In this document: positions 1 to 58,837 of the stretch, piece after piece | Position numbering within the stretch: position 1 is the first letter of the stretch | Layout: each line of letters begins with the position of its first letter | From: a virus | Reading direction: 5' to 3' (one strand) | Virus record (IMG/VR): IMGVR_UViG_3300028025_002566 | Location: 1 to 58,837 of that record | DNA: 58,837 nucleotides | Notes under the pieces: model-generated | What the model was told of the DNA's origin: nothing | The model's input: the letters and a program-made list of their open reading frames with translations, nothing else | Databases searched by the model: none | Made by a program: the position numbers and the translations under genes

Positions 1-126
1 GTCATAAGGTAGTTTTGGAGCAAACTTTTTCTCTGTCATCATATCTTGTATATGCGTACCATAGTTACCTAGTTGATACAGAGTCTGTGCTTCTTCAGGT
101 GTTTCAATAGTGATAGTAATAGTGAT
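1..126. repeat. Left copy of 126-bp terminal direct repeat
   Basis: Positions 1-126 are identical to 58701-58826. After the repeat the left copy continues differently (TGGTTTGAAG) from the 11 bases that end the window (GTATATAGAGT). This indicates a circular or terminally redundant genome, or an assembler overlap. The reading frame of the minus-strand gene crossing the repeat stays open in both copies. Confidence 0.9.
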
Positions 127-168
127 TGGTTTGAAGTTATTGGAGTGGGATATTGATGAGAGTTTCAT
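1..168 (-). CDS. Small phage protein, N-terminal part (gene spans the circle junction)
   Basis: The frame starts at ATG 166-168, reads MKLSSISHSNNF, then an Ile-Thr alternating stretch and ETPEEAQTLYQLGNY, and runs off the left edge. Joining the ends through the 126-bp repeat carries the frame to the TAA at 58644-58646, giving 74 residues in all. No Shine-Dalgarno sequence is obvious. The function is unknown; the TPEEAQ-type helix followed by a short charged tail is common in small phage early proteins. The start is uncertain because the right-hand copy of the repeat has a different upstream sequence. Confidence 0.55.
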   Translation of the reverse strand, partial: MKLSSISHSNNFKPITITITIETPEEAQTLYQLGNYGTHIQDMMTEKKFAPKLPYD

Positions 169-450
169 GATGAAATGTAGTTTAGGTGCTTTAGATTGGG
201 TACAGTTTATGGGTACTGTAGTGTGGTTTAAAAGTGGTTTTTATTGGGATTGTACTGTGGGTACCTTTAACTTTTCATACACCCACAAGAAACCATCCAA
301 AAACAAACAATTTCCTGCTCATCTCGCGATTACTATCTTTTTAGTATATAATTCTGTACATTTCTGTTGATTATATACGTTTAAGTTAATAATAAAAGAC
401 AACGAAGGTATCATTGGATGTTTTTTGGTATAATTCTTGTGGTAATGTAC
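169..450. other. Gene-free AT-rich spacer with short GGGTAC repeats
   Basis: No frame here has a convincing start and ribosome binding site. The hexamer GGGTAC occurs at 198, 211 and 259, two of them in the context GTACTGT. The spacer lies next to the repeat that closes the genome. It could hold packaging or early-promoter signals, but nothing specific is proven. Confidence 0.35.
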
Positions 451-672
451 TTAGATTGTAGCTAACCTTTCTGCTTTTTCTATTTGTTCTTCCATGTATT
501 GATCAAAAGATATAGCAAACTCTTTGAACTTAGTAAGTTCTTTGAGTACCTTTGTTACTTTCTCTTGTTCTTCTACTGATACTGGATCACTACCCAGGTT
601 ATTTACTAAGAATATCAGGTCTTCGGAGGACATATTCAAGGTAAATGTATCACGGTGCTTAGTAAGTTGCAT
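451..672 (-). CDS. Hypothetical 73-aa protein
   Basis: The ATG at 672 follows a strong GAGGAG ribosome binding site. The product is acidic and predicted helical (SVEEQEKVTKVLKELTKF, ending EEQIEKAERLATI) with no recognised domain. It lies in a minus-strand run of small genes leading away from the divergent promoter region, a position typical of early takeover genes. Function unknown. Confidence 0.75.
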   Translation of the reverse strand: MQLTKHRDTFTLNMSSEDLIFLVNNLGSDPVSVEEQEKVTKVLKELTKFKEFAISFDQYMEEQIEKAERLATI

Positions 673-689
673 TTTATTGCTCCTCTTTG

Positions 690-935
690 TTACAAAACTA
701 CTGCTTGATCATACACTGCTGTGTACTCGATGACAATACCCGGTAATTCTACCTGTTCTGTCATGTTGGTCATTGCATCCTTGGTGTTTGACACAGCAAA
801 GAAGACAACATTACCCAGTGGATCTACTGATTGTAGTGTACTCAGGCCGAATTCTTGTAGTGATTCGGTAATTTCATCGTATGTATTCATTCCGAACATA
901 GATGGAATGAGTGGTGTTAAGAGAAGGTATTTCAT
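690..935 (-). CDS. Hypothetical 81-aa protein
   Basis: The frame begins MKYLLLTPLIPSMFGMN and ends in a mixed strand/helix segment (ELPGIVIEYTAVYDQAVVL). The ATG at 935 has a weak AAAGAAAG upstream; an internal ATG at 890 (MNTYDEITES) is an alternative without a clear ribosome binding site. It shares direction with its neighbours and sits 17 bases upstream of the next gene in the run. No family recognised. Confidence 0.65.
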   Translation of the reverse strand: MKYLLLTPLIPSMFGMNTYDEITESLQEFGLSTLQSVDPLGNVVFFAVSNTKDAMTNMTEQVELPGIVIEYTAVYDQAVVL

Positions 936-958
936 GATTGACTTTCTTTGGTGGTTAA

Positions 959-1252
959 TTAGGCTTCGATTACTTCATTGAACCATACATCAGAGTTCCA
1001 TCCACTGGTAACACCGAATCGTACAGCTTTACCAACAAGCTTCTTAGCAATGCGGAATTGTTTACGTGCATACTCAACATCGCGTGTGATAGACATCTTA
1101 CGGATGACTTGTTTGTCGTCAACAGCATAGATGTACTTGTTCTCACCGTCAATATACAGAGCCATGAGGACAGATGTACTCTGGGTATAGGTTGCAGTGT
1201 TAGTATCACCTTTAGTAGCGTACTGAGCAGGAACGGTCTTGATTACAGCCAT
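959..1252 (-). CDS. Hypothetical 97-aa protein
   Basis: The chosen ATG at 1252 follows AAGGAG with good spacing; an in-frame start at 1300 has none. The protein begins MAVIKTVPAQYATKG and ends in a basic helix (EYARKQFRIAKKLVGKAV) followed by GWNSDVWFNEVIEA. No family is recognised. Mixed beta content and the basic helix would allow nucleic-acid binding, but this is only a guess. Confidence 0.75.
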   Translation of the reverse strand: MAVIKTVPAQYATKGDTNTATYTQSTSVLMALYIDGENKYIYAVDDKQVIRKMSITRDVEYARKQFRIAKKLVGKAVRFGVTSGWNSDVWFNEVIEA

Positions 1253-1298
1253 GATTTTCTCCTTGAAATGGCAGTTAGTGAATGGACGAATTGTCCCC

Positions 1299-1324
1299 AT
1301 AGAGTGCTATTGCTAACACTCTAT
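1299..1324. other. Perfect 8-bp hairpin in early minus-strand operon
   Basis: ATAGAGTG and CACTCTAT pair perfectly around a 10-base loop, between the 36-aa gene and the 97-aa gene. No T-run follows on either strand, so it is not a standard intrinsic terminator. It could be an RNA-processing or stability element. Confidence 0.4.
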
Positions 1325-1333
1325 AAGTACAGC

Positions 1334-1444
1334 TCAATGAGAGTATTGTACATCTACTAGTGATGGTAGATACTGATTAAGATCTTCTTTGTTCTTTGTC
1401 TTGAACAACAAGCGACCGGTCTTCTTAGAATAAACGTAGTACAT
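1334..1444 (-). CDS. 36-aa microprotein
   Basis: It reads MYYVYSKKTGRLLFKTKNK and ends at TGA 1334-1336. The ATG follows GAGGAG and overlaps the stop of the upstream membrane-protein gene (TGATG), so the two are probably translationally coupled. Basic, Tyr-rich and without a known domain; similar tiny basic proteins are common in phage early regions. The strong ribosome binding site is the main support. Confidence 0.6.
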   Translation of the reverse strand: MYYVYSKKTGRLLFKTKNKEDLNQYLPSLVDVQYSH

Positions 1445-1728
1445 CAGAACTCCTCGTTAAATAAAGCAACAGAACCACAGAGAGAACATAAAGCAGATGC
1501 AAACCCAAGAGGCCAGTACCCAACAAAAGCATAGCCCATGAAGATAAAGGCAAAGAAGAAAAGGAAAACACCAATCAGAATACGCATGACAACTCCAAAC
1601 AGCGCAGACAAGAGCAGCTGCAGCACCGCGCCAAGCGCAAGCAGCCAGAGGAAAACAAGGGGGTCTACAAAACAGAAAGGGGCTAACCTAATAAACAAAC
1701 TGATTCTTTCTTTCACACAGAGAGACAT
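1444..1728 (-). CDS. Small membrane protein, first gene leftward of the divergent region
   Basis: Ninety-four residues from the ATG at 1728, preceded by G-rich GGTGGGG; an in-frame GTG lies 12 bases further upstream. At least two long hydrophobic segments are visible (PLVFLWLLALGAVLQLLL and ILIGVFLFFFAFIFMGYAF), ending FNEEF. Its TGA overlaps the next ATG. It could act at the host membrane soon after infection (superinfection exclusion or host modification), but no family is recognised. Its base composition differs from its neighbours: the coding strand is markedly G/T-rich. Confidence 0.6.
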   Translation of the reverse strand: MSLCVKERISLFIRLAPFCFVDPLVFLWLLALGAVLQLLLSALFGVVMRILIGVFLFFFAFIFMGYAFVGYWPLGFASALCSLCGSVALFNEEF

Positions 1729-1921
1729 ATACCCCACCACAAAACCTAAATTAAAATACCCTCACTACAACTACCCCCATTAAAACTTTCAAAACTAAAA
1801 CTCCCCATAACCCAAGTAGGGGTACCCCAAATAAAGTATCCCAAGTACCTTCTCGCAAAGAAATATTATACATATTATTTCATTAATAAAACGTATACCT
1901 ACTATTACATTCTTATTAAAG

Positions 1922-1943
1922 AGCCGGTACATAATAGAGAAAC
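1922..1943 (+). promoter_or_regulatory. Candidate phage RNA polymerase promoter upstream of terL
   Basis: AGCCGGTACATAATAGAGAAA matches the motif repeated elsewhere (AGNYGGTACCTAATAG) with one change in the core. It lies about 40 bases before the terL start, in an AT-rich gene-free stretch. It would drive the plus-strand head operon. The assignment to the T7-like polymerase is inference. Confidence 0.6.
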
Positions 1944-1981
1944 AATTATTTTGTTTTAATAGACACAAAGGACGCTAATAA

Positions 1982-3622
1982 ATGGCGAGTATATCAAACA
2001 AACAAAAACTCGAGGCGCTACGCGAGTTAAATAAGCGAAAGAAGTTATCTGAATATAAAGGTGACTTCGAGTTATTCGCAAAAGAACAGATTAAGATTTT
2101 ACCTAAAGACAGTTCTCAGGGGTTTCAACCCTTTCTGTTTAATGAGGCACAAAAGATTGTTAATGAAAAGATTGAAGAACAGTTAAAGAGTACCGGAAGA
2201 GTGAGGGCTATTATTCTTAAGGCCCGTCAAATGGGTTTAAGTACCTTTACTACGGCCAGAGTATTCTGGAAGTCTTACTTTAATGCTTATAATAAGTCAG
2301 TAGTTATGGCCCATGATACGGCTACTTCTGACTCTTTGTTTTCAATGAGTAGGAATACTATTGCAAACATGTCTGAGGATTTCAGACCTAAATTTAAGAA
2401 GTCTAATGCCAAAGAGATTATGTTTGAGCATAATGATTCAGGGTATAGACTATATACAGCGGGTTCTCCAGAGGCTGGTAGAGGTACAACACCTACTATT
2501 GCTCACTTGTCTGAGGTAGCCTTCTGGACGCATGATGCCAAGATCTTAGCTGGTATGTTTCAGGGTATTTCACAGGCACAGGGTACCGAGGTTATTCTTG
2601 AGAGTACTGCCAATGGTGTGGGTAATGAATTTCACAGATTGTGGAAGGGTGCTGTGGCGGGTGAGAATGAGTACATTCCTATTTTCGTACCATGGTTCCT
2701 TATGCCTGAGTACCGTAGGACAGCTCCTGAATCGTTTGAAAGAACAGATGAAGAGGAAGTATTAGTTACCCGGTTTAATCTTGACAATGACCAGTTATAC
2801 TGGAGAAGGTTAAAGATTGCTGAAGGTGGTAATGATAAGTTCAGACAAGAGTACCCCGCTACTCCTGATGAAGCTTTCGTAGTATCAGGTGCAAACGTAT
2901 TTAACATTGAAAAGTTAATGGAGTTAGTACCCCAACCTATTCTTAAACAGATGGAATTTAACTTTGAGTCTCAAATGATGGAGGATGCCCCAAGAGGTTC
3001 TATCGAGATTTACAAGTATCCTACCTTTGAAAACTCTTTTGCTATTGCAGGAGATGTGGCCTTAGGTGTAGGTAAAGACTATTCCTCAGCTGTTGTTATG
3101 AATAAGGATAAGGAAATCTGTGCTGTATACCGTAACAATACCATTGATCCATCTAAGTTTGGTGATGTATTATTTTATCTTGGCAGATATTATAACAACG
3201 CTCTTCTTGCTGTCGAGTCTAATTCTATGGGTATTGCTACACTCAACAGACTAACGCAGATGAACTATGTTAATCTTTATTATCAAACAAAGATTGCTAA
3301 CGTATCCAAAGAAGAAGGTAGCCGAGTAGGATGGAGAACAACCTCTGCATCCAAGCCAGCTATTATCGGATTCTTAAAGAGTGCTATCGAGAATGATGAG
3401 ATATGGATTCCATCAAGAACTATTATCGGTGAATTAATGAATTATGTTGCGGATGATAATGGCAAAACAAACGCTATTGTCGGTCACAATGATGATACAG
3501 TAATTGCCTTGGCTATCGTACTTGAAGTAATTCGTACTCACGGAGATAAATTAACAACTAACAATGTACCCTTTACACAACGTATGGGGTCATTCCAACA
3601 GGAAAACACAACATGGTTATGA
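1982..3622 (+). CDS. terL: Terminase large subunit
   Basis: This is the ATP-driven motor and headful/cos nuclease that packs DNA through the portal. In its 546 residues, a variant Walker A (KARQMGLST, about 80-88), a Walker B-like IAHLSE (173-178) and the coupling motif ESTANG (207-212) mark the ATPase half. D358 in AGDVA, E412, and D504-505 in HNDD fit the RNase-H-like nuclease half. Length is normal for the family. AAAGGA precedes the ATG. The TGA overlaps the start of the next small gene. The likely small subunit is not adjacent; it lies at 57034-57432. Confidence 0.95.
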   Translation: MASISNKQKLEALRELNKRKKLSEYKGDFELFAKEQIKILPKDSSQGFQPFLFNEAQKIVNEKIEEQLKSTGRVRAIILKARQMGLSTFTTARVFWKSYFNAYNKSVVMAHDTATSDSLFSMSRNTIANMSEDFRPKFKKSNAKEIMFEHNDSGYRLYTAGSPEAGRGTTPTIAHLSEVAFWTHDAKILAGMFQGISQAQGTEVILESTANGVGNEFHRLWKGAVAGENEYIPIFVPWFLMPEYRRTAPESFERTDEEEVLVTRFNLDNDQLYWRRLKIAEGGNDKFRQEYPATPDEAFVVSGANVFNIEKLMELVPQPILKQMEFNFESQMMEDAPRGSIEIYKYPTFENSFAIAGDVALGVGKDYSSAVVMNKDKEICAVYRNNTIDPSKFGDVLFYLGRYYNNALLAVESNSMGIATLNRLTQMNYVNLYYQTKIANVSKEEGSRVGWRTTSASKPAIIGFLKSAIENDEIWIPSRTIIGELMNYVADDNGKTNAIVGHNDDTVIALAIVLEVIRTHGDKLTTNNVPFTQRMGSFQQENTTWL

Positions 3623-3756
3623 ACGTACCATTACGTGGTGAGGAAAAAGATAGCTTTAAAAAGCTTATTAAACCACAACAACCTAATAAACTACTTAATC
3701 CCAAGGATAAAATTGGGGATAAGACAGGACGAACACTGCCCATCCGAGGGCAATAA
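3619..3756 (+). CDS. 45-aa protein coupled to terL
   Basis: The frame starts at an ATG overlapping the terL stop (ATGA) and encodes MNVPLRGEEKDSFKKLIKP, then a basic Asn/Pro-rich tail ending TGRTLPIRGQ. Highly basic, with no known domain. The overlap gives clear translational coupling with terL and suggests a packaging-related or head-completion role; this is inference. The end of the gene contains two nested inverted repeats that continue into the downstream spacer. Confidence 0.65.
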   Translation: MNVPLRGEEKDSFKKLIKPQQPNKLLNPKDKIGDKTGRTLPIRGQ

Positions 3757-3832
3757 AAGTTATCCCTTTGTGTCCGCTTGGGGCGACCGGCAAGTGGGAT
3801 ATCCGGAAGACTTATATAGGCTGTTATAGCCT
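3715..3832 (+). other. Cluster of RNA hairpins upstream of portal
   Basis: Four helices can be drawn: GGGATAA (3716) with TTATCCC (3760), enclosing TGCCC/GGGCA (3737/3748); CCGCTTG (3774) with CAAGTGG (3791), one G-U pair; and AGGCT/AGCCT (3818/3828). The spacer between 3757 and 3864 is more GC-rich than its neighbours and non-coding. A leader that processes or protects the portal mRNA is possible. No known RNA family is recognised. Confidence 0.35.
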
Positions 3833-3864
3833 TGATTGATTGATTGAACCAAGAAAGGTTTATA

Positions 3865-6120
3865 ATGGCAGACAATATTTCTAGCGTAGTTAGAATTTCT
3901 CAAGGATACAAAGAGAAAGTTACAGATGAAGAACTGGTAAGTATGATCGAGACAGGGGTAATGAACTCTGTTGGCGACTTCTTAAATAGTTCGGACATGG
4001 CCCGTGAAAGACAGAAGGCTACATTTGAGTATGGCATGATGCCTGATATGCACCTTAAACCACAAGGTGTTTCTCAAATTGTTTCCTCTGATACTGTAGA
4101 AGCTGTAGAAGGCTATGCAGCTATTCTTTCCGAGTTACTATTTAATAACAATAAAATTGCACGTTTCACACCGTACAATTCATCACCTAAAGCATTTCAT
4201 GATGCTAAAGTAGCCTCTGACCTAGTTAACTATGAGATCTTTAAAAAGAATCCAGGTTGGCAAGTATTAAATACATGGGTTAAAGCTGCACTATTGTGGA
4301 AGAATTCGATCGTCAGATGGGAATTCATCGAAGATTATGATTATTCATATGAAGAGTATGATGAAATTTCTCAAGAGAATCTTGACGCTCTGCTTGCTGA
4401 CGATGACGTTGAAGTTGTCGGGCAACTAGAATACGATCAAAAATTAAGTACCGATGAAGACGGTAATGCTGTATACGTAATGGTATACAACAATGTAAGA
4501 TTAAAACGCAAACATAATAAGACACGAGTTGAACTCAGGAACATTCACCCTGAATCATTCCGTATCACAAGAGATGCCCACAACTTTGAGGATGCCTCTT
4601 TTGTTGGTATTCAGATTGATATGACTCGTTCAGAGATCAGAAAATATTTCCCCCAGATTGCAGAGAATATTGACTGGGACGCTATTGGAGATGGTAGTTA
4701 CGATTGGGCTACTAAGTACACCGAAGAGCAAGCTGCTCGAAAGCGTCTGGTTGGTGAAGAGTACTGGCTAGGTGGAAATTCTAGGGAACTATACCCTACT
4801 GAAGCTAACAGACAGGTTACTGTCGTTGAATGTTGGCTAAGAGTTGACCGTGACGGTGATGGTATTGCCGAACTAAAACACTTTATTATTGCAGGTTCTA
4901 CCATTCTTCTTGAAGAAGATTGTGATATGATCCCTCTTGCATCACTATGCCCATTTGAAGTTCCTCACGAATTCTTTGGTTTATCTGTTGCAGATATGAT
5001 CAGACCTTCTACACTAGCTACCACAGCTATTTTAAGAGGTTTCGTAGAGAACGTATACCTAACTAACTACTCACCTAAGCTTGCTGACCCTAACGTAGTT
5101 GACTTTAGTGCTCTTCAAAACATGAAGCCTAAACAGATTATTGCCACAAACGGTAATCCTCAAACTGCTGTGTCATCTATGACTCCTGATACAATCAGCA
5201 CAGGTACAGTACCGTTACTTGAGATGTTGCAAATGCACAAAGAGCAATCCACAGGCCTGTCAAAAGCAGCACAAGGATTGAACGATACGTTATACGTATC
5301 TGGTAACTCTGAAGAAAAAATGAAGAGCGCTATGAGTGCAGCTCAAGTACGTATTCAATATATGGCTCGTAGATTTGTTGAGACAGGTATTAAACGACTT
5401 GTTGAAGGGGTATACAAAACTATTCGCACTAATATGCGTGGTCGTACTGTAAATTACTTTGATCAAAACGAAGTGTATCAAGCTATTGAGCCTTCAACAT
5501 TACCTTCTAACATGCTACTTCAGATTGATGCTGACGTAGGTGAAAATAGTAACAGTAATATTGTCAGAAAAATGACAATGGTTGGTCAACAGCTATTACC
5601 TGCACTACAACAATCTGGCGCTGGTGCTGTTGTTAACCCAGAAGCTGCTGTCAGAATTGCTGCTAAAACCCTTGAGGCATTAGATTTAGATCCACTAGAC
5701 TATCTAGAAGACTATACTACTGATGAGTTCAAACAAAAAGCTGCGGCGTCTAAAGACAACGAAATGAAGGCTAACGAAAAGTTAAAAGCACTAGAAGAAC
5801 AGCTTAAGCAGTTAAACATTGCCCAACAACAAGCTACTATTGACTTAACAAACGTTCAGTCTAAGAACTCTATGCAAGATAATATCAAGCAATTGATGGT
5901 TGCATTAGACAAGTCAAATCAAGAATGGGCTAAACTATATATTGATGCTGCTAAGGAGGGTATAGAATTACCACCTAAACCAGATATCAATGAACTATTA
6001 GGTATTGCTACTAAAGCTATTAAGCTTGATGTTGCTAATGATGCATCTCGACCAGCCAATGGTGTTGAATTAAAACCTCAACAAGGTCCAGCTGCAGCTA
6101 TGCCTAATCAAATGACTTAA
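3865..6120 (+). CDS. Portal protein
   Basis: The dodecameric portal forms the DNA channel at the capsid vertex and is the docking site for terminase and tail. The 751-residue product has the size and place (after terL, before scaffold) of podovirus portals. Recognisable blocks include the RVELRNIHPESFRITRDA region, DGDGIAELKHFIIAG and the Gln-rich coiled coil near the C-terminus (about 620-690, KLKALEEQLKQLNIAQQQ). The ATG at 3865 follows AAAGG; an in-frame ATG at 3844 is less likely. A hairpin terminator follows at 6132. Confidence 0.9.
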   Translation: MADNISSVVRISQGYKEKVTDEELVSMIETGVMNSVGDFLNSSDMARERQKATFEYGMMPDMHLKPQGVSQIVSSDTVEAVEGYAAILSELLFNNNKIARFTPYNSSPKAFHDAKVASDLVNYEIFKKNPGWQVLNTWVKAALLWKNSIVRWEFIEDYDYSYEEYDEISQENLDALLADDDVEVVGQLEYDQKLSTDEDGNAVYVMVYNNVRLKRKHNKTRVELRNIHPESFRITRDAHNFEDASFVGIQIDMTRSEIRKYFPQIAENIDWDAIGDGSYDWATKYTEEQAARKRLVGEEYWLGGNSRELYPTEANRQVTVVECWLRVDRDGDGIAELKHFIIAGSTILLEEDCDMIPLASLCPFEVPHEFFGLSVADMIRPSTLATTAILRGFVENVYLTNYSPKLADPNVVDFSALQNMKPKQIIATNGNPQTAVSSMTPDTISTGTVPLLEMLQMHKEQSTGLSKAAQGLNDTLYVSGNSEEKMKSAMSAAQVRIQYMARRFVETGIKRLVEGVYKTIRTNMRGRTVNYFDQNEVYQAIEPSTLPSNMLLQIDADVGENSNSNIVRKMTMVGQQLLPALQQSGAGAVVNPEAAVRIAAKTLEALDLDPLDYLEDYTTDEFKQKAAASKDNEMKANEKLKALEEQLKQLNIAQQQATIDLTNVQSKNSMQDNIKQLMVALDKSNQEWAKLYIDAAKEGIELPPKPDINELLGIATKAIKLDVANDASRPANGVELKPQQGPAAAMPNQMT

Positions 6121-6131
6121 ATATAACACGG

Positions 6132-6165
6132 CCTTCCCACATCGAAAGATGGCGGGAGGGTTTTT
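6132..6165 (+). terminator. Intrinsic terminator-like hairpin after portal
   Basis: CCTTCC pairs with GGGAGG (one G-U), then a 2-base internal loop and CATC/GATG closed by a GAAA tetraloop, followed by GTTTTT. It lies between portal and the next gene in the same direction, so it probably acts as an attenuator or an RNA-processing site setting the ratio of portal to scaffold/capsid mRNA. Confidence 0.65.
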
Positions 6166-6178
6166 CAAGAGAAAACAA

Positions 6179-6550
6179 ATGGACAAATATCGAAAGAGTT
6201 TCGAGCAGAAGATGAAACCTAAGATGAATCACGAAACAATGGAATACAAAGTAGAACCATTCCGTGATGCACAAGTTGCTTTGGGCCAAGCCCAATTCGT
6301 TCAACGTGAACGAGAACAATTTTTTAATGAAGCATACAGTGAGATCCTATCTGATCTCTTTGTTGCTTGGCTAAAGTCAGAGCCACACTGTACAAAGGAA
6401 CGTGAGTACCTTTATTCAGTAGCTATGGCGCTTGGTTCAGTTAAAGAAAAATTAGTAGGTATTGAAACCTACGGTAATAATGTTAAATACATTCAACAAT
6501 TACAAAAAGGATCCTCAGTAGAGAACGAGGAAGATGGCAGTAATGAGTAA
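6179..6550 (+). CDS. Hypothetical head-region protein
   Basis: One hundred twenty-three residues from ATG 6179 (MDKYRKSFEQ). An upstream in-frame ATG at 6149 lies inside the terminator hairpin and was not chosen. Helical and charged, ending GSSVENEEDGSNE. It lies between portal and scaffold, where podoviruses carry small head-completion or assembly genes. The gene overlaps the next (ATGAGTAA). No family recognised. Confidence 0.7.
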   Translation: MDKYRKSFEQKMKPKMNHETMEYKVEPFRDAQVALGQAQFVQREREQFFNEAYSEILSDLFVAWLKSEPHCTKEREYLYSVAMALGSVKEKLVGIETYGNNVKYIQQLQKGSSVENEEDGSNE

Positions 6551-6782
6551 ATATCAACAAGCAAAAGACGTACTTGAAAAAGCACGAGAAGAAATCCTCC
6601 GCGAATTAACCCTATGTGGTCAAAATGGCGGTACAGGTCGTTCCCAAAATTATGCACCTATTTTAGTGAGCCTTCATAATGCCGTTAAGGTTATTGAAGA
6701 ACTAGATCAAGGTGTTAAATCTGAATTTGGTGAACGTATGAAAGCTGCCCGTGCTGCAAAAGCATCAGCTGCAAAAGATTAA
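6543..6782 (+). CDS. Hypothetical 79-aa helical protein
   Basis: The chosen ATG (MSKYQQAKDVLEKAREE) overlaps the previous stop and has GAGGA 10 bases upstream; an ATG at 6534 (MAV) is possible. Helical at both ends, with a Gly/Asn-rich middle (CGQNGGTGRSQNYAP) and an Ala/Lys C-terminus (ARAAKASAAKD). Likely a small structural or assembly factor because of its place between portal and scaffold. Confidence 0.7.
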   Translation: MSKYQQAKDVLEKAREEILRELTLCGQNGGTGRSQNYAPILVSLHNAVKVIEELDQGVKSEFGERMKAARAAKASAAKD

Positions 6783-6807
6783 TTGGACATAAAGGCAAAA
6801 GAATAAT

Positions 6808-7953
6808 ATGAATCTATCACATCTCTCTACCAATACCCCCGCTTCTGAAATCAGTAGCCGGGACTTTGATGACGGAAGTTATAGTGCAGACTTGGAAGCA
6901 AAAAGTCTTGATGACATTCTTCGTAATTCCCCTGCTGCGGAATTACTAGGTTTAAAAAACCAAGAGGAATCTCTACCGGAAGACGATAGCGTCCCAAGTC
7001 CAGATGAACCATCGGATGATAATGAAGAAGTCCCTGATGCCGATGAGGAATCTGAAACTGACCTAGATGAAGAAGAAGAATCAACAGATTCTGATGAAGA
7101 TAATAAAGATGAGGATGATACGTCTACCCAAGATTCTGAATTACCTTCTGAAGAAGATATTGATTGGGAATATAAAGTACCTGTTACCGTTGACGGTAAA
7201 ACAGAATACCTTTCCCTAGAAGAAATCCGCAAGGGTTATTCTACTGATAAACATCTATCTCAAAAGGGGCGTGAACTCGGTGAACTGAAGAAACAAATCG
7301 AGCAAGAAAGAACAGAAAAACTACAGGAGCTGGTTACATTAGGACAAGTCGTTCATGAAGAAATGACTGTCGTAGAAACTAAGCTTGCACAAGAATACAA
7401 CTCTCTATCTGCGCAGATCGAAAAAGCAAAAGACGAAGGTGATACGTACACCGCTCGTGAGCTTAAGGAAAAGAGAGAAGAAATTCAAGAGGCATACTGG
7501 AACGCACGTACTAAACGTGAAGAAAGTACTAAAACAGTTGTAGCAAAAATTAAAGAGCAACAAGCAGAACAGCAGACTAAACTTCTAAAAGAGTTTGAAG
7601 AAACAATTAAGGATTTTATTCCTGATTTTTCGGATACAACTGCTAAGAGTATTCGCGAGTTTGCTATTAAAGAAGGTATCCCTGAAGCGTTATTGGAGCA
7701 AATTTACTCCCCTGCTGCTATTAAGTTTATCAACGATTATAGAAAACTTAAAACAGCAAAGGAAAAAGGCGAAGTGAAACGCAAAGCCGTGCCCACCGTT
7801 AAATCGGTACCAACTAAAAAAGGTACTCCTGTCTCACAAAAACAAAAGAGTGCAGACCAAGAGTCCCGTAAACGTGTTCTTTCCGGTCAAGGTTCTAACC
7901 AAGACCAACTTGATTTCTTAAAACGAATTTCTTCAGTCAGCAAAAAACTTTAA
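6808..7953 (+). CDS. Capsid assembly scaffolding protein
   Basis: The 381-residue product has the usual scaffold architecture: a very acidic N-terminal third (runs of D and E at about 55-120), then long charged helices (about 150-260) and a basic C-terminus (KRKAVPTVKSVPTKKG) suited to binding the inside of the capsid shell. It lies directly before the major capsid gene, as in T7-like phages. The label rests on composition and position, not on a motif. Confidence 0.8.
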   Translation: MNLSHLSTNTPASEISSRDFDDGSYSADLEAKSLDDILRNSPAAELLGLKNQEESLPEDDSVPSPDEPSDDNEEVPDADEESETDLDEEEESTDSDEDNKDEDDTSTQDSELPSEEDIDWEYKVPVTVDGKTEYLSLEEIRKGYSTDKHLSQKGRELGELKKQIEQERTEKLQELVTLGQVVHEEMTVVETKLAQEYNSLSAQIEKAKDEGDTYTARELKEKREEIQEAYWNARTKREESTKTVVAKIKEQQAEQQTKLLKEFEETIKDFIPDFSDTTAKSIREFAIKEGIPEALLEQIYSPAAIKFINDYRKLKTAKEKGEVKRKAVPTVKSVPTKKGTPVSQKQKSADQESRKRVLSGQGSNQDQLDFLKRISSVSKKL

Positions 7954-7981
7954 AATGTTTCTATAATAAAAGGAAAATAAA

Positions 7982-9091
7982 ATGACTGCACGTACATTCC
8001 AAACTGGTGGCCCTAAGGCCGCCGCCCGTAGCGCATCTGCTACTGGTAACTCTATGAACGCTTCTGAGAAAGAAGACCTAGCGAATTTCATTTCAATGAT
8101 CTCTCGCGATGAGACTCCTTTCCTAAGCTCTATTGGTAAGACCAAAGCTACTGCCGTATTCCACGAGTGGCAAACTGATGAACTATCTGCTCCCTCTTCT
8201 GGTGCTGTTGCTGAAGGCGTTTCATACGCTACTCAAGCTGCTGCCCAAGGTGCCGAGCCTCTCCGTACTCGTCTAGGTAACTACACCCAGATTAACAGCA
8301 AGACCGTTACCGTTACTGGTACCAAGCGTGCTGTTGACCAAGCCGGTGTTGCTGACGAATACGCATACCAGCTCAAGAAGCGTGGTACTGAAATGCGCCG
8401 CGATGTTGAGTTTGACTTGACCAACAGCTGGAACTCCAGCAATGGTTCTGGCACTCGTACTTTCGGTGGATACCAAGCTTGGGTTAACTATGGTACCGCT
8501 ACTGGTGGTACTGCTCTAAACGTACTAGCTACTCCTGCTGAATACACTGCTCCTACCAATGCTGGTGGTGGTGTTGCCGGTACTTTCGCTACTGTTACTG
8601 GTGCTGATAAGGTTTCACTACAGCTATCACACATTGATACTGTTATGCAAGCTATCTACGAAAACGGTGGTAAGGCTACTAAGCTAATGCTCTCCCCCGC
8701 TAACCGCCGTGTATTCTCTGCCAAGGCACAGTCTGCTGGTTCTAGCTCAAGCAATGCTGGTGACGGTAACGTTCGCCGTAACATTGATGCTGATGGTAAG
8801 CTCCGTCAGTCAGTTGAAATCTACATGTCTGATTTCGGCGACATCATGGTAGTTCCTAACTACGTTATGGGTATCAGCAACACTTCTGTTTCAGGTCTAA
8901 ACGACACCGCTAACTTCAGCGCGTTTGTTTACGATCCACAGTGGTTTGCTTACGCCAGCCTACGTCCTACTCAAGAAGTAGACCTCGGTCAATTAGGTGA
9001 TTCTATCATCGGTCAGATCGTTGAAGAAGGTACCTTAGAGTGCCGTAACCCCAAAGGTTGTGGTCTAATCTTTGGTCTATCAGGCGCTTAA
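7982..9091 (+). CDS. Major capsid protein
   Basis: A 369-residue protein after the scaffold gene. The N-terminal part (ASEKEDLANFISMISRDETPFLSSIGK) and the stretch AVAEGVSYATQAAAQGAEP resemble the SU10-type capsid family (DUF5309). It is predicted to form the HK97-fold shell. Its codons end in C more often than those of its neighbours, as expected for the most highly expressed gene. AAGGAAAA precedes the ATG, and a strong terminator follows. Confidence 0.88.
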   Translation: MTARTFQTGGPKAAARSASATGNSMNASEKEDLANFISMISRDETPFLSSIGKTKATAVFHEWQTDELSAPSSGAVAEGVSYATQAAAQGAEPLRTRLGNYTQINSKTVTVTGTKRAVDQAGVADEYAYQLKKRGTEMRRDVEFDLTNSWNSSNGSGTRTFGGYQAWVNYGTATGGTALNVLATPAEYTAPTNAGGGVAGTFATVTGADKVSLQLSHIDTVMQAIYENGGKATKLMLSPANRRVFSAKAQSAGSSSSNAGDGNVRRNIDADGKLRQSVEIYMSDFGDIMVVPNYVMGISNTSVSGLNDTANFSAFVYDPQWFAYASLRPTQEVDLGQLGDSIIGQIVEEGTLECRNPKGCGLIFGLSGA

Positions 9092-9107
9092 TAAGCTGAG
9101 ATGATAT

Positions 9108-9139
9108 AAAAGGGATGGGATAATATCCTGTCCCTTTTT
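9108..9139 (+). terminator. Terminator after major capsid gene
   Basis: AAAAGGGA pairs with TCCCTTTTT, with an inner stem (GGGA/TCC with G-U pairs) and an AT-rich loop, followed by the T-run. It sits where T7-like phages place the main late terminator, just after the capsid gene. Read-through would supply the tail genes. Confidence 0.85.
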
Positions 9140-9155
9140 ATTTGAAAGGAACATA

Positions 9156-9398
9156 ATGCAAACTCTCAAAATTACAGCAACAAACGGTACATCTAAACTT
9201 GTACCTTTAGATAACGTACTTGAATTAGTCGTTAATACTAGCTTCTTTATTACTAGCGTAAGCTATGTTAATAATGTTGGTACACCTGTTACAGTGGCCG
9301 TAACTGCCTATGATGGTACTAATGATAAATACGAATATGGTCATTTAGAAGATGGTTATATTTTCAGTGCCCACGTAGCTAACTACGTAACACGTTAA
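9156..9398 (+). CDS. Hypothetical 80-aa protein, candidate capsid decoration or head protein
   Basis: GAAAGGAACATA precedes the ATG. The product is beta-rich and low in charge (VVNTSFFITSVSYVNNVG, then TVAVTAYDGTND), which would suit a small virion protein. It is the first gene after the capsid terminator. No family recognised. Confidence 0.65.
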   Translation: MQTLKITATNGTSKLVPLDNVLELVVNTSFFITSVSYVNNVGTPVTVAVTAYDGTNDKYEYGHLEDGYIFSAHVANYVTR

Positions 9399-9414
9399 TA
9401 CTAGAAGGACACAA

Positions 9415-9738
9415 ATGGGATTCCGATCACAACAAGATAATGCTAATAGTTTCTTTGTAAAGACAAATGAAACAGATTACGAATTAGAACAAGATATTCA
9501 AGCGTACAAAGATTACGCTGCAGAACAGAGACAACAAAGCACAATCACAAGCGGAAGTAAACAATACAAGTCGTTTGCTATTATTCCAGATATTGTTGCT
9601 ATTGATATCTTAACTAAATATAAGATGGATATTCATTCACCTGAGTTTATGAATGATCCTGCGCAGTTAAGACGACTAAAACAAATTATTGAATCAGACT
9701 ATCCGTTACTTAAGACAAGTAACATTAAAGCCTTATAA
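9415..9738 (+). CDS. Hypothetical 107-aa protein
   Basis: GAAGGACACAA precedes the ATG. The N-terminal half is polar and helical (YELEQDIQAYKDYAAEQRQQ); the second half reads IIPDIVAIDILTKYKMDIH and ends in a helix (RRLKQIIESDYPLLKT). It sits between capsid and the adaptor gene, so a head-tail role is plausible. No family recognised. Confidence 0.65.
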   Translation: MGFRSQQDNANSFFVKTNETDYELEQDIQAYKDYAAEQRQQSTITSGSKQYKSFAIIPDIVAIDILTKYKMDIHSPEFMNDPAQLRRLKQIIESDYPLLKTSNIKAL

Positions 9739-9750
9739 GGAGAATAACCT

Positions 9751-10620
9751 ATGGCAACCCCATTATATGACGCTCTCGTAGCAAAAGTAAGAGATTGGAG
9801 CAATAAACCCGAAGTAAACACTATTCCTACAAGCGTTATTCAGGATTGCCTAAAGTATTCAGCTGACGAGTGTTATCGATTATTACGTATTCCTCCTTTA
9901 GAGGAAACAGTTATTTACACCGTAAGTTCTGGTGATAATACCGGTGCTCAGAATGATGTATTAAGCTACACTTCATTCCCAATCCCAGAAGACCTTACTC
10001 AATTTATTTATTTAAGGACACTGGAATCAGAGACTAACGAATCAATAGTATTTGATGAGATCACAGATAAAAGAACATTCTTTAATCAATACGCTGAGAC
10101 ATACAGTTCAAACTATTGGATGTGGCAAGATGGTAAGTTATTTATCAAATCACAATTACCTGTAGGTACTCAAGTAGAAATCCATTACTACAAAAGATTA
10201 CCCTCATTAAACGCTTTATACAGCGTAATACCAGTTAATTATATTATTAGTTTATCTGATGCAAATCAACCATACCTTACTTTGGTAGTAAGTGGAGGTA
10301 CTAATTTATATTTTAGTACTGCTAGTTCAGTTACCCGATGCTTTAGTTCGTATGCAGAAGCTGAAGCTTATAATTCTACCGTAACAACTAAAATGTATAT
10401 TGGCAATGAAGTGTCTAATTGGTTAAGAGATCAAAATGAGCGACTACTTATTTGGGGTGGTTTATATAATCTTGGAGCTTATTTAGTTGATGATGCAATG
10501 GAAAAGAGATATCAAGCAAAATTCCTTGATAATATTGGTTCATTAAATAAAGAAGAAAAATGGAGACGTAGCCTTGGTGGTAACGTTCAAATGAACTTTA
10601 ACACTGGTGGTTTAATCTAA
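9751..10620 (+). CDS. Head-to-tail adaptor (T7 gp11-like candidate)
   Basis: In 289 residues, an N-terminal helical part (ALVAKVRDWSNKPE, then CLKYSADECYRLLRIPP) is followed by strands (PIPEDLTQFIYLR, then GTQVEIHYYKRLP) and a C-terminal helical part. This order and the position after the capsid gene match adaptor proteins that bind the portal and start the tail. AAGGAGAATAACCT precedes the ATG. The assignment rests on context and general pattern. Confidence 0.6.
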   Translation: MATPLYDALVAKVRDWSNKPEVNTIPTSVIQDCLKYSADECYRLLRIPPLEETVIYTVSSGDNTGAQNDVLSYTSFPIPEDLTQFIYLRTLESETNESIVFDEITDKRTFFNQYAETYSSNYWMWQDGKLFIKSQLPVGTQVEIHYYKRLPSLNALYSVIPVNYIISLSDANQPYLTLVVSGGTNLYFSTASSVTRCFSSYAEAEAYNSTVTTKMYIGNEVSNWLRDQNERLLIWGGLYNLGAYLVDDAMEKRYQAKFLDNIGSLNKEEKWRRSLGGNVQMNFNTGGLI

Positions 10621-10629
10621 GGAGATATT

Positions 10630-13600
10630 ATGGGATATGAACAACAACCGGGTACTACCTCTGATCAAGCTGAGGGTGGGGAATATGATTCTGGATCACA
10701 AAGCTCAGCCAGTTATCCTATTAGTAGTTCTTTAAATGGGTATAATATTACGCCGGGAGTTACAGGTAATATCTCTTCTGGTGGTCAATATGATGATTTA
10801 GATTCAGTTGACTCTATAAGCTATAGTAATCTTGCAGCTGAATACGCAGGACAAGCTGCTCAAAGCGCTAATGCTGCAGCTAACTCAGCTACAGAAGCTT
10901 CTGCTTCTGCTATTTCTGCTGATATTTCTGCGGATATTGCTTCCGATGCTGCCGGTGATGTTAATGCAGGTGTTATTGCAGCAGCAGCATCAGCCACCTC
11001 TGCTTCAAACTCTGCTACCACAGCTACAACCCAAGCAGGTATTGCTACTACTCAAGCAACAAATGCTTCTGCTTCCGCAACAAGCGCAAGCACATCCGCT
11101 AGTACAGCAAACACTGCCGCTACTACAGCTACTACTCAAGCGGGTATAGCTACTACTCAAGCTACTGCCGCTGCAACCAGCGCTACTAATGCTGCTACTA
11201 CAGCTACTTTATCCGAAACAAGCGCAACTAACGCCGCTACTTCAGCTAGCTCTGCTAATACTTCTGCTTCAACGGCTACAACTGCTGCAACAACAGCAAC
11301 TACACAAGCAGGTATTGCTACTACTCAAGCAGGTATCGCTACTACTCAAGCTACTAATTCTGCAAATAGTGCTACTACAGCTACTACTCAAGCGGGTATA
11401 GCTACTACTCAAGCAGGTATCGCTACTACTCAAGCTGGTATTGCTACTACTCAAGCTGGTATTGCTACTACTCAGGCTACTAATGCCGCATCCTCCGCGA
11501 CTGCTGCAGAAGCAGCGCGTGATCAAGCATTAGCCGCATTTGATAATTTTGATGATATGTATTTGGGTGATAAATCATCCGACCCAACGGTTGATAATGA
11601 TGGTAATCCACTTCAGACAGGTGCATTATACTTTAATACAGTAGATAATGTAATGAAAGTATATACAGGCACTGCATGGGTAGCTGCCTACGTTTCAGGA
11701 GCTGGTGTATTACTTGTTGCTAATAACTTATCTGACGTACAAAGTGCTGCTACTTCCAGAACTAATCTAGGCTTAGGCACTGCTGCAACTACTGATAGTA
11801 CTGCTTACGCTACTGCTGCACAAGGGGCATTAGCTGACAGTGCTTTACAACCTGCTTCAATAGGTACAACTGTACAAGGTTATAATGCAAACACGGTTGT
11901 AGATGCCTCTTATGTACATACAGATAACAATTACACAACTACTGAGAAAAGTAAATTAGCGGGTATTGCGGCAGGTGCTGAAGTTAACGTTAACGCCGAC
12001 TGGAATGCTTCAAGTGGTGATGCTCAGATTTTAAATAAACCAACTCTAGGAACTGCAGCAGCAACAGACTCTACAGCATATGCAACAGCTGCACAAGGTA
12101 TTAAAGCGGATACTGCATTACAAACTGTAGCCTCTGCTGACGGAAGCATTATTGTTACTACAACAGGAACGGCTGTTGATTTGGCAGTATCACAAACATC
12201 CCCTGCCTCTGTAGTAGTTGAGCAGGTAAGGAATACCACTGGCGCAACTCTTACTAAAGGTACAGCAGTTTATATTTCAGGCGCTACAGGTCAATTGCCA
12301 ACTGTGTCTAAGGCTTTAGCTACTGGTGACTCTACCTCCGCACAAACTTTAGGTTTAATTACTAATGATATATCTAACAATTCCAATGGATATGTTACTA
12401 TTATTGGTCTTATTACAAATATAAACACATCAGCGTATACCGATGGTGATCAATTATATCTGAGTCCAACAACAGCAGGAACATTAACTGCAACAAAACC
12501 TTATGCACCAAATCATATGGTGTATGTAGCTGTGGTTGCTCATGCCCACCCGTCTCAAGGTAAGCTACTTGTTAAAGTACAAAACGGCTATGAGATGGAT
12601 GAGCTGCATGATGTATCAGCTCAATCACCAACAACAGGCCAGACTCTTGTATATAACAGTACAACTAGTTTATGGGAGAAGTCTAATGCTCCTGTAATCT
12701 CAAGTACAACCATTAACAGTACAAGTATTGGGGCTACAACACCTTCTACTGGTGCGTTTACTACATTGTCTGCTTCAGGTAATGCTGTAATCAGCGTTAC
12801 AGACAACACCAACGCTGCTTTGCGTATCACTCAACTCGGCACAGGTAATGCTTTGTTGGTTGAGGATGAGACCAACCCTGATTCAACACCGTTTGTTGTT
12901 ACAGCAGACGGGCGAGTAATTCTTGGCACAACAGAAGCGGCTGCGACCTACGGCGCAACAACTCCATTCATGCAAGTTCGTGGAACTGATGGAAGTACGT
13001 CTGCTGCATCTATTGAATCAAATTCAACAACAGCTACTCGTGGTGGCACTTTATTTTTGACAAGAAGCCGTGGCACAACAGTGGGCTCAACAGCGATTGT
13101 TGCAGATGATGATAGGCTTGCTTCAATTATTGGAAGCGGCGCGGACGGGTCAACTTTTGTTCAGGCCGCAAGAATTGATGTCGAAGTAGACGGTACACCC
13201 GGCACAAACGACATGCCCGGTCGCTTGGTGTTCAGCACCACTGCCGATGGCGCAAGTACGCCTACTGAGCGTATGCGTATCGACAGCGCAGGAAGAACTG
13301 TTATTGGTGCTTCACAAGCGTATGCTGCTGATGGTGACACGCAGCAACTTCAAGTTCATGGACTGACACAAGCAGCATCGAGCGCGTTGCTTGCAAACTG
13401 GTCTGCAACCGCAACATCAGAGCCAAACCTTGTGCTTGCTCATTCTCGCAGCGGTGTTGTCGGAACTCAAACAGCATCAGTGCTTAATGATAATTTAGGC
13501 AATATTACTTTTTGTGGTTCTGATGGTTCAGTTTTCAACGCAGGCGTTGGAATTCTTGCTGAAGCAGATGGCACATGGAGTGGTTCAAGCACGCCTGCAA

Positions 13601-14088
13601 AAGTTACTTTTTTCACCGTTCCTTCTGGTGCGACAACCGGTGAAGAAGCTCTTTCATTAACTAGCGGTCAAGGTGTGCAAATCGCACGCACAGCAGTTAC
13701 ATCTCCTGTGGCTAATGACGGTAACGTATTCAGCGGTACTTATACGCCTACACAGGTAAGCACAAACACAAACGTATCATCTGTTACGTATTCTGCTTGC
13801 CAATACATGCGTGTTGGTAACACAGTTACTGTTAGCGGTCAGATTGCTATTGACCCTACACTGGGAGTAACAAACACCGTTGTTCTAATGTCTCTTCCGA
13901 TTGCTTCAAGTTTTTCAGCGTCAAGACAACTTGGAGGCACTGGTTCATCGATAACTGCTGTAAATTATGCGGCACAAGGGCTGGCGTTTATGGCAAACTC
14001 AACAGATGATTGCGTAGAAATTCGTTTAAACCCAGTTAGCGCTTCTACTGTTTCTTACATATTTTCATTCACATATCAGGTGCTTTAA
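10630..14088 (+). CDS. Long tail fibre with heptad repeats
   Basis: In 1152 residues, a short N-terminal part (likely virion attachment) is followed by an Ala/Ser/Thr coiled region (about 70-300) containing repeats of ATTQAGI. Next come fibre-type shaft segments (NTTGATLTKGTAVYISGATG, residues about 535-555) and a C-terminal region with PFVVTADGRVILG and RMRIDSAGRTVIG, seen widely in phage fibres. The last part uses more GC-rich codons than the first. Receptor binding is the likely role. GGAGATATT precedes the ATG. Confidence 0.85.
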   Translation: MGYEQQPGTTSDQAEGGEYDSGSQSSASYPISSSLNGYNITPGVTGNISSGGQYDDLDSVDSISYSNLAAEYAGQAAQSANAAANSATEASASAISADISADIASDAAGDVNAGVIAAAASATSASNSATTATTQAGIATTQATNASASATSASTSASTANTAATTATTQAGIATTQATAAATSATNAATTATLSETSATNAATSASSANTSASTATTAATTATTQAGIATTQAGIATTQATNSANSATTATTQAGIATTQAGIATTQAGIATTQAGIATTQATNAASSATAAEAARDQALAAFDNFDDMYLGDKSSDPTVDNDGNPLQTGALYFNTVDNVMKVYTGTAWVAAYVSGAGVLLVANNLSDVQSAATSRTNLGLGTAATTDSTAYATAAQGALADSALQPASIGTTVQGYNANTVVDASYVHTDNNYTTTEKSKLAGIAAGAEVNVNADWNASSGDAQILNKPTLGTAAATDSTAYATAAQGIKADTALQTVASADGSIIVTTTGTAVDLAVSQTSPASVVVEQVRNTTGATLTKGTAVYISGATGQLPTVSKALATGDSTSAQTLGLITNDISNNSNGYVTIIGLITNINTSAYTDGDQLYLSPTTAGTLTATKPYAPNHMVYVAVVAHAHPSQGKLLVKVQNGYEMDELHDVSAQSPTTGQTLVYNSTTSLWEKSNAPVISSTTINSTSIGATTPSTGAFTTLSASGNAVISVTDNTNAALRITQLGTGNALLVEDETNPDSTPFVVTADGRVILGTTEAAATYGATTPFMQVRGTDGSTSAASIESNSTTATRGGTLFLTRSRGTTVGSTAIVADDDRLASIIGSGADGSTFVQAARIDVEVDGTPGTNDMPGRLVFSTTADGASTPTERMRIDSAGRTVIGASQAYAADGDTQQLQVHGLTQAASSALLANWSATATSEPNLVLAHSRSGVVGTQTASVLNDNLGNITFCGSDGSVFNAGVGILAEADGTWSGSSTPAKVTFFTVPSGATTGEEALSLTSGQGVQIARTAVTSPVANDGNVFSGTYTPTQVSTNTNVSSVTYSACQYMRVGNTVTVSGQIAIDPTLGVTNTVVLMSLPIASSFSASRQLGGTGSSITAVNYAAQGLAFMANSTDDCVEIRLNPVSASTVSYIFSFTYQVL
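11020..11490 (+). repeat. Degenerate 21-bp tandem repeats in fibre gene
   Basis: The unit GCTACTACTCAAGCAGGTAT(C) recurs, with four adjacent near-identical copies around 11400-11475 and further copies from 11020. It encodes the heptad ATTQAGI, so the array extends a coiled coil. The near-identity at DNA level permits length change by slippage or recombination. Confidence 0.85.
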
Positions 14089-14241
14089 ATGATTGATTCA
14101 TACACACTTAACTTTGCAGAGCAAAAGCTAATCGTCACGTTTGCTGATGAAACAACCAAAGAGTACACACAAGAAGACAAGGATCAATATCTTGTTGAGT
14201 ACCCTGACCGTGTTTCTGATGTAGTGGCGATGGGCTGGTAA
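14089..14241 (+). CDS. 50-aa protein after tail fibre
   Basis: The ATG follows the fibre stop by no bases (TAAATG). The product begins MIDSYTLNFAEQKLIVTFAD and ends PDRVSDVVAMGW. It shares the more GC-rich composition of the fibre C-terminus, so both were probably acquired together. A role as a fibre-assembly partner is inferred from position only. A similar small gene follows the second fibre at 22169. Confidence 0.6.
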   Translation: MIDSYTLNFAEQKLIVTFADETTKEYTQEDKDQYLVEYPDRVSDVVAMGW

Positions 14242-14277
14242 TGTTTTAATTTACAAAATTTTTTAAGAGAATAGACC

Positions 14278-14475
14278 ATGTCAACGACATTACAACAAAC
14301 TACAGAAACGGGGGTATCTATGGCAACAAAAGCTGCCGCCCCCGTAAGTGTTTCCTTAGCCACTGTTGCTGGTTATCAAGTATCCGAATTAGTTCTTTGG
14401 GCTACTTTACTATATACCGTATTAATGATTTGCCATAAGTTATACGCCATTTATAAAGATTTAAAGGAACCATAA
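14278..14475 (+). CDS. Small one-TM protein, candidate holin
   Basis: In 65 residues, a polar Thr/Ala-rich N-terminus is followed by one hydrophobic segment (ELVLWATLLYTVLMI) and a short basic tail (HKLYAIYKDLKEP). AAGAGAATAG lies upstream of the ATG; an internal ATG at 14320 (MATKAAAP) could give a shorter form, reminiscent of dual-start holins. It opens the lysis cassette. Function inferred from topology and context. Confidence 0.6.
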   Translation: MSTTLQQTTETGVSMATKAAAPVSVSLATVAGYQVSELVLWATLLYTVLMICHKLYAIYKDLKEP

Positions 14476-14982
14476 ATGGAACCGATTACAACAGCACTTG
14501 CCGCACTTGGGGTTGTTAAACAAATTGTTAATGTAATTAAACAAGCAGATAGCACAATACAAGATGTATCTTCTCTTGGGCCTTTGCTTGGTAGGTATTT
14601 TGATAAGAAACATGAGATAACAAAGAGTTTAAGAGAGACAAGTAAACCAGGATTTAAAGGCTCAAATATGGGCCGTGCTGCTGAAATTGAATTAGAGTTA
14701 AAGAGTATGGCTCAATTCGAAAATGAAATGCAATTTATATTTATGACAACAGGTAACATTGATGTCTGGAATAAAATTGTGGCCAGATCTGCAGCAATGG
14801 ATGAAGAAGATAGAGCAAATCAACGTAGAGCTGCTGATGCACTTAAACAAGCCCGTAAGAAAAGAAAAGAAAATTTTGAGTTAGGTATTGCTATTACCTT
14901 ATCTACTATTACCCTTGTTATTTTAATGTGGATTGGTATTGAAGCTATATACTATTGTAGGGAGGTTAAGTGTGGAGCCTGA
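14476..14982 (+). CDS. C-terminally anchored membrane protein in lysis cassette
   Basis: In 168 residues, a charged helical body (about 40-125, including RRAADALKQARKKRKENF) precedes a C-terminal hydrophobic segment (LGIAITLSTITLVILMWIG) and a short Cys-containing tail. The start abuts the previous stop. The following gene overlaps its end. A spanin-like or lysis-control role is possible; no family recognised. Confidence 0.65.
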   Translation: MEPITTALAALGVVKQIVNVIKQADSTIQDVSSLGPLLGRYFDKKHEITKSLRETSKPGFKGSNMGRAAEIELELKSMAQFENEMQFIFMTTGNIDVWNKIVARSAAMDEEDRANQRRAADALKQARKKRKENFELGIAITLSTITLVILMWIGIEAIYYCREVKCGA

Positions 14983-15589
14983 TAAATTAAATGCTAATAC
15001 AACATTAGACAAAATATTATCCTATGTAGATTCTCCATTTAAACTATTTGCTATTATAGTTATGGGTATCATAGCTTTCACAGGTTATTTTCTATGGCAA
15101 AATCAAGAGTTCATGCGGGATGCCTATAAGGAATCTAAGAAATTACCTGAGATAAATGTAGATAGAGTAGATGATGCTTCAGCAATGTTATTTAAAAAGA
15201 CTGGTGCTACTGTTGTAGCTGTATTTAAAGTTAACCCTTTATTCAATAGCCGAACATTGTACAAAGCATATACTAAAGATGGTAGAGATAAAAGTATCGA
15301 AGATATTGATGTCGGTTTGTTCAGTCAAAATACTGGAAACAACAATGATGTAATTTCTTTGATGACCAATCAAATTCCATGTAGTGAATATCGTTATGCA
15401 CAATCAGAAGTAGGTTTATGGTATATTGAAAAGGGTGTAACATTCACCTGTCGTATAAGTATACCACCAGACAGTCATAGGTTTGTTGGACAGATTACTG
15501 TTGGATGGTCTGAACCTCCACAAAATCTGGAACAAACAAAATTCATGCTGGAGATTGCCAGCGCGATGTTAACTAAAAGAGGTAATTAA
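14972..15589 (+). CDS. N-terminally anchored membrane protein in lysis cassette
   Basis: A GTG start at 14972 is chosen because GGGAGG lies 5 bases upstream; the frame is open further back but has no other good site. The 205-residue product has one hydrophobic segment near the N-terminus (KLFAIIVMGIIAFTGYFLW) and a soluble mixed domain (about 55-200, including VGLWYIEKGVTFTCR). It overlaps the preceding gene by 11 bases. A periplasmic or cytoplasmic sensor or lysis regulator is possible, but the function is unknown. Confidence 0.65.
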   Translation: MEPDKLNANTTLDKILSYVDSPFKLFAIIVMGIIAFTGYFLWQNQEFMRDAYKESKKLPEINVDRVDDASAMLFKKTGATVVAVFKVNPLFNSRTLYKAYTKDGRDKSIEDIDVGLFSQNTGNNNDVISLMTNQIPCSEYRYAQSEVGLWYIEKGVTFTCRISIPPDSHRFVGQITVGWSEPPQNLEQTKFMLEIASAMLTKRGN

Positions 15590-15590
15590 T

Positions 15591-16001
15591 ATGTTTGCAC
15601 TTGGACCAATACTTGAGATAGGTGGTAAGCTTATTGATAAGCTCATTCCTGATCCTGAAGCTAAAGCAAAAGCTCAACTTGACTTAGCAAAGATGGCACA
15701 GGATGGTGAGCTAGCTAAGATGGCTAATGAAACCAAATTATATGAGACAGAACAAAACAACTTAAGCGATCGTCATAAAGCTGATATGGCCTCTGACTCT
15801 TGGTGGTCTAAAAATATCCGACCATTAACTTTAGTTTATATATTGGTAGCTTATTTATTGTTAGCAGTGTTAGACGCTTCAGTGCTTGATGTTGCTGATG
15901 CTTTCGTAGAATTGCTTGGTCAATGGGGTATGCTAGTTATGTCTTTTTATTTTGGTGGTAGAACTCTTGAAAAGATTATGGATATGAAAGCAAATAAATG
16001 A
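15591..16001 (+). CDS. Holin of the three-TM (GTA-type) family
   Basis: In 136 residues, the N-terminal IPDPEAKAKAQLDLAKM block followed by WWSKNIRPLTLVYILVAYLL and a second hydrophobic stretch (WGMLVMSFYFGGRTLEKIM) match the holin family first described from gene-transfer agents (PF11351). Such holins make inner-membrane lesions that release the endolysin. The next gene, an M15 peptidase, overlaps its stop by 4 bases, which supports the assignment. Confidence 0.8.
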   Translation: MFALGPILEIGGKLIDKLIPDPEAKAKAQLDLAKMAQDGELAKMANETKLYETEQNNLSDRHKADMASDSWWSKNIRPLTLVYILVAYLLLAVLDASVLDVADAFVELLGQWGMLVMSFYFGGRTLEKIMDMKANK

Positions 16002-16462
16002 ACTTAACTAAAAACTTTACACTGTCTGAGTTAACTAAAAGTGAAACTGCTTTACGCAAGGGGCTTAACAATGAACCAAATCAAGAGGTTATCTCTAATT
16101 TACAATTATTGGCTGACAATGTGTTGCAACCTGTACGTGAGCACTACAATAAAGGTATCAAAGTTAATAGCGGTTATCGCAGTCCGGAAGTAAATGCTTC
16201 AGTTGGTGGAAGTAAAACCAGTGATCATTGTAAAGGACAAGCTGCTGATATTGAAATTCCGGGCGTGTCTAACGCAGAACTTGCTGAGTATATTAAAAAT
16301 AACTTAAAGTTCACACAATTAATTCTTGAGTTCTATACACAGGGTGTTCCTGACTCTGGTTGGGTACATGTATCTTATGATTCATCCAACTTAAAATGTC
16401 AGACACTTACAGCAGTAAAACAAAACGGTAAGACTGTATATCTCAATGGTATACAAGCTTAA
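15998..16462 (+). CDS. Endolysin, M15 zinc peptidase
   Basis: The 154-residue product has the M15A pattern: SGYRSPEVNASVGGSKTSDH (ligand His and Asp), GQAADIEI (ligand Asp) and GWVHVSY (ligand His). Such enzymes cleave D-Ala or L-Ala-D-Glu bonds of the peptidoglycan peptide. There is no signal peptide, so export would need the holin encoded just upstream (overlap ATGA). It is the last gene before the second plus-strand promoter. Confidence 0.9.
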   Translation: MNLTKNFTLSELTKSETALRKGLNNEPNQEVISNLQLLADNVLQPVREHYNKGIKVNSGYRSPEVNASVGGSKTSDHCKGQAADIEIPGVSNAELAEYIKNNLKFTQLILEFYTQGVPDSGWVHVSYDSSNLKCQTLTAVKQNGKTVYLNGIQA

Positions 16463-16480
16463 TCGGTACCTAATAGGAAA
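16462..16480 (+). promoter_or_regulatory. Candidate phage promoter between lysis and tail genes
   Basis: ATCGGTACCTAATAGGAAA matches the repeated motif core GGTACCTAATAG exactly. It lies right after the endolysin stop and 7 bases before the next ATG region, so it would start a transcript for the PhoH and tail genes. Confidence 0.65.
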
Positions 16481-16486
16481 CAAAGT

Positions 16487-16759
16487 ATGATAGAGTATGC
16501 TGGAGAAAGTTTTTCAGGTTATAACAAACCTAAGAAAACACCTAACCATCCTACTAAGTCCCATGCTGTACTTGTTAAAGAAGGTACTAAAGTAAGGCTT
16601 ATTAGGTTTGGTGAACAAGGGACACAAGGTAGTCCTAAGAAAGAAGGCGAGTCAGAGTCATATCGTAACCGCAGAGAATCGTTTAAGGCGAGACATGCCA
16701 AAGATATTGCTAAGGGTCCATTAAGCGCAGCTTATTGGGCAAACAAAGTTAAATGGTGA
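16487..16759 (+). CDS. Conserved hypothetical 90-aa protein
   Basis: A basic protein with the blocks SHAVLVKEGTKVRLIRFGEQ and RRESFKARHAKDIAKG, ending AAYWANKVKW. The same blocks occur in many phage and some viral proteins of unknown function. It is the first gene after the promoter at 16462 and precedes PhoH. The strong basic character suggests nucleic-acid contact; this is inference. Confidence 0.75.
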   Translation: MIEYAGESFSGYNKPKKTPNHPTKSHAVLVKEGTKVRLIRFGEQGTQGSPKKEGESESYRNRRESFKARHAKDIAKGPLSAAYWANKVKW

Positions 16760-16780
16760 TCTGTAGTTAAGGATTATAAA

Positions 16781-17464
16781 TTGAAAAGAGTACATAAGCA
16801 GCGCAGTGAACGTATTCATAGAGATGAACGTTCATTTCATATTCAACCAAAAACGGAAAATCAACGTCTATTACTAGATGCTATTAATGAATTCCCTATT
16901 ACCGTCACTCTAGGCGCTGCTGGTGTTGGTAAAACTTATTGTGCTGCTTCTAAAGTAGCTCAATTATATTTAACAGGTAAGTATGATCATATTATCCTTA
17001 CCCGTAGTAACGTACCTACAGGGAGATCTTTAGGATTTTTCCCCGGTGATATTAATGAAAAGTTAACCCCTTGGTTATTACCATTAATCAGTGTACTTGA
17101 AAAACAATTAGGTAAAACTAAATACGACTATATCTTAGAAAAGAATATTATTCAATTACAACCTCTTGAAACAATTAGAGGCAGATCATTTGAAAATTCT
17201 TTAGTATTAGTTGATGAATGTCAAAACCTTACAATCGAAGAATTAAAAGCTATTACAACACGACTAGGTGAAAACTCTAAGATGATTCTTATGGGTGACG
17301 CTACTCAATCAGATATTGATAATGGCTCTAATATTATTAAGTTCTGTAAGATTTGTGAGAAACATAATATTGAAATTCCTATTGTACGGTTTACAGTAGA
17401 CGATATTGTAAGGTCAGATATTGTTGGGCAATTAGTAAGAGCCTTCATTAAAGAAAAGATTTAA
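16781..17464 (+). CDS. phoH: PhoH-like ATPase
   Basis: The 227-residue product carries Walker A (GAAGVGKT, about 48-55), Walker B (LVDECQN, about 146-152) and the PhoH-typical GRSLGFFPGDINEKL and MGDATQSD blocks. PhoH proteins are RNA helicase-like ATPases widespread in aquatic phages; the benefit to the phage is not settled. No ATG fits; TTG at 16781 follows AAGGA with 7-base spacing, so a TTG start is called. It may be expressed at a deliberately low level. Confidence 0.88.
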   Translation: MKRVHKQRSERIHRDERSFHIQPKTENQRLLLDAINEFPITVTLGAAGVGKTYCAASKVAQLYLTGKYDHIILTRSNVPTGRSLGFFPGDINEKLTPWLLPLISVLEKQLGKTKYDYILEKNIIQLQPLETIRGRSFENSLVLVDECQNLTIEELKAITTRLGENSKMILMGDATQSDIDNGSNIIKFCKICEKHNIEIPIVRFTVDDIVRSDIVGQLVRAFIKEKI

Positions 17465-17478
17465 TATGGAGATCGTAT

Positions 17479-19008
17479 ATGGCAGAACAAATTAAACAAT
17501 TAGGTGCTGGTGGTTTAAATACAGATACACCCCAAATGATCGTACCACCAAACACCTTTACAGATGTTCTTAATGTACGATTTTATGATGATTCAGTTCA
17601 AACAACAACAGGTGAAACTACAGGTGAAGTAGTAAGTATTGCACCTAACTTTGGAGTTCACTGGAGACGGCCTGATCAAGGCTATAATATATTTGCAAAA
17701 AATGGTAACTTTATTAGAGTAGATTCTGCAGGTAACCAATCAAGTATGTTTAGTTCAGCTAGCTCTGAATATTCAAATAGTGATTGGCAATTCACTTACT
17801 TTAATGGTGGTTACGCTATTGTGTTCAACAATGGTAAATCAACCCCATTATATTGTTTATACGGTAGTATTACTGCAGACAATGCTCTTCAACCGTTACC
17901 CGGTTGGAATTATTCTGAAGGACTTACAGTTACAGCTAAAGTAATTAGAGCATTAAACTATTCATTAGTAGCTGGTAATTTAACTATTAGTTCTGGTGGT
18001 ACAATTACTTATGCACCAGGTACTATTAGGATATCTGTACAAGCACCTACAGGTGGTATTCCCCAAACATGGCAGCCCGGTTTAACTACAGATACTGCCG
18101 ATGAATTTGAATTATCCTCAACATCACCAGTCCTTGATATGGCTAGTCTCAGAGGTAATATGTTTATTTATACTTCTGATAGTATTAGCATGTTAACTAT
18201 TAATCAAGGTAGGGCTAACGTATCAGGTTATTCAGACTCATATGGTATTTTAAATACAGACTGTGTAGTTGAATTTGAAGGTAAACATTTTGTTGTAGAT
18301 AATAATGACATCTATATTCATGCAGGTTCAGGGCAAATTGAACCTATTGCAGATGGGAAAGTTAAAAGATATTTCTTTAGTAACTTAAACAGATCTTATA
18401 TTAATAAAGTACAAGTAATTAGAAATCCATTCTATAAAGAAATTTGGATTAATTACCCTAAGGGTAGTTCTACTGTTTGTAACGAATCATTAATTTTTAA
18501 TTATAAAAGTAATACCTGGACTAAACGGCAATTAGCAAATGTATCTTGGATGTTTAATGGACCGAGTAATATTGCTAACCAATGGCAATATAGTAATAAA
18601 GTATTGTATATGACTACAGATAATGCACAAACATTAATTACTGATGACTCTTATGTTATGTGGAATGGTACTGGATTAGTATCATATGAATCTTATGTTG
18701 AAAAAAGAAAATTAAATACTGGCCAAATTGAAGGTAGTACTTTAATTAGTTCCTTATACACAGTATTTGATATGGTACCCGTTGATTCTGAAATTAATAT
18801 TTATGTGAAGAGTCAAAACAATTATACAGATAATCCTGCTTTTACTTCAGAAGATTTATTTGTTTTCCAACCCAATAACCAAAGATCACAAGGTTATAAA
18901 ATTGACCCAAGAGCTAATGGTCGTATTATGAATTTTAAAATATCCTCTATGGGTAATTGGAGGTTACCATTGTACGCATTTGACGCTAAAGCAGCTGACC
19001 GGAGGTAA
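17479..19008 (+). CDS. Tail nozzle / tail tube protein (T7 gp12-like)
   Basis: In 509 residues, the opening LGAGGLNTDTPQMIVPPNTF followed by a region of short beta repeats, and the block VVEFEGKHFVVDNNDIYIHA with later segments about trajectories of sheets, are typical of podovirus nozzle proteins that form the lower tail. GGAGATCGTAT precedes the ATG. The adjacent downstream gene is another tail protein. Assignment by pattern and size. Confidence 0.75.
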   Translation: MAEQIKQLGAGGLNTDTPQMIVPPNTFTDVLNVRFYDDSVQTTTGETTGEVVSIAPNFGVHWRRPDQGYNIFAKNGNFIRVDSAGNQSSMFSSASSEYSNSDWQFTYFNGGYAIVFNNGKSTPLYCLYGSITADNALQPLPGWNYSEGLTVTAKVIRALNYSLVAGNLTISSGGTITYAPGTIRISVQAPTGGIPQTWQPGLTTDTADEFELSSTSPVLDMASLRGNMFIYTSDSISMLTINQGRANVSGYSDSYGILNTDCVVEFEGKHFVVDNNDIYIHAGSGQIEPIADGKVKRYFFSNLNRSYINKVQVIRNPFYKEIWINYPKGSSTVCNESLIFNYKSNTWTKRQLANVSWMFNGPSNIANQWQYSNKVLYMTTDNAQTLITDDSYVMWNGTGLVSYESYVEKRKLNTGQIEGSTLISSLYTVFDMVPVDSEINIYVKSQNNYTDNPAFTSEDLFVFQPNNQRSQGYKIDPRANGRIMNFKISSMGNWRLPLYAFDAKAADRR

Positions 19009-19010
19009 TT

Positions 19011-21158
19011 ATGTTTTTAATCCCACCATATACGGGTAATGCTGATTTAGATTCTTATTTATATAATGTATATTTAGGAATTAATTCACTACAAGAATCT
19101 CAAGGTATTAATGTGGATGAAGGTACAGGTATTATTACCGATCCTAACAACAATATATTAGGTTTCTTGTATAGATATCTTAGTATTAAATACGCTGATG
19201 ATAATGTAGGTACTGGATTATCCGATGTACCAACAAGTAAATTATATTTTGGAGTGTATAATACTAATCAATCGGTAGAATCAACTAACCCTGCAGATTA
19301 TACTTGGATTGCGGTTGATGGTGGGTTTAGTACTGATAAACTATTATGGGTTTTAAAACAAGGTAACAGACAGGTAAGTTTCTTTGTTGGTGCTGAATAT
19401 CCAGATGAAGCCAATTGGATATTAGCCCCCGTAAGATCCCTAGATTTAGATAGATTAACCATAGAATATAATAAATATTTAACAGTTCGTTACGCAGATG
19501 ATTCTGCAGGTAATGGTTTATCTACAAGCCCTGTAAATAAAAGTTTTTATGGTATTTATACTAATACTGTTGAAGTAGCTTCTACTGATCCAAATGATTA
19601 CGAATGGTCACCATTCAATTTTGGTACTACATTTGAGTTATATTATCGTTGTTACGGTGGTAGAAGTATTGATATTCAACCGTATGATAATAAACCTATT
19701 GGGTTGCTATTACTCAAAGATAATACCTTTTTAAATCTTGATGTAATTACATTTAGTGTTACAGATAAGATTGGCATTATTAATGAATCACCCTTAAGTA
19801 TTATTTCACCTACTCGGTACCTATTAGTAAAGTATGCCGATAGTGCTACTGGTACAAATATTTCTTCAGCATCTATTGGTAAAACTTATTTTGGATTATT
19901 ATCTTCAGATGTATTATATGATAACGTAAGTCCAAGTGATTTTATTTGGTTTACTGCTAATGGTACCTTTGGGCCTGAGTCTAAGAAACTTTGGTTTAGA
20001 AGTGTTGGTAATAACATAATTACCTTTGATAATAATAACGAAGCACCAGACACTACTGGTTGGTTTGACGTTACAGTACAAAGTAATCCTTACAATTATA
20101 TTGATGCATATAGTCGTTCAGGTATTGTTGTTACCGACTTAACTTCCCCTACAGATGGTCGTCTAGGTTATACCCAAACATCTGCTGGTGTTTATAATAT
20201 TAACCTTGACCCATATGGTACAGGCGCAGATACTGGTGGATTCTCTTTTGACCCATCTACTACTGCAGAAATTAACGTAGATCAGTTTGGTAGAATTATT
20301 TCTGCTGGTGCTTTAGACCAAGTTAGATTTAGTTTAGGTATGGTTAACGCAGCTTCTGGTCAATCTGTATTTACATTTTCTAATGCACAACCTGATCAAA
20401 TATTCTTTTTCAAAAATGGTATATTACTTCAGAGCGGTACTGATTATACAAGAACATCTACTAATATTACATTAACACAGGCATGTGTTGGTGGAGAATC
20501 TATGATGGCTTATTATATTAGGTTAATTGATGCTGTAACCTCTTTAGATAAAGTACCTTTTACCACAAGTTACATTAGCCTTAGTAATGGTCAAACAATA
20601 ATTCCAAGAACATCTGTTGATGGTAGTGAATTGTTGTTTATTAATGGTGTTCTTGTAGTTGATACTCAATACACTTATTTAGCAGGTAATTCTGGATATC
20701 AATTAAACTCACCAGCTACAGGTGGTACACTTACTGTTATTGAGTTTGTAAAGAATAATGCTAATACACTTATCTTTACAGAGAACTATACTGAAAAATT
20801 ATCTGGTACAGATATAATTACTTACCCTACTCCTTATCAAAGAAATTCTTCTTTAATCTGGTTTAATGGTGTATTATTAAAACCAACCTCAGATTATAGT
20901 ATTCCCGGAGCTTCTGATTTAGTTTATAATGCAGAATTAATTGGTGTATTAGATTATGCTGGTCAGCCAGCTCAATACGCTTCTTTTGTAAGTGCTGGTC
21001 CTGCATCTGTTGGTTCATTAAGTTCTGCTGGTGTACTCGGTTTTGATGTACCAATTGAAATTGAAAAGAAAACAACCATTAAAGATATGTTCTTAGAATT
21101 ACAATTTCAAATTGAAGAATTACAACAAGAGGTTAAAAGATTAAAAGGTGATTTATGA
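19011..21158 (+). CDS. Tail fibre or tail appendage protein
   Basis: The 715-residue product is beta-rich, with at least three copies of a block like RYADDSAGNGLSTSPVNKSF (about 160, and variants near 60 and 275), so it contains internal repeats of roughly 105 residues. The C-terminus is a coiled coil (LELQFQIEELQQEVKRLKGD). It overlaps the next fibre gene by 4 bases. It probably links the nozzle to the distal adhesin at 21155. Confidence 0.7.
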   Translation: MFLIPPYTGNADLDSYLYNVYLGINSLQESQGINVDEGTGIITDPNNNILGFLYRYLSIKYADDNVGTGLSDVPTSKLYFGVYNTNQSVESTNPADYTWIAVDGGFSTDKLLWVLKQGNRQVSFFVGAEYPDEANWILAPVRSLDLDRLTIEYNKYLTVRYADDSAGNGLSTSPVNKSFYGIYTNTVEVASTDPNDYEWSPFNFGTTFELYYRCYGGRSIDIQPYDNKPIGLLLLKDNTFLNLDVITFSVTDKIGIINESPLSIISPTRYLLVKYADSATGTNISSASIGKTYFGLLSSDVLYDNVSPSDFIWFTANGTFGPESKKLWFRSVGNNIITFDNNNEAPDTTGWFDVTVQSNPYNYIDAYSRSGIVVTDLTSPTDGRLGYTQTSAGVYNINLDPYGTGADTGGFSFDPSTTAEINVDQFGRIISAGALDQVRFSLGMVNAASGQSVFTFSNAQPDQIFFFKNGILLQSGTDYTRTSTNITLTQACVGGESMMAYYIRLIDAVTSLDKVPFTTSYISLSNGQTIIPRTSVDGSELLFINGVLVVDTQYTYLAGNSGYQLNSPATGGTLTVIEFVKNNANTLIFTENYTEKLSGTDIITYPTPYQRNSSLIWFNGVLLKPTSDYSIPGASDLVYNAELIGVLDYAGQPAQYASFVSAGPASVGSLSSAGVLGFDVPIEIEKKTTIKDMFLELQFQIEELQQEVKRLKGDL

Positions 21159-22159
21159 CACAAGCAATTAATTTAGCTAACTTTGCTAATAATTTAAATA
21201 GCTCGGGGCAAGTTGACCCAAATGCGTTAAGCACAGTAGTTCCTATCGCTAAGGGTGGTACTAATGCATCAACCGCAGCAGATGCAAGAACAAGTCTTAA
21301 TGTTCCCACAAGGACTGGGGGGGATTCTTCTGGTACTTGGCCTATTGGTATCTCTGGTAATGCAGCCACGGTTACTAATGGCGTTTATACAACTGGTAAC
21401 CAAACAATTGGCGGCACAAAAACTTTTACTAGCGGTATAAAGTTTAATGATGACACCGTACAAACAACTGCTGCTGTTACTCCGACAACTAACGTTCAAA
21501 CATTTAACAGCACTGGAACTTGGACAAAACCAACTGCCGGGCAAACAATGGCTCGTATCCAAGTTTGGGGAGGTGGCGGTGGTGGTTCTCGTTTTACCTC
21601 TAATGATGGTACATCTGGTGGTGGTGGTGGTGGGTATAACGAAACCACAATTCCTATTTCTTATTTAGCTGCAACAGTGACAGCAACTGTTGGTAGTGGT
21701 GGTACGGGAGCAACAAGTAGCGGCGTGGGTGGTACTGGTGGTACGTCCTCTTTTGCCCTTGCTACTTCGTTTATGGGAAGATCTACTGTCGCCGCCTATG
21801 GTGGAGGAGGAGGTCAGGCTGGAGCACAAAATGGTTCAAGTGGAGGTGGAGCACAACTTTCTGCTGGTGCCCCGGGTAGTGGCGCTTCTTCAAACGGGAT
21901 TCCTTACAGTGATAATTGGTCTGGTGGGCGAGGTACGGGGTCAACAACCGAAGGCGGGACGTCTGATGGGGGAAATAGTTTATTTGGCGGGGGAGGTGGC
22001 TGTTGTAACGGAGCTACTGCTGGAGTAAGCCTTTATGGTGGTGCTGGTGGTGCCGGTGCTGCAGGAACCCAACCCGGTGGTGGTGGTGGATCAAAAGTAA
22101 CTGCTAACTTAAACGGATCTAACGGCGGCGCTGGTCGAATCATTGTAACTTGCTGGTAA
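21155..22159 (+). CDS. Distal tail adhesin with polyglycine domain
   Basis: In 334 residues, an N-terminal fibre part carries VPIAKGGTNASTAADARTSL and GTKTFTSGIKFNDDTVQTTA, a widespread trimeric fibre module. The C-terminal half is dominated by glycine runs (IQVWGGGGGGSRF, SGGGGGGYNE and others). Such Gly-rich segments resemble the polyglycine sandwich adhesins known from T-even gp38, which bind host surface proteins. The gene is more GC-rich than its neighbours, a sign of module exchange. Confidence 0.75.
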   Translation: MTQAINLANFANNLNSSGQVDPNALSTVVPIAKGGTNASTAADARTSLNVPTRTGGDSSGTWPIGISGNAATVTNGVYTTGNQTIGGTKTFTSGIKFNDDTVQTTAAVTPTTNVQTFNSTGTWTKPTAGQTMARIQVWGGGGGGSRFTSNDGTSGGGGGGYNETTIPISYLAATVTATVGSGGTGATSSGVGGTGGTSSFALATSFMGRSTVAAYGGGGGQAGAQNGSSGGGAQLSAGAPGSGASSNGIPYSDNWSGGRGTGSTTEGGTSDGGNSLFGGGGGCCNGATAGVSLYGGAGGAGAAGTQPGGGGGSKVTANLNGSNGGAGRIIVTCW

Positions 22160-22168
22160 GGAACTTAA

Positions 22169-22384
22169 ATGAATTTAAACGATTACGCTTATTACAATGT
22201 TAACACAGGATTAATTGAAAACGTTATCTGGATTGATGATGAAATTGTATCTACACTTGTTTGGCCTGAAGGCTACGCTATTGTAGACATTCCTCAAAAT
22301 GGTATTGCTGGTGAATGGTCAATGTGCGGTATTGGATGGTCATATATTAATGATCAATTTATTGAACCATTAGCACCAGTATAA
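22169..22384 (+). CDS. 71-aa protein after adhesin
   Basis: TAAGGAACTTAA precedes the ATG. It reads MNLNDYAYYNVNTGLIENV, then WPEGYAIVDIP and a Trp-rich C-terminal half (GEWSMCGIGWSYIND). Position after the adhesin suggests a fibre chaperone or cap, as with the gene at 14089. No family known. Confidence 0.6.
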   Translation: MNLNDYAYYNVNTGLIENVIWIDDEIVSTLVWPEGYAIVDIPQNGIAGEWSMCGIGWSYINDQFIEPLAPV

Positions 22385-22401
22385 CCTATTATAAATTAAA
22401 T

Positions 22402-22818
22402 ATGATTATTCAACAACTAACCAAAGAACAAACCATAGAGAACTGGCCTACATTATCCAGATACCTACGACAAGTAATTGAGCATGGACAAGGAGAGTCT
22501 ACACTAACTGACTACTTAACTAAAGTACTTGTTAATATTGCTCAATGTTGGGCAGTTGTTGATCATGGTATTATTGTAGGTGTAGGATTAACTGAATTCC
22601 TACAATACACACAACACAAAACACTTCATATTATTGCTTTTAGTGGCAGTAACTTTGAAGAACAATCTAAAGTCTTTCCAACTGTGGAGCAGTTTGCTCG
22701 GGACAATGGTTGTAAAGCAATTGAACAATGGGGTAGACAAGGTTGGGCTAAAGTCCTACCTCAATACGTTCCCGGATTTAAGCAAGCCTACGTGGTAATG
22801 CGAAAGGATTTAGAATGA
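22402..22818 (+). CDS. Acetyltransferase-fold virion protein (T7 gp13-like)
   Basis: In 138 residues, the block EQFARDNGCKAIEQWGRQGW with AHIIAF-like strands before it follows the N-acetyltransferase-fold pattern of T7 gp13, a small protein needed for assembly of the internal virion core. It lies directly before genes with internal-core character, as in T7. Acetyl-CoA binding residues are not obvious, so enzymatic activity is doubtful. Confidence 0.6.
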   Translation: MIIQQLTKEQTIENWPTLSRYLRQVIEHGQGESTLTDYLTKVLVNIAQCWAVVDHGIIVGVGLTEFLQYTQHKTLHIIAFSGSNFEEQSKVFPTVEQFARDNGCKAIEQWGRQGWAKVLPQYVPGFKQAYVVMRKDLE

Positions 22819-23468
22819 AATATAAATTAGTTAAAAAATATGGTGGTGGAGGTGGTAACCCTCAAACGATTGAAACAATCCCTGATTGGGCAAAACCTGC
22901 CTTACAGCAAGTACAAGGGGAAGCAAAAAATTTATACGAGTCAGGCGACTTAGGTAAAGTAGCTGGTGCTACAGCTAACCAAGAAACCGCTTTTGGTATG
23001 GGTGATACTATATCCAATACAGGTAATACTGGCCTTGAAACATTGGCACAACAACAAGAACGATTAAAGCAAATGGCTGAAACGGGCGGTGCTGCTGAGT
23101 TACAAGACGCGCTGAAGCTAGATGTTGGAATGTCATCTGCTAACTTAGGTAGCCAATTTGGTTCTGGCGGTGTACTTGGTTCTGCCAGACATGCTCTTGC
23201 AGAGAAAACTTCAGAAGATGCGGCTAAAGCTAAATTCGCTCAACAAGTAATTACTAACAAGGCTGGTGCTGAAGCAGCTCTTGGTACTTCAGTTGGTCAA
23301 GGTGTATCTACTGCGGGTACTACTGCATCTAATCTAACTAAATTAGGTTCTGAAGAACGTAACATTAATCAACAACAGTTAGATGCCGATTGGCAAGCAT
23401 TACAACGTTATGCTTCTACAACATATGGTAATCCCGCAAGACAGCAGGGTGTTAGTGGAGGTAAATGA
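22815..23468 (+). CDS. Internal virion protein (T7 gp14-position)
   Basis: A 217-residue protein, helical and Gly/Ala-rich (GGVLGSARHALAEKTSEDAA), starting MKYKLVKKYGGGGGN and ending RQQGVSGGK. It overlaps both neighbours by 4 bases. Size and order correspond to the T7 gp14 ejection protein, which inserts in the outer membrane. Similarity is contextual; no motif is certain. Confidence 0.6.
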   Translation: MKYKLVKKYGGGGGNPQTIETIPDWAKPALQQVQGEAKNLYESGDLGKVAGATANQETAFGMGDTISNTGNTGLETLAQQQERLKQMAETGGAAELQDALKLDVGMSSANLGSQFGSGGVLGSARHALAEKTSEDAAKAKFAQQVITNKAGAEAALGTSVGQGVSTAGTTASNLTKLGSEERNINQQQLDADWQALQRYASTTYGNPARQQGVSGGK

Positions 23469-24010
23469 TGTACGAACAAGATCCTTGGTCATGGGTTAAC
23501 CAACAAAAACCAGTTGCTCCATTAGGCGCGTCCATTCAACCCTCTCAAGAACAAGCACCCGGTGTATTGTATACACAACCAGATCCATTAGAACAACAAT
23601 TGCAATCTATGGCTGTAGGTAAAGGCGTTGATGCTGCTGCTACTGGCTTAAGTGCAGGATATAAAGCAGCTATGGCACCTGCTGTAGTTGCTCCTTTATC
23701 AGCAGGATCAGTATTAGGTACATCAGCACCGGCAATGTCACTTGCACCCGCTGCTACCACTGCAGCTACTGAAGGTCTTATTGCTTCTGGTATTCCCGGT
23801 TTAGCTGCCCCATTAGCTTCTACTACTGCTACAGGTGCTGCTCTTGCAGGTACGGGTACTGCAGCTACCGGTGGCGCATTAGCCTCTACTGGTGCTGCTG
23901 CAGGTACTGGAGCTGCTATGGTTGGCGGTGAGGCTGCATTAGCCGCATTAGGCCCAGTTGGTTGGGCTATTGGTGCTGGTTTACTGGCAAAGAAATTAGG
24001 AATTTTCTAA
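23468..24010 (+). CDS. Ala/Gly-rich virion protein, probable membrane-active ejection protein
   Basis: The start used is the second of two adjacent ATGs (MYEQDPWSWVNQQ, 180 residues); the first, at 23465, overlaps the previous stop. From about residue 50 the sequence is almost entirely small and hydrophobic residues (ASTTATGAALAGTGTAATGG, then LAALGPVGWAIGAGLLAKKL). Such composition suits insertion in a membrane during DNA ejection. AAGGAGATACT follows for the next gene. Confidence 0.55.
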   Translation: MYEQDPWSWVNQQKPVAPLGASIQPSQEQAPGVLYTQPDPLEQQLQSMAVGKGVDAAATGLSAGYKAAMAPAVVAPLSAGSVLGTSAPAMSLAPAATTAATEGLIASGIPGLAAPLASTTATGAALAGTGTAATGGALASTGAAAGTGAAMVGGEAALAALGPVGWAIGAGLLAKKLGIF

Positions 24011-24019
24011 GGAGATACT

Positions 24020-27000
24020 ATGGGTCCGCTTAGCGCAAAACAATATAGAGAATATTTAAAGCTTGGTGCAGATGAACAGCGTAAGAATGCTGCATTTACT
24101 CAAGAACAACAACGTAAAGATCAGCTACATCAGCTAAAGCTTAAAGAGGCTGGTGCCAAAGCGTCCCAAGGTATTGCTCACAAAGAAGAAAACCATGCGA
24201 TGAAGTTAGCTGAAGGTACTGTAAAAGTACCACGCATTAACAGACAGAAACTTGGTTTACCCTCTATGAATCCATTAGCGGATTCAGAAATATTAGGGCA
24301 AGGGCAAAGACGTTTACCCGGTATGATGCCTAAGGGTACTGATACAGTCCCTGCTATGCTCACACCCGGTGAAGCTGTTATTCCAGCTCCTGCTGCACAA
24401 AACCCTAAAAATAAAAAAGCCATTAAGAAAATGGTTAAAGAGGGTCGTAATAAAAATAAAATTATGGGTTATGCCGATGGTACTGAATATGTACAAGAAC
24501 AGGTACAACCATTAACAATCCAAGATCCACGGATGGGTTATACTGCACCTATGTATGAAGGTAAGTACATTGAAAACATTCCTACTCGTAGTAATAATCC
24601 CGGTAATCTTATGTATGCTGGTCAGCCCAATGCTATTCCCGGTGTACCTAAACCCGGTGGCGGTAGCTTTGCTCTCTTTGCTAATCCTCAATCTGGTATT
24701 GAAGCTTTAGAACGACAAGTAACAAAGAACACACAAGAACGTGGCCAAAACATTAAACAAATGATGGCTAAATACGCACCTAAGGGTGAAAATAATACTG
24801 CAAAGTATGTTAAGAACCTATCTAAAGAGATTGGTGTCAGCCCAACAGCAAAGGTTCCAATGGATAAAGTACCCGCATTGTCTCGTGCTATTAGTAAGTT
24901 TGAAGGTTACAAAGGTGAGTACTATTCTGATGGTACTACCGGCGTTAAGTACTATAATGATGGTAACGTATCTGTTCCCTTTGATGCTACTACCCAAGAA
25001 ATCCCTGTATATGTACCTCAATTATCATTAGGTACTCCAGCACCTGATCCAAGACTCTTAACTAATGCAGTACCTATTAATACTGCTGTACCCGTAGCTG
25101 TTGCTCCTTTAGCAAATACAGGTCAAGAAGCAGCCTTAACAGTAGCTCAAAGGCATAACAACCCCGGTAACCTAATCTTTGTTGGTCAAAAAGGTGCTGT
25201 TAAAGGTGAACCCAAAGCTGGTGGTGGCTATTGGGCAAGATTTGAAACACCAGAATCTGGTAGACAAGCTTTAGAAAATCAAATTAAATTAGATACTCAA
25301 GAAAGAGGTCTGACTTTATTTGATACTATGAATAAGTATGCACCTGCTGGTGACAGAAATAACCCTTCTGCGTATGCCAAGACTATTGGTGATAAATTAG
25401 GTATTTCATTAAGTGACAAAGTACCCTCTGATAAGATTGGTTTAATGGCTGATGTTATTACCAGTGTTGAGAGTGGTGGTAAATATAAAACAAATAATAA
25501 CGTTGTTGCCAGTACCCTTACCCCTGCTGAGTCAGATGAATTAGCTACTCTAAAGAAAGTAGTATCCAGCAATATTTATCCAGCTAATGAGGTTGGTAAA
25601 GCTCGTATGCGTATTCAAGAGCTTGAGAATAAAGCATTAAACGTACCTAGACCACAAGCTACCCCAGAGCAAAAACAATGGGCCGATGAGCGAAGAGGTA
25701 CTGTTAAACCTGATGTTGCACAACGAGTCGCAGCTATTGATGCTATGGTTCCTGCTGCAGTATTACCAGCTAACGAAGGTAATGTACCTCCTGCTGTTAT
25801 GCCTCCACAATTACCTGAGGCACCTTCTGTAAGCCAAGAAGTACCTAAAGATACTGCCGCATTTGATGCTATGATTGCTGGTTTCTCTCAACAGGTAGCA
25901 CCTCAAATTCAAGAAGCTACTAAGCAAGCAGAAAAGATTGTTGATCCTGTAGAAAAGAAATCTTTCTTAGAAAACTTTATTGCCGGTATTTATGGTGGTG
26001 ATAAGAGTTTATTTAATGATAAAGATCTTGCTCGATTTGCTGTAGTTGCTGCGGGTGGTTTACTAACTGGCGGTTCTGTAGGCGGTTCATTAAGATTTGC
26101 TGCTAAGGATACTCTAATTAGTGCTGACAGACGTAATGTTGCTCAAGCACAGCAGGACTTTGAACGTGAAAAGATTAAAGCAGTTGATGATCGTACTGAG
26201 CGTAATAAGTTAATTGATCAAGGTTATGAACCAGCTAATATTGATAAGTATTTAAAATCAAGAACAATTGATGATCTTGGTTCACCTAAAACAACTTATT
26301 CATTTAAAGAAACTGGTAAACAATACACTATTGATCGTGGCCCACAGTCAGGTATGGTATTCCAAGTAGTTGAAGCAACAACCAAAACTGGTAAAGGTGC
26401 TGGTGATACTATTCAAATGATAATTGACCCACGTACTAATAATAAGGTACCCTTAAGTTCTTTCCAAGCTAATGCACAAAAGTTAGGTTATAACGTAGTA
26501 GATTATTCTTCTGCAACACATTCACCTACAGCTAAAGCTAATCGGGTAAAAGAATGGGTTGAGAAAGATGCTAACACTATTGCTGACCAAGCACTAGAAC
26601 AAGTGTATGGTGCTTCTAAAGTAAAAGATAAACCTAATACTGCAAGAGCTAACGTACCTACGTCATCCGCTATTGGTGCTCAAGCTGCTTCATTCTTTAA
26701 GTCTATTGGTTTTGAACCAAGTGACTCTGGTGAAATGCTTGAAGGTAAAAACATTATGAACGTAGCTGTACAGGATATGATCAATGATCAGCAGACTCGT
26801 AAAGTAAAAGTAACAGACATTACACCTTATTTAAGCCGTTCAATGATTACAGTTCGTTCAGGTATTAACCCTGATTTATTTAAGATTGGTGCTGGTGATA
26901 AAGCTAAAGTAATGCCGCCTGAAAAGATTGTTCAGTTAGATTACTTAGTTAAACAAGCATCTTCTGATTTGGGTGGTGGTCAAACTAATGCTGCTGCACA

Positions 27001-27139
27001 ACAAGCGTTGTATCAAAAGATGGCTACAGCTTGGACTAATAACCCTAAGCTAAGAGAACAGTATGCTAAACCTGGTCCTGAAGAAAGCTCTTTCTATATG
27101 TTTATGAAAGATACTTTGTCTAAAGGACTGAAACAATAA
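24020..27139 (+). CDS. Large virion protein with duplicated NNPGN domain, candidate cell-wall hydrolase
   Basis: In 1039 residues, an N-terminal helical part leads to MPKGTDTVPAMLTPGEAV, a phrase of tape-measure-like proteins. Two copies of a roughly 90-residue domain follow, beginning RSNNPGNLMYAGQPN (about 193) and RHNNPGNLIFVGQKG (about 378), each with a SG(I/R)xAL and ERG segment. The NNPGN domain appears in phage virion proteins and probably acts as a peptidoglycan hydrolase; the reaction has not been shown here. The C-terminal half is helical. Likely ejected to open the cell wall. Confidence 0.7.
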   Translation: MGPLSAKQYREYLKLGADEQRKNAAFTQEQQRKDQLHQLKLKEAGAKASQGIAHKEENHAMKLAEGTVKVPRINRQKLGLPSMNPLADSEILGQGQRRLPGMMPKGTDTVPAMLTPGEAVIPAPAAQNPKNKKAIKKMVKEGRNKNKIMGYADGTEYVQEQVQPLTIQDPRMGYTAPMYEGKYIENIPTRSNNPGNLMYAGQPNAIPGVPKPGGGSFALFANPQSGIEALERQVTKNTQERGQNIKQMMAKYAPKGENNTAKYVKNLSKEIGVSPTAKVPMDKVPALSRAISKFEGYKGEYYSDGTTGVKYYNDGNVSVPFDATTQEIPVYVPQLSLGTPAPDPRLLTNAVPINTAVPVAVAPLANTGQEAALTVAQRHNNPGNLIFVGQKGAVKGEPKAGGGYWARFETPESGRQALENQIKLDTQERGLTLFDTMNKYAPAGDRNNPSAYAKTIGDKLGISLSDKVPSDKIGLMADVITSVESGGKYKTNNNVVASTLTPAESDELATLKKVVSSNIYPANEVGKARMRIQELENKALNVPRPQATPEQKQWADERRGTVKPDVAQRVAAIDAMVPAAVLPANEGNVPPAVMPPQLPEAPSVSQEVPKDTAAFDAMIAGFSQQVAPQIQEATKQAEKIVDPVEKKSFLENFIAGIYGGDKSLFNDKDLARFAVVAAGGLLTGGSVGGSLRFAAKDTLISADRRNVAQAQQDFEREKIKAVDDRTERNKLIDQGYEPANIDKYLKSRTIDDLGSPKTTYSFKETGKQYTIDRGPQSGMVFQVVEATTKTGKGAGDTIQMIIDPRTNNKVPLSSFQANAQKLGYNVVDYSSATHSPTAKANRVKEWVEKDANTIADQALEQVYGASKVKDKPNTARANVPTSSAIGAQAASFFKSIGFEPSDSGEMLEGKNIMNVAVQDMINDQQTRKVKVTDITPYLSRSMITVRSGINPDLFKIGAGDKAKVMPPEKIVQLDYLVKQASSDLGGGQTNAAAQQALYQKMATAWTNNPKLREQYAKPGPEESSFYMFMKDTLSKGLKQ

Positions 27140-27151
27140 ACAAGAGGTAAT

Positions 27152-30100
27152 ATGGATAGATTAGAAAAAGTATTATCAGATATTGGAATAGATGTTTCGT
27201 CTATCCCTAGAGCTTCTGACTTTAAAGTAGGTGAGAATACACTCAAAGATGCCGATACCTTTACTACTGCTGATGGTACACCAGTACGTATGAGAGGTAT
27301 TAATGCCGCAGAGACTTCAAAGGTAGATCCTTCAAGGGGTGCCTTTGAAGGATCTCAACCAGGTGCTGATACACAAACAAAGATTGTTGGAGACATTGCT
27401 CGTCAGGGTAATTTCACCACACCAATTGTTACTGAAGAGGTTGATAAATATAACCGTAGAATGGGTGATTTAGCTGACCCTTATGGTAACAAATTAACTA
27501 CCAAGCTATTAGAGATGGGTGTTGTTAATCCATCTTTAACTCCTACATTAGATCAAACTAATTCAATGTATTGGGGTAGAATTGATCGGCAACAGCGTAT
27601 TAATCAGGGCCGTAAAACTGAGGCTGATTTACTGCTAGATAAGCTTAATGAAGAAAGAAATCAATTTGGTGTACGTGCAAAAGTATTTACACCAGATGCT
27701 AAATCTTTTGGTGCTTCTGTAGATGATGCTGGTCGTAGTGATTATTTTGCTGGTCCAGCTATTGTCCGTGAAGGTGAAGATAGAACAGGTAAGGCTACAA
27801 GTAATTTATCTACAGGACTGGATATTGGCTTTGCCCAAATGCAACAAGGTTTATTTGGGGCTATTGATCTTATCGGTAAAACTACTGGATCAGAATTCTT
27901 AAGTAATGTAGGTACATCTAATGTGCGTGCATTAAAATCTGAGTTAGAATCATTACCGTATCTACGTAATGCTGAAGCTATTGATGAGAAAGGTAACTGG
28001 AAACTAGATAGTTTCAGTAAGTTAACTGACTATTTAGTTGGTACTGCTGCCTCATCTGCACCTCAAATGATTGTATCTTTAGCTTCTGCTTTTGCTGCTC
28101 CTGCTACTTTTGGTTTATCGTTATCAGCTCCTGCAGCTATCTATACAGGTAATGTATGGAACGAACAAAAAGAAAAGAACGCTGGTACCGCTTTAATCTC
28201 AGGTATTACACAAGCTGCATTAGATCGTTTAGGTATTGCTGGTTTAGTTAAAGCACCTAACCTAAACATCACATCTACAGCTACACAAGAATTAGTTAAA
28301 GCACAATTACTAAAGAAAGGTTTTAGTAAAGAAGCTGCTGAAGCTATGATTGTAAAAGCTACACAAGCGTCTGTTAAAGACGTAGCTGATGCTGCACGAA
28401 TTGTAGCTGCAAGACAACAGCTTGGCGCTCTTAATATTGGTAAAGCAGTTGGTATGGGTGCTGTATCTGAAGGCCCAACCGAAGGTCTACAAGAATTAGT
28501 ACAATACTTTGGTGAGACATCTAGTTTAAATGTACCTGAAGGCGAAGAGTATTCTAAGTTAAAGAACCGAGTACTTAATGCTACTGTAGGCGGTGCGTTA
28601 TTAGGTGGAACTATTGGTGGTACAGGTGCTGTTGCTCGTAACTTAACCTTCTCTGATAAAACAGTTAATCGGAGTAATGATGTCGAGTTCAGAGAACAGT
28701 TTAAAGGTAATGTTCCTTATGCAACTGAAGTAGCTAATGAGGCCTTTAATAGTAACCAAGAAGTTAGTTTAGATAAATTGGCCGAGGCTGAGGCTATTAA
28801 ACGATCTACTCAAGGTATCCCATCTAAGTTAAGTTCTTGGTGGGAAGATAAAGGTATTTCATCTCTATGGGATAAGTGGTCTAACACTATTATGGGTGAT
28901 AACGTTCATAAGAGTAAGTACACAGCTGCCTTAGCCACATTACTTGGTGCAGGTAATCCCCTTAATGGCTCATCTATTACTGATCAACAAGCACTATTAG
29001 AAACAAACATTCATAAGCATTTCGGTACCAAAGAAGAAATGGAATCTATGTTTAATGGTATGAATAGTAAGAATATTTCTATTCTATTATCTAACCCTAA
29101 AGTACTTGACTTAATGGAAAGACTTGTTCGTAGAAAGAAAGCTCAGTTTGCTGAGAACATGGATAATGTTGTAGGTAAGTTTGATCTTGATACTGAGCTA
29201 GGTGAATACGCACAATACAAAGATGGTATTGTTGAGTATGCTAATCGTATTGATAACCTAATTTCTACATATAACAATGCAACAAACAGTCAATTACGCT
29301 TTGACGATTTTGTTGAACAAAGACCATTAGATAAGACTGTTGTATCTAGATACTTTAAACAATTTGTTTCTGATCTATCTGATACATTAGGTTTATCTCA
29401 ACAAGAGGCAACTAAGATTGCTAACTCAGTACTCGATAACAATAACATTAACTCAATGGAAGATGCCTTAGATGACATCCTTAACTTTGATGTTGCATCT
29501 TTAAAGAATAAAGATGAGTTAGCCAAAAAGCTTTATACACCAGAAAATCGTGGTAAGTTCCAGAAATATTTTTCTCACGATATCGTAGACAATGCTTATA
29601 CATTATCTGCAAGAGGTGCTGCTAAGAATATTAATACAAATCTTATTGGTAAAGATGGTTCTAAGTTAGCTGCTTTAATTCAAGCTGCAAAAGATAATGG
29701 TGACATTACAGAACAAGAAGCCTCATTCATGGCTAAAGAGATTAAAGATTTCTTAGATATGCGTGCAGGTAAGTATCACCCCATAACTAATCCTTATGTT
29801 CGTGGTGCTTTAAGTACTGTTAACTTCTTATCTACTATTACTTCACTACCACTAGCTGCTATTAGTTCTACCGTAGAGTTTGCTCAGGTATATCGTAACC
29901 TAAATAAACCCCAATCTATTAAAGCTACTCGTATATTACTAAATACCTTTGGTAAAGAATTTGGTTCTTTGTTTAAAGAGTTAGGTGCATCGGTAACTAA
30001 CAAAGGTACTAAACCAGTAGAGCATAGGATTGCTTTATCTAATGCAGGGTATTTAAGAGAAGGTGGTATTGCTCACCGTAATGATATCATGTCTGGTTAT

Positions 30101-30940
30101 TTCCAGAAGTGGACAGAAGGTTTTTTTAAAGTCACTGGTTTGACTTCAATGACTACCATTACTCGTAATGCTAAGTTAGGTATTGCTGCAGATGCTATCA
30201 ATAGCTGGTTATCTATTGTTAAGTCAGGTGACCCAACAGATCAAGCAGTAATTGATGCCAAAGAACATTTAGTTCGATTAGGTATTGACTATGATTACAT
30301 GAATAATATTACTAAACATAGTATTGATTCAGAACAAAGAGTCTTAGACAACCTTCAAAGAGGTGCATACAACTTTATTAACGAAGCTGTGGTTATTCCT
30401 TCACAACTTAACAGACCTAAGTTCTACAGTGATCCTTACCTTAGATTGTTTACTCAATTCCAAGGCTACACATCTACTTTTACTGCTAACGTATTACCCA
30501 GATTAATTACTGATTTAAACCGTAAGGGTTCAGCAGATCAAGGTAATGCTGCAGCCACTATTGCTATGATGTTTGCTTTAGCTATGCTTGCTTTGTATAT
30601 TAAAGATATGATTAAGTATGGTGAATCACCACCTGAATGGCTCAAGGATGATAAGCAATTCCAAAGAGCTATTGGTCAAATGGGTATTTTAGGTACTGGT
30701 CAACGGGTATGGGATACAGTATCTGATATTACCGGAAACGATAAGTACAGTAAGACTGTTCTTGGCGATGTATATGAAAACATTTCTAATCAATCACCAC
30801 AACTAGCTTATATCAACAGGGTTAACTCAGCCCTCTCTGCCCAAGAAGGCAAAGAAATTGAGAAGGGTGCAAGGCTGCTTCCGATCTTCGGGACATCTCC
30901 CGCCTTTGCTAAATATCTTCAGAAAACACTCGGAGAGTAA
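27152..30940 (+). CDS. Large ejection protein with N-terminal staphylococcal-nuclease-like domain
   Basis: In 1262 residues, about 20-130 read as an SNase-type fold: LKDADTFTTADGTPVRMRGI, NAAETSK, then KYNRRMGDLADPYGNKLTTK and LLEMGVV. The Arg, Glu and second Arg expected near the active site are present. The long remainder is helical, with an apolar segment (ATIAMMFALAMLALYIKDM, about 1155) near the C-terminus. It is placed among ejection proteins. A virion-carried nuclease could act on host DNA or on periplasmic DNA. Catalysis is inferred. Confidence 0.72.
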   Translation: MDRLEKVLSDIGIDVSSIPRASDFKVGENTLKDADTFTTADGTPVRMRGINAAETSKVDPSRGAFEGSQPGADTQTKIVGDIARQGNFTTPIVTEEVDKYNRRMGDLADPYGNKLTTKLLEMGVVNPSLTPTLDQTNSMYWGRIDRQQRINQGRKTEADLLLDKLNEERNQFGVRAKVFTPDAKSFGASVDDAGRSDYFAGPAIVREGEDRTGKATSNLSTGLDIGFAQMQQGLFGAIDLIGKTTGSEFLSNVGTSNVRALKSELESLPYLRNAEAIDEKGNWKLDSFSKLTDYLVGTAASSAPQMIVSLASAFAAPATFGLSLSAPAAIYTGNVWNEQKEKNAGTALISGITQAALDRLGIAGLVKAPNLNITSTATQELVKAQLLKKGFSKEAAEAMIVKATQASVKDVADAARIVAARQQLGALNIGKAVGMGAVSEGPTEGLQELVQYFGETSSLNVPEGEEYSKLKNRVLNATVGGALLGGTIGGTGAVARNLTFSDKTVNRSNDVEFREQFKGNVPYATEVANEAFNSNQEVSLDKLAEAEAIKRSTQGIPSKLSSWWEDKGISSLWDKWSNTIMGDNVHKSKYTAALATLLGAGNPLNGSSITDQQALLETNIHKHFGTKEEMESMFNGMNSKNISILLSNPKVLDLMERLVRRKKAQFAENMDNVVGKFDLDTELGEYAQYKDGIVEYANRIDNLISTYNNATNSQLRFDDFVEQRPLDKTVVSRYFKQFVSDLSDTLGLSQQEATKIANSVLDNNNINSMEDALDDILNFDVASLKNKDELAKKLYTPENRGKFQKYFSHDIVDNAYTLSARGAAKNINTNLIGKDGSKLAALIQAAKDNGDITEQEASFMAKEIKDFLDMRAGKYHPITNPYVRGALSTVNFLSTITSLPLAAISSTVEFAQVYRNLNKPQSIKATRILLNTFGKEFGSLFKELGASVTNKGTKPVEHRIALSNAGYLREGGIAHRNDIMSGYFQKWTEGFFKVTGLTSMTTITRNAKLGIAADAINSWLSIVKSGDPTDQAVIDAKEHLVRLGIDYDYMNNITKHSIDSEQRVLDNLQRGAYNFINEAVVIPSQLNRPKFYSDPYLRLFTQFQGYTSTFTANVLPRLITDLNRKGSADQGNAAATIAMMFALAMLALYIKDMIKYGESPPEWLKDDKQFQRAIGQMGILGTGQRVWDTVSDITGNDKYSKTVLGDVYENISNQSPQLAYINRVNSALSAQEGKEIEKGARLLPIFGTSPAFAKYLQKTLGE

Positions 30941-30943
30941 ATA

Positions 30944-33900
30944 ATGGCTATTAATGTCAATGTACCTAGTCAGGTACCACCAATCGGTAATAAGTTCTTA
31001 GAACAACAACTTGCCAACCAAGCTGCTGCAAGGGCAAACGCCCAAGCAGAACTTCCTGTTAACATGCAGTCTACTGGTACACCCTTTCAAGGTAATGTAC
31101 CACCTGTACCTACTATGCCAACAGAAGAGGAGTATCAATCTTTTGCTGCTCCTAGTTTCCAACAACAAGAAATGGAACCACAACCCTTTAATGATGTTGT
31201 GGATGTACAAAGGGAAACTCTTTCAGCAACTGGTGAGTTAACTCCTTATGATGTAAGGCTACAACAATTAGAGGCTGAGAAAGCAAAACAAGCTCAGTTA
31301 GCTCAATCAGTTAATATTGATTGGGAATCACAGCAAGAGCTACGGGATGCGTTCCCTGAAGCTGTACTACCTACACAAGCAGGTACTATCCAACGTGCAG
31401 CTAAGGATGTTGGTGAAGCACTGTCTCGTAGTATGGTTAGCCTTACTGAAGAAGGTAGTGCTACACCTGTAGACTTATCCGGTATGACTTATCTTAAGCA
31501 AGGCCTTGGTTTAAGTACTAAGCAAGTAGCTTCTAACATCACATTAGCTGCTAACATGATTGCACCTATGCTTGCTGGTGCTGCTAAAACCGGTAATGGT
31601 GAAATTCAGACTGACGAAAAAGATACATTTGACTACTTGGATTCTATTCTTTCCCAAGAGGGTGATGTAGCTATCCCAAAGAGTGCTGTCAATGGCGGTG
31701 TTCCCTTAGATGTTGTTGAACAAACATTAGGTAGACTAGTTAAAAGTTATGCTAAAGGTACTCAGGTAGATGAGACTAATAATCCATTAGACCCTCGTAC
31801 CATGAAGGGTCAGAACGTAGATGCTCAGTCAGCTGGTGCTACTGCTGTTAACGCTCTTGTTGATGCTGATATTCTTACATTAGATAATGCACTCGATGGT
31901 ACTCGTATCGTTCGATTAAACCCAGTATTTGGTACTGAGTTTTATTCTAATGGCCGTAACTTAAGACGTACTTTAGGTGAGGCTGGTGCAGGTATGTCTC
32001 AGACAGTACCTGTTACTGAAGAGGGTAACTATGCTGGTGCTATGCGTAATATTCGCAGAGGTGATAAACAAAAAGTTAACTTTGAAAAATTAGATAATGT
32101 TACTGAAGCTAAACGTATTGCCGGTAGTATTGGTAGGTTAGTTGGTCCCGGTAAGGCTTATATTGGTGCAATGATGTATGGTAATGCTCTTATTGAAGCT
32201 CAAAATAACCCACAAAACCCTGCACCATTCAGTACTCTTAATTTATTTAAGATTACTAAACGAGATGTAGAAGAAGGTAGCCCTGTTGTTAAGGATAAGT
32301 TAAATAACCTTGGTAAAGAACTTACTATGCTTGCTAATGCTTTAGCTCAAGGTAATCCAAGGTATACCCCTCATTGGGAAGACTATTCAGTACACCGCTT
32401 GTACAACGATACGTTAGACTTTAACGAACAACGTAATAAGTTTACCAGAGGTATTACTAATGGCATTGGTAATCCATTTATGATGGATAGTAATTATCAT
32501 GAGACAGGTGTAAACAGATTTACCGCTGAGAAATACTGGGATAGAGTAGGTAACAAAGCAAGGTCAGGTAACTTTGATGTTGGTAGTTTGTCTTCACAAG
32601 AAAGAGAATTAGGATTCCTAATGACTCTTGGTCGAGTACTAGATGTTGGTCGTACTGTAGGTATGACTACTGAAAACATGACTGCTCCCGGTATCCTTGA
32701 AGCTGTTACTCCTAAGTTCTTGATTGAAGCTGCTCAAGTAGGATCATTATTAAAGTCAATTGTACCATCAACTAAACGCGATATTTATAACGCTATGGTT
32801 GATCCTCAAACGATAGATCCTACTAAGTTAACTAATGAACAGAAAGTTGCTTTACAAACTCTGCTAGATAACTCTGACAGAGAAACTTGGGGTTACGTAC
32901 TACAGGCTTATGTAGATGCATCTAACTATTTGGATGCTAAAAAAGGTAACAAACCATTCCTACCTAAAGCAACTGTAGCTATCGATATGAACTCTGCTGG
33001 TAGAGCGTTCTTAGCTATGGACATTGGTGAGATGAACGTTATTGAGCGTGTTGGTTTGTTATGGGAGTCTGCCGACAGAGATGGTGTATTTGATGACACA
33101 CAACCTGAAGGTAACCCAAGAACTTACTTCGTTGATGTAGCTAAGAAGCAAAGTATTGATAAAGCATTTGGTTTAGATCAACGTGAAAAGGCTTTAAAGT
33201 TTAAAGAACTGCTTAATAAGTATGAGAGCAGAGCATTCAATAAATCATTAGCCAAGAAAGTACTACTTACTACTGATTATGGTAAACCATTAGCTTATCA
33301 CTTAGAAGAAGCAAGAGCCTTCCTTAAAGATCATCCCGATTTTACTGATGAATTAGTAACATACTATAACGGTGATACAGAAGCAGCTATCAAGGACATC
33401 AATGAGATCTTTAAGTTTACACTTAAGGATGTTGTATCTGAATGGCAATTTGTATTACCAAAGAAAATGGTTAAAGTACTTCAGATGCTTGGTCGAGTGC
33501 CACATCCTGAAGGTTTATATGGTGAGAAGATGAGCCTTGGTAATATGAGTCCTGTTGAAACAGGCACTACTGTTACAATTGGTTCAGGCGCTAATGAGCG
33601 TAAGGTAAAGCTTACTCGTGCTATGTTTAACCCATTAGCAGCTGCTAAACCAAAGACATTCGAAGATGGTACTGTATGGGAACCCGGTGAAGGTACTGCC
33701 GCAATTAATCAGATCGGCCCATTACTAGGTCAGTATAGGGAGTCTGCATTAGTCATTGATACAATGAACTATGTTAACGGCGGTAAAGATCCTGCCAAGA
33801 TGATGTATATGTTACCTGTATTCGATAACTTTATTACAGATGCTACCAGTTATCCGTATGTGTTATACACTGCCAACAATATTATTGCACCTAAAGTATT

Positions 33901-34354
33901 TGAATGGGATATCCAAAAACCATTTAAAGAAGATTTTGAAAAGCAGTTAAGAGAAGCTTTTGCTGATATCCAAAAACAAGGTGAGATTGTTATTGATAGT
34001 CGCAGCCCTTATCGTGGTTTATTTGTTACATTAGATCGCGAGTATGGTTATATTCAGGATAGTAAGAACCTATCGCAAGCTCAAAAAGAGTTTAAAGAAG
34101 TATTAGATAACCCTAAGAGTGGTTATGTTAACCCTTCTGAAAGATCAGGAGCTACTGTTCTTACTCCAGCACAAGTAACATTACTTGTAAAAGCTGCTGT
34201 AGTTTATTTTGATATTTCAGGTCAACGATCTGCTAAGTCAAATAATGAAGGTGGTTTAAATAGCTGGATTAATCGTGGATTGGAAAAGAAACGTAAGGCT
34301 ATGGACAAAGTAAAACAAAAAGCTAAACAAGGCAAGATTTATTTCATGACTTAA
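30944..34354 (+). CDS. Virion-encoded single-subunit RNA polymerase candidate (N4 vRNAP-like)
   Basis: All four polymerase blocks are visible in 1136 residues. T/DxxGR-like: HRLYNDTLDFNEQRNKFTRG (484-503), which aligns with GRVYAVSMFNPQGNDMTKGL of T7. Motif A: AIDMNSAGRAFLAMDIG, Asp681. Motif B: AKKVLLTTDYGKP, Lys771 and Tyr779, the same 8-residue spacing as T7 K631/Y639. Motif C: PVFDNFITDA, Asp961, with Phe replacing the usual His. Asp681-Lys771 (90) and Asp681-Asp961 (280) resemble T7 (94 and 275). The length is near the 1.1-kb-residue polymerase core of N4 vRNAP. It is the last of the ejection-protein genes, suggesting packaging. GGAGAGTAAATA precedes the ATG. Confidence 0.75.
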   Translation: MAINVNVPSQVPPIGNKFLEQQLANQAAARANAQAELPVNMQSTGTPFQGNVPPVPTMPTEEEYQSFAAPSFQQQEMEPQPFNDVVDVQRETLSATGELTPYDVRLQQLEAEKAKQAQLAQSVNIDWESQQELRDAFPEAVLPTQAGTIQRAAKDVGEALSRSMVSLTEEGSATPVDLSGMTYLKQGLGLSTKQVASNITLAANMIAPMLAGAAKTGNGEIQTDEKDTFDYLDSILSQEGDVAIPKSAVNGGVPLDVVEQTLGRLVKSYAKGTQVDETNNPLDPRTMKGQNVDAQSAGATAVNALVDADILTLDNALDGTRIVRLNPVFGTEFYSNGRNLRRTLGEAGAGMSQTVPVTEEGNYAGAMRNIRRGDKQKVNFEKLDNVTEAKRIAGSIGRLVGPGKAYIGAMMYGNALIEAQNNPQNPAPFSTLNLFKITKRDVEEGSPVVKDKLNNLGKELTMLANALAQGNPRYTPHWEDYSVHRLYNDTLDFNEQRNKFTRGITNGIGNPFMMDSNYHETGVNRFTAEKYWDRVGNKARSGNFDVGSLSSQERELGFLMTLGRVLDVGRTVGMTTENMTAPGILEAVTPKFLIEAAQVGSLLKSIVPSTKRDIYNAMVDPQTIDPTKLTNEQKVALQTLLDNSDRETWGYVLQAYVDASNYLDAKKGNKPFLPKATVAIDMNSAGRAFLAMDIGEMNVIERVGLLWESADRDGVFDDTQPEGNPRTYFVDVAKKQSIDKAFGLDQREKALKFKELLNKYESRAFNKSLAKKVLLTTDYGKPLAYHLEEARAFLKDHPDFTDELVTYYNGDTEAAIKDINEIFKFTLKDVVSEWQFVLPKKMVKVLQMLGRVPHPEGLYGEKMSLGNMSPVETGTTVTIGSGANERKVKLTRAMFNPLAAAKPKTFEDGTVWEPGEGTAAINQIGPLLGQYRESALVIDTMNYVNGGKDPAKMMYMLPVFDNFITDATSYPYVLYTANNIIAPKVFEWDIQKPFKEDFEKQLREAFADIQKQGEIVIDSRSPYRGLFVTLDREYGYIQDSKNLSQAQKEFKEVLDNPKSGYVNPSERSGATVLTPAQVTLLVKAAVVYFDISGQRSAKSNNEGGLNSWINRGLEKKRKAMDKVKQKAKQGKIYFMT

Positions 34355-34363
34355 GCAAATAAA

Positions 34364-34404
34364 AACCCTACTAGGAATTATCCTGGTAGGGTTATTTTTT
34401 TTTT
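34364..34404. terminator. Bidirectional terminator between convergent operons
   Basis: AACCCTACTAGGA pairs with TCCTGGTAGGGTT (13 bp, one G-U) around the loop ATTA. A run of more than 12 T follows on the plus strand, and TTTTTATTT follows on the minus strand. It ends both the late operon and the replication operon. Confidence 0.93.
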
Positions 34405-34701
34405 TTATTTAACTGATAGTAATTGATTATACATATCTAGTGCTTGAGCACGATTAGCTCCTGCAACTTCTTTAGCTTCTTCTTCAGTATAAGGGCGACC
34501 TGTCATATCGTTAACGACATTAGGTAATCCTGATACAGATTGTTTGTAAATTTCATTCATCACATATGGACCAAGTTCTTTGGTGTATAGTAGTTCATCA
34601 GGAACATATACACCTACATCGCGCATATCTGCTTGGAATGTATGGTCATCATAATTATGACCGCGTAACGCTTGTACGTTATAGCTTTTTAACTGAGACA
34701 T
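34405..34701 (-). CDS. Hypothetical 98-aa protein, last gene of minus operon
   Basis: Begins MSQLKSYNVQALRGHNYDDH and contains GRPYTEEEAKEVAGANRAQA. Overlaps the Dps-like gene by 13 bases and stops directly at the shared terminator. Soluble and acidic. No family recognised; coupling to the Dps-like gene suggests a shared function. Confidence 0.7.
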   Translation of the reverse strand: MSQLKSYNVQALRGHNYDDHTFQADMRDVGVYVPDELLYTKELGPYVMNEIYKQSVSGLPNVVNDMTGRPYTEEEAKEVAGANRAQALDMYNQLLSVK

Positions 34702-35120
34702 GATTTAACCTTCCAATGTAACTTGGAGACACCTGTCATATAGTCTCCGATAAATGTTTCTAAGGCACCGTGACCTTCAGCACCTGCCTCTGTGTAAAGA
34801 ATTTGAGCAGACATGTGAATGCTATCCAGTGCTTTAGTCAAGTCATCTAGCATAGCCTTATCTGTTTTTGCTTTATTATCTAAAGTAAAGTTAGATTCTT
34901 CGGCATATTCTTTAAGACTAGTCATACACATGTTACCCATCTGACGACACTGTTCATTAAGGTCATCGTGGGCAGTGCTTAAATACTCATATACTTCCTG
35001 CAATAATGTATGGTACTGAGGGAAATTAGGACCGGTAATATTTAAATGATATACTTGTGACTTAAAGTATACAATAAAATTATCACTGATCAGTGTTTTT
35101 AGTTTGCTCTGGCAGCTCAT
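34689..35120 (-). CDS. Dps/ferritin-like protein
   Basis: In 143 residues, FKSQVYHLNITGPNFPQYHT (about 19-38) and HDDLNEQCRQMGN (about 51-63) follow the Dps pattern: HWNVxGxxF then DxxxERxxxLG. His in YHLNI, Asp in HDD and the Glu four residues later correspond to the Dps ferroxidase ligands. Dps proteins bind DNA and oxidise iron, protecting against peroxide. The long helices fit a four-helix bundle. It may protect phage DNA or be packaged, but this is inference. Start overlaps the upstream 48-aa gene. Confidence 0.7.
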   Translation of the reverse strand: MSCQSKLKTLISDNFIVYFKSQVYHLNITGPNFPQYHTLLQEVYEYLSTAHDDLNEQCRQMGNMCMTSLKEYAEESNFTLDNKAKTDKAMLDDLTKALDSIHMSAQILYTEAGAEGHGALETFIGDYMTGVSKLHWKVKSCLS

Positions 35121-35229
35121 TATTATCTTTCTGTTCTTGTTCTACTTTCTTTTTACCAAAGATAGTATCCCAATTGTTCTTATATTGTTCTTCGTTAGTA
35201 GGTCTACGACCTGAACCTTTACCTGACAT
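35083..35229 (-). CDS. 48-aa basic protein
   Basis: It begins MSGKGSGRRPTNEEQYKNNW and continues DTIFGKKKVEQEQ, a pattern repeatedly seen in small proteins of T7-like phages (SGRRP...NWxxIFGKKK). It overlaps the Dps-like gene start by 38 bases and lies 1 base after the upstream gene. Function unknown. Confidence 0.75.
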   Translation of the reverse strand: MSGKGSGRRPTNEEQYKNNWDTIFGKKKVEQEQKDNNELPEQTKNTDQ

Positions 35230-35230
35230 A

Positions 35231-35395
35231 TTATTCCTCAGCTAGTTTGGTATTACCAAGCTTGTACCGACCGAAACCCATTTGCACTTTAATACCATTA
35301 AGTTCGGTATCAATCCAATAAGCACGATCATCATTAATGTAGTCTTCTTCTGTTAAGGGAGGACACATATCCTCAATATCGTGTTCGTTAATCAT
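35231..35395 (-). CDS. 54-aa acidic protein
   Basis: Begins MINEHDIEDMCPPLTEEDYI and ends FGRYKLGNTKLAEE. Overlaps the upstream 122-aa gene end by 8 bases. The tight packing in the operon and conserved-looking mix of acidic and aromatic residues support a real gene. Function unknown. Confidence 0.65.
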   Translation of the reverse strand: MINEHDIEDMCPPLTEEDYINDDRAYWIDTELNGIKVQMGFGRYKLGNTKLAEE

Positions 35396-35756
35396 CGGCT
35401 AATAACTCATGTAAAGATACTGTTGCATCATTGTATTTTTCTGTATTACGGTTCTTACGTAGCTTAACTTCTTTTTGTTTGTTGTTGTACAACTCTTCAA
35501 ATACAGAAATACTATCTGCGTAGTATACCCTTGCAGCTGCAATTTCAGATAGCAACAAGTCAAGTTTATTAAGTTTTTCTTTAGCATCTTTAGGATTCAT
35601 AGCATAGAAGTCTAATGATACCTTACGACTACAATCAGAGATATTAATATCAATATCAATAGAATATTCTGTAAAGTTACCTGTACATTCAATAGCCGCC
35701 ATTCCTTGCTTTTTATTTAAGAACTTACGGGAATGATATTTATTATTCTTTGACAT
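35388..35756 (-). CDS. Hypothetical 122-aa protein
   Basis: A basic N-terminus (MSKNNKYHSRKFLNKKQG) precedes a beta-rich block (NFTEYSIDIDINISDCSR) and a long charged helix (about 55-100). Starts inside the end of the 47-aa gene upstream. No family recognised. Confidence 0.7.
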   Translation of the reverse strand: MSKNNKYHSRKFLNKKQGMAAIECTGNFTEYSIDIDINISDCSRKVSLDFYAMNPKDAKEKLNKLDLLLSEIAAARVYYADSISVFEELYNNKQKEVKLRKNRNTEKYNDATVSLHELLADD

Positions 35757-35886
35757 TAACTTTACCTTGTTGATGCGTACGACCCGGACCCTTCTTAGTG
35801 AAGCTTAGGGATTTACCACGGGAATGTAGTTTAAGTAGTGTTTCGTCACCGAGAATAGTGAAGTAAAATTGTTGTGCTAAATTCAT
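35743..35886 (-). CDS. 47-aa protein
   Basis: Reads MNLAQQFYFTILGDETLLKL and ends with a basic part (KKGPGRTHQQGKVNVKE). The start overlaps the stop region of the 74-aa gene, and the end overlaps the next start by 14 bases. Function unknown. Confidence 0.6.
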   Translation of the reverse strand: MNLAQQFYFTILGDETLLKLHSRGKSLSFTKKGPGRTHQQGKVNVKE

Positions 35887-36110
35887 TATGCTAATTCCTT
35901 ATATGCGTTTTCAAATACAGATTTAGGAGACCAAGAAACATATCCTGTATACTGATTGGTATTAGCTTTACCACCATCAGTATACTCTACTAAGAAACCT
36001 TCATCATCTGGATTTTCATCTGCAGGAACAGTCCATCCACGAAAATCATTGTACTGCTGGCGAGTCATTGGAGTTGCATTAACATATTTAATGCCAATAT
36101 ATTTTTTCAT
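35886..36110 (-). CDS. Conserved phage protein (GYVSWSPK type), 74 aa
   Basis: The block MTRQQYNDFRGWTVPADENP, followed by DEGFLVEYTDGG and GYVSWSPKSVFENAY, is common in small proteins of many tailed phages with no assigned function. It is the first protein gene downstream of the tRNA cluster. Start at ATG 36110 with a weak upstream AAGG. Confidence 0.8.
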   Translation of the reverse strand: MKKYIGIKYVNATPMTRQQYNDFRGWTVPADENPDDEGFLVEYTDGGKANTNQYTGYVSWSPKSVFENAYKELA

Positions 36111-36131
36111 TTCATACCTTAGAGTTATTAA

Positions 36132-36208
36132 TGGTATCTCGTAGTCGATTCGAACGACTGACCGACAACTTAGAAGGTTGTTGCTCTATCCAACTGAGCT
36201 AACGAGAT
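36132..36208 (-). tRNA. tRNA-Arg (TCT)
   Basis: Acceptor ATCTCGT/ACGAGAT, D-arm GCTC...GAGC, anticodon stem ACAAC/GTTGT with loop CTTCTAA (anticodon TCT, reads AGA/AGG), T-arm AGTCG/CGACT with TTCGAAT, A73 and an encoded CCA. 77 bases. AGA is a frequent Arg codon in this AT-rich phage and often rare in hosts. Confidence 0.93.
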
Positions 36209-36212
36209 ATAA

Positions 36213-36245
36213 GTTGCTCCCTTTATTTTACTATGCGGGAGCTAC
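36213..36245. other. Hairpin in tRNA spacer
   Basis: GTTGCTCCC and GGGAGCTAC pair over 8 of 9 positions around a 15-base AT-rich loop, between two tRNA genes. It may guide processing of the polycistronic tRNA transcript. The remaining spacer (36246-36293) shows no tRNA or ORF. Confidence 0.35.
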
Positions 36246-36293
36246 ATAGGACGCCTGTTCCGCAGACGACAACGGCACCTAAGGTAGGGTGTT

Positions 36294-36367
36294 TGGAAGC
36301 GGGTACTGGATTCGAACCAGTGATGCTGCGAGCTTATGAGACTGCAGTAGTGACCACCTTACCCGCT
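36294..36367 (-). tRNA. Atypical tRNA-like gene, anticodon CAT
   Basis: Acceptor AGCGGGT/ACCCGCT, T-arm ACTGG TTCGAAT CCAGT, T73 and an encoded CCA are perfect. The loop CTCATAA gives anticodon CAT (Met, or Ile if modified). The anticodon stem only forms with a bulged C, and the D-arm region (GGTGGTCACTA) is too short and does not fold normally. 74 bases. It may be a decaying tRNA or one with a specialised role. Confidence 0.6.
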
Positions 36368-36370
36368 ATT

Positions 36371-36447
36371 TGGTCTCAAGAACCGGACTCAAACCAATAA
36401 CCAATGAATTATGAGTTCACTGCTCTAACCAGTTAAGCTATCTTGAG
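36371..36447 (-). tRNA. tRNA-Met (CAT)
   Basis: Acceptor CTCAAGA/TCTTGAG, D-arm GCTT...GAGC, anticodon stem GTGAA/TTCAT with loop CTCATAA, T-arm ATTGG/CCGGT with TTTGAGT, A73 and an encoded CCA. Elongator Met or Ile2 (lysidine-modified) cannot be separated from sequence alone. Confidence 0.88.
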
Positions 36448-36453
36448 TGTTTT

Positions 36454-36529
36454 TGGCATACCCCGTAGGACTTGAACCTACAACCTGTAGATTTGGAATC
36501 CACTGCTCTGCCAATTGAGCTAGAGGCAC
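36454..36529 (-). tRNA. tRNA-Trp (CCA)
   Basis: Anticodon stem GTGGA/TCTAC with loop TTCCAAA, T-arm GTAGG/CCTAC with TTCAAGT, D-arm GCTC...GAGC, G73 and CCA. The acceptor pairs GTGCCTC with GGGGTAT through three G-U pairs, which is weaker than usual. Confidence 0.88.
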
Positions 36530-36538
36530 ATTTGTTTT

Positions 36539-36626
36539 TGGTGGATGCTCTTGGAATCGAACCAAGTGTGCTCCTTGGAGCGGAGGATTTACAATCCCCT
36601 GAAGTCACCAATGCTTCTCAACATCC
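36539..36626 (-). tRNA. tRNA-Tyr (GTA)
   Basis: 88 bases with a long variable arm (GCTCC/GGAGC), as in bacterial class II tRNA-Tyr. Acceptor GGATGTT/AGCATCC, anticodon stem GGGGA/TCCTC with loop TTGTAAA, T-arm CTTGG/CCAAG with TTCGATT, A73 and CCA. First gene after the promoter motif at 36630. Confidence 0.9.
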
Positions 36627-36629
36627 TTT

Positions 36630-36648
36630 ACTATTAGGAACCGACTAA
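36630..36648 (-). promoter_or_regulatory. Candidate phage promoter for tRNA cluster
   Basis: On the minus strand, AGTCGGTTCCTAATAGTAA matches the repeated motif with one core change (A to T). It lies 4 bases before the first tRNA, in the short gap after the RNR small-subunit gene. Confidence 0.6.
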
Positions 36649-36657
36649 TTAAATAGT

Positions 36658-37635
36658 TTACTTAGTAATACTATCCCAAGACCAGTCACCTTCCATACCG
36701 TTAACTGAGTATTCAGTAACACGTTTCTCAAAGAAGTTATCGTGGGATACACCATTAAGAATCCAGTCTAGCCAAGTTAGTGGATTGTCTTTTACTTTGA
36801 AGTTAGTTTTAAGACCTAGTTGAAGCAATCTACGGTCGGTAATATACCGGATATACTGCTTGACATCTTCTTTAGTGATACCTTCAATATCATATTCAGC
36901 AAATGCTAAGTCAATGAAGTTATCTTCAAGACTTACCACATCACGGGCCATCTGATAGATCTTAGACTTGAATTCATCGTTAACTACTTTAAGATGTTCG
37001 TTACAAAACTCCCTGAATAGTCGTGAGTTACCTTCTACGTGTACAGTCTCATCTCGAATAGACCATTCAACAATAGTACTCATACCCTTCATCTTACCAA
37101 ACCGTTGTAGGTTAAGTAGCATAACAAAGGAAGCAAACAAAGATACACCTTCGTTTAGCACTGATTTAGCTAATGATAGAGCTAAACCAGACTGCGTTGA
37201 AGAGTCGGACCTTGCCATAAAGTCGATCTTGTCCGACATTTCTTTGTAGTCAAGGAACTTATGGAACTCTTCATCAGGTAAACCTAGTGTATCATTAAGC
37301 AAAGCATAAGCACGTTGATGAGTACCTTCACGACCAGCAAAGGAACCAAGCATTACTCGTACTTCATTGTTCTTAAACTTAGGGATTAAGTAGTCATAAT
37401 AGTTTTGCCCTACTTGTACGTCACCTTGAGTAAACAAACGAAGGATATTAGTAATAAAATCCTTTTCACTTTCTGTTAGTTTGATTTTCCAATCATTAAC
37501 ATCTTCAGATAAGTCAGCCTCATCCTCTGTCCAGTGGATTTCTTCGTGTTTCTTAGTAATCTCTACAGCCCACTCGTGATTAAATGGTTTGTAGGTTTTA
37601 GAAAAGTTTAGTAATGATGACATATTATCCTTCAC
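36658..37635 (-). CDS. nrdB: Ribonucleotide reductase class I, small subunit
   Basis: The 325-residue product has the ligand pattern of radical-bearing small subunits: TQGDVQVGQNYYDYL (first Asp), REGTHQRAY (Glu and His) and RDETVHVEGNSR (Glu and His). It generates the radical that lets the large subunit reduce ribonucleotides. It overlaps the large-subunit gene by 11 bases and follows it, as expected for a co-translated pair. Length is normal. Confidence 0.93.
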   Translation of the reverse strand: MKDNMSSLLNFSKTYKPFNHEWAVEITKKHEEIHWTEDEADLSEDVNDWKIKLTESEKDFITNILRLFTQGDVQVGQNYYDYLIPKFKNNEVRVMLGSFAGREGTHQRAYALLNDTLGLPDEEFHKFLDYKEMSDKIDFMARSDSSTQSGLALSLAKSVLNEGVSLFASFVMLLNLQRFGKMKGMSTIVEWSIRDETVHVEGNSRLFREFCNEHLKVVNDEFKSKIYQMARDVVSLEDNFIDLAFAEYDIEGITKEDVKQYIRYITDRRLLQLGLKTNFKVKDNPLTWLDWILNGVSHDNFFEKRVTEYSVNGMEGDWSWDSITK

Positions 37636-39619
37636 AAGCTTTACATTCGTTATCTTCTTCGCTCACTGTTCCGGACCCACTGTCTCGAAAGTGATTATAG
37701 AGTTCATTAAATCCTCCAATATACTTTCCGCTAAGATAGATTTGGGGTAGACTTCTGACATCAGGTCTTCCAGTGATTTCAGCCGCTGACTTACCTGTTG
37801 TAGTAATGTCAACATAGTCATATTGAATTCCTCTTGAGTCAAGGAGCGATTTAGCCATTGAGCATTGGGGACAGTTTGGTTTGCCATAGATAATTGTTTC
37901 TTTTACTTCAGTCAATTTGTTTTCTTCTACTTTTTCAGAGACATTCTCTGCTCGTTGTTTAGCTTCAGTACGTAAATAGTATAACCCTTTAAGACCTTTA
38001 TCCCAAGCAGCGTAGTGTACTGAATTAACGTATGCTCGATCAGAACCTGAAGGGAAAGCTAAGTTAACTGATTGACCTTGACACACATAGGATTGTCGAT
38101 CTGCTGCATGAGTAATAACCCAATGCTGGTCTAATTCAAAGAATGTTTTAAATACATCTTTTGTTTCTTTAGATAAATCTAAATGTTGAATACTACCTTT
38201 ATTAGTAATAATAGAAGACCAAACAGCTTCTGTGTTCATACCTAATGCATCCAGTTTCTTTTCAAGGTACTTATTTTTAACTAAGAAAGAACCTGCCCGT
38301 GTACGGTGTGTGTAGGCGTTAGCCTTATTAGGCTCGATACTAGGAGATGTACTTAAAAGAATACCCGAAGAAGCGTTAGGTGCAATAGCTAGTAAGTGAG
38401 CATTACGTTTACCACTACCAATCATATCAAGAGCTTCACCTCGATATTCACCTAACCAGAAAGTTTCTTTTTCAGCTTGCTGTTTAATCTTACTGAAGAT
38501 AGCAATGTTTTCTAGTCGCGATTTGTCAGATTCAAAAGGAATCCCGTGACGTTGTAGGTATTCATGAAACCCCATAGCACCAAGGCCAATAGATCTCTCA
38601 TGAATAGCTGAGTACTTTGCCCGTGATAAGCTATCAGGTGCGTTCTCAATGAAGTACTCAAGTACGTTATCAAGCATACGTACAAGATCCTCAATCATAT
38701 GAGTGTTCTTCCATACATCATAGTATTCTAAATTAACTGAGGACAAGCAGCATACCGCTGTTCGATCATCGGATGTTGGTAGGTGAATCTCATTGCAAAG
38801 ATTACTACCATAAATCTTAAGACCTTTACTTTTTAGTTCTTCAGGTAAAGCTTCATTAGCTGTATCAATAAAATTTAAGTAAGGCTCACCAGTACGGAAA
38901 CGAGTTTCAAGTAGCTTAGCCCAGACAGTACGTGCATCTAAGAATTCACCTGTATTACCTACCTTAGGGTCAATCAATTCGTACTTACTACCTGTTTTAA
39001 CCGCTTCCATAAATTTGTCTGAGATATTAACAGCGTTATGTAGGTTAAAGCACTTGCGGTTAGTATCTCCTGTAGGAATACGTAGACCAATGAACTCAAG
39101 AATATCAGGATGCTCAATGTTAAGGTAAGCAGCATAAGAACCTTTCCTTGTTTTACCTTGTCGGTAAGCAGTCATATCAGCATCTACTGTATGCAAGAAT
39201 GGAATAGGACCGGGTGCTACATCAGATACTGAACGAACATCAGACCAGTGACCACCAACACCACCACCCATAACTGACAACCAACGTAGTTCAGATGAGT
39301 GATCAATTAAACCTTGTACGGTATCAGGTACATAGGTTAAGAAGCAACTGATAGGTAATCCCTTAGCCTTTTGACCGTCAATAGGTGCGTTAGATAGCAC
39401 AGGTGAGGCAAACATAAACCATTTATTAGATACATAATCATATAAACGCTGTGCTAAATCTTCATCACGTACACCTTTGTATACACTCCAAGCCCATACT
39501 GCCCGTGCAAACACATCTTGAGGTGATGTTTCACCTTCCTTAGCATAGAAATCCATGATCATATCTACAGCATAATCTGTTAGTAAGTTATCACGTACAT
39601 ACTCAATTTTAATGTTCAT
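37625..39619 (-). CDS. nrdA: Ribonucleotide reductase class I, large subunit with internal glutaredoxin domain
   Basis: Residues 1-565 hold the catalytic barrel: NLCNEIHLP (active Cys), CCLSSVNLEYYDVW (redox Cys), and NASSGILLSTSPSIEPNKAN. From about 574 a complete glutaredoxin follows, with active site KPNCPQCS (Cys583, Cys586), RSLPQIYL and GGFNELY. The last residues, NECKACEG (Cys659, Cys662), look like the redox-active C-terminal tail of RNR large subunits. The 664-residue length is thus explained by an inserted reductant domain. ATP-cone is not evident. A promoter motif lies 17 bases upstream of the ATG. Confidence 0.93.
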   Translation of the reverse strand: MNIKIEYVRDNLLTDYAVDMIMDFYAKEGETSPQDVFARAVWAWSVYKGVRDEDLAQRLYDYVSNKWFMFASPVLSNAPIDGQKAKGLPISCFLTYVPDTVQGLIDHSSELRWLSVMGGGVGGHWSDVRSVSDVAPGPIPFLHTVDADMTAYRQGKTRKGSYAAYLNIEHPDILEFIGLRIPTGDTNRKCFNLHNAVNISDKFMEAVKTGSKYELIDPKVGNTGEFLDARTVWAKLLETRFRTGEPYLNFIDTANEALPEELKSKGLKIYGSNLCNEIHLPTSDDRTAVCCLSSVNLEYYDVWKNTHMIEDLVRMLDNVLEYFIENAPDSLSRAKYSAIHERSIGLGAMGFHEYLQRHGIPFESDKSRLENIAIFSKIKQQAEKETFWLGEYRGEALDMIGSGKRNAHLLAIAPNASSGILLSTSPSIEPNKANAYTHRTRAGSFLVKNKYLEKKLDALGMNTEAVWSSIITNKGSIQHLDLSKETKDVFKTFFELDQHWVITHAADRQSYVCQGQSVNLAFPSGSDRAYVNSVHYAAWDKGLKGLYYLRTEAKQRAENVSEKVEENKLTEVKETIIYGKPNCPQCSMAKSLLDSRGIQYDYVDITTTGKSAAEITGRPDVRSLPQIYLSGKYIGGFNELYNHFRDSGSGTVSEEDNECKACEG

Positions 39620-39635
39620 TTGTTTCCTTATTGTT

Positions 39636-39658
39636 GTTAGTATTAGGCACCAACTATT
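39636..39658 (-). promoter_or_regulatory. Candidate phage promoter for RNR genes
   Basis: Minus strand AGTTGGTGCCTAATACTAAC matches the repeated motif with two changes. It fills the short gap between the T7-like RNA polymerase gene and the RNR large-subunit gene. The polymerase gene could therefore be upstream of its own product's promoter. Confidence 0.55.
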
Positions 39659-39664
39659 ACGAGA

Positions 39665-41872
39665 TTAGCAGAAAAAGTATTTAGAATCAAGGACTTCTGA
39701 GATATCAAGTGTACCTAGGAGAGGTTGACTGTAACTAAAAGTATCCTTATTAAGCATAAGAGTATCTTGTAGGACATCAAAGAAGTTTTCTACATCATAC
39801 TGTGCAATGAATGTTTGCTTAGTTACTTCCTGTAGAAAATCCACTTCACATGCATGGGTACTAAACGAATCGTGAACAGCACCAAATGAACCATTGAACC
39901 CAACAATAGTATTAGCCATGTGAGCAGCGTCATAGGAATGAACAACATTAGGACTAACACCAGACGCAAAACTACGCCGACAAGGTACACGTTCACCAGT
40001 CTCTTTGTTAAGTACGTCAACTTTAATAACGTGCATGACACGACCGTCCTTATTACCTTGAATACCTTTGATGGTACCTCGTTGTTTTCGTTCGTGTTGT
40101 AGATAAGCTTTATAAACGACAGGAAAGCCACTAGGAGTATGCCAAGTAAGATGATTCCTTCCACTATTAAGTTCATGTTCTGCAATCTTCTGTAAGTATT
40201 TAGTTGTTTTAAGAGGGCCAGCACATACTGTATTGATAGCTTGAATAAGGTTGTTAGCTAATTTATTACAGTCTTCCTCAGTAATGTTATACTTGACTGT
40301 AAAGCCTTCCATATGACAGTCATCATACATATTCTTAGCAATACGTTGTTTACCTGCTGAGTATGCACGAGTCATAGAACCACGTTTAGCAATACCTTTA
40401 CGGATATGTTTCATAGGGATCTGACGATCTTCAAACCAGTCAGGCATTACCGTAATAAGTTCTTTGGCTACAGCCACGTAGAAATCTTTCTGGATAGGTG
40501 TAGGTACTAATGATACCAAAGTACCTGCTTGTTTATCCTTAGACATAGCAGCTAAGTGTTGCCATCCGTTATTACTACCATCGATTGGGATAGGTAAACC
40601 GCTGAAGTATTCTGTACGTAAGATCTTTGCTTTATGGTATCCAGCAATCTCGATACAAGCAGCCAGAAAGCTATAAGGTTTTTCAGCGTTATGCTCGATG
40701 TGTTTAGCACGAGCTGTATTAATAATGAACTCTAAATTGTGTTTAATCCACAATGCACGGTCATCTAGGGTCATCTTATCTACAGAAATAGTATCAAGAC
40801 CTTCTTCATTGAGGTACTTAATATAGTCAGTAGTAAGGTAGTTTAGTCCTTGCAACTCGGCAATGGTATAAGATTTGTTATAGCATGCTGCGGCATGTAC
40901 ACATAACCAGTAGTATGCACGTTCATCAACTCTCTTTTTATTTCCAAATAGGAACAAGGCACGAGCCAAGTCTGAACCTTGGAATTCAAGGAATGATTCT
41001 GCGTAATATACTCGTCCTCTATAGTCACATGACACCTCTTGATAGAATGTTTTGTTACCTACTAACTCAGCCTTCTTAATGACCTGAGTGTACTCAAAGA
41101 ACTTACTAAGCATACGCTGTAACTTAGGGTCTTTCTTACCCATAAACTTAGTACCATCAAGGTGCATAAGCTTCTTAGGTAAGTGAAGGTTTTCATGGTG
41201 AATGTTGTAGAACTGTAGTTCACCATTCTCATCTACTAGATCTAAGATCTCTGGTGGCTTGGCTTCTTTCATAGCAGACAACAAGGGTTGGTTAAGTAAC
41301 CAAGGCTGTTGACGTAAAGCTTCTAAGCTACGAATGAAAGGTTTATCAAGATACTCATGGAATAGCTTGCTGTTAGTCCATCCTTTAATAAATGGATCTT
41401 TAGTCAATTGACTATACAAACCAGCGATAGGTAGCAGTGGTTCAAAAGATGTACCAATAAGAGTAGGTTTAATGTTGTCATCCATGTTAACAATACGGAT
41501 TAAGTAAGGTGCCTTACGACCTTCATACTCGCGGAATATATCGATCAATCCGTCTTGAAGAAATGTTTCTAGAAGAAGATCGCCCAAGGAGAGGGTGGTT
41601 TTGATATCTGTTTCATCAGCACCGATAGCTCTTGCGATTCTTTTGCCGATAAGATCAGATGCGAAGGTGAGCTTAACTGATGCAGAGTGTGTAGCATTTT
41701 TGTTACGGATACAGTATCTAAGAAGACTGTCCCATGCTTCGTTAATAAATCGTTCAAGGTCATACTCCCATGTTGAATGATGTGCCAGAAGACGAGCACC
41801 TTCATTTTGAATCTTATCTGAGTTGAGGATGATCTTCGATACGCGTTCAGTAAGATATTGTAGTGGATTCAT
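39665..41872 (-). CDS. T7-like single-subunit DNA-directed RNA polymerase
   Basis: 735 residues with all family motifs: SCDYRGRVYYAESF (T/DxxGR), PIDGSNNGWQHLAAMSKD (motif A Asp), IRKGIAKRGSMTRAYSAGK (motif B Lys and Tyr) and FGAVHDSFSTHA (motif C His-Asp). It is shorter than T7 RNAP (883), mainly in the N-terminal part. It transcribes from phage-specific promoters; the repeated GGTACCTAATAG motif is the best candidate. Separated by 3 bases from the upstream 49-aa gene. Confidence 0.96.
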   Translation of the reverse strand: MNPLQYLTERVSKIILNSDKIQNEGARLLAHHSTWEYDLERFINEAWDSLLRYCIRNKNATHSASVKLTFASDLIGKRIARAIGADETDIKTTLSLGDLLLETFLQDGLIDIFREYEGRKAPYLIRIVNMDDNIKPTLIGTSFEPLLPIAGLYSQLTKDPFIKGWTNSKLFHEYLDKPFIRSLEALRQQPWLLNQPLLSAMKEAKPPEILDLVDENGELQFYNIHHENLHLPKKLMHLDGTKFMGKKDPKLQRMLSKFFEYTQVIKKAELVGNKTFYQEVSCDYRGRVYYAESFLEFQGSDLARALFLFGNKKRVDERAYYWLCVHAAACYNKSYTIAELQGLNYLTTDYIKYLNEEGLDTISVDKMTLDDRALWIKHNLEFIINTARAKHIEHNAEKPYSFLAACIEIAGYHKAKILRTEYFSGLPIPIDGSNNGWQHLAAMSKDKQAGTLVSLVPTPIQKDFYVAVAKELITVMPDWFEDRQIPMKHIRKGIAKRGSMTRAYSAGKQRIAKNMYDDCHMEGFTVKYNITEEDCNKLANNLIQAINTVCAGPLKTTKYLQKIAEHELNSGRNHLTWHTPSGFPVVYKAYLQHERKQRGTIKGIQGNKDGRVMHVIKVDVLNKETGERVPCRRSFASGVSPNVVHSYDAAHMANTIVGFNGSFGAVHDSFSTHACEVDFLQEVTKQTFIAQYDVENFFDVLQDTLMLNKDTFSYSQPLLGTLDISEVLDSKYFFC

Positions 41873-41875
41873 ACT

Positions 41876-42025
41876 TCAGTGTTTAATGTTGAGGCAGTAA
41901 TTATATGCTTGTTTTGGTGTCCAACCGTCACCAATAAAAATAACCCCAGGTTTATTGGGGTCTTGTCGTTGGCACCTCCACCAAGGAGCATGCCAATAGA
42001 TGTGTGGTTTATAAATAGATTTCAT
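41876..42025 (-). CDS. 49-aa protein between primase and RNA polymerase
   Basis: Starts at an ATG overlapping the primase stop (TAATG). Reads MKSIYKPHIYWHAPWWRCQR, then PGVIFIGDGWTPKQA and ends NYCLNIKH. Trp- and aromatic-rich. It ends 3 bases before the polymerase start. A similar tiny gene is often found upstream of phage polymerases; function unknown. A GC-rich hairpin at 41936-41965 lies within the coding sequence. Confidence 0.7.
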   Translation of the reverse strand: MKSIYKPHIYWHAPWWRCQRQDPNKPGVIFIGDGWTPKQAYNYCLNIKH

Positions 42026-43626
42026 TAATCAAAGTCTACAAAGCTAGCTTGTTTAAGACGACCTGTTTTAGAATCATAAGTAGTACTACCACAGTCACCG
42101 GTCTTACCTGTAAACCGTGACTTAAGTACACGTAGCTTAATAGTATTACGCATCTGCTCAGTCTCAGCAATCATATTACGGGCAAAGGCAATGATATCAA
42201 ACGAGATTTGTTTAATAGAACCTGAACCTTTGATGTCATCAATAGAAGGTAAGTGGCCTTCCTCAAATGGCTTTTCACCTTTACGTAGGTGAGATACAAC
42301 ACCTAACCAAATGTTATGTTTCTTACACAGCTTGAGTAAGTCAGACATCAATGAGTCAATAGCCTCATTACCTGTTTTACCTTTAGAACCCTCAGACACA
42401 GCAATGGTGATGTGGTCAAGGATAATGTACTTACAACCCATTAAAGCAAGACGCTCCATCTTATCTACAAGTGATTCATCACTAACAGAACCTTGGTGAT
42501 CAAGCAATACTAGTCGTTCATCACTGAATACTTCTTCATATGCTTTAAATTGTTCTTCTTCAGATACATTATCTGTAGTAAGATTCTTTTTGAGTTGCAT
42601 ACCAATAAACTTTTCAGCAGTATCACCGATAGATTCTTCTAATGATACCATACCTACCATATCAGGTGTGTTCTTCAGAATGTCTAAGACAATCTCTTTA
42701 ATAACAGTTGATTTACCGCTACCTGTACCTGAAGTAAACAACACGATCTCACCGAGACGCATACCGAATAACTTTTCATTTAAAGAATCTAAACATTCAG
42801 GATAAGGCAGTGATACAATAGACTGTTTAAGTTTAAATTGTTCCCATACAGCAGCACCCTTAACAATACCAGCAGGACTCATCTCTTTGGCATTGAAGAT
42901 ACAACTCATTAGTACATCTGAGCTATGCTTAATTAGTACTTCACAAGGATCTTTCTCAGGTAGAATACATAGTTTAACTTTATCATAGCCGATAATCTTA
43001 GCAGCTTCTTGAGCAGCCTTTTGACCGGGTTCATCCATGTCAAATGCTAATACTACTTCATCAAAGCTCCTTAACCATTCACGTTGTGCAAGAATGAGAG
43101 ACTTAGAGCTAGCCGATGGGACCGCCACCGCTGGATAAAATCGTTGATACTTATCGTATTGTGCTTGAGCAACTGCCAGAGCATCGAGTTCACCTTCAGC
43201 GATAATGATTCGTTTACCACCACTAACGGTGTTTTGACCGAAGAACTGTACATCTTTAAAGTCTCCGTGAATGATAAACTTCTTAGGTAACTGGCGTTCT
43301 TTGTATGCCACAACCATTCCGTCTTTAGTGTACGGATAGAAATGGCTAGCGATAGTACCATCTTCAGCATAAGAAACTTTAACTCCATAATGTGCTGCAA
43401 TTACTTTCTTGATATCACGTTCTTGAAAGCCACGGGTATCATATGTTTCGATTTCAGATAGAGTGTGCATTGAGTAATTTTCTTTGTATGTGTTTGCTTT
43501 TACTTCACCATTAATAGGTGATGACTTGTTACAACTAAAACAGAAACCCCATTCATCTTCATCTTTATATGAGAATGCATCTGAGGAATTACACTTAGGA
43601 CATGGTGCATGATACCATCTAGACAT
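42025..43626 (-). CDS. Primase-helicase (T7 gp4-like)
   Basis: In 533 residues, a zinc-binding domain (CPKCNSSD and CFSCNKS, about 9-35), TOPRIM motifs (IIAEGELDALAV, then LAFDMDEPGQKAA) and a RecA-like helicase with Walker A SGTGSGKST (about 297-305) and DHITIAVSEGSKG are in order. It unwinds the fork and primes lagging-strand synthesis, partner of the DNA polymerase encoded upstream. Length is slightly below T7 gp4 (566). Confidence 0.95.
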   Translation of the reverse strand: MSRWYHAPCPKCNSSDAFSYKDEDEWGFCFSCNKSSPINGEVKANTYKENYSMHTLSEIETYDTRGFQERDIKKVIAAHYGVKVSYAEDGTIASHFYPYTKDGMVVAYKERQLPKKFIIHGDFKDVQFFGQNTVSGGKRIIIAEGELDALAVAQAQYDKYQRFYPAVAVPSASSKSLILAQREWLRSFDEVVLAFDMDEPGQKAAQEAAKIIGYDKVKLCILPEKDPCEVLIKHSSDVLMSCIFNAKEMSPAGIVKGAAVWEQFKLKQSIVSLPYPECLDSLNEKLFGMRLGEIVLFTSGTGSGKSTVIKEIVLDILKNTPDMVGMVSLEESIGDTAEKFIGMQLKKNLTTDNVSEEEQFKAYEEVFSDERLVLLDHQGSVSDESLVDKMERLALMGCKYIILDHITIAVSEGSKGKTGNEAIDSLMSDLLKLCKKHNIWLGVVSHLRKGEKPFEEGHLPSIDDIKGSGSIKQISFDIIAFARNMIAETEQMRNTIKLRVLKSRFTGKTGDCGSTTYDSKTGRLKQASFVDFD

Positions 43627-43627
43627 A

Positions 43628-43786
43628 TTAGTTCCAGTATTCTTGATCTTCTTTTAACTCACGTATAGTTCGCCTACGTTCTTTGGCTTGCTTCTGTGTT
43701 TGTTTCTTTTGTTTGTATTGTTGTTCAAACTCTTGTTTAAAGTTAATGTACTCTTCAATATCTTTAGGTTGATTATGCTTCTTCAT
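43628..43786 (-). CDS. 52-aa highly charged protein
   Basis: Reads MKKHNQPKDIEEYINFKQEF and continues in a Gln/Lys/Arg helix (KQAKERRRTIRELKEDQEY). Overlaps the GIY-YIG gene end by 14 bases, 1 base before the primase. Likely a small helical binding protein; function unknown. Confidence 0.65.
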   Translation of the reverse strand: MKKHNQPKDIEEYINFKQEFEQQYKQKKQTQKQAKERRRTIRELKEDQEYWN

Positions 43787-44204
43787 AACTCTTAGGTTTT
43801 AAAAACTTGACGGCTCCAATGTTGCCATTGTACCAGACACGCTTTCCATTAGGTAGTTCATCTCGTGATAAGACTTCACATTGCCATTGCTCATGCACTT
43901 CGCTGTATGTAAGATCTCCGGGACCAACGCACCATTTGTAGATAACAAATGTAAAAGCTTCAGATCCGTAGAGTTTAATATCATCAAGGAGTTCTCGGCA
44001 ACTTGATAGGTATGTGCGCCAATCAGACTCCTTGCGTGTGACAGTACGGCGGCTTGCTCCGGGCTTAAGTTTTCTTGAGACACTTATTAGTTGCTTTCTT
44101 CCAATGTATCGTCTTCCTGTTTCAAGGTTTTCGATGTAGTAGATGAATCCAAAGGCATTGTCTGGTCTGTCTGTGAGAGGGTACCAGTGTCCGTAGTCTT
44201 CCAT
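43773..44204 (-). CDS. Seg-like GIY-YIG endonuclease
   Basis: 143 residues. The N-terminal catalytic block is FGFIYYIENLETGRRYIGRK (about 18-37; Tyr, Tyr and Arg of GIY-YIG). The conserved tail includes DWRTYLSSCRELLDDIKLYG and YNGNIGAVKF, as in Seg-type homing endonucleases (PF19835). Its first 39 codons, containing the whole GIY-YIG motif, lie in another frame over the 3-prime end of the exonuclease gene. It may be an intron-less homing enzyme or a nuclease recruited for host DNA degradation. Confidence 0.82.
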   Translation of the reverse strand: MEDYGHWYPLTDRPDNAFGFIYYIENLETGRRYIGRKQLISVSRKLKPGASRRTVTRKESDWRTYLSSCRELLDDIKLYGSEAFTFVIYKWCVGPGDLTYSEVHEQWQCEVLSRDELPNGKRVWYNGNIGAVKFLKPKSYEEA

Positions 44205-44929
44205 TTAAATTTCTCTTTTAGTTCTTCTAGTGTTAATGGTTTAAAATCATCACTATTCATTCGGATATAGATAAGATTAGCTGATTTGTGAAGAGCATGT
44301 TGCCATTCATTACCACATTTGAGCTTATAGGTATCAATTACCTTATCAAACATGTGCTCATAGGTTACATCCTTAAGAATCTTTTCAGCAGTCTTAGGGC
44401 CAAGACCTTTAATACCTTGGATATTATCTGTAGCATCTCCTGTAAGGACTTGTTTCATCAGGTTGTAGTAACCTTCTTCAGGTGTAACATGGTAAAATTC
44501 TTTCTTACGAAAGTTATAATGCCAACCGGGAATCATATCAAGGTCTTTATCGATGTGACATACTACGTATGACTCATCAGCATTCATAGCTAACTGAGCA
44601 GCAACCCCACAGTAGTCATCTGCTTCTGCTTCATCTGACTCAACACAAAAGTCTTTGGCATAACCATAAAGCATCTCAATACGGTCTTTTACTTCAGGCT
44701 CAATAGTATCTTTACGATTACCTTTGTAGTCTACTGCTACATGATATCGAAAGTTATTAGCACCCTTAATAAATACCAAACCATTATCTGCTTCAGTAGC
44801 TGTCATAATCTCTTGTAATGAGCTATCTAAAGCTTTCTTACATAGAGCAGGTGACGGTTGGACATGTGCAATCTGATACAGAATAGAATCTGCATCAATA
44901 ATAGCATGTTTAAATTGTAGTTCTTCCAT
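44087..44929 (-). CDS. 5-prime to 3-prime exonuclease (FEN / T7 gp6-like)
   Basis: In 280 residues: AIIDADSILYQIA (metal Asp), ESDEAEADDYCG and HIDKDLDMIPG (acidic cluster), then GDATDNIQGIKGLGPKTAEK (helix-hairpin-helix). It removes RNA primers and degrades host DNA. The last ~40 residues (Thr/Ser/Asp-rich) overlap the endonuclease gene and lack conserved motifs; the tail may simply result from overprinting. Confidence 0.93.
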   Translation of the reverse strand: MEELQFKHAIIDADSILYQIAHVQPSPALCKKALDSSLQEIMTATEADNGLVFIKGANNFRYHVAVDYKGNRKDTIEPEVKDRIEMLYGYAKDFCVESDEAEADDYCGVAAQLAMNADESYVVCHIDKDLDMIPGWHYNFRKKEFYHVTPEEGYYNLMKQVLTGDATDNIQGIKGLGPKTAEKILKDVTYEHMFDKVIDTYKLKCGNEWQHALHKSANLIYIRMNSDDFKPLTLEELKEKFKWKTTDTGTLSQTDQTMPLDSSTTSKTLKQEDDTLEESN

Positions 44930-45258
44930 TACACAATATCCTTTGCATTAAGACCTGCAGTGTAGATATCTGCAATAAAGTTATCTAGTTCTTCATCATT
45001 AAAACACCAAGAGATCCCTCGGTACCTTGCTCCGTAATTATCATAATCACTAGGTCCAGTAATAATTCTGCTTTTTTTGGCTAAAACATTAGCTATTTCC
45101 ATACGAATACTTTTAATAACTTCTTGTTTTAAATCAACAGTAGCTATCTGTAATAACGAATTGGATAATATTTGATCTACTTGTACTCTAGAATTTAATG
45201 CTAAGGTTTTTAAGTGCCTGAGTAAATCTGGTGTAAGTTTATTAGTGTACGTCTGCAT
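44929..45258 (-). CDS. Hypothetical 109-aa protein in replication block
   Basis: ATG 45258 (MQTYTNKLTPDLLRHL) overlaps the DNA polymerase end by 17 bases; an upstream in-frame start at 45321 lies deeper in the polymerase gene. Helical N-terminal half and a mixed C-terminal half (GARYRGISWCFNDEELDNFI). Located between polymerase and exonuclease. Function unknown. Confidence 0.65.
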   Translation of the reverse strand: MQTYTNKLTPDLLRHLKTLALNSRVQVDQILSNSLLQIATVDLKQEVIKSIRMEIANVLAKKSRIITGPSDYDNYGARYRGISWCFNDEELDNFIADIYTAGLNAKDIV

Positions 45259-47095
45259 ATGTTTTTCCAATGTGAGCATCACCACCCATGCACGTAACAT
45301 TAAAAGCTTTAGGTGCCTCAATGAATGCTTGAATAGATAACTCTTTTACTTCCTCAACGTGTTCATCCTTACATACCACAGCTAACTCATCATGGTAGTG
45401 TAATGCAAAGTAGTATGGGATATTACGCTTAATTAATTCTTTTTTAAGCCAAACAATAGCCGCTTTACAAGTGATACCTTCAGCTGTTTGAAGAAGGTAA
45501 TTAAGTAGTTGATGCTTGCTGGACACAAATACAAGACGACCATCCAGACCGCGTACAAAAGCAAAGTCACTACCAAAAGTGTTTGAGGTTGCATTGAATT
45601 GTTTCTCTAAAGATTGTTTTAACTCAGCCATTCCGGGAATTGAGTCTTGAAACTTATTTAAAGCTTCTTGACCGGCCTTAGCATCTCGTTTACCTGTAAG
45701 GATAAGACCTAGTTTACCTGCACCACCACCGAACAAGAACGCATATAAGAAAGGTTTAGCTGTTTTACGACTAGTACCTAATACATCTGCATTTCGTTGG
45801 TGTACATCACCGTTAATAACTTCATTAGTGAAGTCATCATTACCGATGTAATGACAGAGACCACGCATCTGATTACCTGCAGAGTCAGCACCTACAATAG
45901 AAGTACCCGGCTCACAGATAAGTAATGACCTCATTTCTTTTCCATACACAGAATCCACAGAAGGTAGATTAGCAACAAGCTCATGGCGACACCTGAAGGT
46001 TGGAGTACCAATAGTCCACATACGACCATGAAGCCTATTGTCGGGAGAATTTTTGACAGCATCGATCCAACCTTCCAGAATACCTTTACGACTACGGATA
46101 GTATAAAACTCACTGACAAGCATAGCATCAGGACCAAGAGGTTCTAATGAAGATTCAGTAATCTTAGGTGACTTATTAACGAATTGACCATTGATTCTTT
46201 CAACGTTCCATTCATCAGGTACCCAACCCATTTTATATAACCATGACTTTACGACTTCGATTGATCCAACTTTTCCTTGTTCAAAAGAGATTCGGCAGTA
46301 TGGTCCTTCAATAGGTCTCGTAGTTCGTCCCGACTCTTGTGGTAAATTAAAGTGTTTGACAGTGGCAACTGTGTAGCATCCGTCTTTTCTCCATGCCGGT
46401 TCTTTGTAGTCATCTGCTTTATCCATCTTGATACATTGCATACCGATCTTAGGTTCAAGAACAGCTTCAATGGCATCTAGTTTATTATTAATTTCTGTAA
46501 GTAAAGTCTGAGCAGCAGCCATATCAAACATCCAACCCTTATTACGGATTTCAGCTTCAATAGTTGCAAACTCCATTTCTACTTGAAGACCTTTAGCATA
46601 TAGAGGATTCTTACGGATGATACCTGTTGCTTCTCGGATAAGCTCTTTGTATACTTTAACGTTAAGCTCTACATCTCGAATACAGTATGTAAGCATTTCA
46701 TCTGAGTACTCATCGAACTTATCAAAGGGTAACTTAGGATAGTCAAACATACTACCCCAACCCTCTAAGCCATGTTTGTGTTTACGTTTATACTGGTTTG
46801 TTTGAGACATTACCCATGTATCTACAATCTGTTGTTCTTTTCTGGGTACCCAGTTAGCCAAATGTTTTAACACAACTAAATCATAACCAATAATGTTGTG
46901 CCCAATAATAACATCAGCGTTATACAGTTCGTTTAAACCAGCTGTAATTTCAGGACACCAAGGGTTACCATCTTCACTTACATATTTCTTTACTTCATTT
47001 GTATCTGGATCAATTAGTATTAGCATCCAGATTTTATTTACTTCAGGCATGAAGCCGTTAGTTTCAATATCAAATACGTATTTCTTTTTACTCAT
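45242..47095 (-). CDS. DNA polymerase I family (T7-like replicative polymerase)
   Basis: In 617 residues, the 3-prime to 5-prime exonuclease has YVFDIETNGF, VIIGHNIIGYDLVVL and a later YCIRDVELN block. The polymerase has GADSAGNQMRGLCHYI (motif A), RKTAKPFLYAFLFGGGAGKL (motif B) and ALHYHDELAVV (motif C His-Asp-Glu). Shorter than T7 gp5 (704). No thioredoxin-binding loop is obvious; a processivity partner is unidentified. Confidence 0.95.
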   Translation of the reverse strand: MSKKKYVFDIETNGFMPEVNKIWMLILIDPDTNEVKKYVSEDGNPWCPEITAGLNELYNADVIIGHNIIGYDLVVLKHLANWVPRKEQQIVDTWVMSQTNQYKRKHKHGLEGWGSMFDYPKLPFDKFDEYSDEMLTYCIRDVELNVKVYKELIREATGIIRKNPLYAKGLQVEMEFATIEAEIRNKGWMFDMAAAQTLLTEINNKLDAIEAVLEPKIGMQCIKMDKADDYKEPAWRKDGCYTVATVKHFNLPQESGRTTRPIEGPYCRISFEQGKVGSIEVVKSWLYKMGWVPDEWNVERINGQFVNKSPKITESSLEPLGPDAMLVSEFYTIRSRKGILEGWIDAVKNSPDNRLHGRMWTIGTPTFRCRHELVANLPSVDSVYGKEMRSLLICEPGTSIVGADSAGNQMRGLCHYIGNDDFTNEVINGDVHQRNADVLGTSRKTAKPFLYAFLFGGGAGKLGLILTGKRDAKAGQEALNKFQDSIPGMAELKQSLEKQFNATSNTFGSDFAFVRGLDGRLVFVSSKHQLLNYLLQTAEGITCKAAIVWLKKELIKRNIPYYFALHYHDELAVVCKDEHVEEVKELSIQAFIEAPKAFNVTCMGGDAHIGKTYADVH

Positions 47096-47595
47096 AATAG
47101 TGGTTCACAATACATACAGAAGTAAGGTACCTCTAGCATTCGAGCTTCAATTTCAGTTGGATCAAAGAAATAGCTCTCACGTTCATCTTCTTTGTTATAC
47201 TTAACTTTAGGTAGCTTGATATTATCCCTACCAGTAAGATGTTGACAAGCATGTACAAACTCATGACACATAACAGCAAGGAATTGTTGCAGTACGTAAC
47301 AGTTATCTTCCCAATTATTTAAATAGGGATCACGTACTTGGATCAGCATCTTATTGAGATTTTCTGTACTCCAAATAGTAATTCCATGAGAGGTACCTGA
47401 AGACATATCACTATCATATGGGTCAGGGTATTCGATAAAGCAAATTTGAATTACTACTTTTTCTTTTGTTAACTTAGCATCAAACCGTTCGATGTAATCC
47501 TCAAGGCAGTTAAAGAACACTTCTTTAACTTGTTTCTCTAAGTTAGCTACACATGATACCTGAACTTTAATGTTACTGAATTTATTATTTGTCAT
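47092..47595 (-). CDS. Putative zinc metallopeptidase (HExxH)
   Basis: In 167 residues, the helix FLAVMCHEFVHACQHLTG (about 105-122) holds HExxH, and the later block DPTEIEAR (about 145-152) provides a Glu that could be the third zinc ligand. The arrangement resembles small gluzincin or SprT-like proteases. No secretion signal. It overlaps the polymerase gene by 4 bases. Possible roles include processing of a host or virion protein; substrate unknown. Confidence 0.7.
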   Translation of the reverse strand: MTNNKFSNIKVQVSCVANLEKQVKEVFFNCLEDYIERFDAKLTKEKVVIQICFIEYPDPYDSDMSSGTSHGITIWSTENLNKMLIQVRDPYLNNWEDNCYVLQQFLAVMCHEFVHACQHLTGRDNIKLPKVKYNKEDERESYFFDPTEIEARMLEVPYFCMYCEPLL

Positions 47596-47806
47596 ATTTA
47601 ATATTGTATGCAGGTATCGCTTTAACGGATACGTTAGGTGAACCTAGCTTCTCAAGCTCTTCAGCCATAGCTAGGATCATGTTGTGTTGGGTATCATTTT
47701 GTTCTTCTAATAATGACAATTCAGAGCTAAGACTCCAATTCTTAAACCCTAACCATAAGAGTACAACCATATAAATTAGGGTATATAATTCGCTTTGTGA
47801 TTCCAT
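47585..47806 (-). CDS. 73-aa membrane protein with coiled coil
   Basis: The ATG at 47806 overlaps the deaminase stop (TAATG); an upstream ATG at 47833 lies inside the deaminase gene. One hydrophobic segment (LYTLIYMVVLLWLGF, about 7-21) and then a coiled-coil-like stretch (LSSELSLLEEQNDTQ). Topology resembles an i-spanin, but the location among replication genes argues against that. Function unknown. Confidence 0.65.
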   Translation of the reverse strand: MESQSELYTLIYMVVLLWLGFKNWSLSSELSLLEEQNDTQHNMILAMAEELEKLGSPNVSVKAIPAYNIKYDK

Positions 47807-48252
47807 TAGATTAGTCCTGTCTTTTTGAGCCATTCTGGGTCGGCAAACCTACTATGGCTTGGAATGTCATTAATTATTACTCCCAAATATCCGAGGTATT
47901 CAATTCCTTTAAGACATTTATATTCGGACTGATACACCACACGAGTAATACCGCTAGCGTATATAAGTTTAGAACAATCGATACAAGGGGAAAGAGTACA
48001 ATAGAGAGTAGCACCCTCGGTAGAATGATTAGAACGAGCAACTTTAGAAATGGCATAAGCTTCTGCATGTAATACAGGGTTAGATTGTGTGTCATTGTTA
48101 GTACCTCTTGCTGTACCGTTATATGAAAATGAAATGATGTTATCATCCTTAACAATGATAGCGCCTACTTTACGATCTTCTGCATAGGATTGTTCAGCGA
48201 TTAATCCGCATACATTTAAATAAAAATTATCCCAATCTCTTTGGTTTTTCAT
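47806..48252 (-). CDS. Deoxycytidylate deaminase family protein
   Basis: ATG 48252 follows GAGGAC. The 148-residue product has PVLHAEAYAI (zinc ligand His and catalytic Glu) and CTLSPCIDCSKLI (two ligand Cys). It converts dCMP to dUMP for dTTP supply. It lies downstream of the MazG-like gene, consistent with a nucleotide-pool block. Confidence 0.9.
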   Translation of the reverse strand: MKNQRDWDNFYLNVCGLIAEQSYAEDRKVGAIIVKDDNIISFSYNGTARGTNNDTQSNPVLHAEAYAISKVARSNHSTEGATLYCTLSPCIDCSKLIYASGITRVVYQSEYKCLKGIEYLGYLGVIINDIPSHSRFADPEWLKKTGLI

Positions 48253-48397
48253 ATTGTCCTCGTGCAAAGTCATAGTCAGCTTCTAATTCAGAGATGGTAT
48301 CTAAGATATAATCTAACTGTTCTTTTAGGTAGTCATTAAGTGGTCTTTCAAAGATAACAGTAACGTCTATAGTATCTTCTCTAAGTTCAACGATCAT
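48227..48397 (-). CDS. 56-aa protein
   Basis: Reads MIVELREDTIDVTVIFERPL, followed by a helix (LKEQLDYILDTISELEADYD). Overlaps the MazG-like gene end by 11 bases and the deaminase start by 26. Acidic; function unknown. Confidence 0.65.
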   Translation of the reverse strand: MIVELREDTIDVTVIFERPLNDYLKEQLDYILDTISELEADYDFARGQYEKPKRLG

Positions 48398-48653
48398 AAT
48401 ACTCTTTCCATTTAGCCCATGTAGTTAGCTTTTTGTCATAGCTGTCTTGAATAACGATATTGTTAAGACCTAATTCACGAGTTAATCTATGCAAACAATA
48501 CTGTAGTTGACCAATCTCTTCTTCAAGCTTAGATTTGTTATCAATATTATCTACAGGACTAACAGTATATAAGCCGAATCGTAGTACCTTCATAATGTTC
48601 TGAGAGACTTCAGCACATTCTTCGGCTGTTGTGTATAGGGTATATTTATCCAT
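48387..48653 (-). CDS. MazG-like nucleotide pyrophosphohydrolase
   Basis: In 88 residues, AEECAEVSQNIMKVLRFG and KLEEEIGQLQYCLHRL reproduce the EExxE and metal-binding helices of the MazG superfamily. Such proteins hydrolyse non-canonical NTPs or (p)ppGpp-related substrates. Short single-domain form, as in many phages. Coupled by TAATG to the gene upstream. Confidence 0.78.
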   Translation of the reverse strand: MDKYTLYTTAEECAEVSQNIMKVLRFGLYTVSPVDNIDNKSKLEEEIGQLQYCLHRLTRELGLNNIVIQDSYDKKLTTWAKWKEYYDR

Positions 48654-48829
48654 TAGATTTCTTCTGTAAAGTGTACTTCACTGATGTCAACAATCGAGGC
48701 TGATTCACCTCGGCTACCGTAAAGGAATTCTTGCATTCCGTTCTCTATCATTTGATCTACAATCATTGTAGCATCGTCTTCGTCTTTGGCGTGTATATAG
48801 GTTACAATAGTTACTGCATACTGGGCCAT
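48653..48829 (-). CDS. 58-aa protein
   Basis: Reads MAQYAVTIVTYIHAKDEDDA and ends SIVDISEVHFTEEI. Compact alternating strands and helix, like other small phage proteins. It starts 14 bases after the promoter motif at 48843 and overlaps the MazG-like start (TAATG). Function unknown. Confidence 0.75.
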   Translation of the reverse strand: MAQYAVTIVTYIHAKDEDDATMIVDQMIENGMQEFLYGSRGESASIVDISEVHFTEEI

Positions 48830-48842
48830 ACATTTCTTTCGT

Positions 48843-48867
48843 TGTTAGGTATTAGGTACCGACTAAG
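48843..48867 (-). promoter_or_regulatory. Candidate phage promoter after DNA ligase
   Basis: Minus strand AGTCGGTACCTAATACCTAAC matches the repeated motif core. It fills the gap between the ligase stop and the 58-aa gene and would start transcription of the deaminase, polymerase and primase region. Confidence 0.65.
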
Positions 48868-49746
48868 TTACATGTCGATGGTGTCACGGAAACCTAAGAA
48901 GATAGGGTGCCGTGGTTTATCTTTTACTCCGATAGGGAAGTGTTTGTACTTAACAATATATCCAAGCAGACTTGATTTATTTTTCCAGAAGTTATCCCTA
49001 TCTGATTGGTCAAAACCTGAACCAATTTTAAATTCAACTCCGTCACGGGTTTTACAGATGAATGCTCCGAGAGTTCCTTTCCCAGACATACCAGATAATT
49101 TAGTTGATCGTTTAGTTCTTCCGAGTTCATTAGTTTCTGCGTCATTTCCATTGTGCATCTCCTCTTCCCAACCAATAATAACAGCTTCATCATCCTCAAA
49201 ACGTTTAAGTTTAAAAGCGTTAGCTTCCTTCATAGTACAACGACCGTACTTATACTTACCATGTGGGTTACGAATAACAACACCTTCATAACCTTTTTCT
49301 AGGCAATGTTCTTCAAGCTCCAATAATCGTTCCTTATTATGGGCAGAATATGATAGTACCTTACGATAGTTAGGCGGCACATCATCAATACCTAAATCAA
49401 AGTACCTTGTGTTATAGGTGTTTACAGTATCATCCCACCAGTCAAAGTGGTAGAAAAAGAATTCACTTTCTTTATCATGAGCCATAACAAAAGAGTTAGT
49501 ATCTCGATACACTGTTGGTGAAGTAGGATTACCTACAATAAGTTCACCATCCATACCTTCTAACTCATCACCCCAAAATGCAGCCCATTTCTGGATGGAT
49601 TTATTAGGGATAGGCTTGAGAGTACGTGATAGTGCTACACCATTCTCAAACAATACTCGGATACCATCTAGCTTAGGTGTAACATAGACTGGGTAGTCAA
49701 TTGCATCTAAGTCAGGTGTTTCGCGGGGTAATAGCATTGGTTTCAT
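48868..49746 (-). CDS. ATP-dependent DNA ligase
   Basis: In 292 residues, the nucleotidyl-transferase motif I is TPKLDGIRV (lysine about 28), followed by GMDGELIVG (motif III), GYEGVVIRNP (motif IV) and AFKLKRFEDDEAVIIGW (motifs V). The C-terminal OB domain is short. It seals Okazaki fragments and nicks. Size fits the minimal phage ligases such as T7 gp1.3 (359). Confidence 0.94.
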   Translation of the reverse strand: MKPMLLPRETPDLDAIDYPVYVTPKLDGIRVLFENGVALSRTLKPIPNKSIQKWAAFWGDELEGMDGELIVGNPTSPTVYRDTNSFVMAHDKESEFFFYHFDWWDDTVNTYNTRYFDLGIDDVPPNYRKVLSYSAHNKERLLELEEHCLEKGYEGVVIRNPHGKYKYGRCTMKEANAFKLKRFEDDEAVIIGWEEEMHNGNDAETNELGRTKRSTKLSGMSGKGTLGAFICKTRDGVEFKIGSGFDQSDRDNFWKNKSSLLGYIVKYKHFPIGVKDKPRHPIFLGFRDTIDM

Positions 49747-49961
49747 AGTACTACTTCTTCTGTGATTAATTGTAATTTAATTTCATCTAAAGTATCGGTC
49801 ATACAATCTTCAAAGTATCTAGATTCTTTTGGCCAAGAAAAATAACTTCCTTGTAGATCTTGATACATCCATCCCCAATTTAACACACTTAAATATCTCA
49901 GTCCATATTTACCGTTACTAAATTTAACAGCATGTAACTTAAAAGGGTTGTATAATTTCAT
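49743..49961 (-). CDS. 72-aa protein
   Basis: Reads MKLYNPFKLHAVKFSNGKYG, then LSVLNWGWMYQDLQGSYFSW. Aromatic-rich with a helical acidic end (DCMTDTLDEIKLQLITEE). Overlaps the ligase start by 4 bases. Function unknown. Confidence 0.7.
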   Translation of the reverse strand: MKLYNPFKLHAVKFSNGKYGLRYLSVLNWGWMYQDLQGSYFSWPKESRYFEDCMTDTLDEIKLQLITEEVVL

Positions 49962-50188
49962 CAGAAATCCTTATCACACATACCAAACATTACAAGGATA
50001 TTCTTTACCTCAGAAGGTAACTCAAATACCCCATCATAGTCTTCTAGCATAAGGTCTTTATTAAACCATAGACCACCACCAGACTGATCACCTAAGCGAT
50101 CATGTTCGAAGTAGCCATAATTAGCTTTAACATCGATACCGATAGTATAGTTCTGAGTACCTAGCTGTGTGTTGAAATTGTAATCCAT
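49961..50188 (-). CDS. 75-aa protein
   Basis: Beta-rich N-terminal half (TQLGTQNYTIGIDVKANYGY), then HDRLGDQSGGGLWFNKD and a C-terminal helix. ATG overlaps the upstream stop by 1 base. Resembles small conserved phage proteins without known function. Confidence 0.7.
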   Translation of the reverse strand: MDYNFNTQLGTQNYTIGIDVKANYGYFEHDRLGDQSGGGLWFNKDLMLEDYDGVFELPSEVKNILVMFGMCDKDF

Positions 50189-50793
50189 TAGTCTATCCTC
50201 AAATTATTTGAAAGATTATAATACATATTACTCATTCTAGTCTTAAGATCAAGTAACAGTTTGGTTTCCAACTCATACATTTCTTGCTGATTTCCATGTG
50301 CAAGGATACTACGAATGAATCTTGTTGGGGATTCATTGTAGTCTGCAAGGAAAGTTTCTGAGGATGCGATATATCCGTCATCAACACTTCCTTTATGTGT
50401 ACCAATGTACTTTTTGTCATTGTCTTTATTGATCCATAAATAAACGAAAGCCTCACCATTATTACTGAAGGCATTTGTTTCTGCAGGAACTTCTACATTG
50501 TATACCCCGTTAATATGATCTTGCCAGATTTCTTTAACGTAAGCTACCATAGGCGTTCCTTTAGGTGCTCTCCACATGACAACAAAGGATGGTGATCCTT
50601 CATTCTCACATAGATAGTCGTATACCCATTTGTTGTATAGCCCGCTATAAACAAAGTTACCTATTTTAGCGCGTACCATACCTTTACCGGAGTCAGATGT
50701 GTAACTTTCAACTTCATTTACAGTACACTCGTAGATATCGAAGTACTTTTCTGACCCGGCAACCCATCGTTTAACTGTTTTAATTAGGTTCAT
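50188..50793 (-). CDS. GIY-YIG domain protein with N-terminal novel domain
   Basis: In 201 residues, about 115-190 hold the GIY-YIG pattern: FVYLWINKDNDKKYIGTHKG, followed by an Arg in TRFIRSI and a Glu in MYELETKL. The first 110 residues (ECTVNEVESYTSDSGKGMVR and further beta-strands) are an unassigned DNA-binding or regulatory part. The domain order (nuclease at the C-terminus) is opposite to that of the Seg-like enzyme at 43773. Confidence 0.75.
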   Translation of the reverse strand: MNLIKTVKRWVAGSEKYFDIYECTVNEVESYTSDSGKGMVRAKIGNFVYSGLYNKWVYDYLCENEGSPSFVVMWRAPKGTPMVAYVKEIWQDHINGVYNVEVPAETNAFSNNGEAFVYLWINKDNDKKYIGTHKGSVDDGYIASSETFLADYNESPTRFIRSILAHGNQQEMYELETKLLLDLKTRMSNMYYNLSNNLRID

Positions 50794-51215
50794 TTTAGTT
50801 CATTTAGTTTACCGATAATAGTATTTTCACGTAGCAGAATCTCTAAGCACCGTGAGTACCATACTACCTTACCCATTTCCTGCAGATCAGCATCCTTTTT
50901 ACCAAGACGCATCATATACTTATAGATCTGACCGATTAAGTGTGCTTTAAGTCCATCGAAACCAAGAATAAATTCCATACATTCAATGTACTGGTAGTTA
51001 CCTACAATACCTTGATAGTGCTTGGGATTAATAGCATTGTTGATATCTTCGTTACTCACTCCGTTAAATCCTTTATAATACTCTTCCTCATCAGCCTCAA
51101 TATTATATTGTTTAGCCATTTCGTTAGACCAGTGTGGTGTCATAAGATCGTAGAAATCTTTCTTCTGTTGTTGGTTAAAAGGTTTATACTCATCCATGTA
51201 TTTAGGTAGTGCCAT
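50790..51215 (-). CDS. DUF3310 protein
   Basis: In 141 residues, the region NAINPKHYQG, then YIECMEFILGFDGLKAHLIG and KYMMRLGKKDADLQEMGK matches DUF3310 (PF11753), often labelled nucleotide kinase-like in phages without proof. The N-terminal 60 residues are an extra acidic part. Coupled to its neighbours by 4-base overlaps. Confidence 0.85.
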   Translation of the reverse strand: MALPKYMDEYKPFNQQQKKDFYDLMTPHWSNEMAKQYNIEADEEEYYKGFNGVSNEDINNAINPKHYQGIVGNYQYIECMEFILGFDGLKAHLIGQIYKYMMRLGKKDADLQEMGKVVWYSRCLEILLRENTIIGKLNELK

Positions 51216-51460
51216 CAGTATACATCTCCATTCTCTTTAATCTTAAGGTCTTCATAGGGTGCTGCTACACGGCGGTAGAATTCCATTTTAGCACCCTCTA
51301 AGGCACCGATTACATCGTTAATACGTTGGTAGTTAGGGTTTTTGTTGTAGTAATTTAAAATTAATTCTGTAATAACATAATTAATTTCACCAGCGTTTTC
51401 GATATCTCTTCCTTCTTTAAAAGCTAAATCATCACGTTGTGCTTGTTTAATATAAGGCAT
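51215..51460 (-). CDS. 81-aa helical protein
   Basis: Reads MPYIKQAQRDDLAFKEGRD and continues in helices (NYVITELILNYYNKNPNYQR, then ALEGAKMEFYRRVAAPYED). This pattern (conserved helices with YEDxK at the end) is common in small phage proteins near DUF3310. Function unknown. Confidence 0.75.
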   Translation of the reverse strand: MPYIKQAQRDDLAFKEGRDIENAGEINYVITELILNYYNKNPNYQRINDVIGALEGAKMEFYRRVAAPYEDLKIKENGDVY

Positions 51461-51867
51461 TATAGGTACTCGCTTAAAATTGTTTCACAGGCTTTATCAA
51501 CATCAGAGCGCCACTCAGTTACAAGTGACTCAAAGAATGGGTGGATAATAGAAGCATCAGCTTTAAAAGCTACAACAGGTTTACGTAACACATATGAAGC
51601 ATAGAATACTTCCATTGCAGTACCATGTTTAGCTACTTTTGGGTTGTCAAGATTAACTAAAATAATATCTGATTCTTGAATATCCCGAAGATCTAACTCG
51701 AAGATACGTTTCATGTATCGTTTATCGAAGTTATGTACTCGTCTAGTTGGATCCAGAATATCGTAGCAGTCAGATAAGATATTAGTTGCTACAATACGCC
51801 ATCCAATAGACTCAGCAAGAGACACATGTTCCATAGGACCGGCTAGATATACTGTACGTTGTTTCAT
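51460..51867 (-). CDS. Nucleoside 2-deoxyribosyltransferase-like protein
   Basis: In 135 residues, VYLAGPMEHVS (Rossmann-like opening), ILDPTRR, FELDLRDIQESDIILVNLD and HGTAMEVFYA (Glu as candidate nucleophile) match the NDT family. It may transfer deoxyribose between bases, or hydrolyse deoxynucleotides, to recycle nucleosides. Coupled to both neighbours (ATGA). Confidence 0.85.
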   Translation of the reverse strand: MKQRTVYLAGPMEHVSLAESIGWRIVATNILSDCYDILDPTRRVHNFDKRYMKRIFELDLRDIQESDIILVNLDNPKVAKHGTAMEVFYASYVLRKPVVAFKADASIIHPFFESLVTEWRSDVDKACETILSEYL

Positions 51868-52007
51868 TTATCTTTCTCTTGTTTAATAGATTCTTTTATG
51901 GCTCTTAAGATACTGTCTTGAATTAATAATTTGACTTCTTCAGTATCTAATTCTAAACTTAAAGTAGCAGAGCCATCTTCATGCTCAGTTATCTCAGTTA
52001 TTTTCAT
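51864..52007 (-). CDS. 47-aa acidic protein
   Basis: Reads MKITEITEHEDGSATLSLEL and ends IKESIKQEKDK. ATGA overlaps on both sides tie it to the operon. A common small phage pattern (KITEI...DGSATLxL) without known function. Confidence 0.7.
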   Translation of the reverse strand: MKITEITEHEDGSATLSLELDTEEVKLLIQDSILRAIKESIKQEKDK

Positions 52008-52345
52008 TTATTATTCCTTAAAAACGTTAATGCTTTAAGTAAGTAGTCTGCCTCAGCATAGTCCATACAGATATAATTGTCTTGAGTAACGCTACTGTAT
52101 GTAGGAAAATAAGCGATATAACCGTTACCAGTATCTTTTAGTTCACAAAGATTTTCTACATTAGTAGTATAACCTTTATGCGCTGATACAATACAGTATT
52201 CGTCTTCAATAAAGACTCGTTCGGATGTTGTTTCATCTTTATCTTCAAAGATAAAACCCATTTCTTCTTTCTCAGCAATAATATCTTTTACTTGTGCAGT
52301 AAGGGTATTAAGCTGATCAAGGATATCATTTAGTGTATCGTTCAT
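52004..52345 (-). CDS. Hypothetical 113-aa protein
   Basis: An N-terminal helix (MNDTLNDILDQLNTLTAQVK) is followed by a beta-rich acidic part and ends in a helix (AEADYLLKALTFLRNNK). Overlaps the neighbours by 4 bases each. Function unknown. Confidence 0.7.
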   Translation of the reverse strand: MNDTLNDILDQLNTLTAQVKDIIAEKEEMGFIFEDKDETTSERVFIEDEYCIVSAHKGYTTNVENLCELKDTGNGYIAYFPTYSSVTQDNYICMDYAEADYLLKALTFLRNNK

Positions 52346-52491
52346 TTAATATTCAACCATAAACCAATTTGAGCAAAAGCATATCCAGTCCAGATCATTC
52401 CGTTAGATAGCTCACCTTTAGACCATTGTAGAACACCTACTATAAGGTATCCTACTCCGGTAGCACCTACAATAAGGTGTTCAATAGTCAT
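52342..52491 (-). CDS. 49-aa membrane protein
   Basis: Two hydrophobic segments (EHLIVGATGVGYLIVGVL and IWTGYAFAQIGLWLN) joined by a short loop. Begins with ATG 52491, overlapping the upstream stop. The topology suggests insertion in the inner membrane, a possible exclusion or lysis modulator. No family recognised. Confidence 0.65.
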   Translation of the reverse strand: MTIEHLIVGATGVGYLIVGVLQWSKGELSNGMIWTGYAFAQIGLWLNIK

Positions 52492-52790
52492 AGTTCTCCA
52501 AGTACCTTCATATTGTTAGCAGTAAACCATAGACCGCCTTGACTGGCGGGTCGTTGGTGCTCTACGTAGTCATCAATCTTTACGACACACCATACACGAC
52601 CTTTCTTAGATAGATGTGGTGCTTCAGGTTTAGCACAGCAATGCCATCCCGGACGTACCGCAAAACCTTTTGTTGGGTGTGACTCAGCTTGTAACCATAG
52701 ACCGGGATTAATCTTTAATTTACGGTTAATAAATAGAGGTCCATAGGAACCATCTTTACGTTTACGAAAGAGTTTGTAGGCGATCATCAT
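52488..52790 (-). CDS. Conserved phage protein, 100 aa
   Basis: The blocks YKLFRKRKDGSYGPLFINR, HPTKGFAVRPGWHCCAKPEA and GRVWCVVKIDDYVEHQRPAS are typical of a small conserved phage family of unknown function. Two Cys and a His in GWHCC could bind metal. Overlaps the upstream gene by 29 bases. Confidence 0.8.
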   Translation of the reverse strand: MMIAYKLFRKRKDGSYGPLFINRKLKINPGLWLQAESHPTKGFAVRPGWHCCAKPEAPHLSKKGRVWCVVKIDDYVEHQRPASQGGLWFTANNMKVLGEL

Positions 52791-52947
52791 TGTGGATAAT
52801 ATTTAGTTGTTCGTCTTGAGGCATATCGGAGAACCCCCAGAAGTGATTTTCTTTACAGCAACCTAAGCTAAATTGTTCTGTACCACAGTAACAACAATAA
52901 GTTGTGCTGTCAGACATGTATTCTTCATACAATTCTTGTTCTGTCAT
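52762..52947 (-). CDS. 61-aa Cys-rich protein
   Basis: CCYCGTEQFSLGCCKENH suggests a zinc ribbon (two Cys pairs). The acidic remainder ends HNDDRLQTLS. ATG 52947 overlaps the upstream stop. Probably binds zinc; partner unknown. Confidence 0.65.
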   Translation of the reverse strand: MTEQELYEEYMSDSTTYCCYCGTEQFSLGCCKENHFWGFSDMPQDEQLNIIHNDDRLQTLS

Positions 52948-53087
52948 ACAAAGATCTCATCTAAGAATACTTCAAGAAAGTCTGGTGTATAACCTAAGTA
53001 GGCATCAGCCTCGTAGTAAGCTTCTGTTTCATCATTGGCATATACAAAGAAGTTTTTAAAGGAAGATACAACGTAGTATTGATTCAT
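52944..53087 (-). CDS. 47-aa acidic protein
   Basis: Reads MNQYYVVSSFKNFFVYANDE and ends TPDFLEVFLDEIFV. The stop overlaps the next ATG. Compact and aromatic. Function unknown. Confidence 0.65.
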   Translation of the reverse strand: MNQYYVVSSFKNFFVYANDETEAYYEADAYLGYTPDFLEVFLDEIFV

Positions 53088-53088
53088 G

Positions 53089-53292
53089 TTAAGCAAACCT
53101 TGGAGTTAAGTTTAAAGACTCTGTTTCAGGCGTAACAATTTGGACATCAGTCCATGCTGCAATATGGATTAATTCTTCTTTATAATAGCATACTGAGTAC
53201 ATACCATCAATATGTTTGAATAGATATACATATTGTTGAGGGTCATCCTCGATAGTGAAATAACTGTTACGGGGTAGTTCGTAGAGTTTCAT
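53089..53292 (-). CDS. Conserved phage protein, 67 aa
   Basis: The start at ATG 53292 follows GAGAAG and overlaps the stop of the Lar-like gene. It reads MKLYELPRNSYFTIEDD, then YLFKHIDGMYSVCY and ends ESLNLTPRFA. The pattern (short beta-barrel-like, LPRNSYF start) occurs in many phages without known function. The longer frame upstream of this start overlaps the GC-rich gene and was rejected. Confidence 0.7.
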   Translation of the reverse strand: MKLYELPRNSYFTIEDDPQQYVYLFKHIDGMYSVCYYKEELIHIAAWTDVQIVTPETESLNLTPRFA

Positions 53293-53780
53293 GTGTTCTT
53301 CTCTTTGAGTTTGGCTTCGATGAGTCGATAGAAAGTTGCATAGCGGGGCAAAGCAGCTCGGCTGATTTCCCACAAAAGAGATTGCTCCTCATCCGTCAGC
53401 CCAACCCATTGCCGCTGTGCCGCGGGTGATCGTCTATTCCATTCAGCGATTGCCTCGGTATGCCACTCGCTTTTATCGGGGTACTCGCGGCGAACCTCTC
53501 CGCAACTTGCGCCACATCCACCACAACTTGCAACTCCCCATCGGTAGGTTTCCCCATCTGAAAAGTTCAAGCCAATATGACCGCAAAAAGGGCATGGCAA
53601 AGGTTGCCCCGCCACAAGCTCCTGCACAGGTGCTGAACGGGCTTGCTTGATGGCGGTGATGGCGTCATCTTTTGCTTGGTCAATGTATTTCTGAAAGCCA
53701 TGCGTTGCCATTGTTGCAGTCAACGCATCCAGCGCCAAGTCGAGTGCTTCTTCAGTGCTACGCACTTGGTCTTTGGTCAT
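53289..53780 (-). CDS. Lar-like restriction alleviation protein
   Basis: In 163 residues, a helical N-terminus (about 1-60) is followed by LPCPFCGHIGLNF, then SCGGCGASCGE and TEAIAEWNRRSP, the zinc-finger pattern of Lar-like proteins that modulate type I restriction. The C-terminal part (VGLTDEEQSLLWEISRAALP) is an added helical domain. ATG follows AAGGAAAA. GC content is clearly above the surroundings, indicating recent acquisition. Function inferred from the finger pattern. Confidence 0.75.
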   Translation of the reverse strand: MTKDQVRSTEEALDLALDALTATMATHGFQKYIDQAKDDAITAIKQARSAPVQELVAGQPLPCPFCGHIGLNFSDGETYRWGVASCGGCGASCGEVRREYPDKSEWHTEAIAEWNRRSPAAQRQWVGLTDEEQSLLWEISRAALPRYATFYRLIEAKLKEKNT

Positions 53781-53899
53781 GTGTTTTCCTTGCATTGATG
53801 TTTTAGCATGGGAATGCGTAGCACTGTGAATAGCCATCCAAGGTAGCCAACATTCTCCTCACATTGAGTGCAGATGTAGCGCACTTGTTCTTTAGTCAT
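53777..53899 (-). CDS. 40-aa protein in GC-rich islet
   Basis: Reads MTKEQVRYICTQCEENVGYL and continues GWLFTVLRIPMLKHQC. It opens with almost the same sequence as the next gene (MTKDQVRS), at protein and DNA level. The stop overlaps the Lar-like start. One CxxC pair. It might be a remnant of a duplicated gene. Confidence 0.5.
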   Translation of the reverse strand: MTKEQVRYICTQCEENVGYLGWLFTVLRIPMLKHQCKENT

Positions 53900-54207
53900 A
53901 CTTCATCTTTCTGGTAAGGACGATAAATATACAGCGAACATTGTTTAGCAGTACAGTTAGTGATATCACTACGAATATCACCTACACAGTTATTACAAAA
54001 GTTTTTAATAGCTTGCATAGGTGAAGTTTTCTTTTGAGCTTTCTTCAGAGCTTGTTCTTCAATCCATGCTTCAAGAAATTTACCACCTTTCTTTTCAGCA
54101 TAAGCTTTTTCTTTACGCCATTGTTCAAGGGCTATCTTGCCTTTTGCCAGTACTTCTGGATTCATCATACGTTTCTTTTTGAATAGAGAGTTTGTTTGCA
54201 TAATCAT
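53896..54207 (-). CDS. Hypothetical 103-aa protein with Cys motif
   Basis: A basic helical N-terminus (GKIALEQWRKEKAYAEKKGG) precedes NFCNNCVGDIRSDITNCTAK and QCSLYIYRPY, a four-Cys pattern that often binds zinc in phage proteins. It lies at the left border of the GC-rich islet. Function unknown. Confidence 0.7.
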   Translation of the reverse strand: MIMQTNSLFKKKRMMNPEVLAKGKIALEQWRKEKAYAEKKGGKFLEAWIEEQALKKAQKKTSPMQAIKNFCNNCVGDIRSDITNCTAKQCSLYIYRPYQKDEV

Positions 54208-54340
54208 GAGCCTCTTTGTATGAATTAAAACAGATTGCGTTTGTATGTGATATTTCTTTACCAGCTACACAGTATTGTGTTGGGCTATATCCTAAAAAGT
54301 ATTTTACAAAAACAATATAGTGGTCAATATCAGGTGCCAT
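54125..54340 (-). CDS. 71-aa protein
   Basis: The first 45 residues (MAPDIDHYIVFVKYFLGYSP, then CVAGKEISHTNAICFNSYKE) look like a genuine small domain. The last part overlaps the downstream gene by 83 bases in another frame and is Ser/Asp-rich. Overlaps the upstream gene by 11 bases. Function unknown. Confidence 0.55.
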   Translation of the reverse strand: MAPDIDHYIVFVKYFLGYSPTQYCVAGKEISHTNAICFNSYKEAHDYANKLSIQKETYDESRSTGKRQDSP

Positions 54341-54530
54341 AAGTACCCCATTCAGGCATGCGCCATTCAGGATCTACATAATCATCAGGGATATTCTCTG
54401 CTTCTTTACGTTTGTTATCAGCCCATTTAGACCATCTTTCACTTTTATCACCAGTAGTAATAGAAGCATAGTAGTCGAAAGTACGTGCGTTAGACATTAA
54501 GTCTTTGTATTTACTGGTATCTTCTTTCAT
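54330..54530 (-). CDS. 66-aa protein
   Basis: Reads MKEDTSKYKDLMSNARTFDY, then SERWSKWADNKRKEAENIP and ends WRMPEWGTYGT. ATG 54530 overlaps the upstream stop. Function unknown. Confidence 0.65.
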   Translation of the reverse strand: MKEDTSKYKDLMSNARTFDYYASITTGDKSERWSKWADNKRKEAENIPDDYVDPEWRMPEWGTYGT

Positions 54531-54658
54531 AAAGCACTTAAGATCATATTGATACCTTGGACAACTTGCATTTGTTGCATTGCATGAAGCTCATGCCAAG
54601 GTTTCCAGTTAGGAAAGTGTGGTTGTAAACGTACCCAGAAACGTTCTACATCAGTCAT
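54527..54658 (-). CDS. 43-aa protein
   Basis: Reads MTDVERFWVRLQPHFPNWKP and ends QVVQGINMILSAL. Overlaps the RNA ligase end by 8 bases and the next gene by 4. Trp-rich N-terminus. Function unknown. Confidence 0.6.
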   Translation of the reverse strand: MTDVERFWVRLQPHFPNWKPWHELHAMQQMQVVQGINMILSAL

Positions 54659-55694
54659 TTTTCAGTAACCAAGAGTTAGAGATAGATTTGAAAGATTTGG
54701 ATGGATCAGTTAGGTTTTTGAATACAAGTCCTTCACGTTTTGCTTTGGGATTAAGCATTGATTGACCTTCTGCAAAGGTTAGCAGTTCAGATACAGTAGT
54801 ACGGTTATCAGTCTCATAGTCAGCGAATGTAGGTGTATGCTTAATACCTAGTGCTTCACAGATAAATTGCCTACGCCGTGGTGAGTAGTATTCTTGTTTA
54901 TCAATATCAAAGATATCAAACACATAGAATTCAGCCTCAGATAGGTTATAAGCGTTACCTTGAATACCGGGACCGATAAGCTCACCTTGAATGGCTACAT
55001 TAATATTATGTAGGTTAAGCTTTTCATGGATACGTAGCTTTATAGTTGTACTTACAAAGGAATTGTCAGTATCTTCCATTTTAAGTTCGTAGTTACGGGA
55101 ACATACACCCATATGCGTTTCACCGTTAACTGTATTACGGAACACAGTCATTGATGAGCCATCAAGCTTTTCAGTAACTTCCCACACTTGTAAACCTTGT
55201 AGGTTTTCTAAAGTACGACCGTAGTTTTGGATACGTTCTTGATCAGTTTTAGGGATAAATGAAGGGAAATTACCTGCTAGTTTACCTGCGAGTTGTGCTG
55301 GAATAACAGGTTCCCATTTGAGAATATTTAAATATTCAGTTACATCAGTACCTGCAACTGGGTTTTCAAAGTCATGTGTTAGTACTGATTCTCTTGGTAG
55401 CGCTAAACCTTGGCTAATTTGACCTTTAAGTTTAATAGTACGTAGACGTTCACCCTTTACACCTTGGTATTCACGAGGCTCTTTACCTTTAGATAGGAAT
55501 GGTGCAAGTTCTGTGGGAATCCACGAGTCGATTTCAAAGTAAACGCATAGATCGCCTACATTGAATTCACCTTTTTTAATAACAACTTCCCAACCATCGA
55601 TAACAGCAACTTCAATTAGGTCGGCATTCTCGATAGGTTTTAGTTGGGAAATTACTCGGATAGTGGCTAGTTTACGATCAGACATCGAAGGCAT
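54651..55694 (-). CDS. ATP-dependent RNA ligase (DraRnl / Rnl5-like)
   Basis: In 347 residues, an N-terminal domain (about 1-110, including ENADLIEVAVIDGWEVVIKK and RTIKLKGQISQGLALP) precedes the nucleotidyl-transferase core: TEKLDGSSMTVFR (motif I lysine about 177), IQGELIGPGIQGN (motif III-like) and REGLVFKNL (motif IV). This order, OB-like part first, matches the Deinococcus RNA ligase family. It would seal broken RNA, for example tRNAs cut by host anticodon nucleases. Genes for five tRNAs are in the same genome. Confidence 0.88.
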   Translation of the reverse strand: MPSMSDRKLATIRVISQLKPIENADLIEVAVIDGWEVVIKKGEFNVGDLCVYFEIDSWIPTELAPFLSKGKEPREYQGVKGERLRTIKLKGQISQGLALPRESVLTHDFENPVAGTDVTEYLNILKWEPVIPAQLAGKLAGNFPSFIPKTDQERIQNYGRTLENLQGLQVWEVTEKLDGSSMTVFRNTVNGETHMGVCSRNYELKMEDTDNSFVSTTIKLRIHEKLNLHNINVAIQGELIGPGIQGNAYNLSEAEFYVFDIFDIDKQEYYSPRRRQFICEALGIKHTPTFADYETDNRTTVSELLTFAEGQSMLNPKAKREGLVFKNLTDPSKSFKSISNSWLLKND

Positions 55695-55947
55695 CCATGT
55701 TAATAATTACTAGGTTTTTCATAAATTTAATAGATTCACGAATAGATTTTAGTTTACGTTTAGTTTGACGAGCTAACTCTTTATTGCGATTTAGTTCTTG
55801 AAAGAAAACAAGCATATATGGATTGTTTTTCTTGGCTACATCACACATTTCCCATAGATAAGCAATTTGTGCTTTATGGAATAGCAGATTTTCTTCTTCG
55901 CGCTTAAGTTCTTTGCGAAGTACATTGAGTACTATTTGTTTGTTCAT
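55678..55947 (-). CDS. 89-aa helical protein
   Basis: Strongly helical and basic (LRKELKREEENLLFHKAQIA, then RNKELARQTKRKLKSIRESI). Overlaps the RNA ligase by 17 bases. Coiled coil likely. Function unknown; it may form a complex with the ligase. Confidence 0.65.
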   Translation of the reverse strand: MNKQIVLNVLRKELKREEENLLFHKAQIAYLWEMCDVAKKNNPYMLVFFQELNRNKELARQTKRKLKSIRESIKFMKNLVIINMDAFDV

Positions 55948-56006
55948 TTGAAACTTACCTTATACCAAATGTAGTATATAACTACGATAGACAATACACC
56001 GAACAT
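55944..56006 (-). CDS. 20-aa membrane peptide candidate
   Basis: Reads MFGVLSIVVIYYIWYKVSFK, a single hydrophobic segment with a basic end. The stop overlaps the next ATG (ATGA). No clear ribosome binding site, and it lies just downstream of a terminator, so expression is uncertain. Confidence 0.3.
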   Translation of the reverse strand: MFGVLSIVVIYYIWYKVSFK

Positions 56007-56010
56007 GGAA

Positions 56011-56038
56011 TAAAAAGACCACTCTTATTAGGAGTGGC
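56011..56038 (-). terminator. Intrinsic terminator after SSB gene
   Basis: On the minus strand, CCACTC pairs with GAGTGG around an AT loop, followed by TCTTTTTATT. It would end most SSB transcripts and reduce downstream expression of the RNA ligase block. Confidence 0.85.
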
Positions 56039-56052
56039 CTATAGTCATTTAT

Positions 56053-56577
56053 TTAGAAAGGGATATCGTCATCTTCTGTGGTAACGACTGTACCGCCTTC
56101 GTCATCGAAGTCAACAAAGTTACTGTTCTTAGGTTCGTATTTAACGAGTTCAGTAACTTGTACTGCGGTTAGTGTCACTGCTGTACCTGATTTGGTTACT
56201 TTACCATTAGGTGCTTTGATTTCATAGTCTTTGAGCATAAGCATAACGTTACCTACAGAGCCATTACCGATAGTCTTCGGATCAATAGCTTCTTTAGCAG
56301 AGTTTACTACACGTACAGGTGCTGCTGGAGTACCGTCTTTCTTTTCAGCTTTCTTCTTCAGGTTAACAGCTACTGTACCTTTGTCGAAGCCGTCTTTTAC
56401 TTTACCGAACTGCTCAAGTTCTTTGCTACGCTTTTTGTCAGCTTGTACAGTCAATTCCCACTGGTTAGTGCCGAAGGGAGAGACAGGCTTCTCAGGGTTG
56501 AGTTTGGCCCAGTGTAGAGATACACCTTTGAGGATTACGTTGCGAACTTCGTTTTGAGCGTTTGTGGTAGTAGTCAT
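56053..56577 (-). CDS. Single-stranded DNA-binding protein (T7 gp2.5-like)
   Basis: ATG 56577 follows AAAAGGAAAA; the longer frame from 56649 lacks a site. In 174 residues, the body is beta-rich with basic patches (GTVAVNLKKKAEKKDGTP) and the C-terminus is acidic, ending TTEDDDIPF, the hallmark tail through which SSBs recruit polymerase and helicase. A terminator follows. It probably coats ssDNA at the fork. Confidence 0.85.
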   Translation of the reverse strand: MTTTTNAQNEVRNVILKGVSLHWAKLNPEKPVSPFGTNQWELTVQADKKRSKELEQFGKVKDGFDKGTVAVNLKKKAEKKDGTPAAPVRVVNSAKEAIDPKTIGNGSVGNVMLMLKDYEIKAPNGKVTKSGTAVTLTAVQVTELVKYEPKNSNFVDFDDEGGTVVTTEDDDIPF

Positions 56578-56651
56578 GATTGATTTTCCTTTTGGATTGA
56601 TTGAAAGTTGTTTAATAAATGAGAGAGTATTATCAGTATTGTATGGCACTA

Positions 56652-56975
56652 TTATTTGGTAGCAATATAGAGAGCAATACGGGTAGCGATAGGTAGGTCA
56701 GTACGGCGGTAAGTTTCTTCTTCGTTAGTCTGTAGTTGTACACCAAGAGCTGTTAATAGTACATTTGCATGGTTAATTTCAGCTTGTTGTGTGTTGTTAC
56801 GATCATTAGCCCACTTATAGTTTTGTTTTTCAGACTCTAGTTTTTTCTTAAGCTCAGTAACTTCTTTTTGTAGTTCTTTATGTTGCTCATAGATAGATGC
56901 AACTTGATTATCATCCAGAGTGATGATAATAGTTTCGAGATCAGTACCTTTGGTTTCGATTTGAATTGTGTTCAT
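56652..56975 (-). CDS. Coiled-coil protein, 107 aa
   Basis: Begins MNTIQIETKGTDLETIII, then a coiled coil (QHKELQKEVTELKKKLESEK, about 30-60) and a helical C-terminus (LPIATRIALYIATK). Two bases separate it from the SSB frame, so the pair is probably co-transcribed. Its start lies 6 bases from the divergent promoter of the plus-strand gene. Function unknown. Confidence 0.75.
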   Translation of the reverse strand: MNTIQIETKGTDLETIIITLDDNQVASIYEQHKELQKEVTELKKKLESEKQNYKWANDRNNTQQAEINHANVLLTALGVQLQTNEEETYRRTDLPIATRIALYIATK

Positions 56976-56980
56976 GATGA

Positions 56981-57000
56981 GTTGGTACCTAATAGAAAGT
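56981..57000 (+). promoter_or_regulatory. Candidate phage promoter for small terminase gene
   Basis: GTTGGTACCTAATAGAAAGT carries the exact motif core GGTACCTAATAG, pointing rightward, 34 bases before the plus-strand gene. It is the only plus-strand copy inside the minus-strand half. Confidence 0.65.
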
Positions 57001-57033
57001 AATATGTTATTACTATCAATAAGGATTCAAAGA

Positions 57034-57432
57034 ATGATTAAAAAGAAATATGTTAAAGTACACCCTAATTCAATTAAGAATTTGAGAGTGATTACTAGCC
57101 CTGAGATGGCCAGAGAGTTACAGAAGAACTCTGTAGAATCTCGAAAGAGAAATACAGAAGCTATTCGTGTATTGACAGAAGAATTTAAGTGCAGTGCAGA
57201 TGCTGTAAGAAAAGTCCTTTCTCAAGTTGATATCAAAGCTATCGATGTCTTAAAGATGTCAATGATGCATGCTTTAAATCAAGATAATTTTGAGGATGCA
57301 GCTCGATATGCAAAAGAGATTGCTGAGTTTGAACAACCTAAACTATCTCGACTTGAACAAACTAATATCAGTAAGGTAGAAGATTTGACAGACGAGGAAT
57401 TGCAGAAGATTCTTAAAGAAGAAGGAATTTAA
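57034..57432 (+). CDS. terS: Small terminase subunit candidate
   Basis: In 132 residues from ATG 57034 (AAGGATTCAAAGA upstream), a helical basic N-terminus (SVESRKRNTEAIRVL), an HTH-like part (EEFKCSADAVRKVLSQVD) and a C-terminal acidic helix (KVEDLTDEELQKILKEEG) fit small terminases, which recognise pac DNA and form rings. It is a monocistronic plus-strand gene flanked by a promoter and a terminator. In the circle it lies about 3.6 kb before terL. Assignment is by pattern. Confidence 0.65.
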   Translation: MIKKKYVKVHPNSIKNLRVITSPEMARELQKNSVESRKRNTEAIRVLTEEFKCSADAVRKVLSQVDIKAIDVLKMSMMHALNQDNFEDAARYAKEIAEFEQPKLSRLEQTNISKVEDLTDEELQKILKEEGI

Positions 57433-57437
57433 ACAAG

Positions 57438-57464
57438 AAACCACATTAATTTGTGGTTTTTATT
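57438..57464 (+). terminator. Terminator after small terminase gene
   Basis: AAACCAC pairs with GTGGTTT around an 8-base AT loop, followed by TTATTT, six bases after the stop. It confines the plus-strand transcript to a single gene. Confidence 0.85.
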
Positions 57465-57472
57465 TACTACTC

Positions 57473-57490
57473 TCTATTAGGTACCGTCTG
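57473..57490 (-). promoter_or_regulatory. Candidate phage promoter, minus strand
   Basis: Minus strand CAGACGGTACCTAATAGA carries the motif core exactly. The motif's TAA is also the stop codon of the 59-aa gene (57477-57479). It would transcribe antisense through the small terminase gene into the SSB region. Confidence 0.65.
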
Positions 57491-57656
57491 ACTTTCTTTC
57501 TACAGGAATACGACCGATGTAAGTTACATAAGGTTCTTTGGCAATAAGGAACAAGTCACCGGTACTTGTATCATAGTACATACCGTTAGGATAATTCCAG
57601 TTATCTCTTACAGGCCAGATATCTGGTTTGGTACATGGATAGATAGTATAGATCAT
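57477..57656 (-). CDS. 59-aa protein
   Basis: Reads MIYTIYPCTKPDIWPVRDNW, then NYPNGMYYDTSTGDLFLIAK and ends VERKSDGT. The stop codon is part of a promoter motif. Overlaps the deaminase-like stop by 4 bases. Function unknown; compact beta-rich. Confidence 0.7.
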   Translation of the reverse strand: MIYTIYPCTKPDIWPVRDNWNYPNGMYYDTSTGDLFLIAKEPYVTYIGRIPVERKSDGT

Positions 57657-57961
57657 GTATGAAACACTTTCTTTATAGGTGTGCTATTGATAGCAGTAAC
57701 ACAAACAGGACAAGGTTTAGCTAACAGATACTCTGTACGTTTACCTTTACGAAAGATATGTATAGAGTGTGCTTTAGATATATCTTTACACTTGATGATA
57801 GCATCTATCTCTGCATGTAGATATATCTTTTCTGGATGACCAGCTTTCTTGGCACATTCTGCTTGGTAAGGATGAGTCTTTACATAGTTGTTTTGACCTA
57901 TACTTAGAATGTTACCCTTTTTATCTTTAATAAGAGCAGTTATGTACTGTATATCACTCAT
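57653..57961 (-). CDS. Short cytidine/deoxycytidylate deaminase-like protein
   Basis: In 102 residues, KIYLHAEIDAIIK (His and catalytic Glu) and LAKPCPVCVTAIN (ligand Cys pair) give the zinc site of the deaminase fold. It ends soon after the Cys motif, so the usual C-terminal helices are missing. It is a second deaminase besides the one at 47806. Substrate unknown. Confidence 0.78.
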   Translation of the reverse strand: MSDIQYITALIKDKKGNILSIGQNNYVKTHPYQAECAKKAGHPEKIYLHAEIDAIIKCKDISKAHSIHIFRKGKRTEYLLAKPCPVCVTAINSTPIKKVFHT

Positions 57962-58148
57962 TATCTTTAGTACGATACCTATTAGGAATAAACTTCTTTA
58001 CACCTAACAGTTTACCATGAAGAAAGGTTTTTTGGATACCTGTATCTGGGTCATATACTACACGTATCTCAGATTTAACTTTCTCTTTGATACGTTTGAT
58101 CAGATCAAAGTACGTATCATTAGTTGTATTTGAAGAAGGAGTCGTCAT
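57954..58148 (-). CDS. 64-aa basic protein
   Basis: The ATG at 58148 (MTTPSSNTTNDTYFDLIK) follows AAGGA; a longer frame from 58184 overlaps the upstream gene. Continues RIKEKVKSEIRVVYDPDTG and ends FIPNRYRTKDNE. Overlaps the deaminase by 8 bases. Function unknown. Confidence 0.7.
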   Translation of the reverse strand: MTTPSSNTTNDTYFDLIKRIKEKVKSEIRVVYDPDTGIQKTFLHGKLLGVKKFIPNRYRTKDNE

Positions 58149-58512
58149 GGTATACATCCTTGGTTGTTGATGAGTAACAGTCAATTACCTTATGATCATT
58201 ATTTAACTTGAGCATTACATATGGACCACAAGGACTACCCTCTGGGTAATTGAAAGTCATAATATTTTCTGTTTTAGACTTAGCAAACCTATCTTCAGTA
58301 TGAAAGAACATAAAAGAGTAACAAGGTTTAACTCTGAACTTATAGTTTTTATTAGTAACTCTATATACATCACTATTATCTTTACTGTTATAACTTGGAA
58401 TATCTAACCAATAACCCTCATTAAACCATTGAATATCATACCCTAAGACATATAACTCTACTAGTTCAGGAGAGGATCCCTCATATACTGTATTGCAGTT
58501 AATGTTCTTCAT
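58120..58512 (-). CDS. Hypothetical 130-aa protein
   Basis: Aromatic and beta-rich (PELVELYVLGYDIQWFNEGY, then KNYKFRVKPCYSFMFFH and GPYVMLKLNNDHKVIDCYSS). First gene after the promoter at 58610. Overlaps the next start by 29 bases. Function unknown. Confidence 0.7.
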   Translation of the reverse strand: MKNINCNTVYEGSSPELVELYVLGYDIQWFNEGYWLDIPSYNSKDNSDVYRVTNKNYKFRVKPCYSFMFFHTEDRFAKSKTENIMTFNYPEGSPCGPYVMLKLNNDHKVIDCYSSTTKDVYHDDSFFKYN

Positions 58513-58609
58513 ATATCTATTCTCTTTCTTTGTTACTTGAATTAAAGATACTTGTAATATAGGTACTGTTATTAATAATACCTATATTAATATTACTTGT
58601 CAGGGAAAG

Positions 58610-58631
58610 TTACCTATTAGGTACCGGCTAA
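58610..58631 (-). promoter_or_regulatory. Candidate phage promoter, first in minus-strand block
   Basis: Minus strand TAGCCGGTACCTAATAGGTAAC holds the motif core exactly. A partial copy (TTTAGCCGGTAACTAAC) lies at 58641-58659 and contains the stop codon of the junction gene. AT-rich leader 58513-58609 follows. Confidence 0.65.
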
Positions 58632-58643
58632 CTCTGTTGGAGG

Positions 58644-58837
58644 TTAGTTACCGGCTAAATTGTACTTACCTAGCTCGTTGTAGATTGCAGTCAGAACATC
58701 GTCATAAGGTAGTTTTGGAGCAAACTTTTTCTCTGTCATCATATCTTGTATATGCGTACCATAGTTACCTAGTTGATACAGAGTCTGTGCTTCTTCAGGT
58801 GTTTCAATAGTGATAGTAATAGTGATGTATATAGAGT
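58644..58837 (-). CDS. Small phage protein, C-terminal part (partial at right edge)
   Basis: The frame enters from the right edge (SIYITITITIETPEEAQ), reads LYQLGNYGTHIQDMMTEKK, then KLPYDDVLTAIYNELGKYNL, and ends AGN at TAA 58644-58646. It is the same gene as the frame at 1-168. The part upstream of the repeat differs from the left copy. Function unknown. Confidence 0.6.
   Translation of the reverse strand, partial: SIYITITITIETPEEAQTLYQLGNYGTHIQDMMTEKKFAPKLPYDDVLTAIYNELGKYNLAGN
58701..58826. repeat. Right copy of 126-bp terminal direct repeat
   Basis: Identical to 1-126. Eleven bases of different sequence follow before the window ends, starting within an imperfect ATAGTGATAGTAATAGTGAT repeat, a place where polymerase slippage or assembly branching is likely. 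Confidence 0.9.

Follow-up and report, generated by a model that had tools for sequence, protein, structure and literature searches.

Genome setting of the giant virion-type gene

The window, a stretch of 58,837 nucleotides taken from an IMG/VR virus record, encodes terminase, portal, scaffold, major head and tail proteins and a single-subunit RNA polymerase and, judged by this gene content, is a podovirus-type genome. The long open reading frame described in an earlier note on this DNA was found as reported, and the features within and next to it are listed in Table 1. Thirteen loci in IMG/VR encode relatives of the 1262-residue product, with 42-86% identity.

Other genes were identified in the window. 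These include a ferritin-like (Dps-type) protein adjoining the structural block (34689-35120, minus strand; PHROG 'DNA binding protein'), four tRNA genes (36132-36626), a ribonucleotide reductase large chain carrying a C-terminal glutaredoxin domain in a single ORF (37625-39619, minus strand), a SegE-type GIY-YIG nuclease (43773-44204, minus strand), both a DNA-ligase-type and an RNA-ligase-type protein (48868-49746 and 54651-55694, minus strand) and a Lar-type restriction-alleviation domain (PF14354; 53289-53837, minus strand).

Table 1. Features of the giant virion-type gene and of the two ORFs that flank it (window coordinates)
Feature	Position	Strand	Evidence or remarks
Preceding ORF, 1039 aa	24020..27139	+	PHROGs 873 and 7182; match to PDB 9vvp 'Gp29'
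Giant virion-type protein ORF	27152..30940	+	ATG start, 1262 aa; SNase domain, then helical linker, then PaP3-orf19-like body
SNase-like domain, residues ~28-125	27233..27526	+	Pfam and PDB profile matches; predicted fold
D33-A34-D35-T36, equivalent to SNase D19, G20, D21, T22	27248..27259	+	D33 and D35 in 55/55 relatives; T36 in 53/55
R46, equivalent to catalytic R35	27287..27289	+	55/55; aligned to staphylococcal nuclease R35 via profile A6
N51, at the Ca2+ ligand D40, substituted	27302..27304	+	N 23, D 20, S 8, E 4 of 55
E54, equivalent to catalytic E43	27311..27313	+	55/55
R102, equivalent to catalytic R87	27455..27457	+	55/55
Helical linker, residues ~133-169	27548..27658	+	AlphaFold2 helices H133-151 and H157-169
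Body, residues ~217-1262	27800..30937	+	Homologous to PaP3 orf19 (hhalign 99.1%, E 1e-18)
C-terminal core, residues 822-1182	29615..30697	+	PHROG 6958 'virion structural protein', E 9.6e-34
Following ORF, 1136 aa	30944..34354	+	Adjoins the SNase protein in relatives too; no family match

A divergent SNase domain at the N-terminus

The earlier note had proposed that the protein begins with a staphylococcal-nuclease-like (SNase-like) domain. The window sequence by itself did not bear this out in the Pfam domain search: the full-length protein gave no match, and its alignment to PF00565 scored 13.4 bits (E 0.1), below the Pfam cut-off of 21 bits. The homology surfaced only with broader profiles, single-sequence searches being misleading for this protein. 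A homologue (L027) passed the same cut-off with 23.3 bits (E 9e-5), and PF00565 was matched at E <= 0.1 by 14 of 36 diverse members of the family. When family profiles were compared with the PDB, one of 13 sequences did not retrieve the S. aureus nuclease, one of 15 sequences (A3) retrieved it at E 1.7e-3 and one of 36 sequences (A6) at E 2.2e-7, which is significant homology at the level of the family. Among the PDB matches listed for A6, all 60 are named thermonuclease, staphylococcal nuclease or nuclease A. A phmmer search of the PDB with the window protein returned kinesins only, which we judged to be chance matches.

Structure prediction agreed with the proposal. The AlphaFold2 model of residues 1-193 is of moderate confidence (pLDDT 78), and its best PDB matches in Foldseek are SND1 and staphylococcal nuclease (probability 1.00, E about 1e-4 to 1e-3), the TM score to the latter being 0.51-0.58 when normalised by the length of staphylococcal nuclease. 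On the strength of the L027 match, the two broader profiles and the predicted fold, residues ~28-125 are a divergent SNase domain.

Catalytic residues and selection

The roles of R35, R87 and E43 in staphylococcal nuclease have been described (PMC8436206), and HMMER alignments pair these residues and the DxDT motif directly with the family. As many of the loci are near-duplicates, residues were counted after redundancy had been removed (95% cut), which left 55 relatives. The catalytic arginines and glutamate, whose loss had been named as a sign against a nuclease, are retained at R46, E54 and R102 in every one of them, and so is the metal ligand D21 (D35 in the window protein). In an alignment of 36 sequences with a mean column identity of 32%, the only invariant columns are the equivalents of D19, D21, T22, R35, E43 and R87. 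An alignment of 15 sequences has eight invariant columns, and their random placement would cover all five of the D19, D21, R35, E43 and R87 positions with a probability of 2e-7, a figure that is indicative only, neighbouring columns and related sequences not being independent. That the equivalents of the catalytic set, with T22, are the sole invariant columns among 36 diverse relatives is the pattern an enzyme would show, and the domain probably has nuclease activity.

The domain is under purifying selection, with dN/dS values of 0.02-0.19 in 12 pairs and similar values in the body. The second Ca2+ ligand of the canonical staphylococcal-type nuclease (D40) is missing from the window protein, where N51 takes its place.

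The body of the protein and its neighbours

The remainder of the protein had been likened to the ejected protein gp16 of T7. The fusion of the SNase domain to a giant virion-type protein holds, but the likeness to gp16 does not extend to the sequence: no homology to T7 gp16 was detectable (hhalign probability 0.3%), and the match was instead to orf19 of phage PaP3, starting near residue 217 and covering ~820 profile columns. This profile homology makes the other ~1050 residues a virion protein of the PaP3 orf19 type, from a group (PHROG 6958) assigned to the category 'head and packaging'. Two hydrophobic segments lie in the C-terminal core (residues 886-904 and 1132-1150). The AlphaFold2 model of the body is all-helical and poor (pLDDT 50), and it gave no fold match among solved structures. 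The corresponding proteins of PaP3, KIT05 and 1.262.O begin past the SNase and linker part and are without the SNase domain; the SNase profile found no match in PaP3.

The body is still comparable to T7 gp16 in its size, in the helix content predicted for it, in where its gene lies and in having hydrophobic segments towards the C-terminus. Each of the two proteins has an enzyme domain at its N-terminus and a predicted role in genome entry (PMC8954989), but that of gp16 is a peptidoglycan transglycosylase whereas the window protein has an SNase there instead. The transglycosylase-like domain sits in the preceding ORF, not in the SNase protein, and this ORF is likely, from its sequence, to encode a partner in the ejection apparatus. 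It contains two tandem endolysin/transglycosylase-like 'NNPGNL' domains (residues ~190-296 and ~385-490).

The neighbourhood of structural genes is syntenic among the relatives. We infer the location in the virion from the PHROG and PaP3 annotations, and the SNase protein is predicted to be ejected by its homology to an annotated virion protein, its gene position and its general build.

Distribution of the fusion

When relatives were sought with only the C-terminal core as the query, 130 were recovered, and 79 loci were kept. The SNase domain is present in 59 of the 60 examined proteins whose 5' end lies inside the contig; the fusion is thus kept throughout the family. In the sole exception (L121) the DGDT and RLRG motifs occur upstream in a different frame. 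The motifs and the body of this locus are out of frame around positions 1643-2553, which is not so in its close relative L122, and this is consistent with a frameshift or an assembly error.

No relative was confirmed in bacterial genomes, and a tblastn search of named phages with the N-terminal domains of two family members (L033 and L005) gave no match. A search with the C-terminal part of L033 reached the one cultured case found, gp34 of roseophage (Roseobacter phage) CRP-7, a protein of 1368 aa annotated as 'hypothetical protein'. It resembles the window protein in architecture, gene order and an SNase domain with all catalytic residues, but it keeps D40 and the identity is only about 25-30%. 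The description of CRP-7 presents it as a new podovirus group, and the word 'nuclease' is absent from it (PMC6918029). A match in BFVD (A0A646QXC0, 1368 aa) is probably this same protein. Going by database name and length, a second BFVD match, the UniProt entry A0A6J5NQ80 of an uncultured Caudovirales phage (1342 aa, automatically named 'Staphylococcal nuclease (SNase-like), OB-fold'), may also belong to the SNase-fusion family.

Proposed role and alternative explanations

We consider it likely that the gene encodes a virion-packaged protein of the PaP3 orf19 type which carries a catalytically competent SNase domain and is deployed at genome entry. The homology of the body to a phage virion protein and the synteny with a giant ORF bearing peptidoglycan hydrolase domains support this explanation. 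Against it stand the replacement of D40 in the window and in 35 of the 55 relatives, a topology borrowed from T7 without homology to gp16, and the danger that an active nuclease would pose beside the packaged genome if uncontrolled. The SNase domain would be packaged next to the phage DNA and held inactive, or apart from that DNA, while in the particle. The protein would then leave the capsid with the genome, and the domain, becoming active in the envelope or the cell at the start of infection, would cut DNA or RNA lying outside the protection of the phage's own DNA channel.

The earlier note had suggested that host DNA is cut immediately or that DNA is degraded in the periplasm, and both are plausible. 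SNases are typically extracellular and activated by Ca2+, and Ca2+ is available in the periplasm. By analogy we lean tentatively, at somewhat less than even chances, towards a domain facing the envelope (periplasm), since that is where T7 gp16 has its N-terminal enzyme and since Ca2+ activates SNases. Once T7 gp16 has been ejected, this enzyme ends up in the periplasm, and gp16-C is assigned to the cytoplasm (PMC8954989).

Delivery to the cytoplasm against host DNA ranks after the periplasmic placement and seems to us possible but unlikely. The same grade applies to its fuller form, in which the nuclease would serve early host-DNA breakdown and replace a missing endonuclease I of the T7 type. 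In favour of this, endonuclease I (PF05367) is matched in three SNase-less relatives, KIT05, 1.262.O and PaP3 (the last below cut-off), whereas eight SNase-bearing records gave no match. The idea is weakened because the SegE-type gene has the mirror distribution and could equally explain the loss, being present in 8/8 SNase-bearing records and in 0/3 SNase-less relatives, a contrast that lies between clades, involves few independent lineages, may reflect one event and includes records that may be fragments. Moreover, if the topology were like that of T7, the N-terminus would lie in the periplasm (PMC8954989).

It is improbable, in our opinion, that the SNase fold is non-catalytic and serves, as a nucleic-acid binder, to hold the leading end of the DNA or, as an assembly domain, to attach the protein to a partner. 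There is a precedent for an inactive fold of this kind in Tudor-SN proteins, which include SNase-fold domains without activity. The loss of the D40 ligand in most relatives fits such a role, as does the risk of keeping a nuclease beside the genome (PMC9026906). A binder would not, however, be expected to hold D21, R35, E43 and R87 at 100% with the rest at about 20-30% identity, and 20 of the 55 relatives, CRP-7 included, retain D40. Least probable is a protein exposed on the exterior of the tail whose nuclease clears extracellular DNA at the host surface: the gene does close the block of tail genes and SNases are generally extracellular, Ca2+-activated enzymes, but PHROG 6958 belongs to the category 'head and packaging', and an internal, ejected protein agrees better with the size, the helix content and the hydrophobic segments in the C-terminal part.

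Self-protection and relation to known systems

In T4 an engineered fusion of staphylococcal nuclease to an internal protein is packaged and can be switched on inside the head; when Ca2+ is added, it destroys the DNA there (PMC9026906; see also PMC7697877). That IPIII fusion is likewise an SNase-fold nuclease placed in the head on an injected protein (PMC9026906), but it is artificial, whereas the fusion described here occurs in nature, has diverged and is maintained throughout a lineage. If their packaged domain is active, the SNase-bearing phages must solve the same problem of self-protection. One candidate device is the D40 position with its varying residue, although it cannot be the sole solution because 20 of the 55 relatives keep the aspartate; sequestration in an internal core is another candidate. 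Taken to its full extent, the proposal would be that an aquatic podovirus lineage packages a nuclease beside its own genome and keeps it safe either by sequestration or through an altered calcium site (most members have N, S or E at D40). Only after ejection would the nuclease, facing the periplasm, fire at DNA outside the phage's channel, for example DNA of competing phages. We regard this complete picture as speculative and rather doubtful.

The window protein shares with the SNase superfamily (PF00565; S. aureus nuclease and the SN domains of SND1) the fold, the DxDT motif and the catalytic R35, E43 and R87, and differs from its members in being fused to a giant phage virion protein and in having N at D40. 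Virion-borne nuclease effectors have been proposed in general for polyvalent proteins (ParB-like, PBECR, 2H; PMC5512222). Such injected effectors are similar in being packaged in the virion with nuclease-type domains (ParB-like DNases, PBECR RNases), but no SNase is described among them and their fusions are to MuF or portal protein rather than, as here, to an ejection-type protein (PMC5512222). Ejection proteins bearing enzymes are already known (PMC8954989, PMC11440229); the enzyme domains described on them cut peptidoglycan. No description of an SNase-ejection protein fusion was found in the open-licence papers searched, which is weak evidence of absence.

A large and mostly uncultured group of short-tailed phages thus appears to carry an SNase-type domain on a giant virion protein that is predicted to be ejected. 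This raises the question of how phages can carry a nuclease safely beside their genome and of what is cut on entry. With CRP-7 and its cultured host, these questions are directly testable.

Follow-up and report, generated by a model that had tools for sequence, protein, structure and literature searches.

Organization of the ejection operon

The window, a 58,837-nucleotide stretch of viral DNA, contains an ejection operon with a run of cysteine-free proteins. The run is headed by two small proteins of 217 and 181 residues (22815..24010, + strand), for which no PHROG match was found at E 0.01. Two large ejection-type proteins without cysteine follow, one of 1039 residues (24020..27139, +) that matches PHROGs for tail length tape measure, endolysin, and tail injection transglycosylase, and one of 1262 residues (27152..30940, +) that matches PHROG 6958, a virion structural protein, with E 9.6e-34. 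The operon closes with a gene at 30944..34354 (+) whose ORF starts 3 nt past the stop codon of the 1262-residue ORF and encodes the 1136-residue, cysteine-free, core-sized protein considered here as a candidate ejected (virion) single-subunit RNA polymerase (ssRNAP). Cysteine is also absent from proteins other than the ejection proteins, such as the window's scaffold (381 residues) and the tail protein gp51 (1166 residues) of Roseobacter phage CRP-7.

An initial annotation of this DNA had reported the ORF together with four polymerase motif strings, and all of them are present at exact coordinates. The TxxGR-equivalent segment HRLYNDTLDFNEQRNKFTRG lies at 32393..32452, motif A (AIDMNSAGRAF) at 32978..33010, motif B (AKKVLLTTDYGKP) at 33251..33289, and motif C (PVFDNFITDA) at 33815..33844, all on the + strand. 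The catalytic candidates are R485, D681, K771, Y779, and D961. Recounting from D681 confirmed the reported distances of 90 residues to K771 and 280 residues to D961; the corresponding spacing in T7 RNAP is 94/275. Residues 1–75 are modeled with low confidence, and the predicted polymerase comprises about residues 78–1136.

The phage encodes in addition a single-chain T7-like RNAP of 735 residues with 11 cysteines (39665..41872, −; Pfam PF00940, E 5.4e-56, residues 351–703). A T7-class promoter-like motif, TAGnCGGTACCTAATA[G/C] with the short forms CGGTACCTAATAG and TAGnCGGTACCTAATAG, occurs at 1921..1937 (+), 61 nt upstream of the terminase gene of the late module; at 16460..16476 (+), inside that module; at 36631..36647 (−), upstream of the tRNA cluster; at 39640..39656 (−), between the T7-like RNAP gene and the RNR genes; at 48849..48865 (−); at 56979..56995 (+), opposing the surrounding leftward genes; at 57474..57490 (−); and at 58614..58630 (−). 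Among the minus-strand copies, the last is the closest to the start of the leftward module; read across the contig junction, it precedes the terminase gene by ~2.2 kb. A search of CRP-7 for the CGGTACCTAATAG motif gave no hit.

Predicted fold and profile relationship to N4 vRNAP

The AlphaFold2 model of the window protein has a pLDDT of 83.3 and a pTM of 0.84. All 50 PDB matches listed for it are ssRNAPs of the T7, mitochondrial, or N4 kind (best E 1.4e-13), with Foldseek TM-scores that are modest among the matches listed (0.34–0.45 by query length). The model matches yeast mitochondrial RNAP (Z 23.4), T7 RNAP 3e2e (Z 18.9, 688 residues, 4.2 Å), and the N4 mini-vRNAP 3c2p (Z 16.5, 748 residues, 6.7 Å), and the right-hand polymerase fold, which the initial annotation had named as a check on its proposal, is thus seen in the prediction. 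The model of the divergent family member L033 (19% identical) was weaker (pLDDT 71.9, pTM 0.71), and the 50 PDB matches listed for it are ssRNAPs throughout. No two-barrel RNAP is among the fold matches listed, in which ssRNAPs span residues 87–1136; some similarity to that class could still exist. The 1136-residue ORF is predicted to encode a complete, highly diverged ssRNAP.

Single-sequence searches of Pfam, PHROGs, and the PDB (phmmer) left the window protein unnamed, and a tblastn search of 50,697 phage records returned nothing useful. BLASTP detected no significant match between the window protein and either the N4 core or the phage's own T7-like RNAP, and no useful match between CRP-7 gp33 and the N4 core. 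A HMMER profile of the family found no polymerase among PDB sequences. Three further members were searched against the phage records; two found only CRP-7 and one found nothing.

Profile-profile comparison relates the family to the N4 virion RNAP (vRNAP). The family profile paired with N4 and ten other Schitoviridae cores gave E-values of 9.2e-9 and 2.6e-10, aligning window residues 385–1011 with N4 core residues 327–1001 at 15% identity. R485, D681, K771, Y779, and D961 fall on R424, D559, K670, Y678, and D951 of the N4 core, which places the motif residues in register with those of N4 vRNAP. Eight control pairings, with six other phage protein families and with a shuffled and a reversed profile of N4, gave E 0.05 or worse. 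Halves of the family reach N4 weakly: the 12 window-type members at E 3.1e-5 over residues 250–709, and the other 32 members at E 9.6e-5 around motif C. The family paired with the T7-like RNAP of the same phages at E 0.015.

Conservation of the catalytic residues

The family alignment contains 44 homologues, and 31 of the 43 others share 14–21% identity with the window protein. Only six columns are invariant (R485, G600, D681, R726, Y779, and D961), and four of these are the TxxGR arginine, the motif A aspartate, the motif B tyrosine, and the motif C aspartate. Position 771 is lysine in 35 members and arginine in 9; position 960, immediately before the motif C aspartate, is histidine in 29 and phenylalanine in 15. 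When columns are treated as independent, D681, Y779, and D961 would all belong to a set of six invariant columns among 1136 with a probability of 8e-8, and judged from this alignment the motif conservation is beyond chance.

Two readings of individual motifs required revision. A T/DxxGR region had been assigned, and its arginine is indeed kept in 44/44 members, but the literal motif is absent and neither the T/D nor the glycine is kept. In the same region of 11 aligned Schitoviridae vRNAP cores, arginine is the only invariant residue of the motif. The phenylalanine of motif C had been taken as a possible sign of altered or lost activity, a view that does not hold since 8 of the 11 Schitoviridae cores (N4 and 7 of the 10 others) are Phe-Asp and 3 are His-Asp. 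The phenylalanine is therefore not a lesion, and inactivation through this residue was rejected.

The gene is conserved across its lineage. All 35 loci that were retrieved by way of their T7-like RNAP and extend 7 kb or more past it carry a family member, as do 12/12 records searched whole; a scan with the third family subgroup returned one fragment only. Relatives with an uncut gene measure about 1130–1380 residues from stop to stop. CRP-7 gp33 (QBQ72826.1), deposited as a hypothetical protein, has the same gene place, last in the ejection operon behind two large ejection-type genes, and contains no cysteine. It matches the window protein pairwise at E 0.008 (21% identical), and a profile built from the 12 window-type members, gp33 not among them, detects it at E 1.5e-4; its motif C reads HD where the window protein has phenylalanine. 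These sequence comparisons indicate that gp33 is a relative of the candidate ejected RNAP. For CRP-7, the excerpted text of the paper (PMC6918029) names only ORF30 as an RNA polymerase, and no naming of a second RNAP in CRP-7-type phages was found in the open-licence literature.

Cysteine depletion

The 44 members contain 17 cysteines in total, or 0.33 per 1000 residues, and 30 have none. The two neighboring ejection-type families have 0.06 and 0 cysteines per 1000, and N4 gp50, gp51, and gp52 have none. The T7-like RNAP, primase, DNA polymerase, and RNR of the same phages have 15–19 per 1000 (T7-like RNAP, 15). No publication on cysteine in ejection proteins was found in the open-licence literature. 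The operon-closing position of the gene and a cysteine depletion like that of the N4 ejected proteins, which the initial annotation had not anticipated, suggest that the candidate RNAP is probably ejected.

Comparison with known virion RNA polymerases

The window protein resembles the N4 gp50 core (residues 998–2103) in being a right-hand ssRNAP core of ~1100 residues with its catalytic residues in register, and it resembles gp50 in having a Phe-Asp motif C, an N-x-Q-x-x-K after the arginine, zero cysteine, and a gene that comes last in a late ejection operon. The two differ in size, 3500 residues for gp50 and 1136 for the window protein, which therefore has no room for the N- and C-terminal domains of N4, and in the partner RNAP, which is the gp15/gp16 heterodimer in N4 and one 735-residue chain in the window phage. 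Membership in the N4-type giant vRNAPs, a Schitoviridae hallmark, was rejected on size and partner RNAP. The fold, motif order, and similar spacing are shared with T7-like RNAPs (PF00940), from which the window protein is set apart by its lack of cysteine, its place in the ejection operon, and the absence of a significant pairwise match. The last gene of the injection operon most likely encodes a second, virus-carried RNAP, a far smaller stand-alone counterpart of the N4 giant.

Other virion polymerases were compared through excerpts of their reports. A virion-encapsulated N4-type RNAP is described for vB_PunP_Y3 (proposed Poorviridae, outside Schitoviridae), which is proposed to derive from N4-like viruses and has other N4 hallmark proteins (PMC11654794); it is likened to the window phage by description. 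A large cysteine-free virion protein of StenR_269, also outside Schitoviridae, is suggested as a vRNAP (PMC10747016); in the excerpted text the suggestion draws on size, helicity, and lack of cysteine and makes no use of motifs or fold. The ejected polymerase of P23-45 is reported to read pre-early genes and then to be succeeded by another RNAP of the phage (PMC10770324). The virion RNAPs of P23-45 (tail-tape-fused), crAss-like phages, and phiKZ are two-barrel enzymes related to the cellular one, whereas the window protein belongs by prediction to the right-hand class.

Early transcription and alternative functions

The whole explanation, which we regard as probable, is that a competent ssRNAP is packaged and ejected, reads the early genes, and gives way to the T7-like RNAP. 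The catalytically competent enzyme would be packaged in the capsid and ejected together with the two large ejection-type proteins whose genes immediately precede its own. It would then transcribe the first-entering early genes, putatively the leftward module from near 1740, across the contig junction. This early transcription would lead to the phage's own single-chain T7-like RNAP, which may then use the TAGnCGGTACCTAATA[G/C] motifs as promoters before the middle and late genes. The handover from an ejected to a T7-like RNAP had been presented as a new combination of N4-like and T7-like strategies. This novelty does not stand because N4 already runs such a relay, in which its vRNAP is succeeded by the T7-like heterodimer RNAPII according to the excerpted account (PMC4496689). 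What is new here is the core-only size, the single-chain partner RNAP, and the lineage.

Possible, if doubtful, is a variant in which the RNAP is ejected and active but host RNAP shares or leads early transcription, the ejected enzyme mainly pulling the genome in or reading few genes. It is consistent with searches of hairpins and k-mers, which found no promoter class for the candidate ejected RNAP. Unlike N4, which has hairpin promoters, the lineage shows no clear ones in 12 first-early blocks: 3-nt-loop hairpins at six settings were never more than 1.5 sd over expectation (for example, 48 versus 38.9 expected, sd 6.4, and 5 versus 5.5 expected). The window's intergenic DNA has 3 N4-type hairpins versus 3.4 expected, and exact k-mers found no second shared motif in it. 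The first block of genome G002 has six sigma-70-like sites versus 0.9 expected, one of them at a matching place in the window, and host RNAP may therefore read the first genes there. Against this, the first blocks of the 12 genomes taken together show no enrichment of sigma-70-like sites (15 versus 12.7 expected).

It is unlikely that the protein descends from an RNAP and is now only a structural ejection protein, a channel or motor part that makes no RNA. The loss of the glycine of GR and the T/D of T/DxxGR and the arginine in place of the motif B lysine in 9/44 members fit such a role, and an excerpt of a preprint calls N4 vRNAP itself part of the ejectosome (PMC12633501). Opposed to it are the invariant arginine, tyrosine, and both aspartates in 44 very divergent members in which nearly all else varies, and a dN/dS relative to genome G001 (0.090) that is about as low as that of the T7-like RNAP (0.071).

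More improbable still is an active RNAP that is made in the cell for late or packaging-linked transcription and is never packaged. Its gene does sit in the late operon, but both in the window and in CRP-7 it comes immediately after two large ejection-type genes, and its near-zero cysteine content is that of the neighboring ejection-type proteins and N4 gp50–52, unlike that of the intracellular RNAP of the same phages. A family A DNA polymerase or a chance motif resemblance is very improbable: Pfam assigned nothing to 34 scanned members beyond three weak DNA_pol_A matches (best E 0.0019), the PDB matches listed for both models are RNAPs only, and the control profiles fail, so the DNA polymerase assignment was rejected.

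Implications

The excerpted literature treats virion ssRNAPs as an N4-like hallmark, with the polymerase buried in a 3500-residue protein. The preferred reading, a packaged RNAP that starts early transcription and hands over to the T7-like enzyme, could if true account for the expression of the first genes in these phages, and the cultured phage CRP-7, through gp33, is a ready test case. The gene is in every sufficiently long locus of the lineage examined, yet has no functional annotation; large cysteine-free virion proteins of other phages therefore merit the same test. On balance, and with some reserve, we favor the view that a stand-alone core-sized virion ssRNAP, without N4 flanking domains or hairpin promoters, is a hallmark of an aquatic podovirus lineage of CRP-7-type phages and uncultivated relatives and passes transcription on to a single-chain T7-like RNAP that has a promoter class of its own. 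Virion-borne single-subunit transcription would then have a second, minimal form, one that is missed by annotation libraries. If ejected and active, this natural form of ~1100–1300 residues would reveal the minimum required for packaging, for moving through the tail, and for starting transcription.

The Final Gene of the Late Module Encodes a Candidate Polymerase

The candidate ejected single-subunit RNA polymerase (ssRNAP) is a 1136-aa ORF at 30944-34354 (+) that starts 3 nt past the stop of a 1262-aa ORF. It closes a rightward run that encodes terminase, portal, scaffold, major capsid, fibre, and two large ejection-type proteins. The module that it faces runs leftward and encodes ribonucleotide reductase (RNR), a T7-like RNA polymerase (RNAP), primase-helicase, exonuclease, and DNA polymerase. 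The window ends repeat each other (1-137 versus 58701-58837, 131/137 identical, with all six mismatches in the last 11 positions), which suggests that the contig closes on itself, with a probably circular gene order, and that the leftward module crosses the junction to about position 1740. A strand-asymmetric stretch at about 1426-1875, between the early and late modules, has an AT skew up to +0.76 and a GC skew down to -0.67; read in the early direction it is rich in G and T, as is a comparable stretch in the relative G002. The leftward strand also carries four tandem tRNA genes (Arg TCT, Met CAT, Trp CCA, and Tyr GTA; 36132-36626, -) that adjoin a promoter-like motif, and the RNR large subunit (37625-39619, -) has a glutaredoxin domain (PF00462, E = 4.7e-14) at its C terminus. 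Directly after another such motif in the late module, the gene at 16781-17464 (+) has a P-loop, read by eye, and may encode a PhoH-like ATPase.

The Family Conserves Four ssRNAP Motif Residues

Single-sequence searches of Pfam, PHROG, PDB sequences, and phage records with the 1136-aa protein named no polymerase. IMG/VR contains two relatives, 87% and about 45% identical, and gp33 of the cultured Roseobacter phage CRP-7 is the positional homologue (pairwise E = 0.008). Further relatives were collected via the neighboring T7-like RNAP gene, and iterated profile searches over the ORFs of these loci brought the family to 61 ORFs; 44 of them were aligned and 17 left out. CRP-7 belonged to the starting profile, and a separate check was therefore made with 12 window-type members excluding it. 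Searched against the ORFs of all loci, this profile recovered CRP-7 gp33 (E = 1.5e-4) and matched other subgroups at up to E = 1.6e-43; the remaining members, used as a profile, matched the window-type subgroup at E = 2.6e-58.

Only six columns are invariant in the 44-sequence alignment: R485, G600, D681, R726, Y779, and D961. Four of these, namely the Arg of TxxGR, the Asp of motif A, the Tyr of motif B, and the Asp of motif C, are residues to which the motifs read in the initial annotation point; the other two are G600 and R726. A Lys or Arg stands eight residues before the motif B Tyr and a His or Phe directly before the motif C Asp in 44/44 sequences. The Phe that replaces the motif C His had been regarded as a possible threat to activity. 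This concern is unsupported, as the motif C of the virion RNA polymerase (vRNAP) of phage N4 is itself IFDG and Schitoviridae vRNAP cores have Phe-Asp in 8/11 cases and His-Asp in 3/11. Family members divide into 15 with Phe-Asp and 29 with His-Asp.

Profile and Structure Comparisons Place the Family with N4 and T7 Polymerases

A profile of N4 and ten other Schitoviridae vRNAP cores was used for profile-profile comparison. The family matched it over residues 385-1011 (E = 9.2e-9 and 2.6e-10), and the alignments, from which the residue-level superposition is drawn, place its predicted catalytic residues on those of N4. The N4 profile matched the T7-like RNAPs of the same phages at E = 3.3e-7, and eight control pairings gave E = 0.05 or worse. 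Each half of the family alone matched N4 weakly (E = 3.1e-5 and 9.6e-5), and the direct comparison of the family with the same phages' T7-like RNAPs gave E = 0.015. Weak HMM matches outside the family (E about 0.1 to 1) were mostly T7-like RNAPs (12/12 in one search and 13/19 in another); the family profile, run with HMMER against PDB sequences, found no polymerase.

AlphaFold2 was run on the 44-sequence alignment and gave a model of the 1136-aa protein with pLDDT 83.3 and pTM 0.84, residues 1-75 having very low confidence. The predicted fold is that of an ssRNAP: all 50 of the 50 PDB matches listed are mitochondrial, T7, or N4 RNAPs (best E = 1.4e-13, Z up to 23.4, TM-scores by query length 0.34-0.45 among the matches listed). 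The named strong matches in a viral structure library are mostly DNA-directed RNA polymerases or virion RNAPs. Residues 78 to 1136 of the model, up to its C-terminal end, align with residues 10 to 883 (the last) of T7 3e2e, and the predicted polymerase therefore fills the protein. A 19% identical member of another subgroup gave a weaker model (pLDDT 71.9), for which 50/50 listed matches were again ssRNAPs.

The Candidate Polymerase Is Widespread in Its Lineage and Cysteine-depleted

The first count was restricted to loci reached via the T7-like RNAP. A family member is present in 35/35 of these with at least 7 kb beyond the T7-like RNAP gene and in 45/48 with at least 5 kb; two of the three loci without a member carry one once the whole record is searched. 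The counts for all loci, some of which were retrieved with the family itself or taken from the same contig, are 44/44 and 55/58, respectively. Measured stop to stop, members uncut by a contig end are about 1130 to 1380 residues long, and none is N4-sized. Against the 87% relative, dN/dS is 0.090 for the candidate and 0.071 for the T7-like RNAP.

Two lines of evidence, gene position and Cys content, bear on whether the candidate is ejected. The N4 vRNAP gene stands at the end of the late operon, and a recent preprint (PMC12633501) counts its product among the ejection proteins, with expulsion following that of gp52 and gp51. The candidate's gene in the window stands after two large ejection-type genes, and the CRP-7 gp33 gene after two large genes of unknown function. 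Cysteine content separates virion from cytoplasmic proteins well. The 44 family proteins together contain 17 Cys (0.33 per 1000), the two neighboring ejection-type families have 0.06 and 0 per 1000, and N4 gp50, gp51, and gp52 have none, versus 15-19 per 1000 in the T7-like RNAP, primase, DNA polymerase, and RNR of the same phages. Five consecutive late genes at 22815-34351 (+) lack Cys over 3835 aa, and ten other late genes examined have 22 in 5191 aa; the Poisson P is 9e-8 for this run, which was picked after being seen, and 0.008 for the 1136-aa protein alone. CRP-7 gp33-35 have no Cys in 3826 aa and the CRP-7 RNAP has 14. Among virion proteins the signature sets ejection proteins apart from the rest less sharply because the CRP-7 tail protein gp51 (1166 aa) is likewise Cys-free and other examined CRP-7 structural genes are Cys-poor. 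The Cys depletion argues against a plain intracellular polymerase.

Promoter-like Motifs May Leave the First Genes Uncovered

A T7-class promoter-like motif, TAGnCGGTACCTAATA[G/C], has 8 sites in the window versus 0.6 in shuffles (1921, 16460, 36631, 39640, 48849, 56979, 57474, and 58614, on both strands). This type of motif exceeds shuffles in 11/11 relatives (2 to 9 versus 0.1 to 0.6; the weakest, 2 versus 0.5); none was found in CRP-7. Two relatives carry CCCCTAATAG in place of TAGnCGGTACCTAATA, which suggests a switch in promoter specificity. In the window and 4/11 relatives, a copy stands before the terminase gene. Read leftward, the 12 genomes have their first copy 2.2 to 8.1 kb from that gene, so transcription of the very first genes may require a different polymerase, with the proviso that sites are few and the spacing between them is often of gap size. 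Sigma-70-like sites in this first block are not enriched overall (15 versus 12.7 expected in 12 genomes, six of the 15 in G002), and N4-type hairpins show no clear enrichment in the first-early blocks of the 12 genomes. One sigma-70-like sequence, TTGTCA-17-TATGAT, occurs at matching places in the window (736-708, -) and in the first-early block of G002. We infer that the motif belongs to the T7-like enzyme (39665-41872, -) and the first block to the putatively ejected one.

A Proposed Polymerase Relay

In the proposed mechanism, the candidate would be packaged in the virion and ejected with the large channel-type proteins. Its transcription of the first genes would lead to the T7-like RNAP, and that enzyme would then serve its own promoters. 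The full sequence, from a packaged active ssRNAP to the handover, appears likely. The two-polymerase relay of the initial annotation is retained as the proposed mechanism, but it is not new as such: N4 already runs a relay from vRNAP to a heterodimeric T7-like enzyme, and, with two exceptions, holders of a vRNAP homologue are reported to have the heterodimer as well (Lenneman and Rothman-Denes, PMC4496689). A virion-encapsulated RNAP is also reported in a proposed family with N4-like ancestry (PMC11654794). The candidate differs from the N4 enzyme in its core-only size, the single-chain second RNAP, the lineage, and perhaps the promoters. It would work like the N4 vRNAP yet lacks two defining features of that family. 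The CRP-7 record enters gp33 as hypothetical, the available text of the CRP-7 paper names only the T7-like RNAP, and none of the open-licence PMC articles listed in the literature searches describes this second RNAP in CRP-7-type phages. Cysteine depletion may serve as a cheap marker of virion and ejection proteins in other podoviruses.
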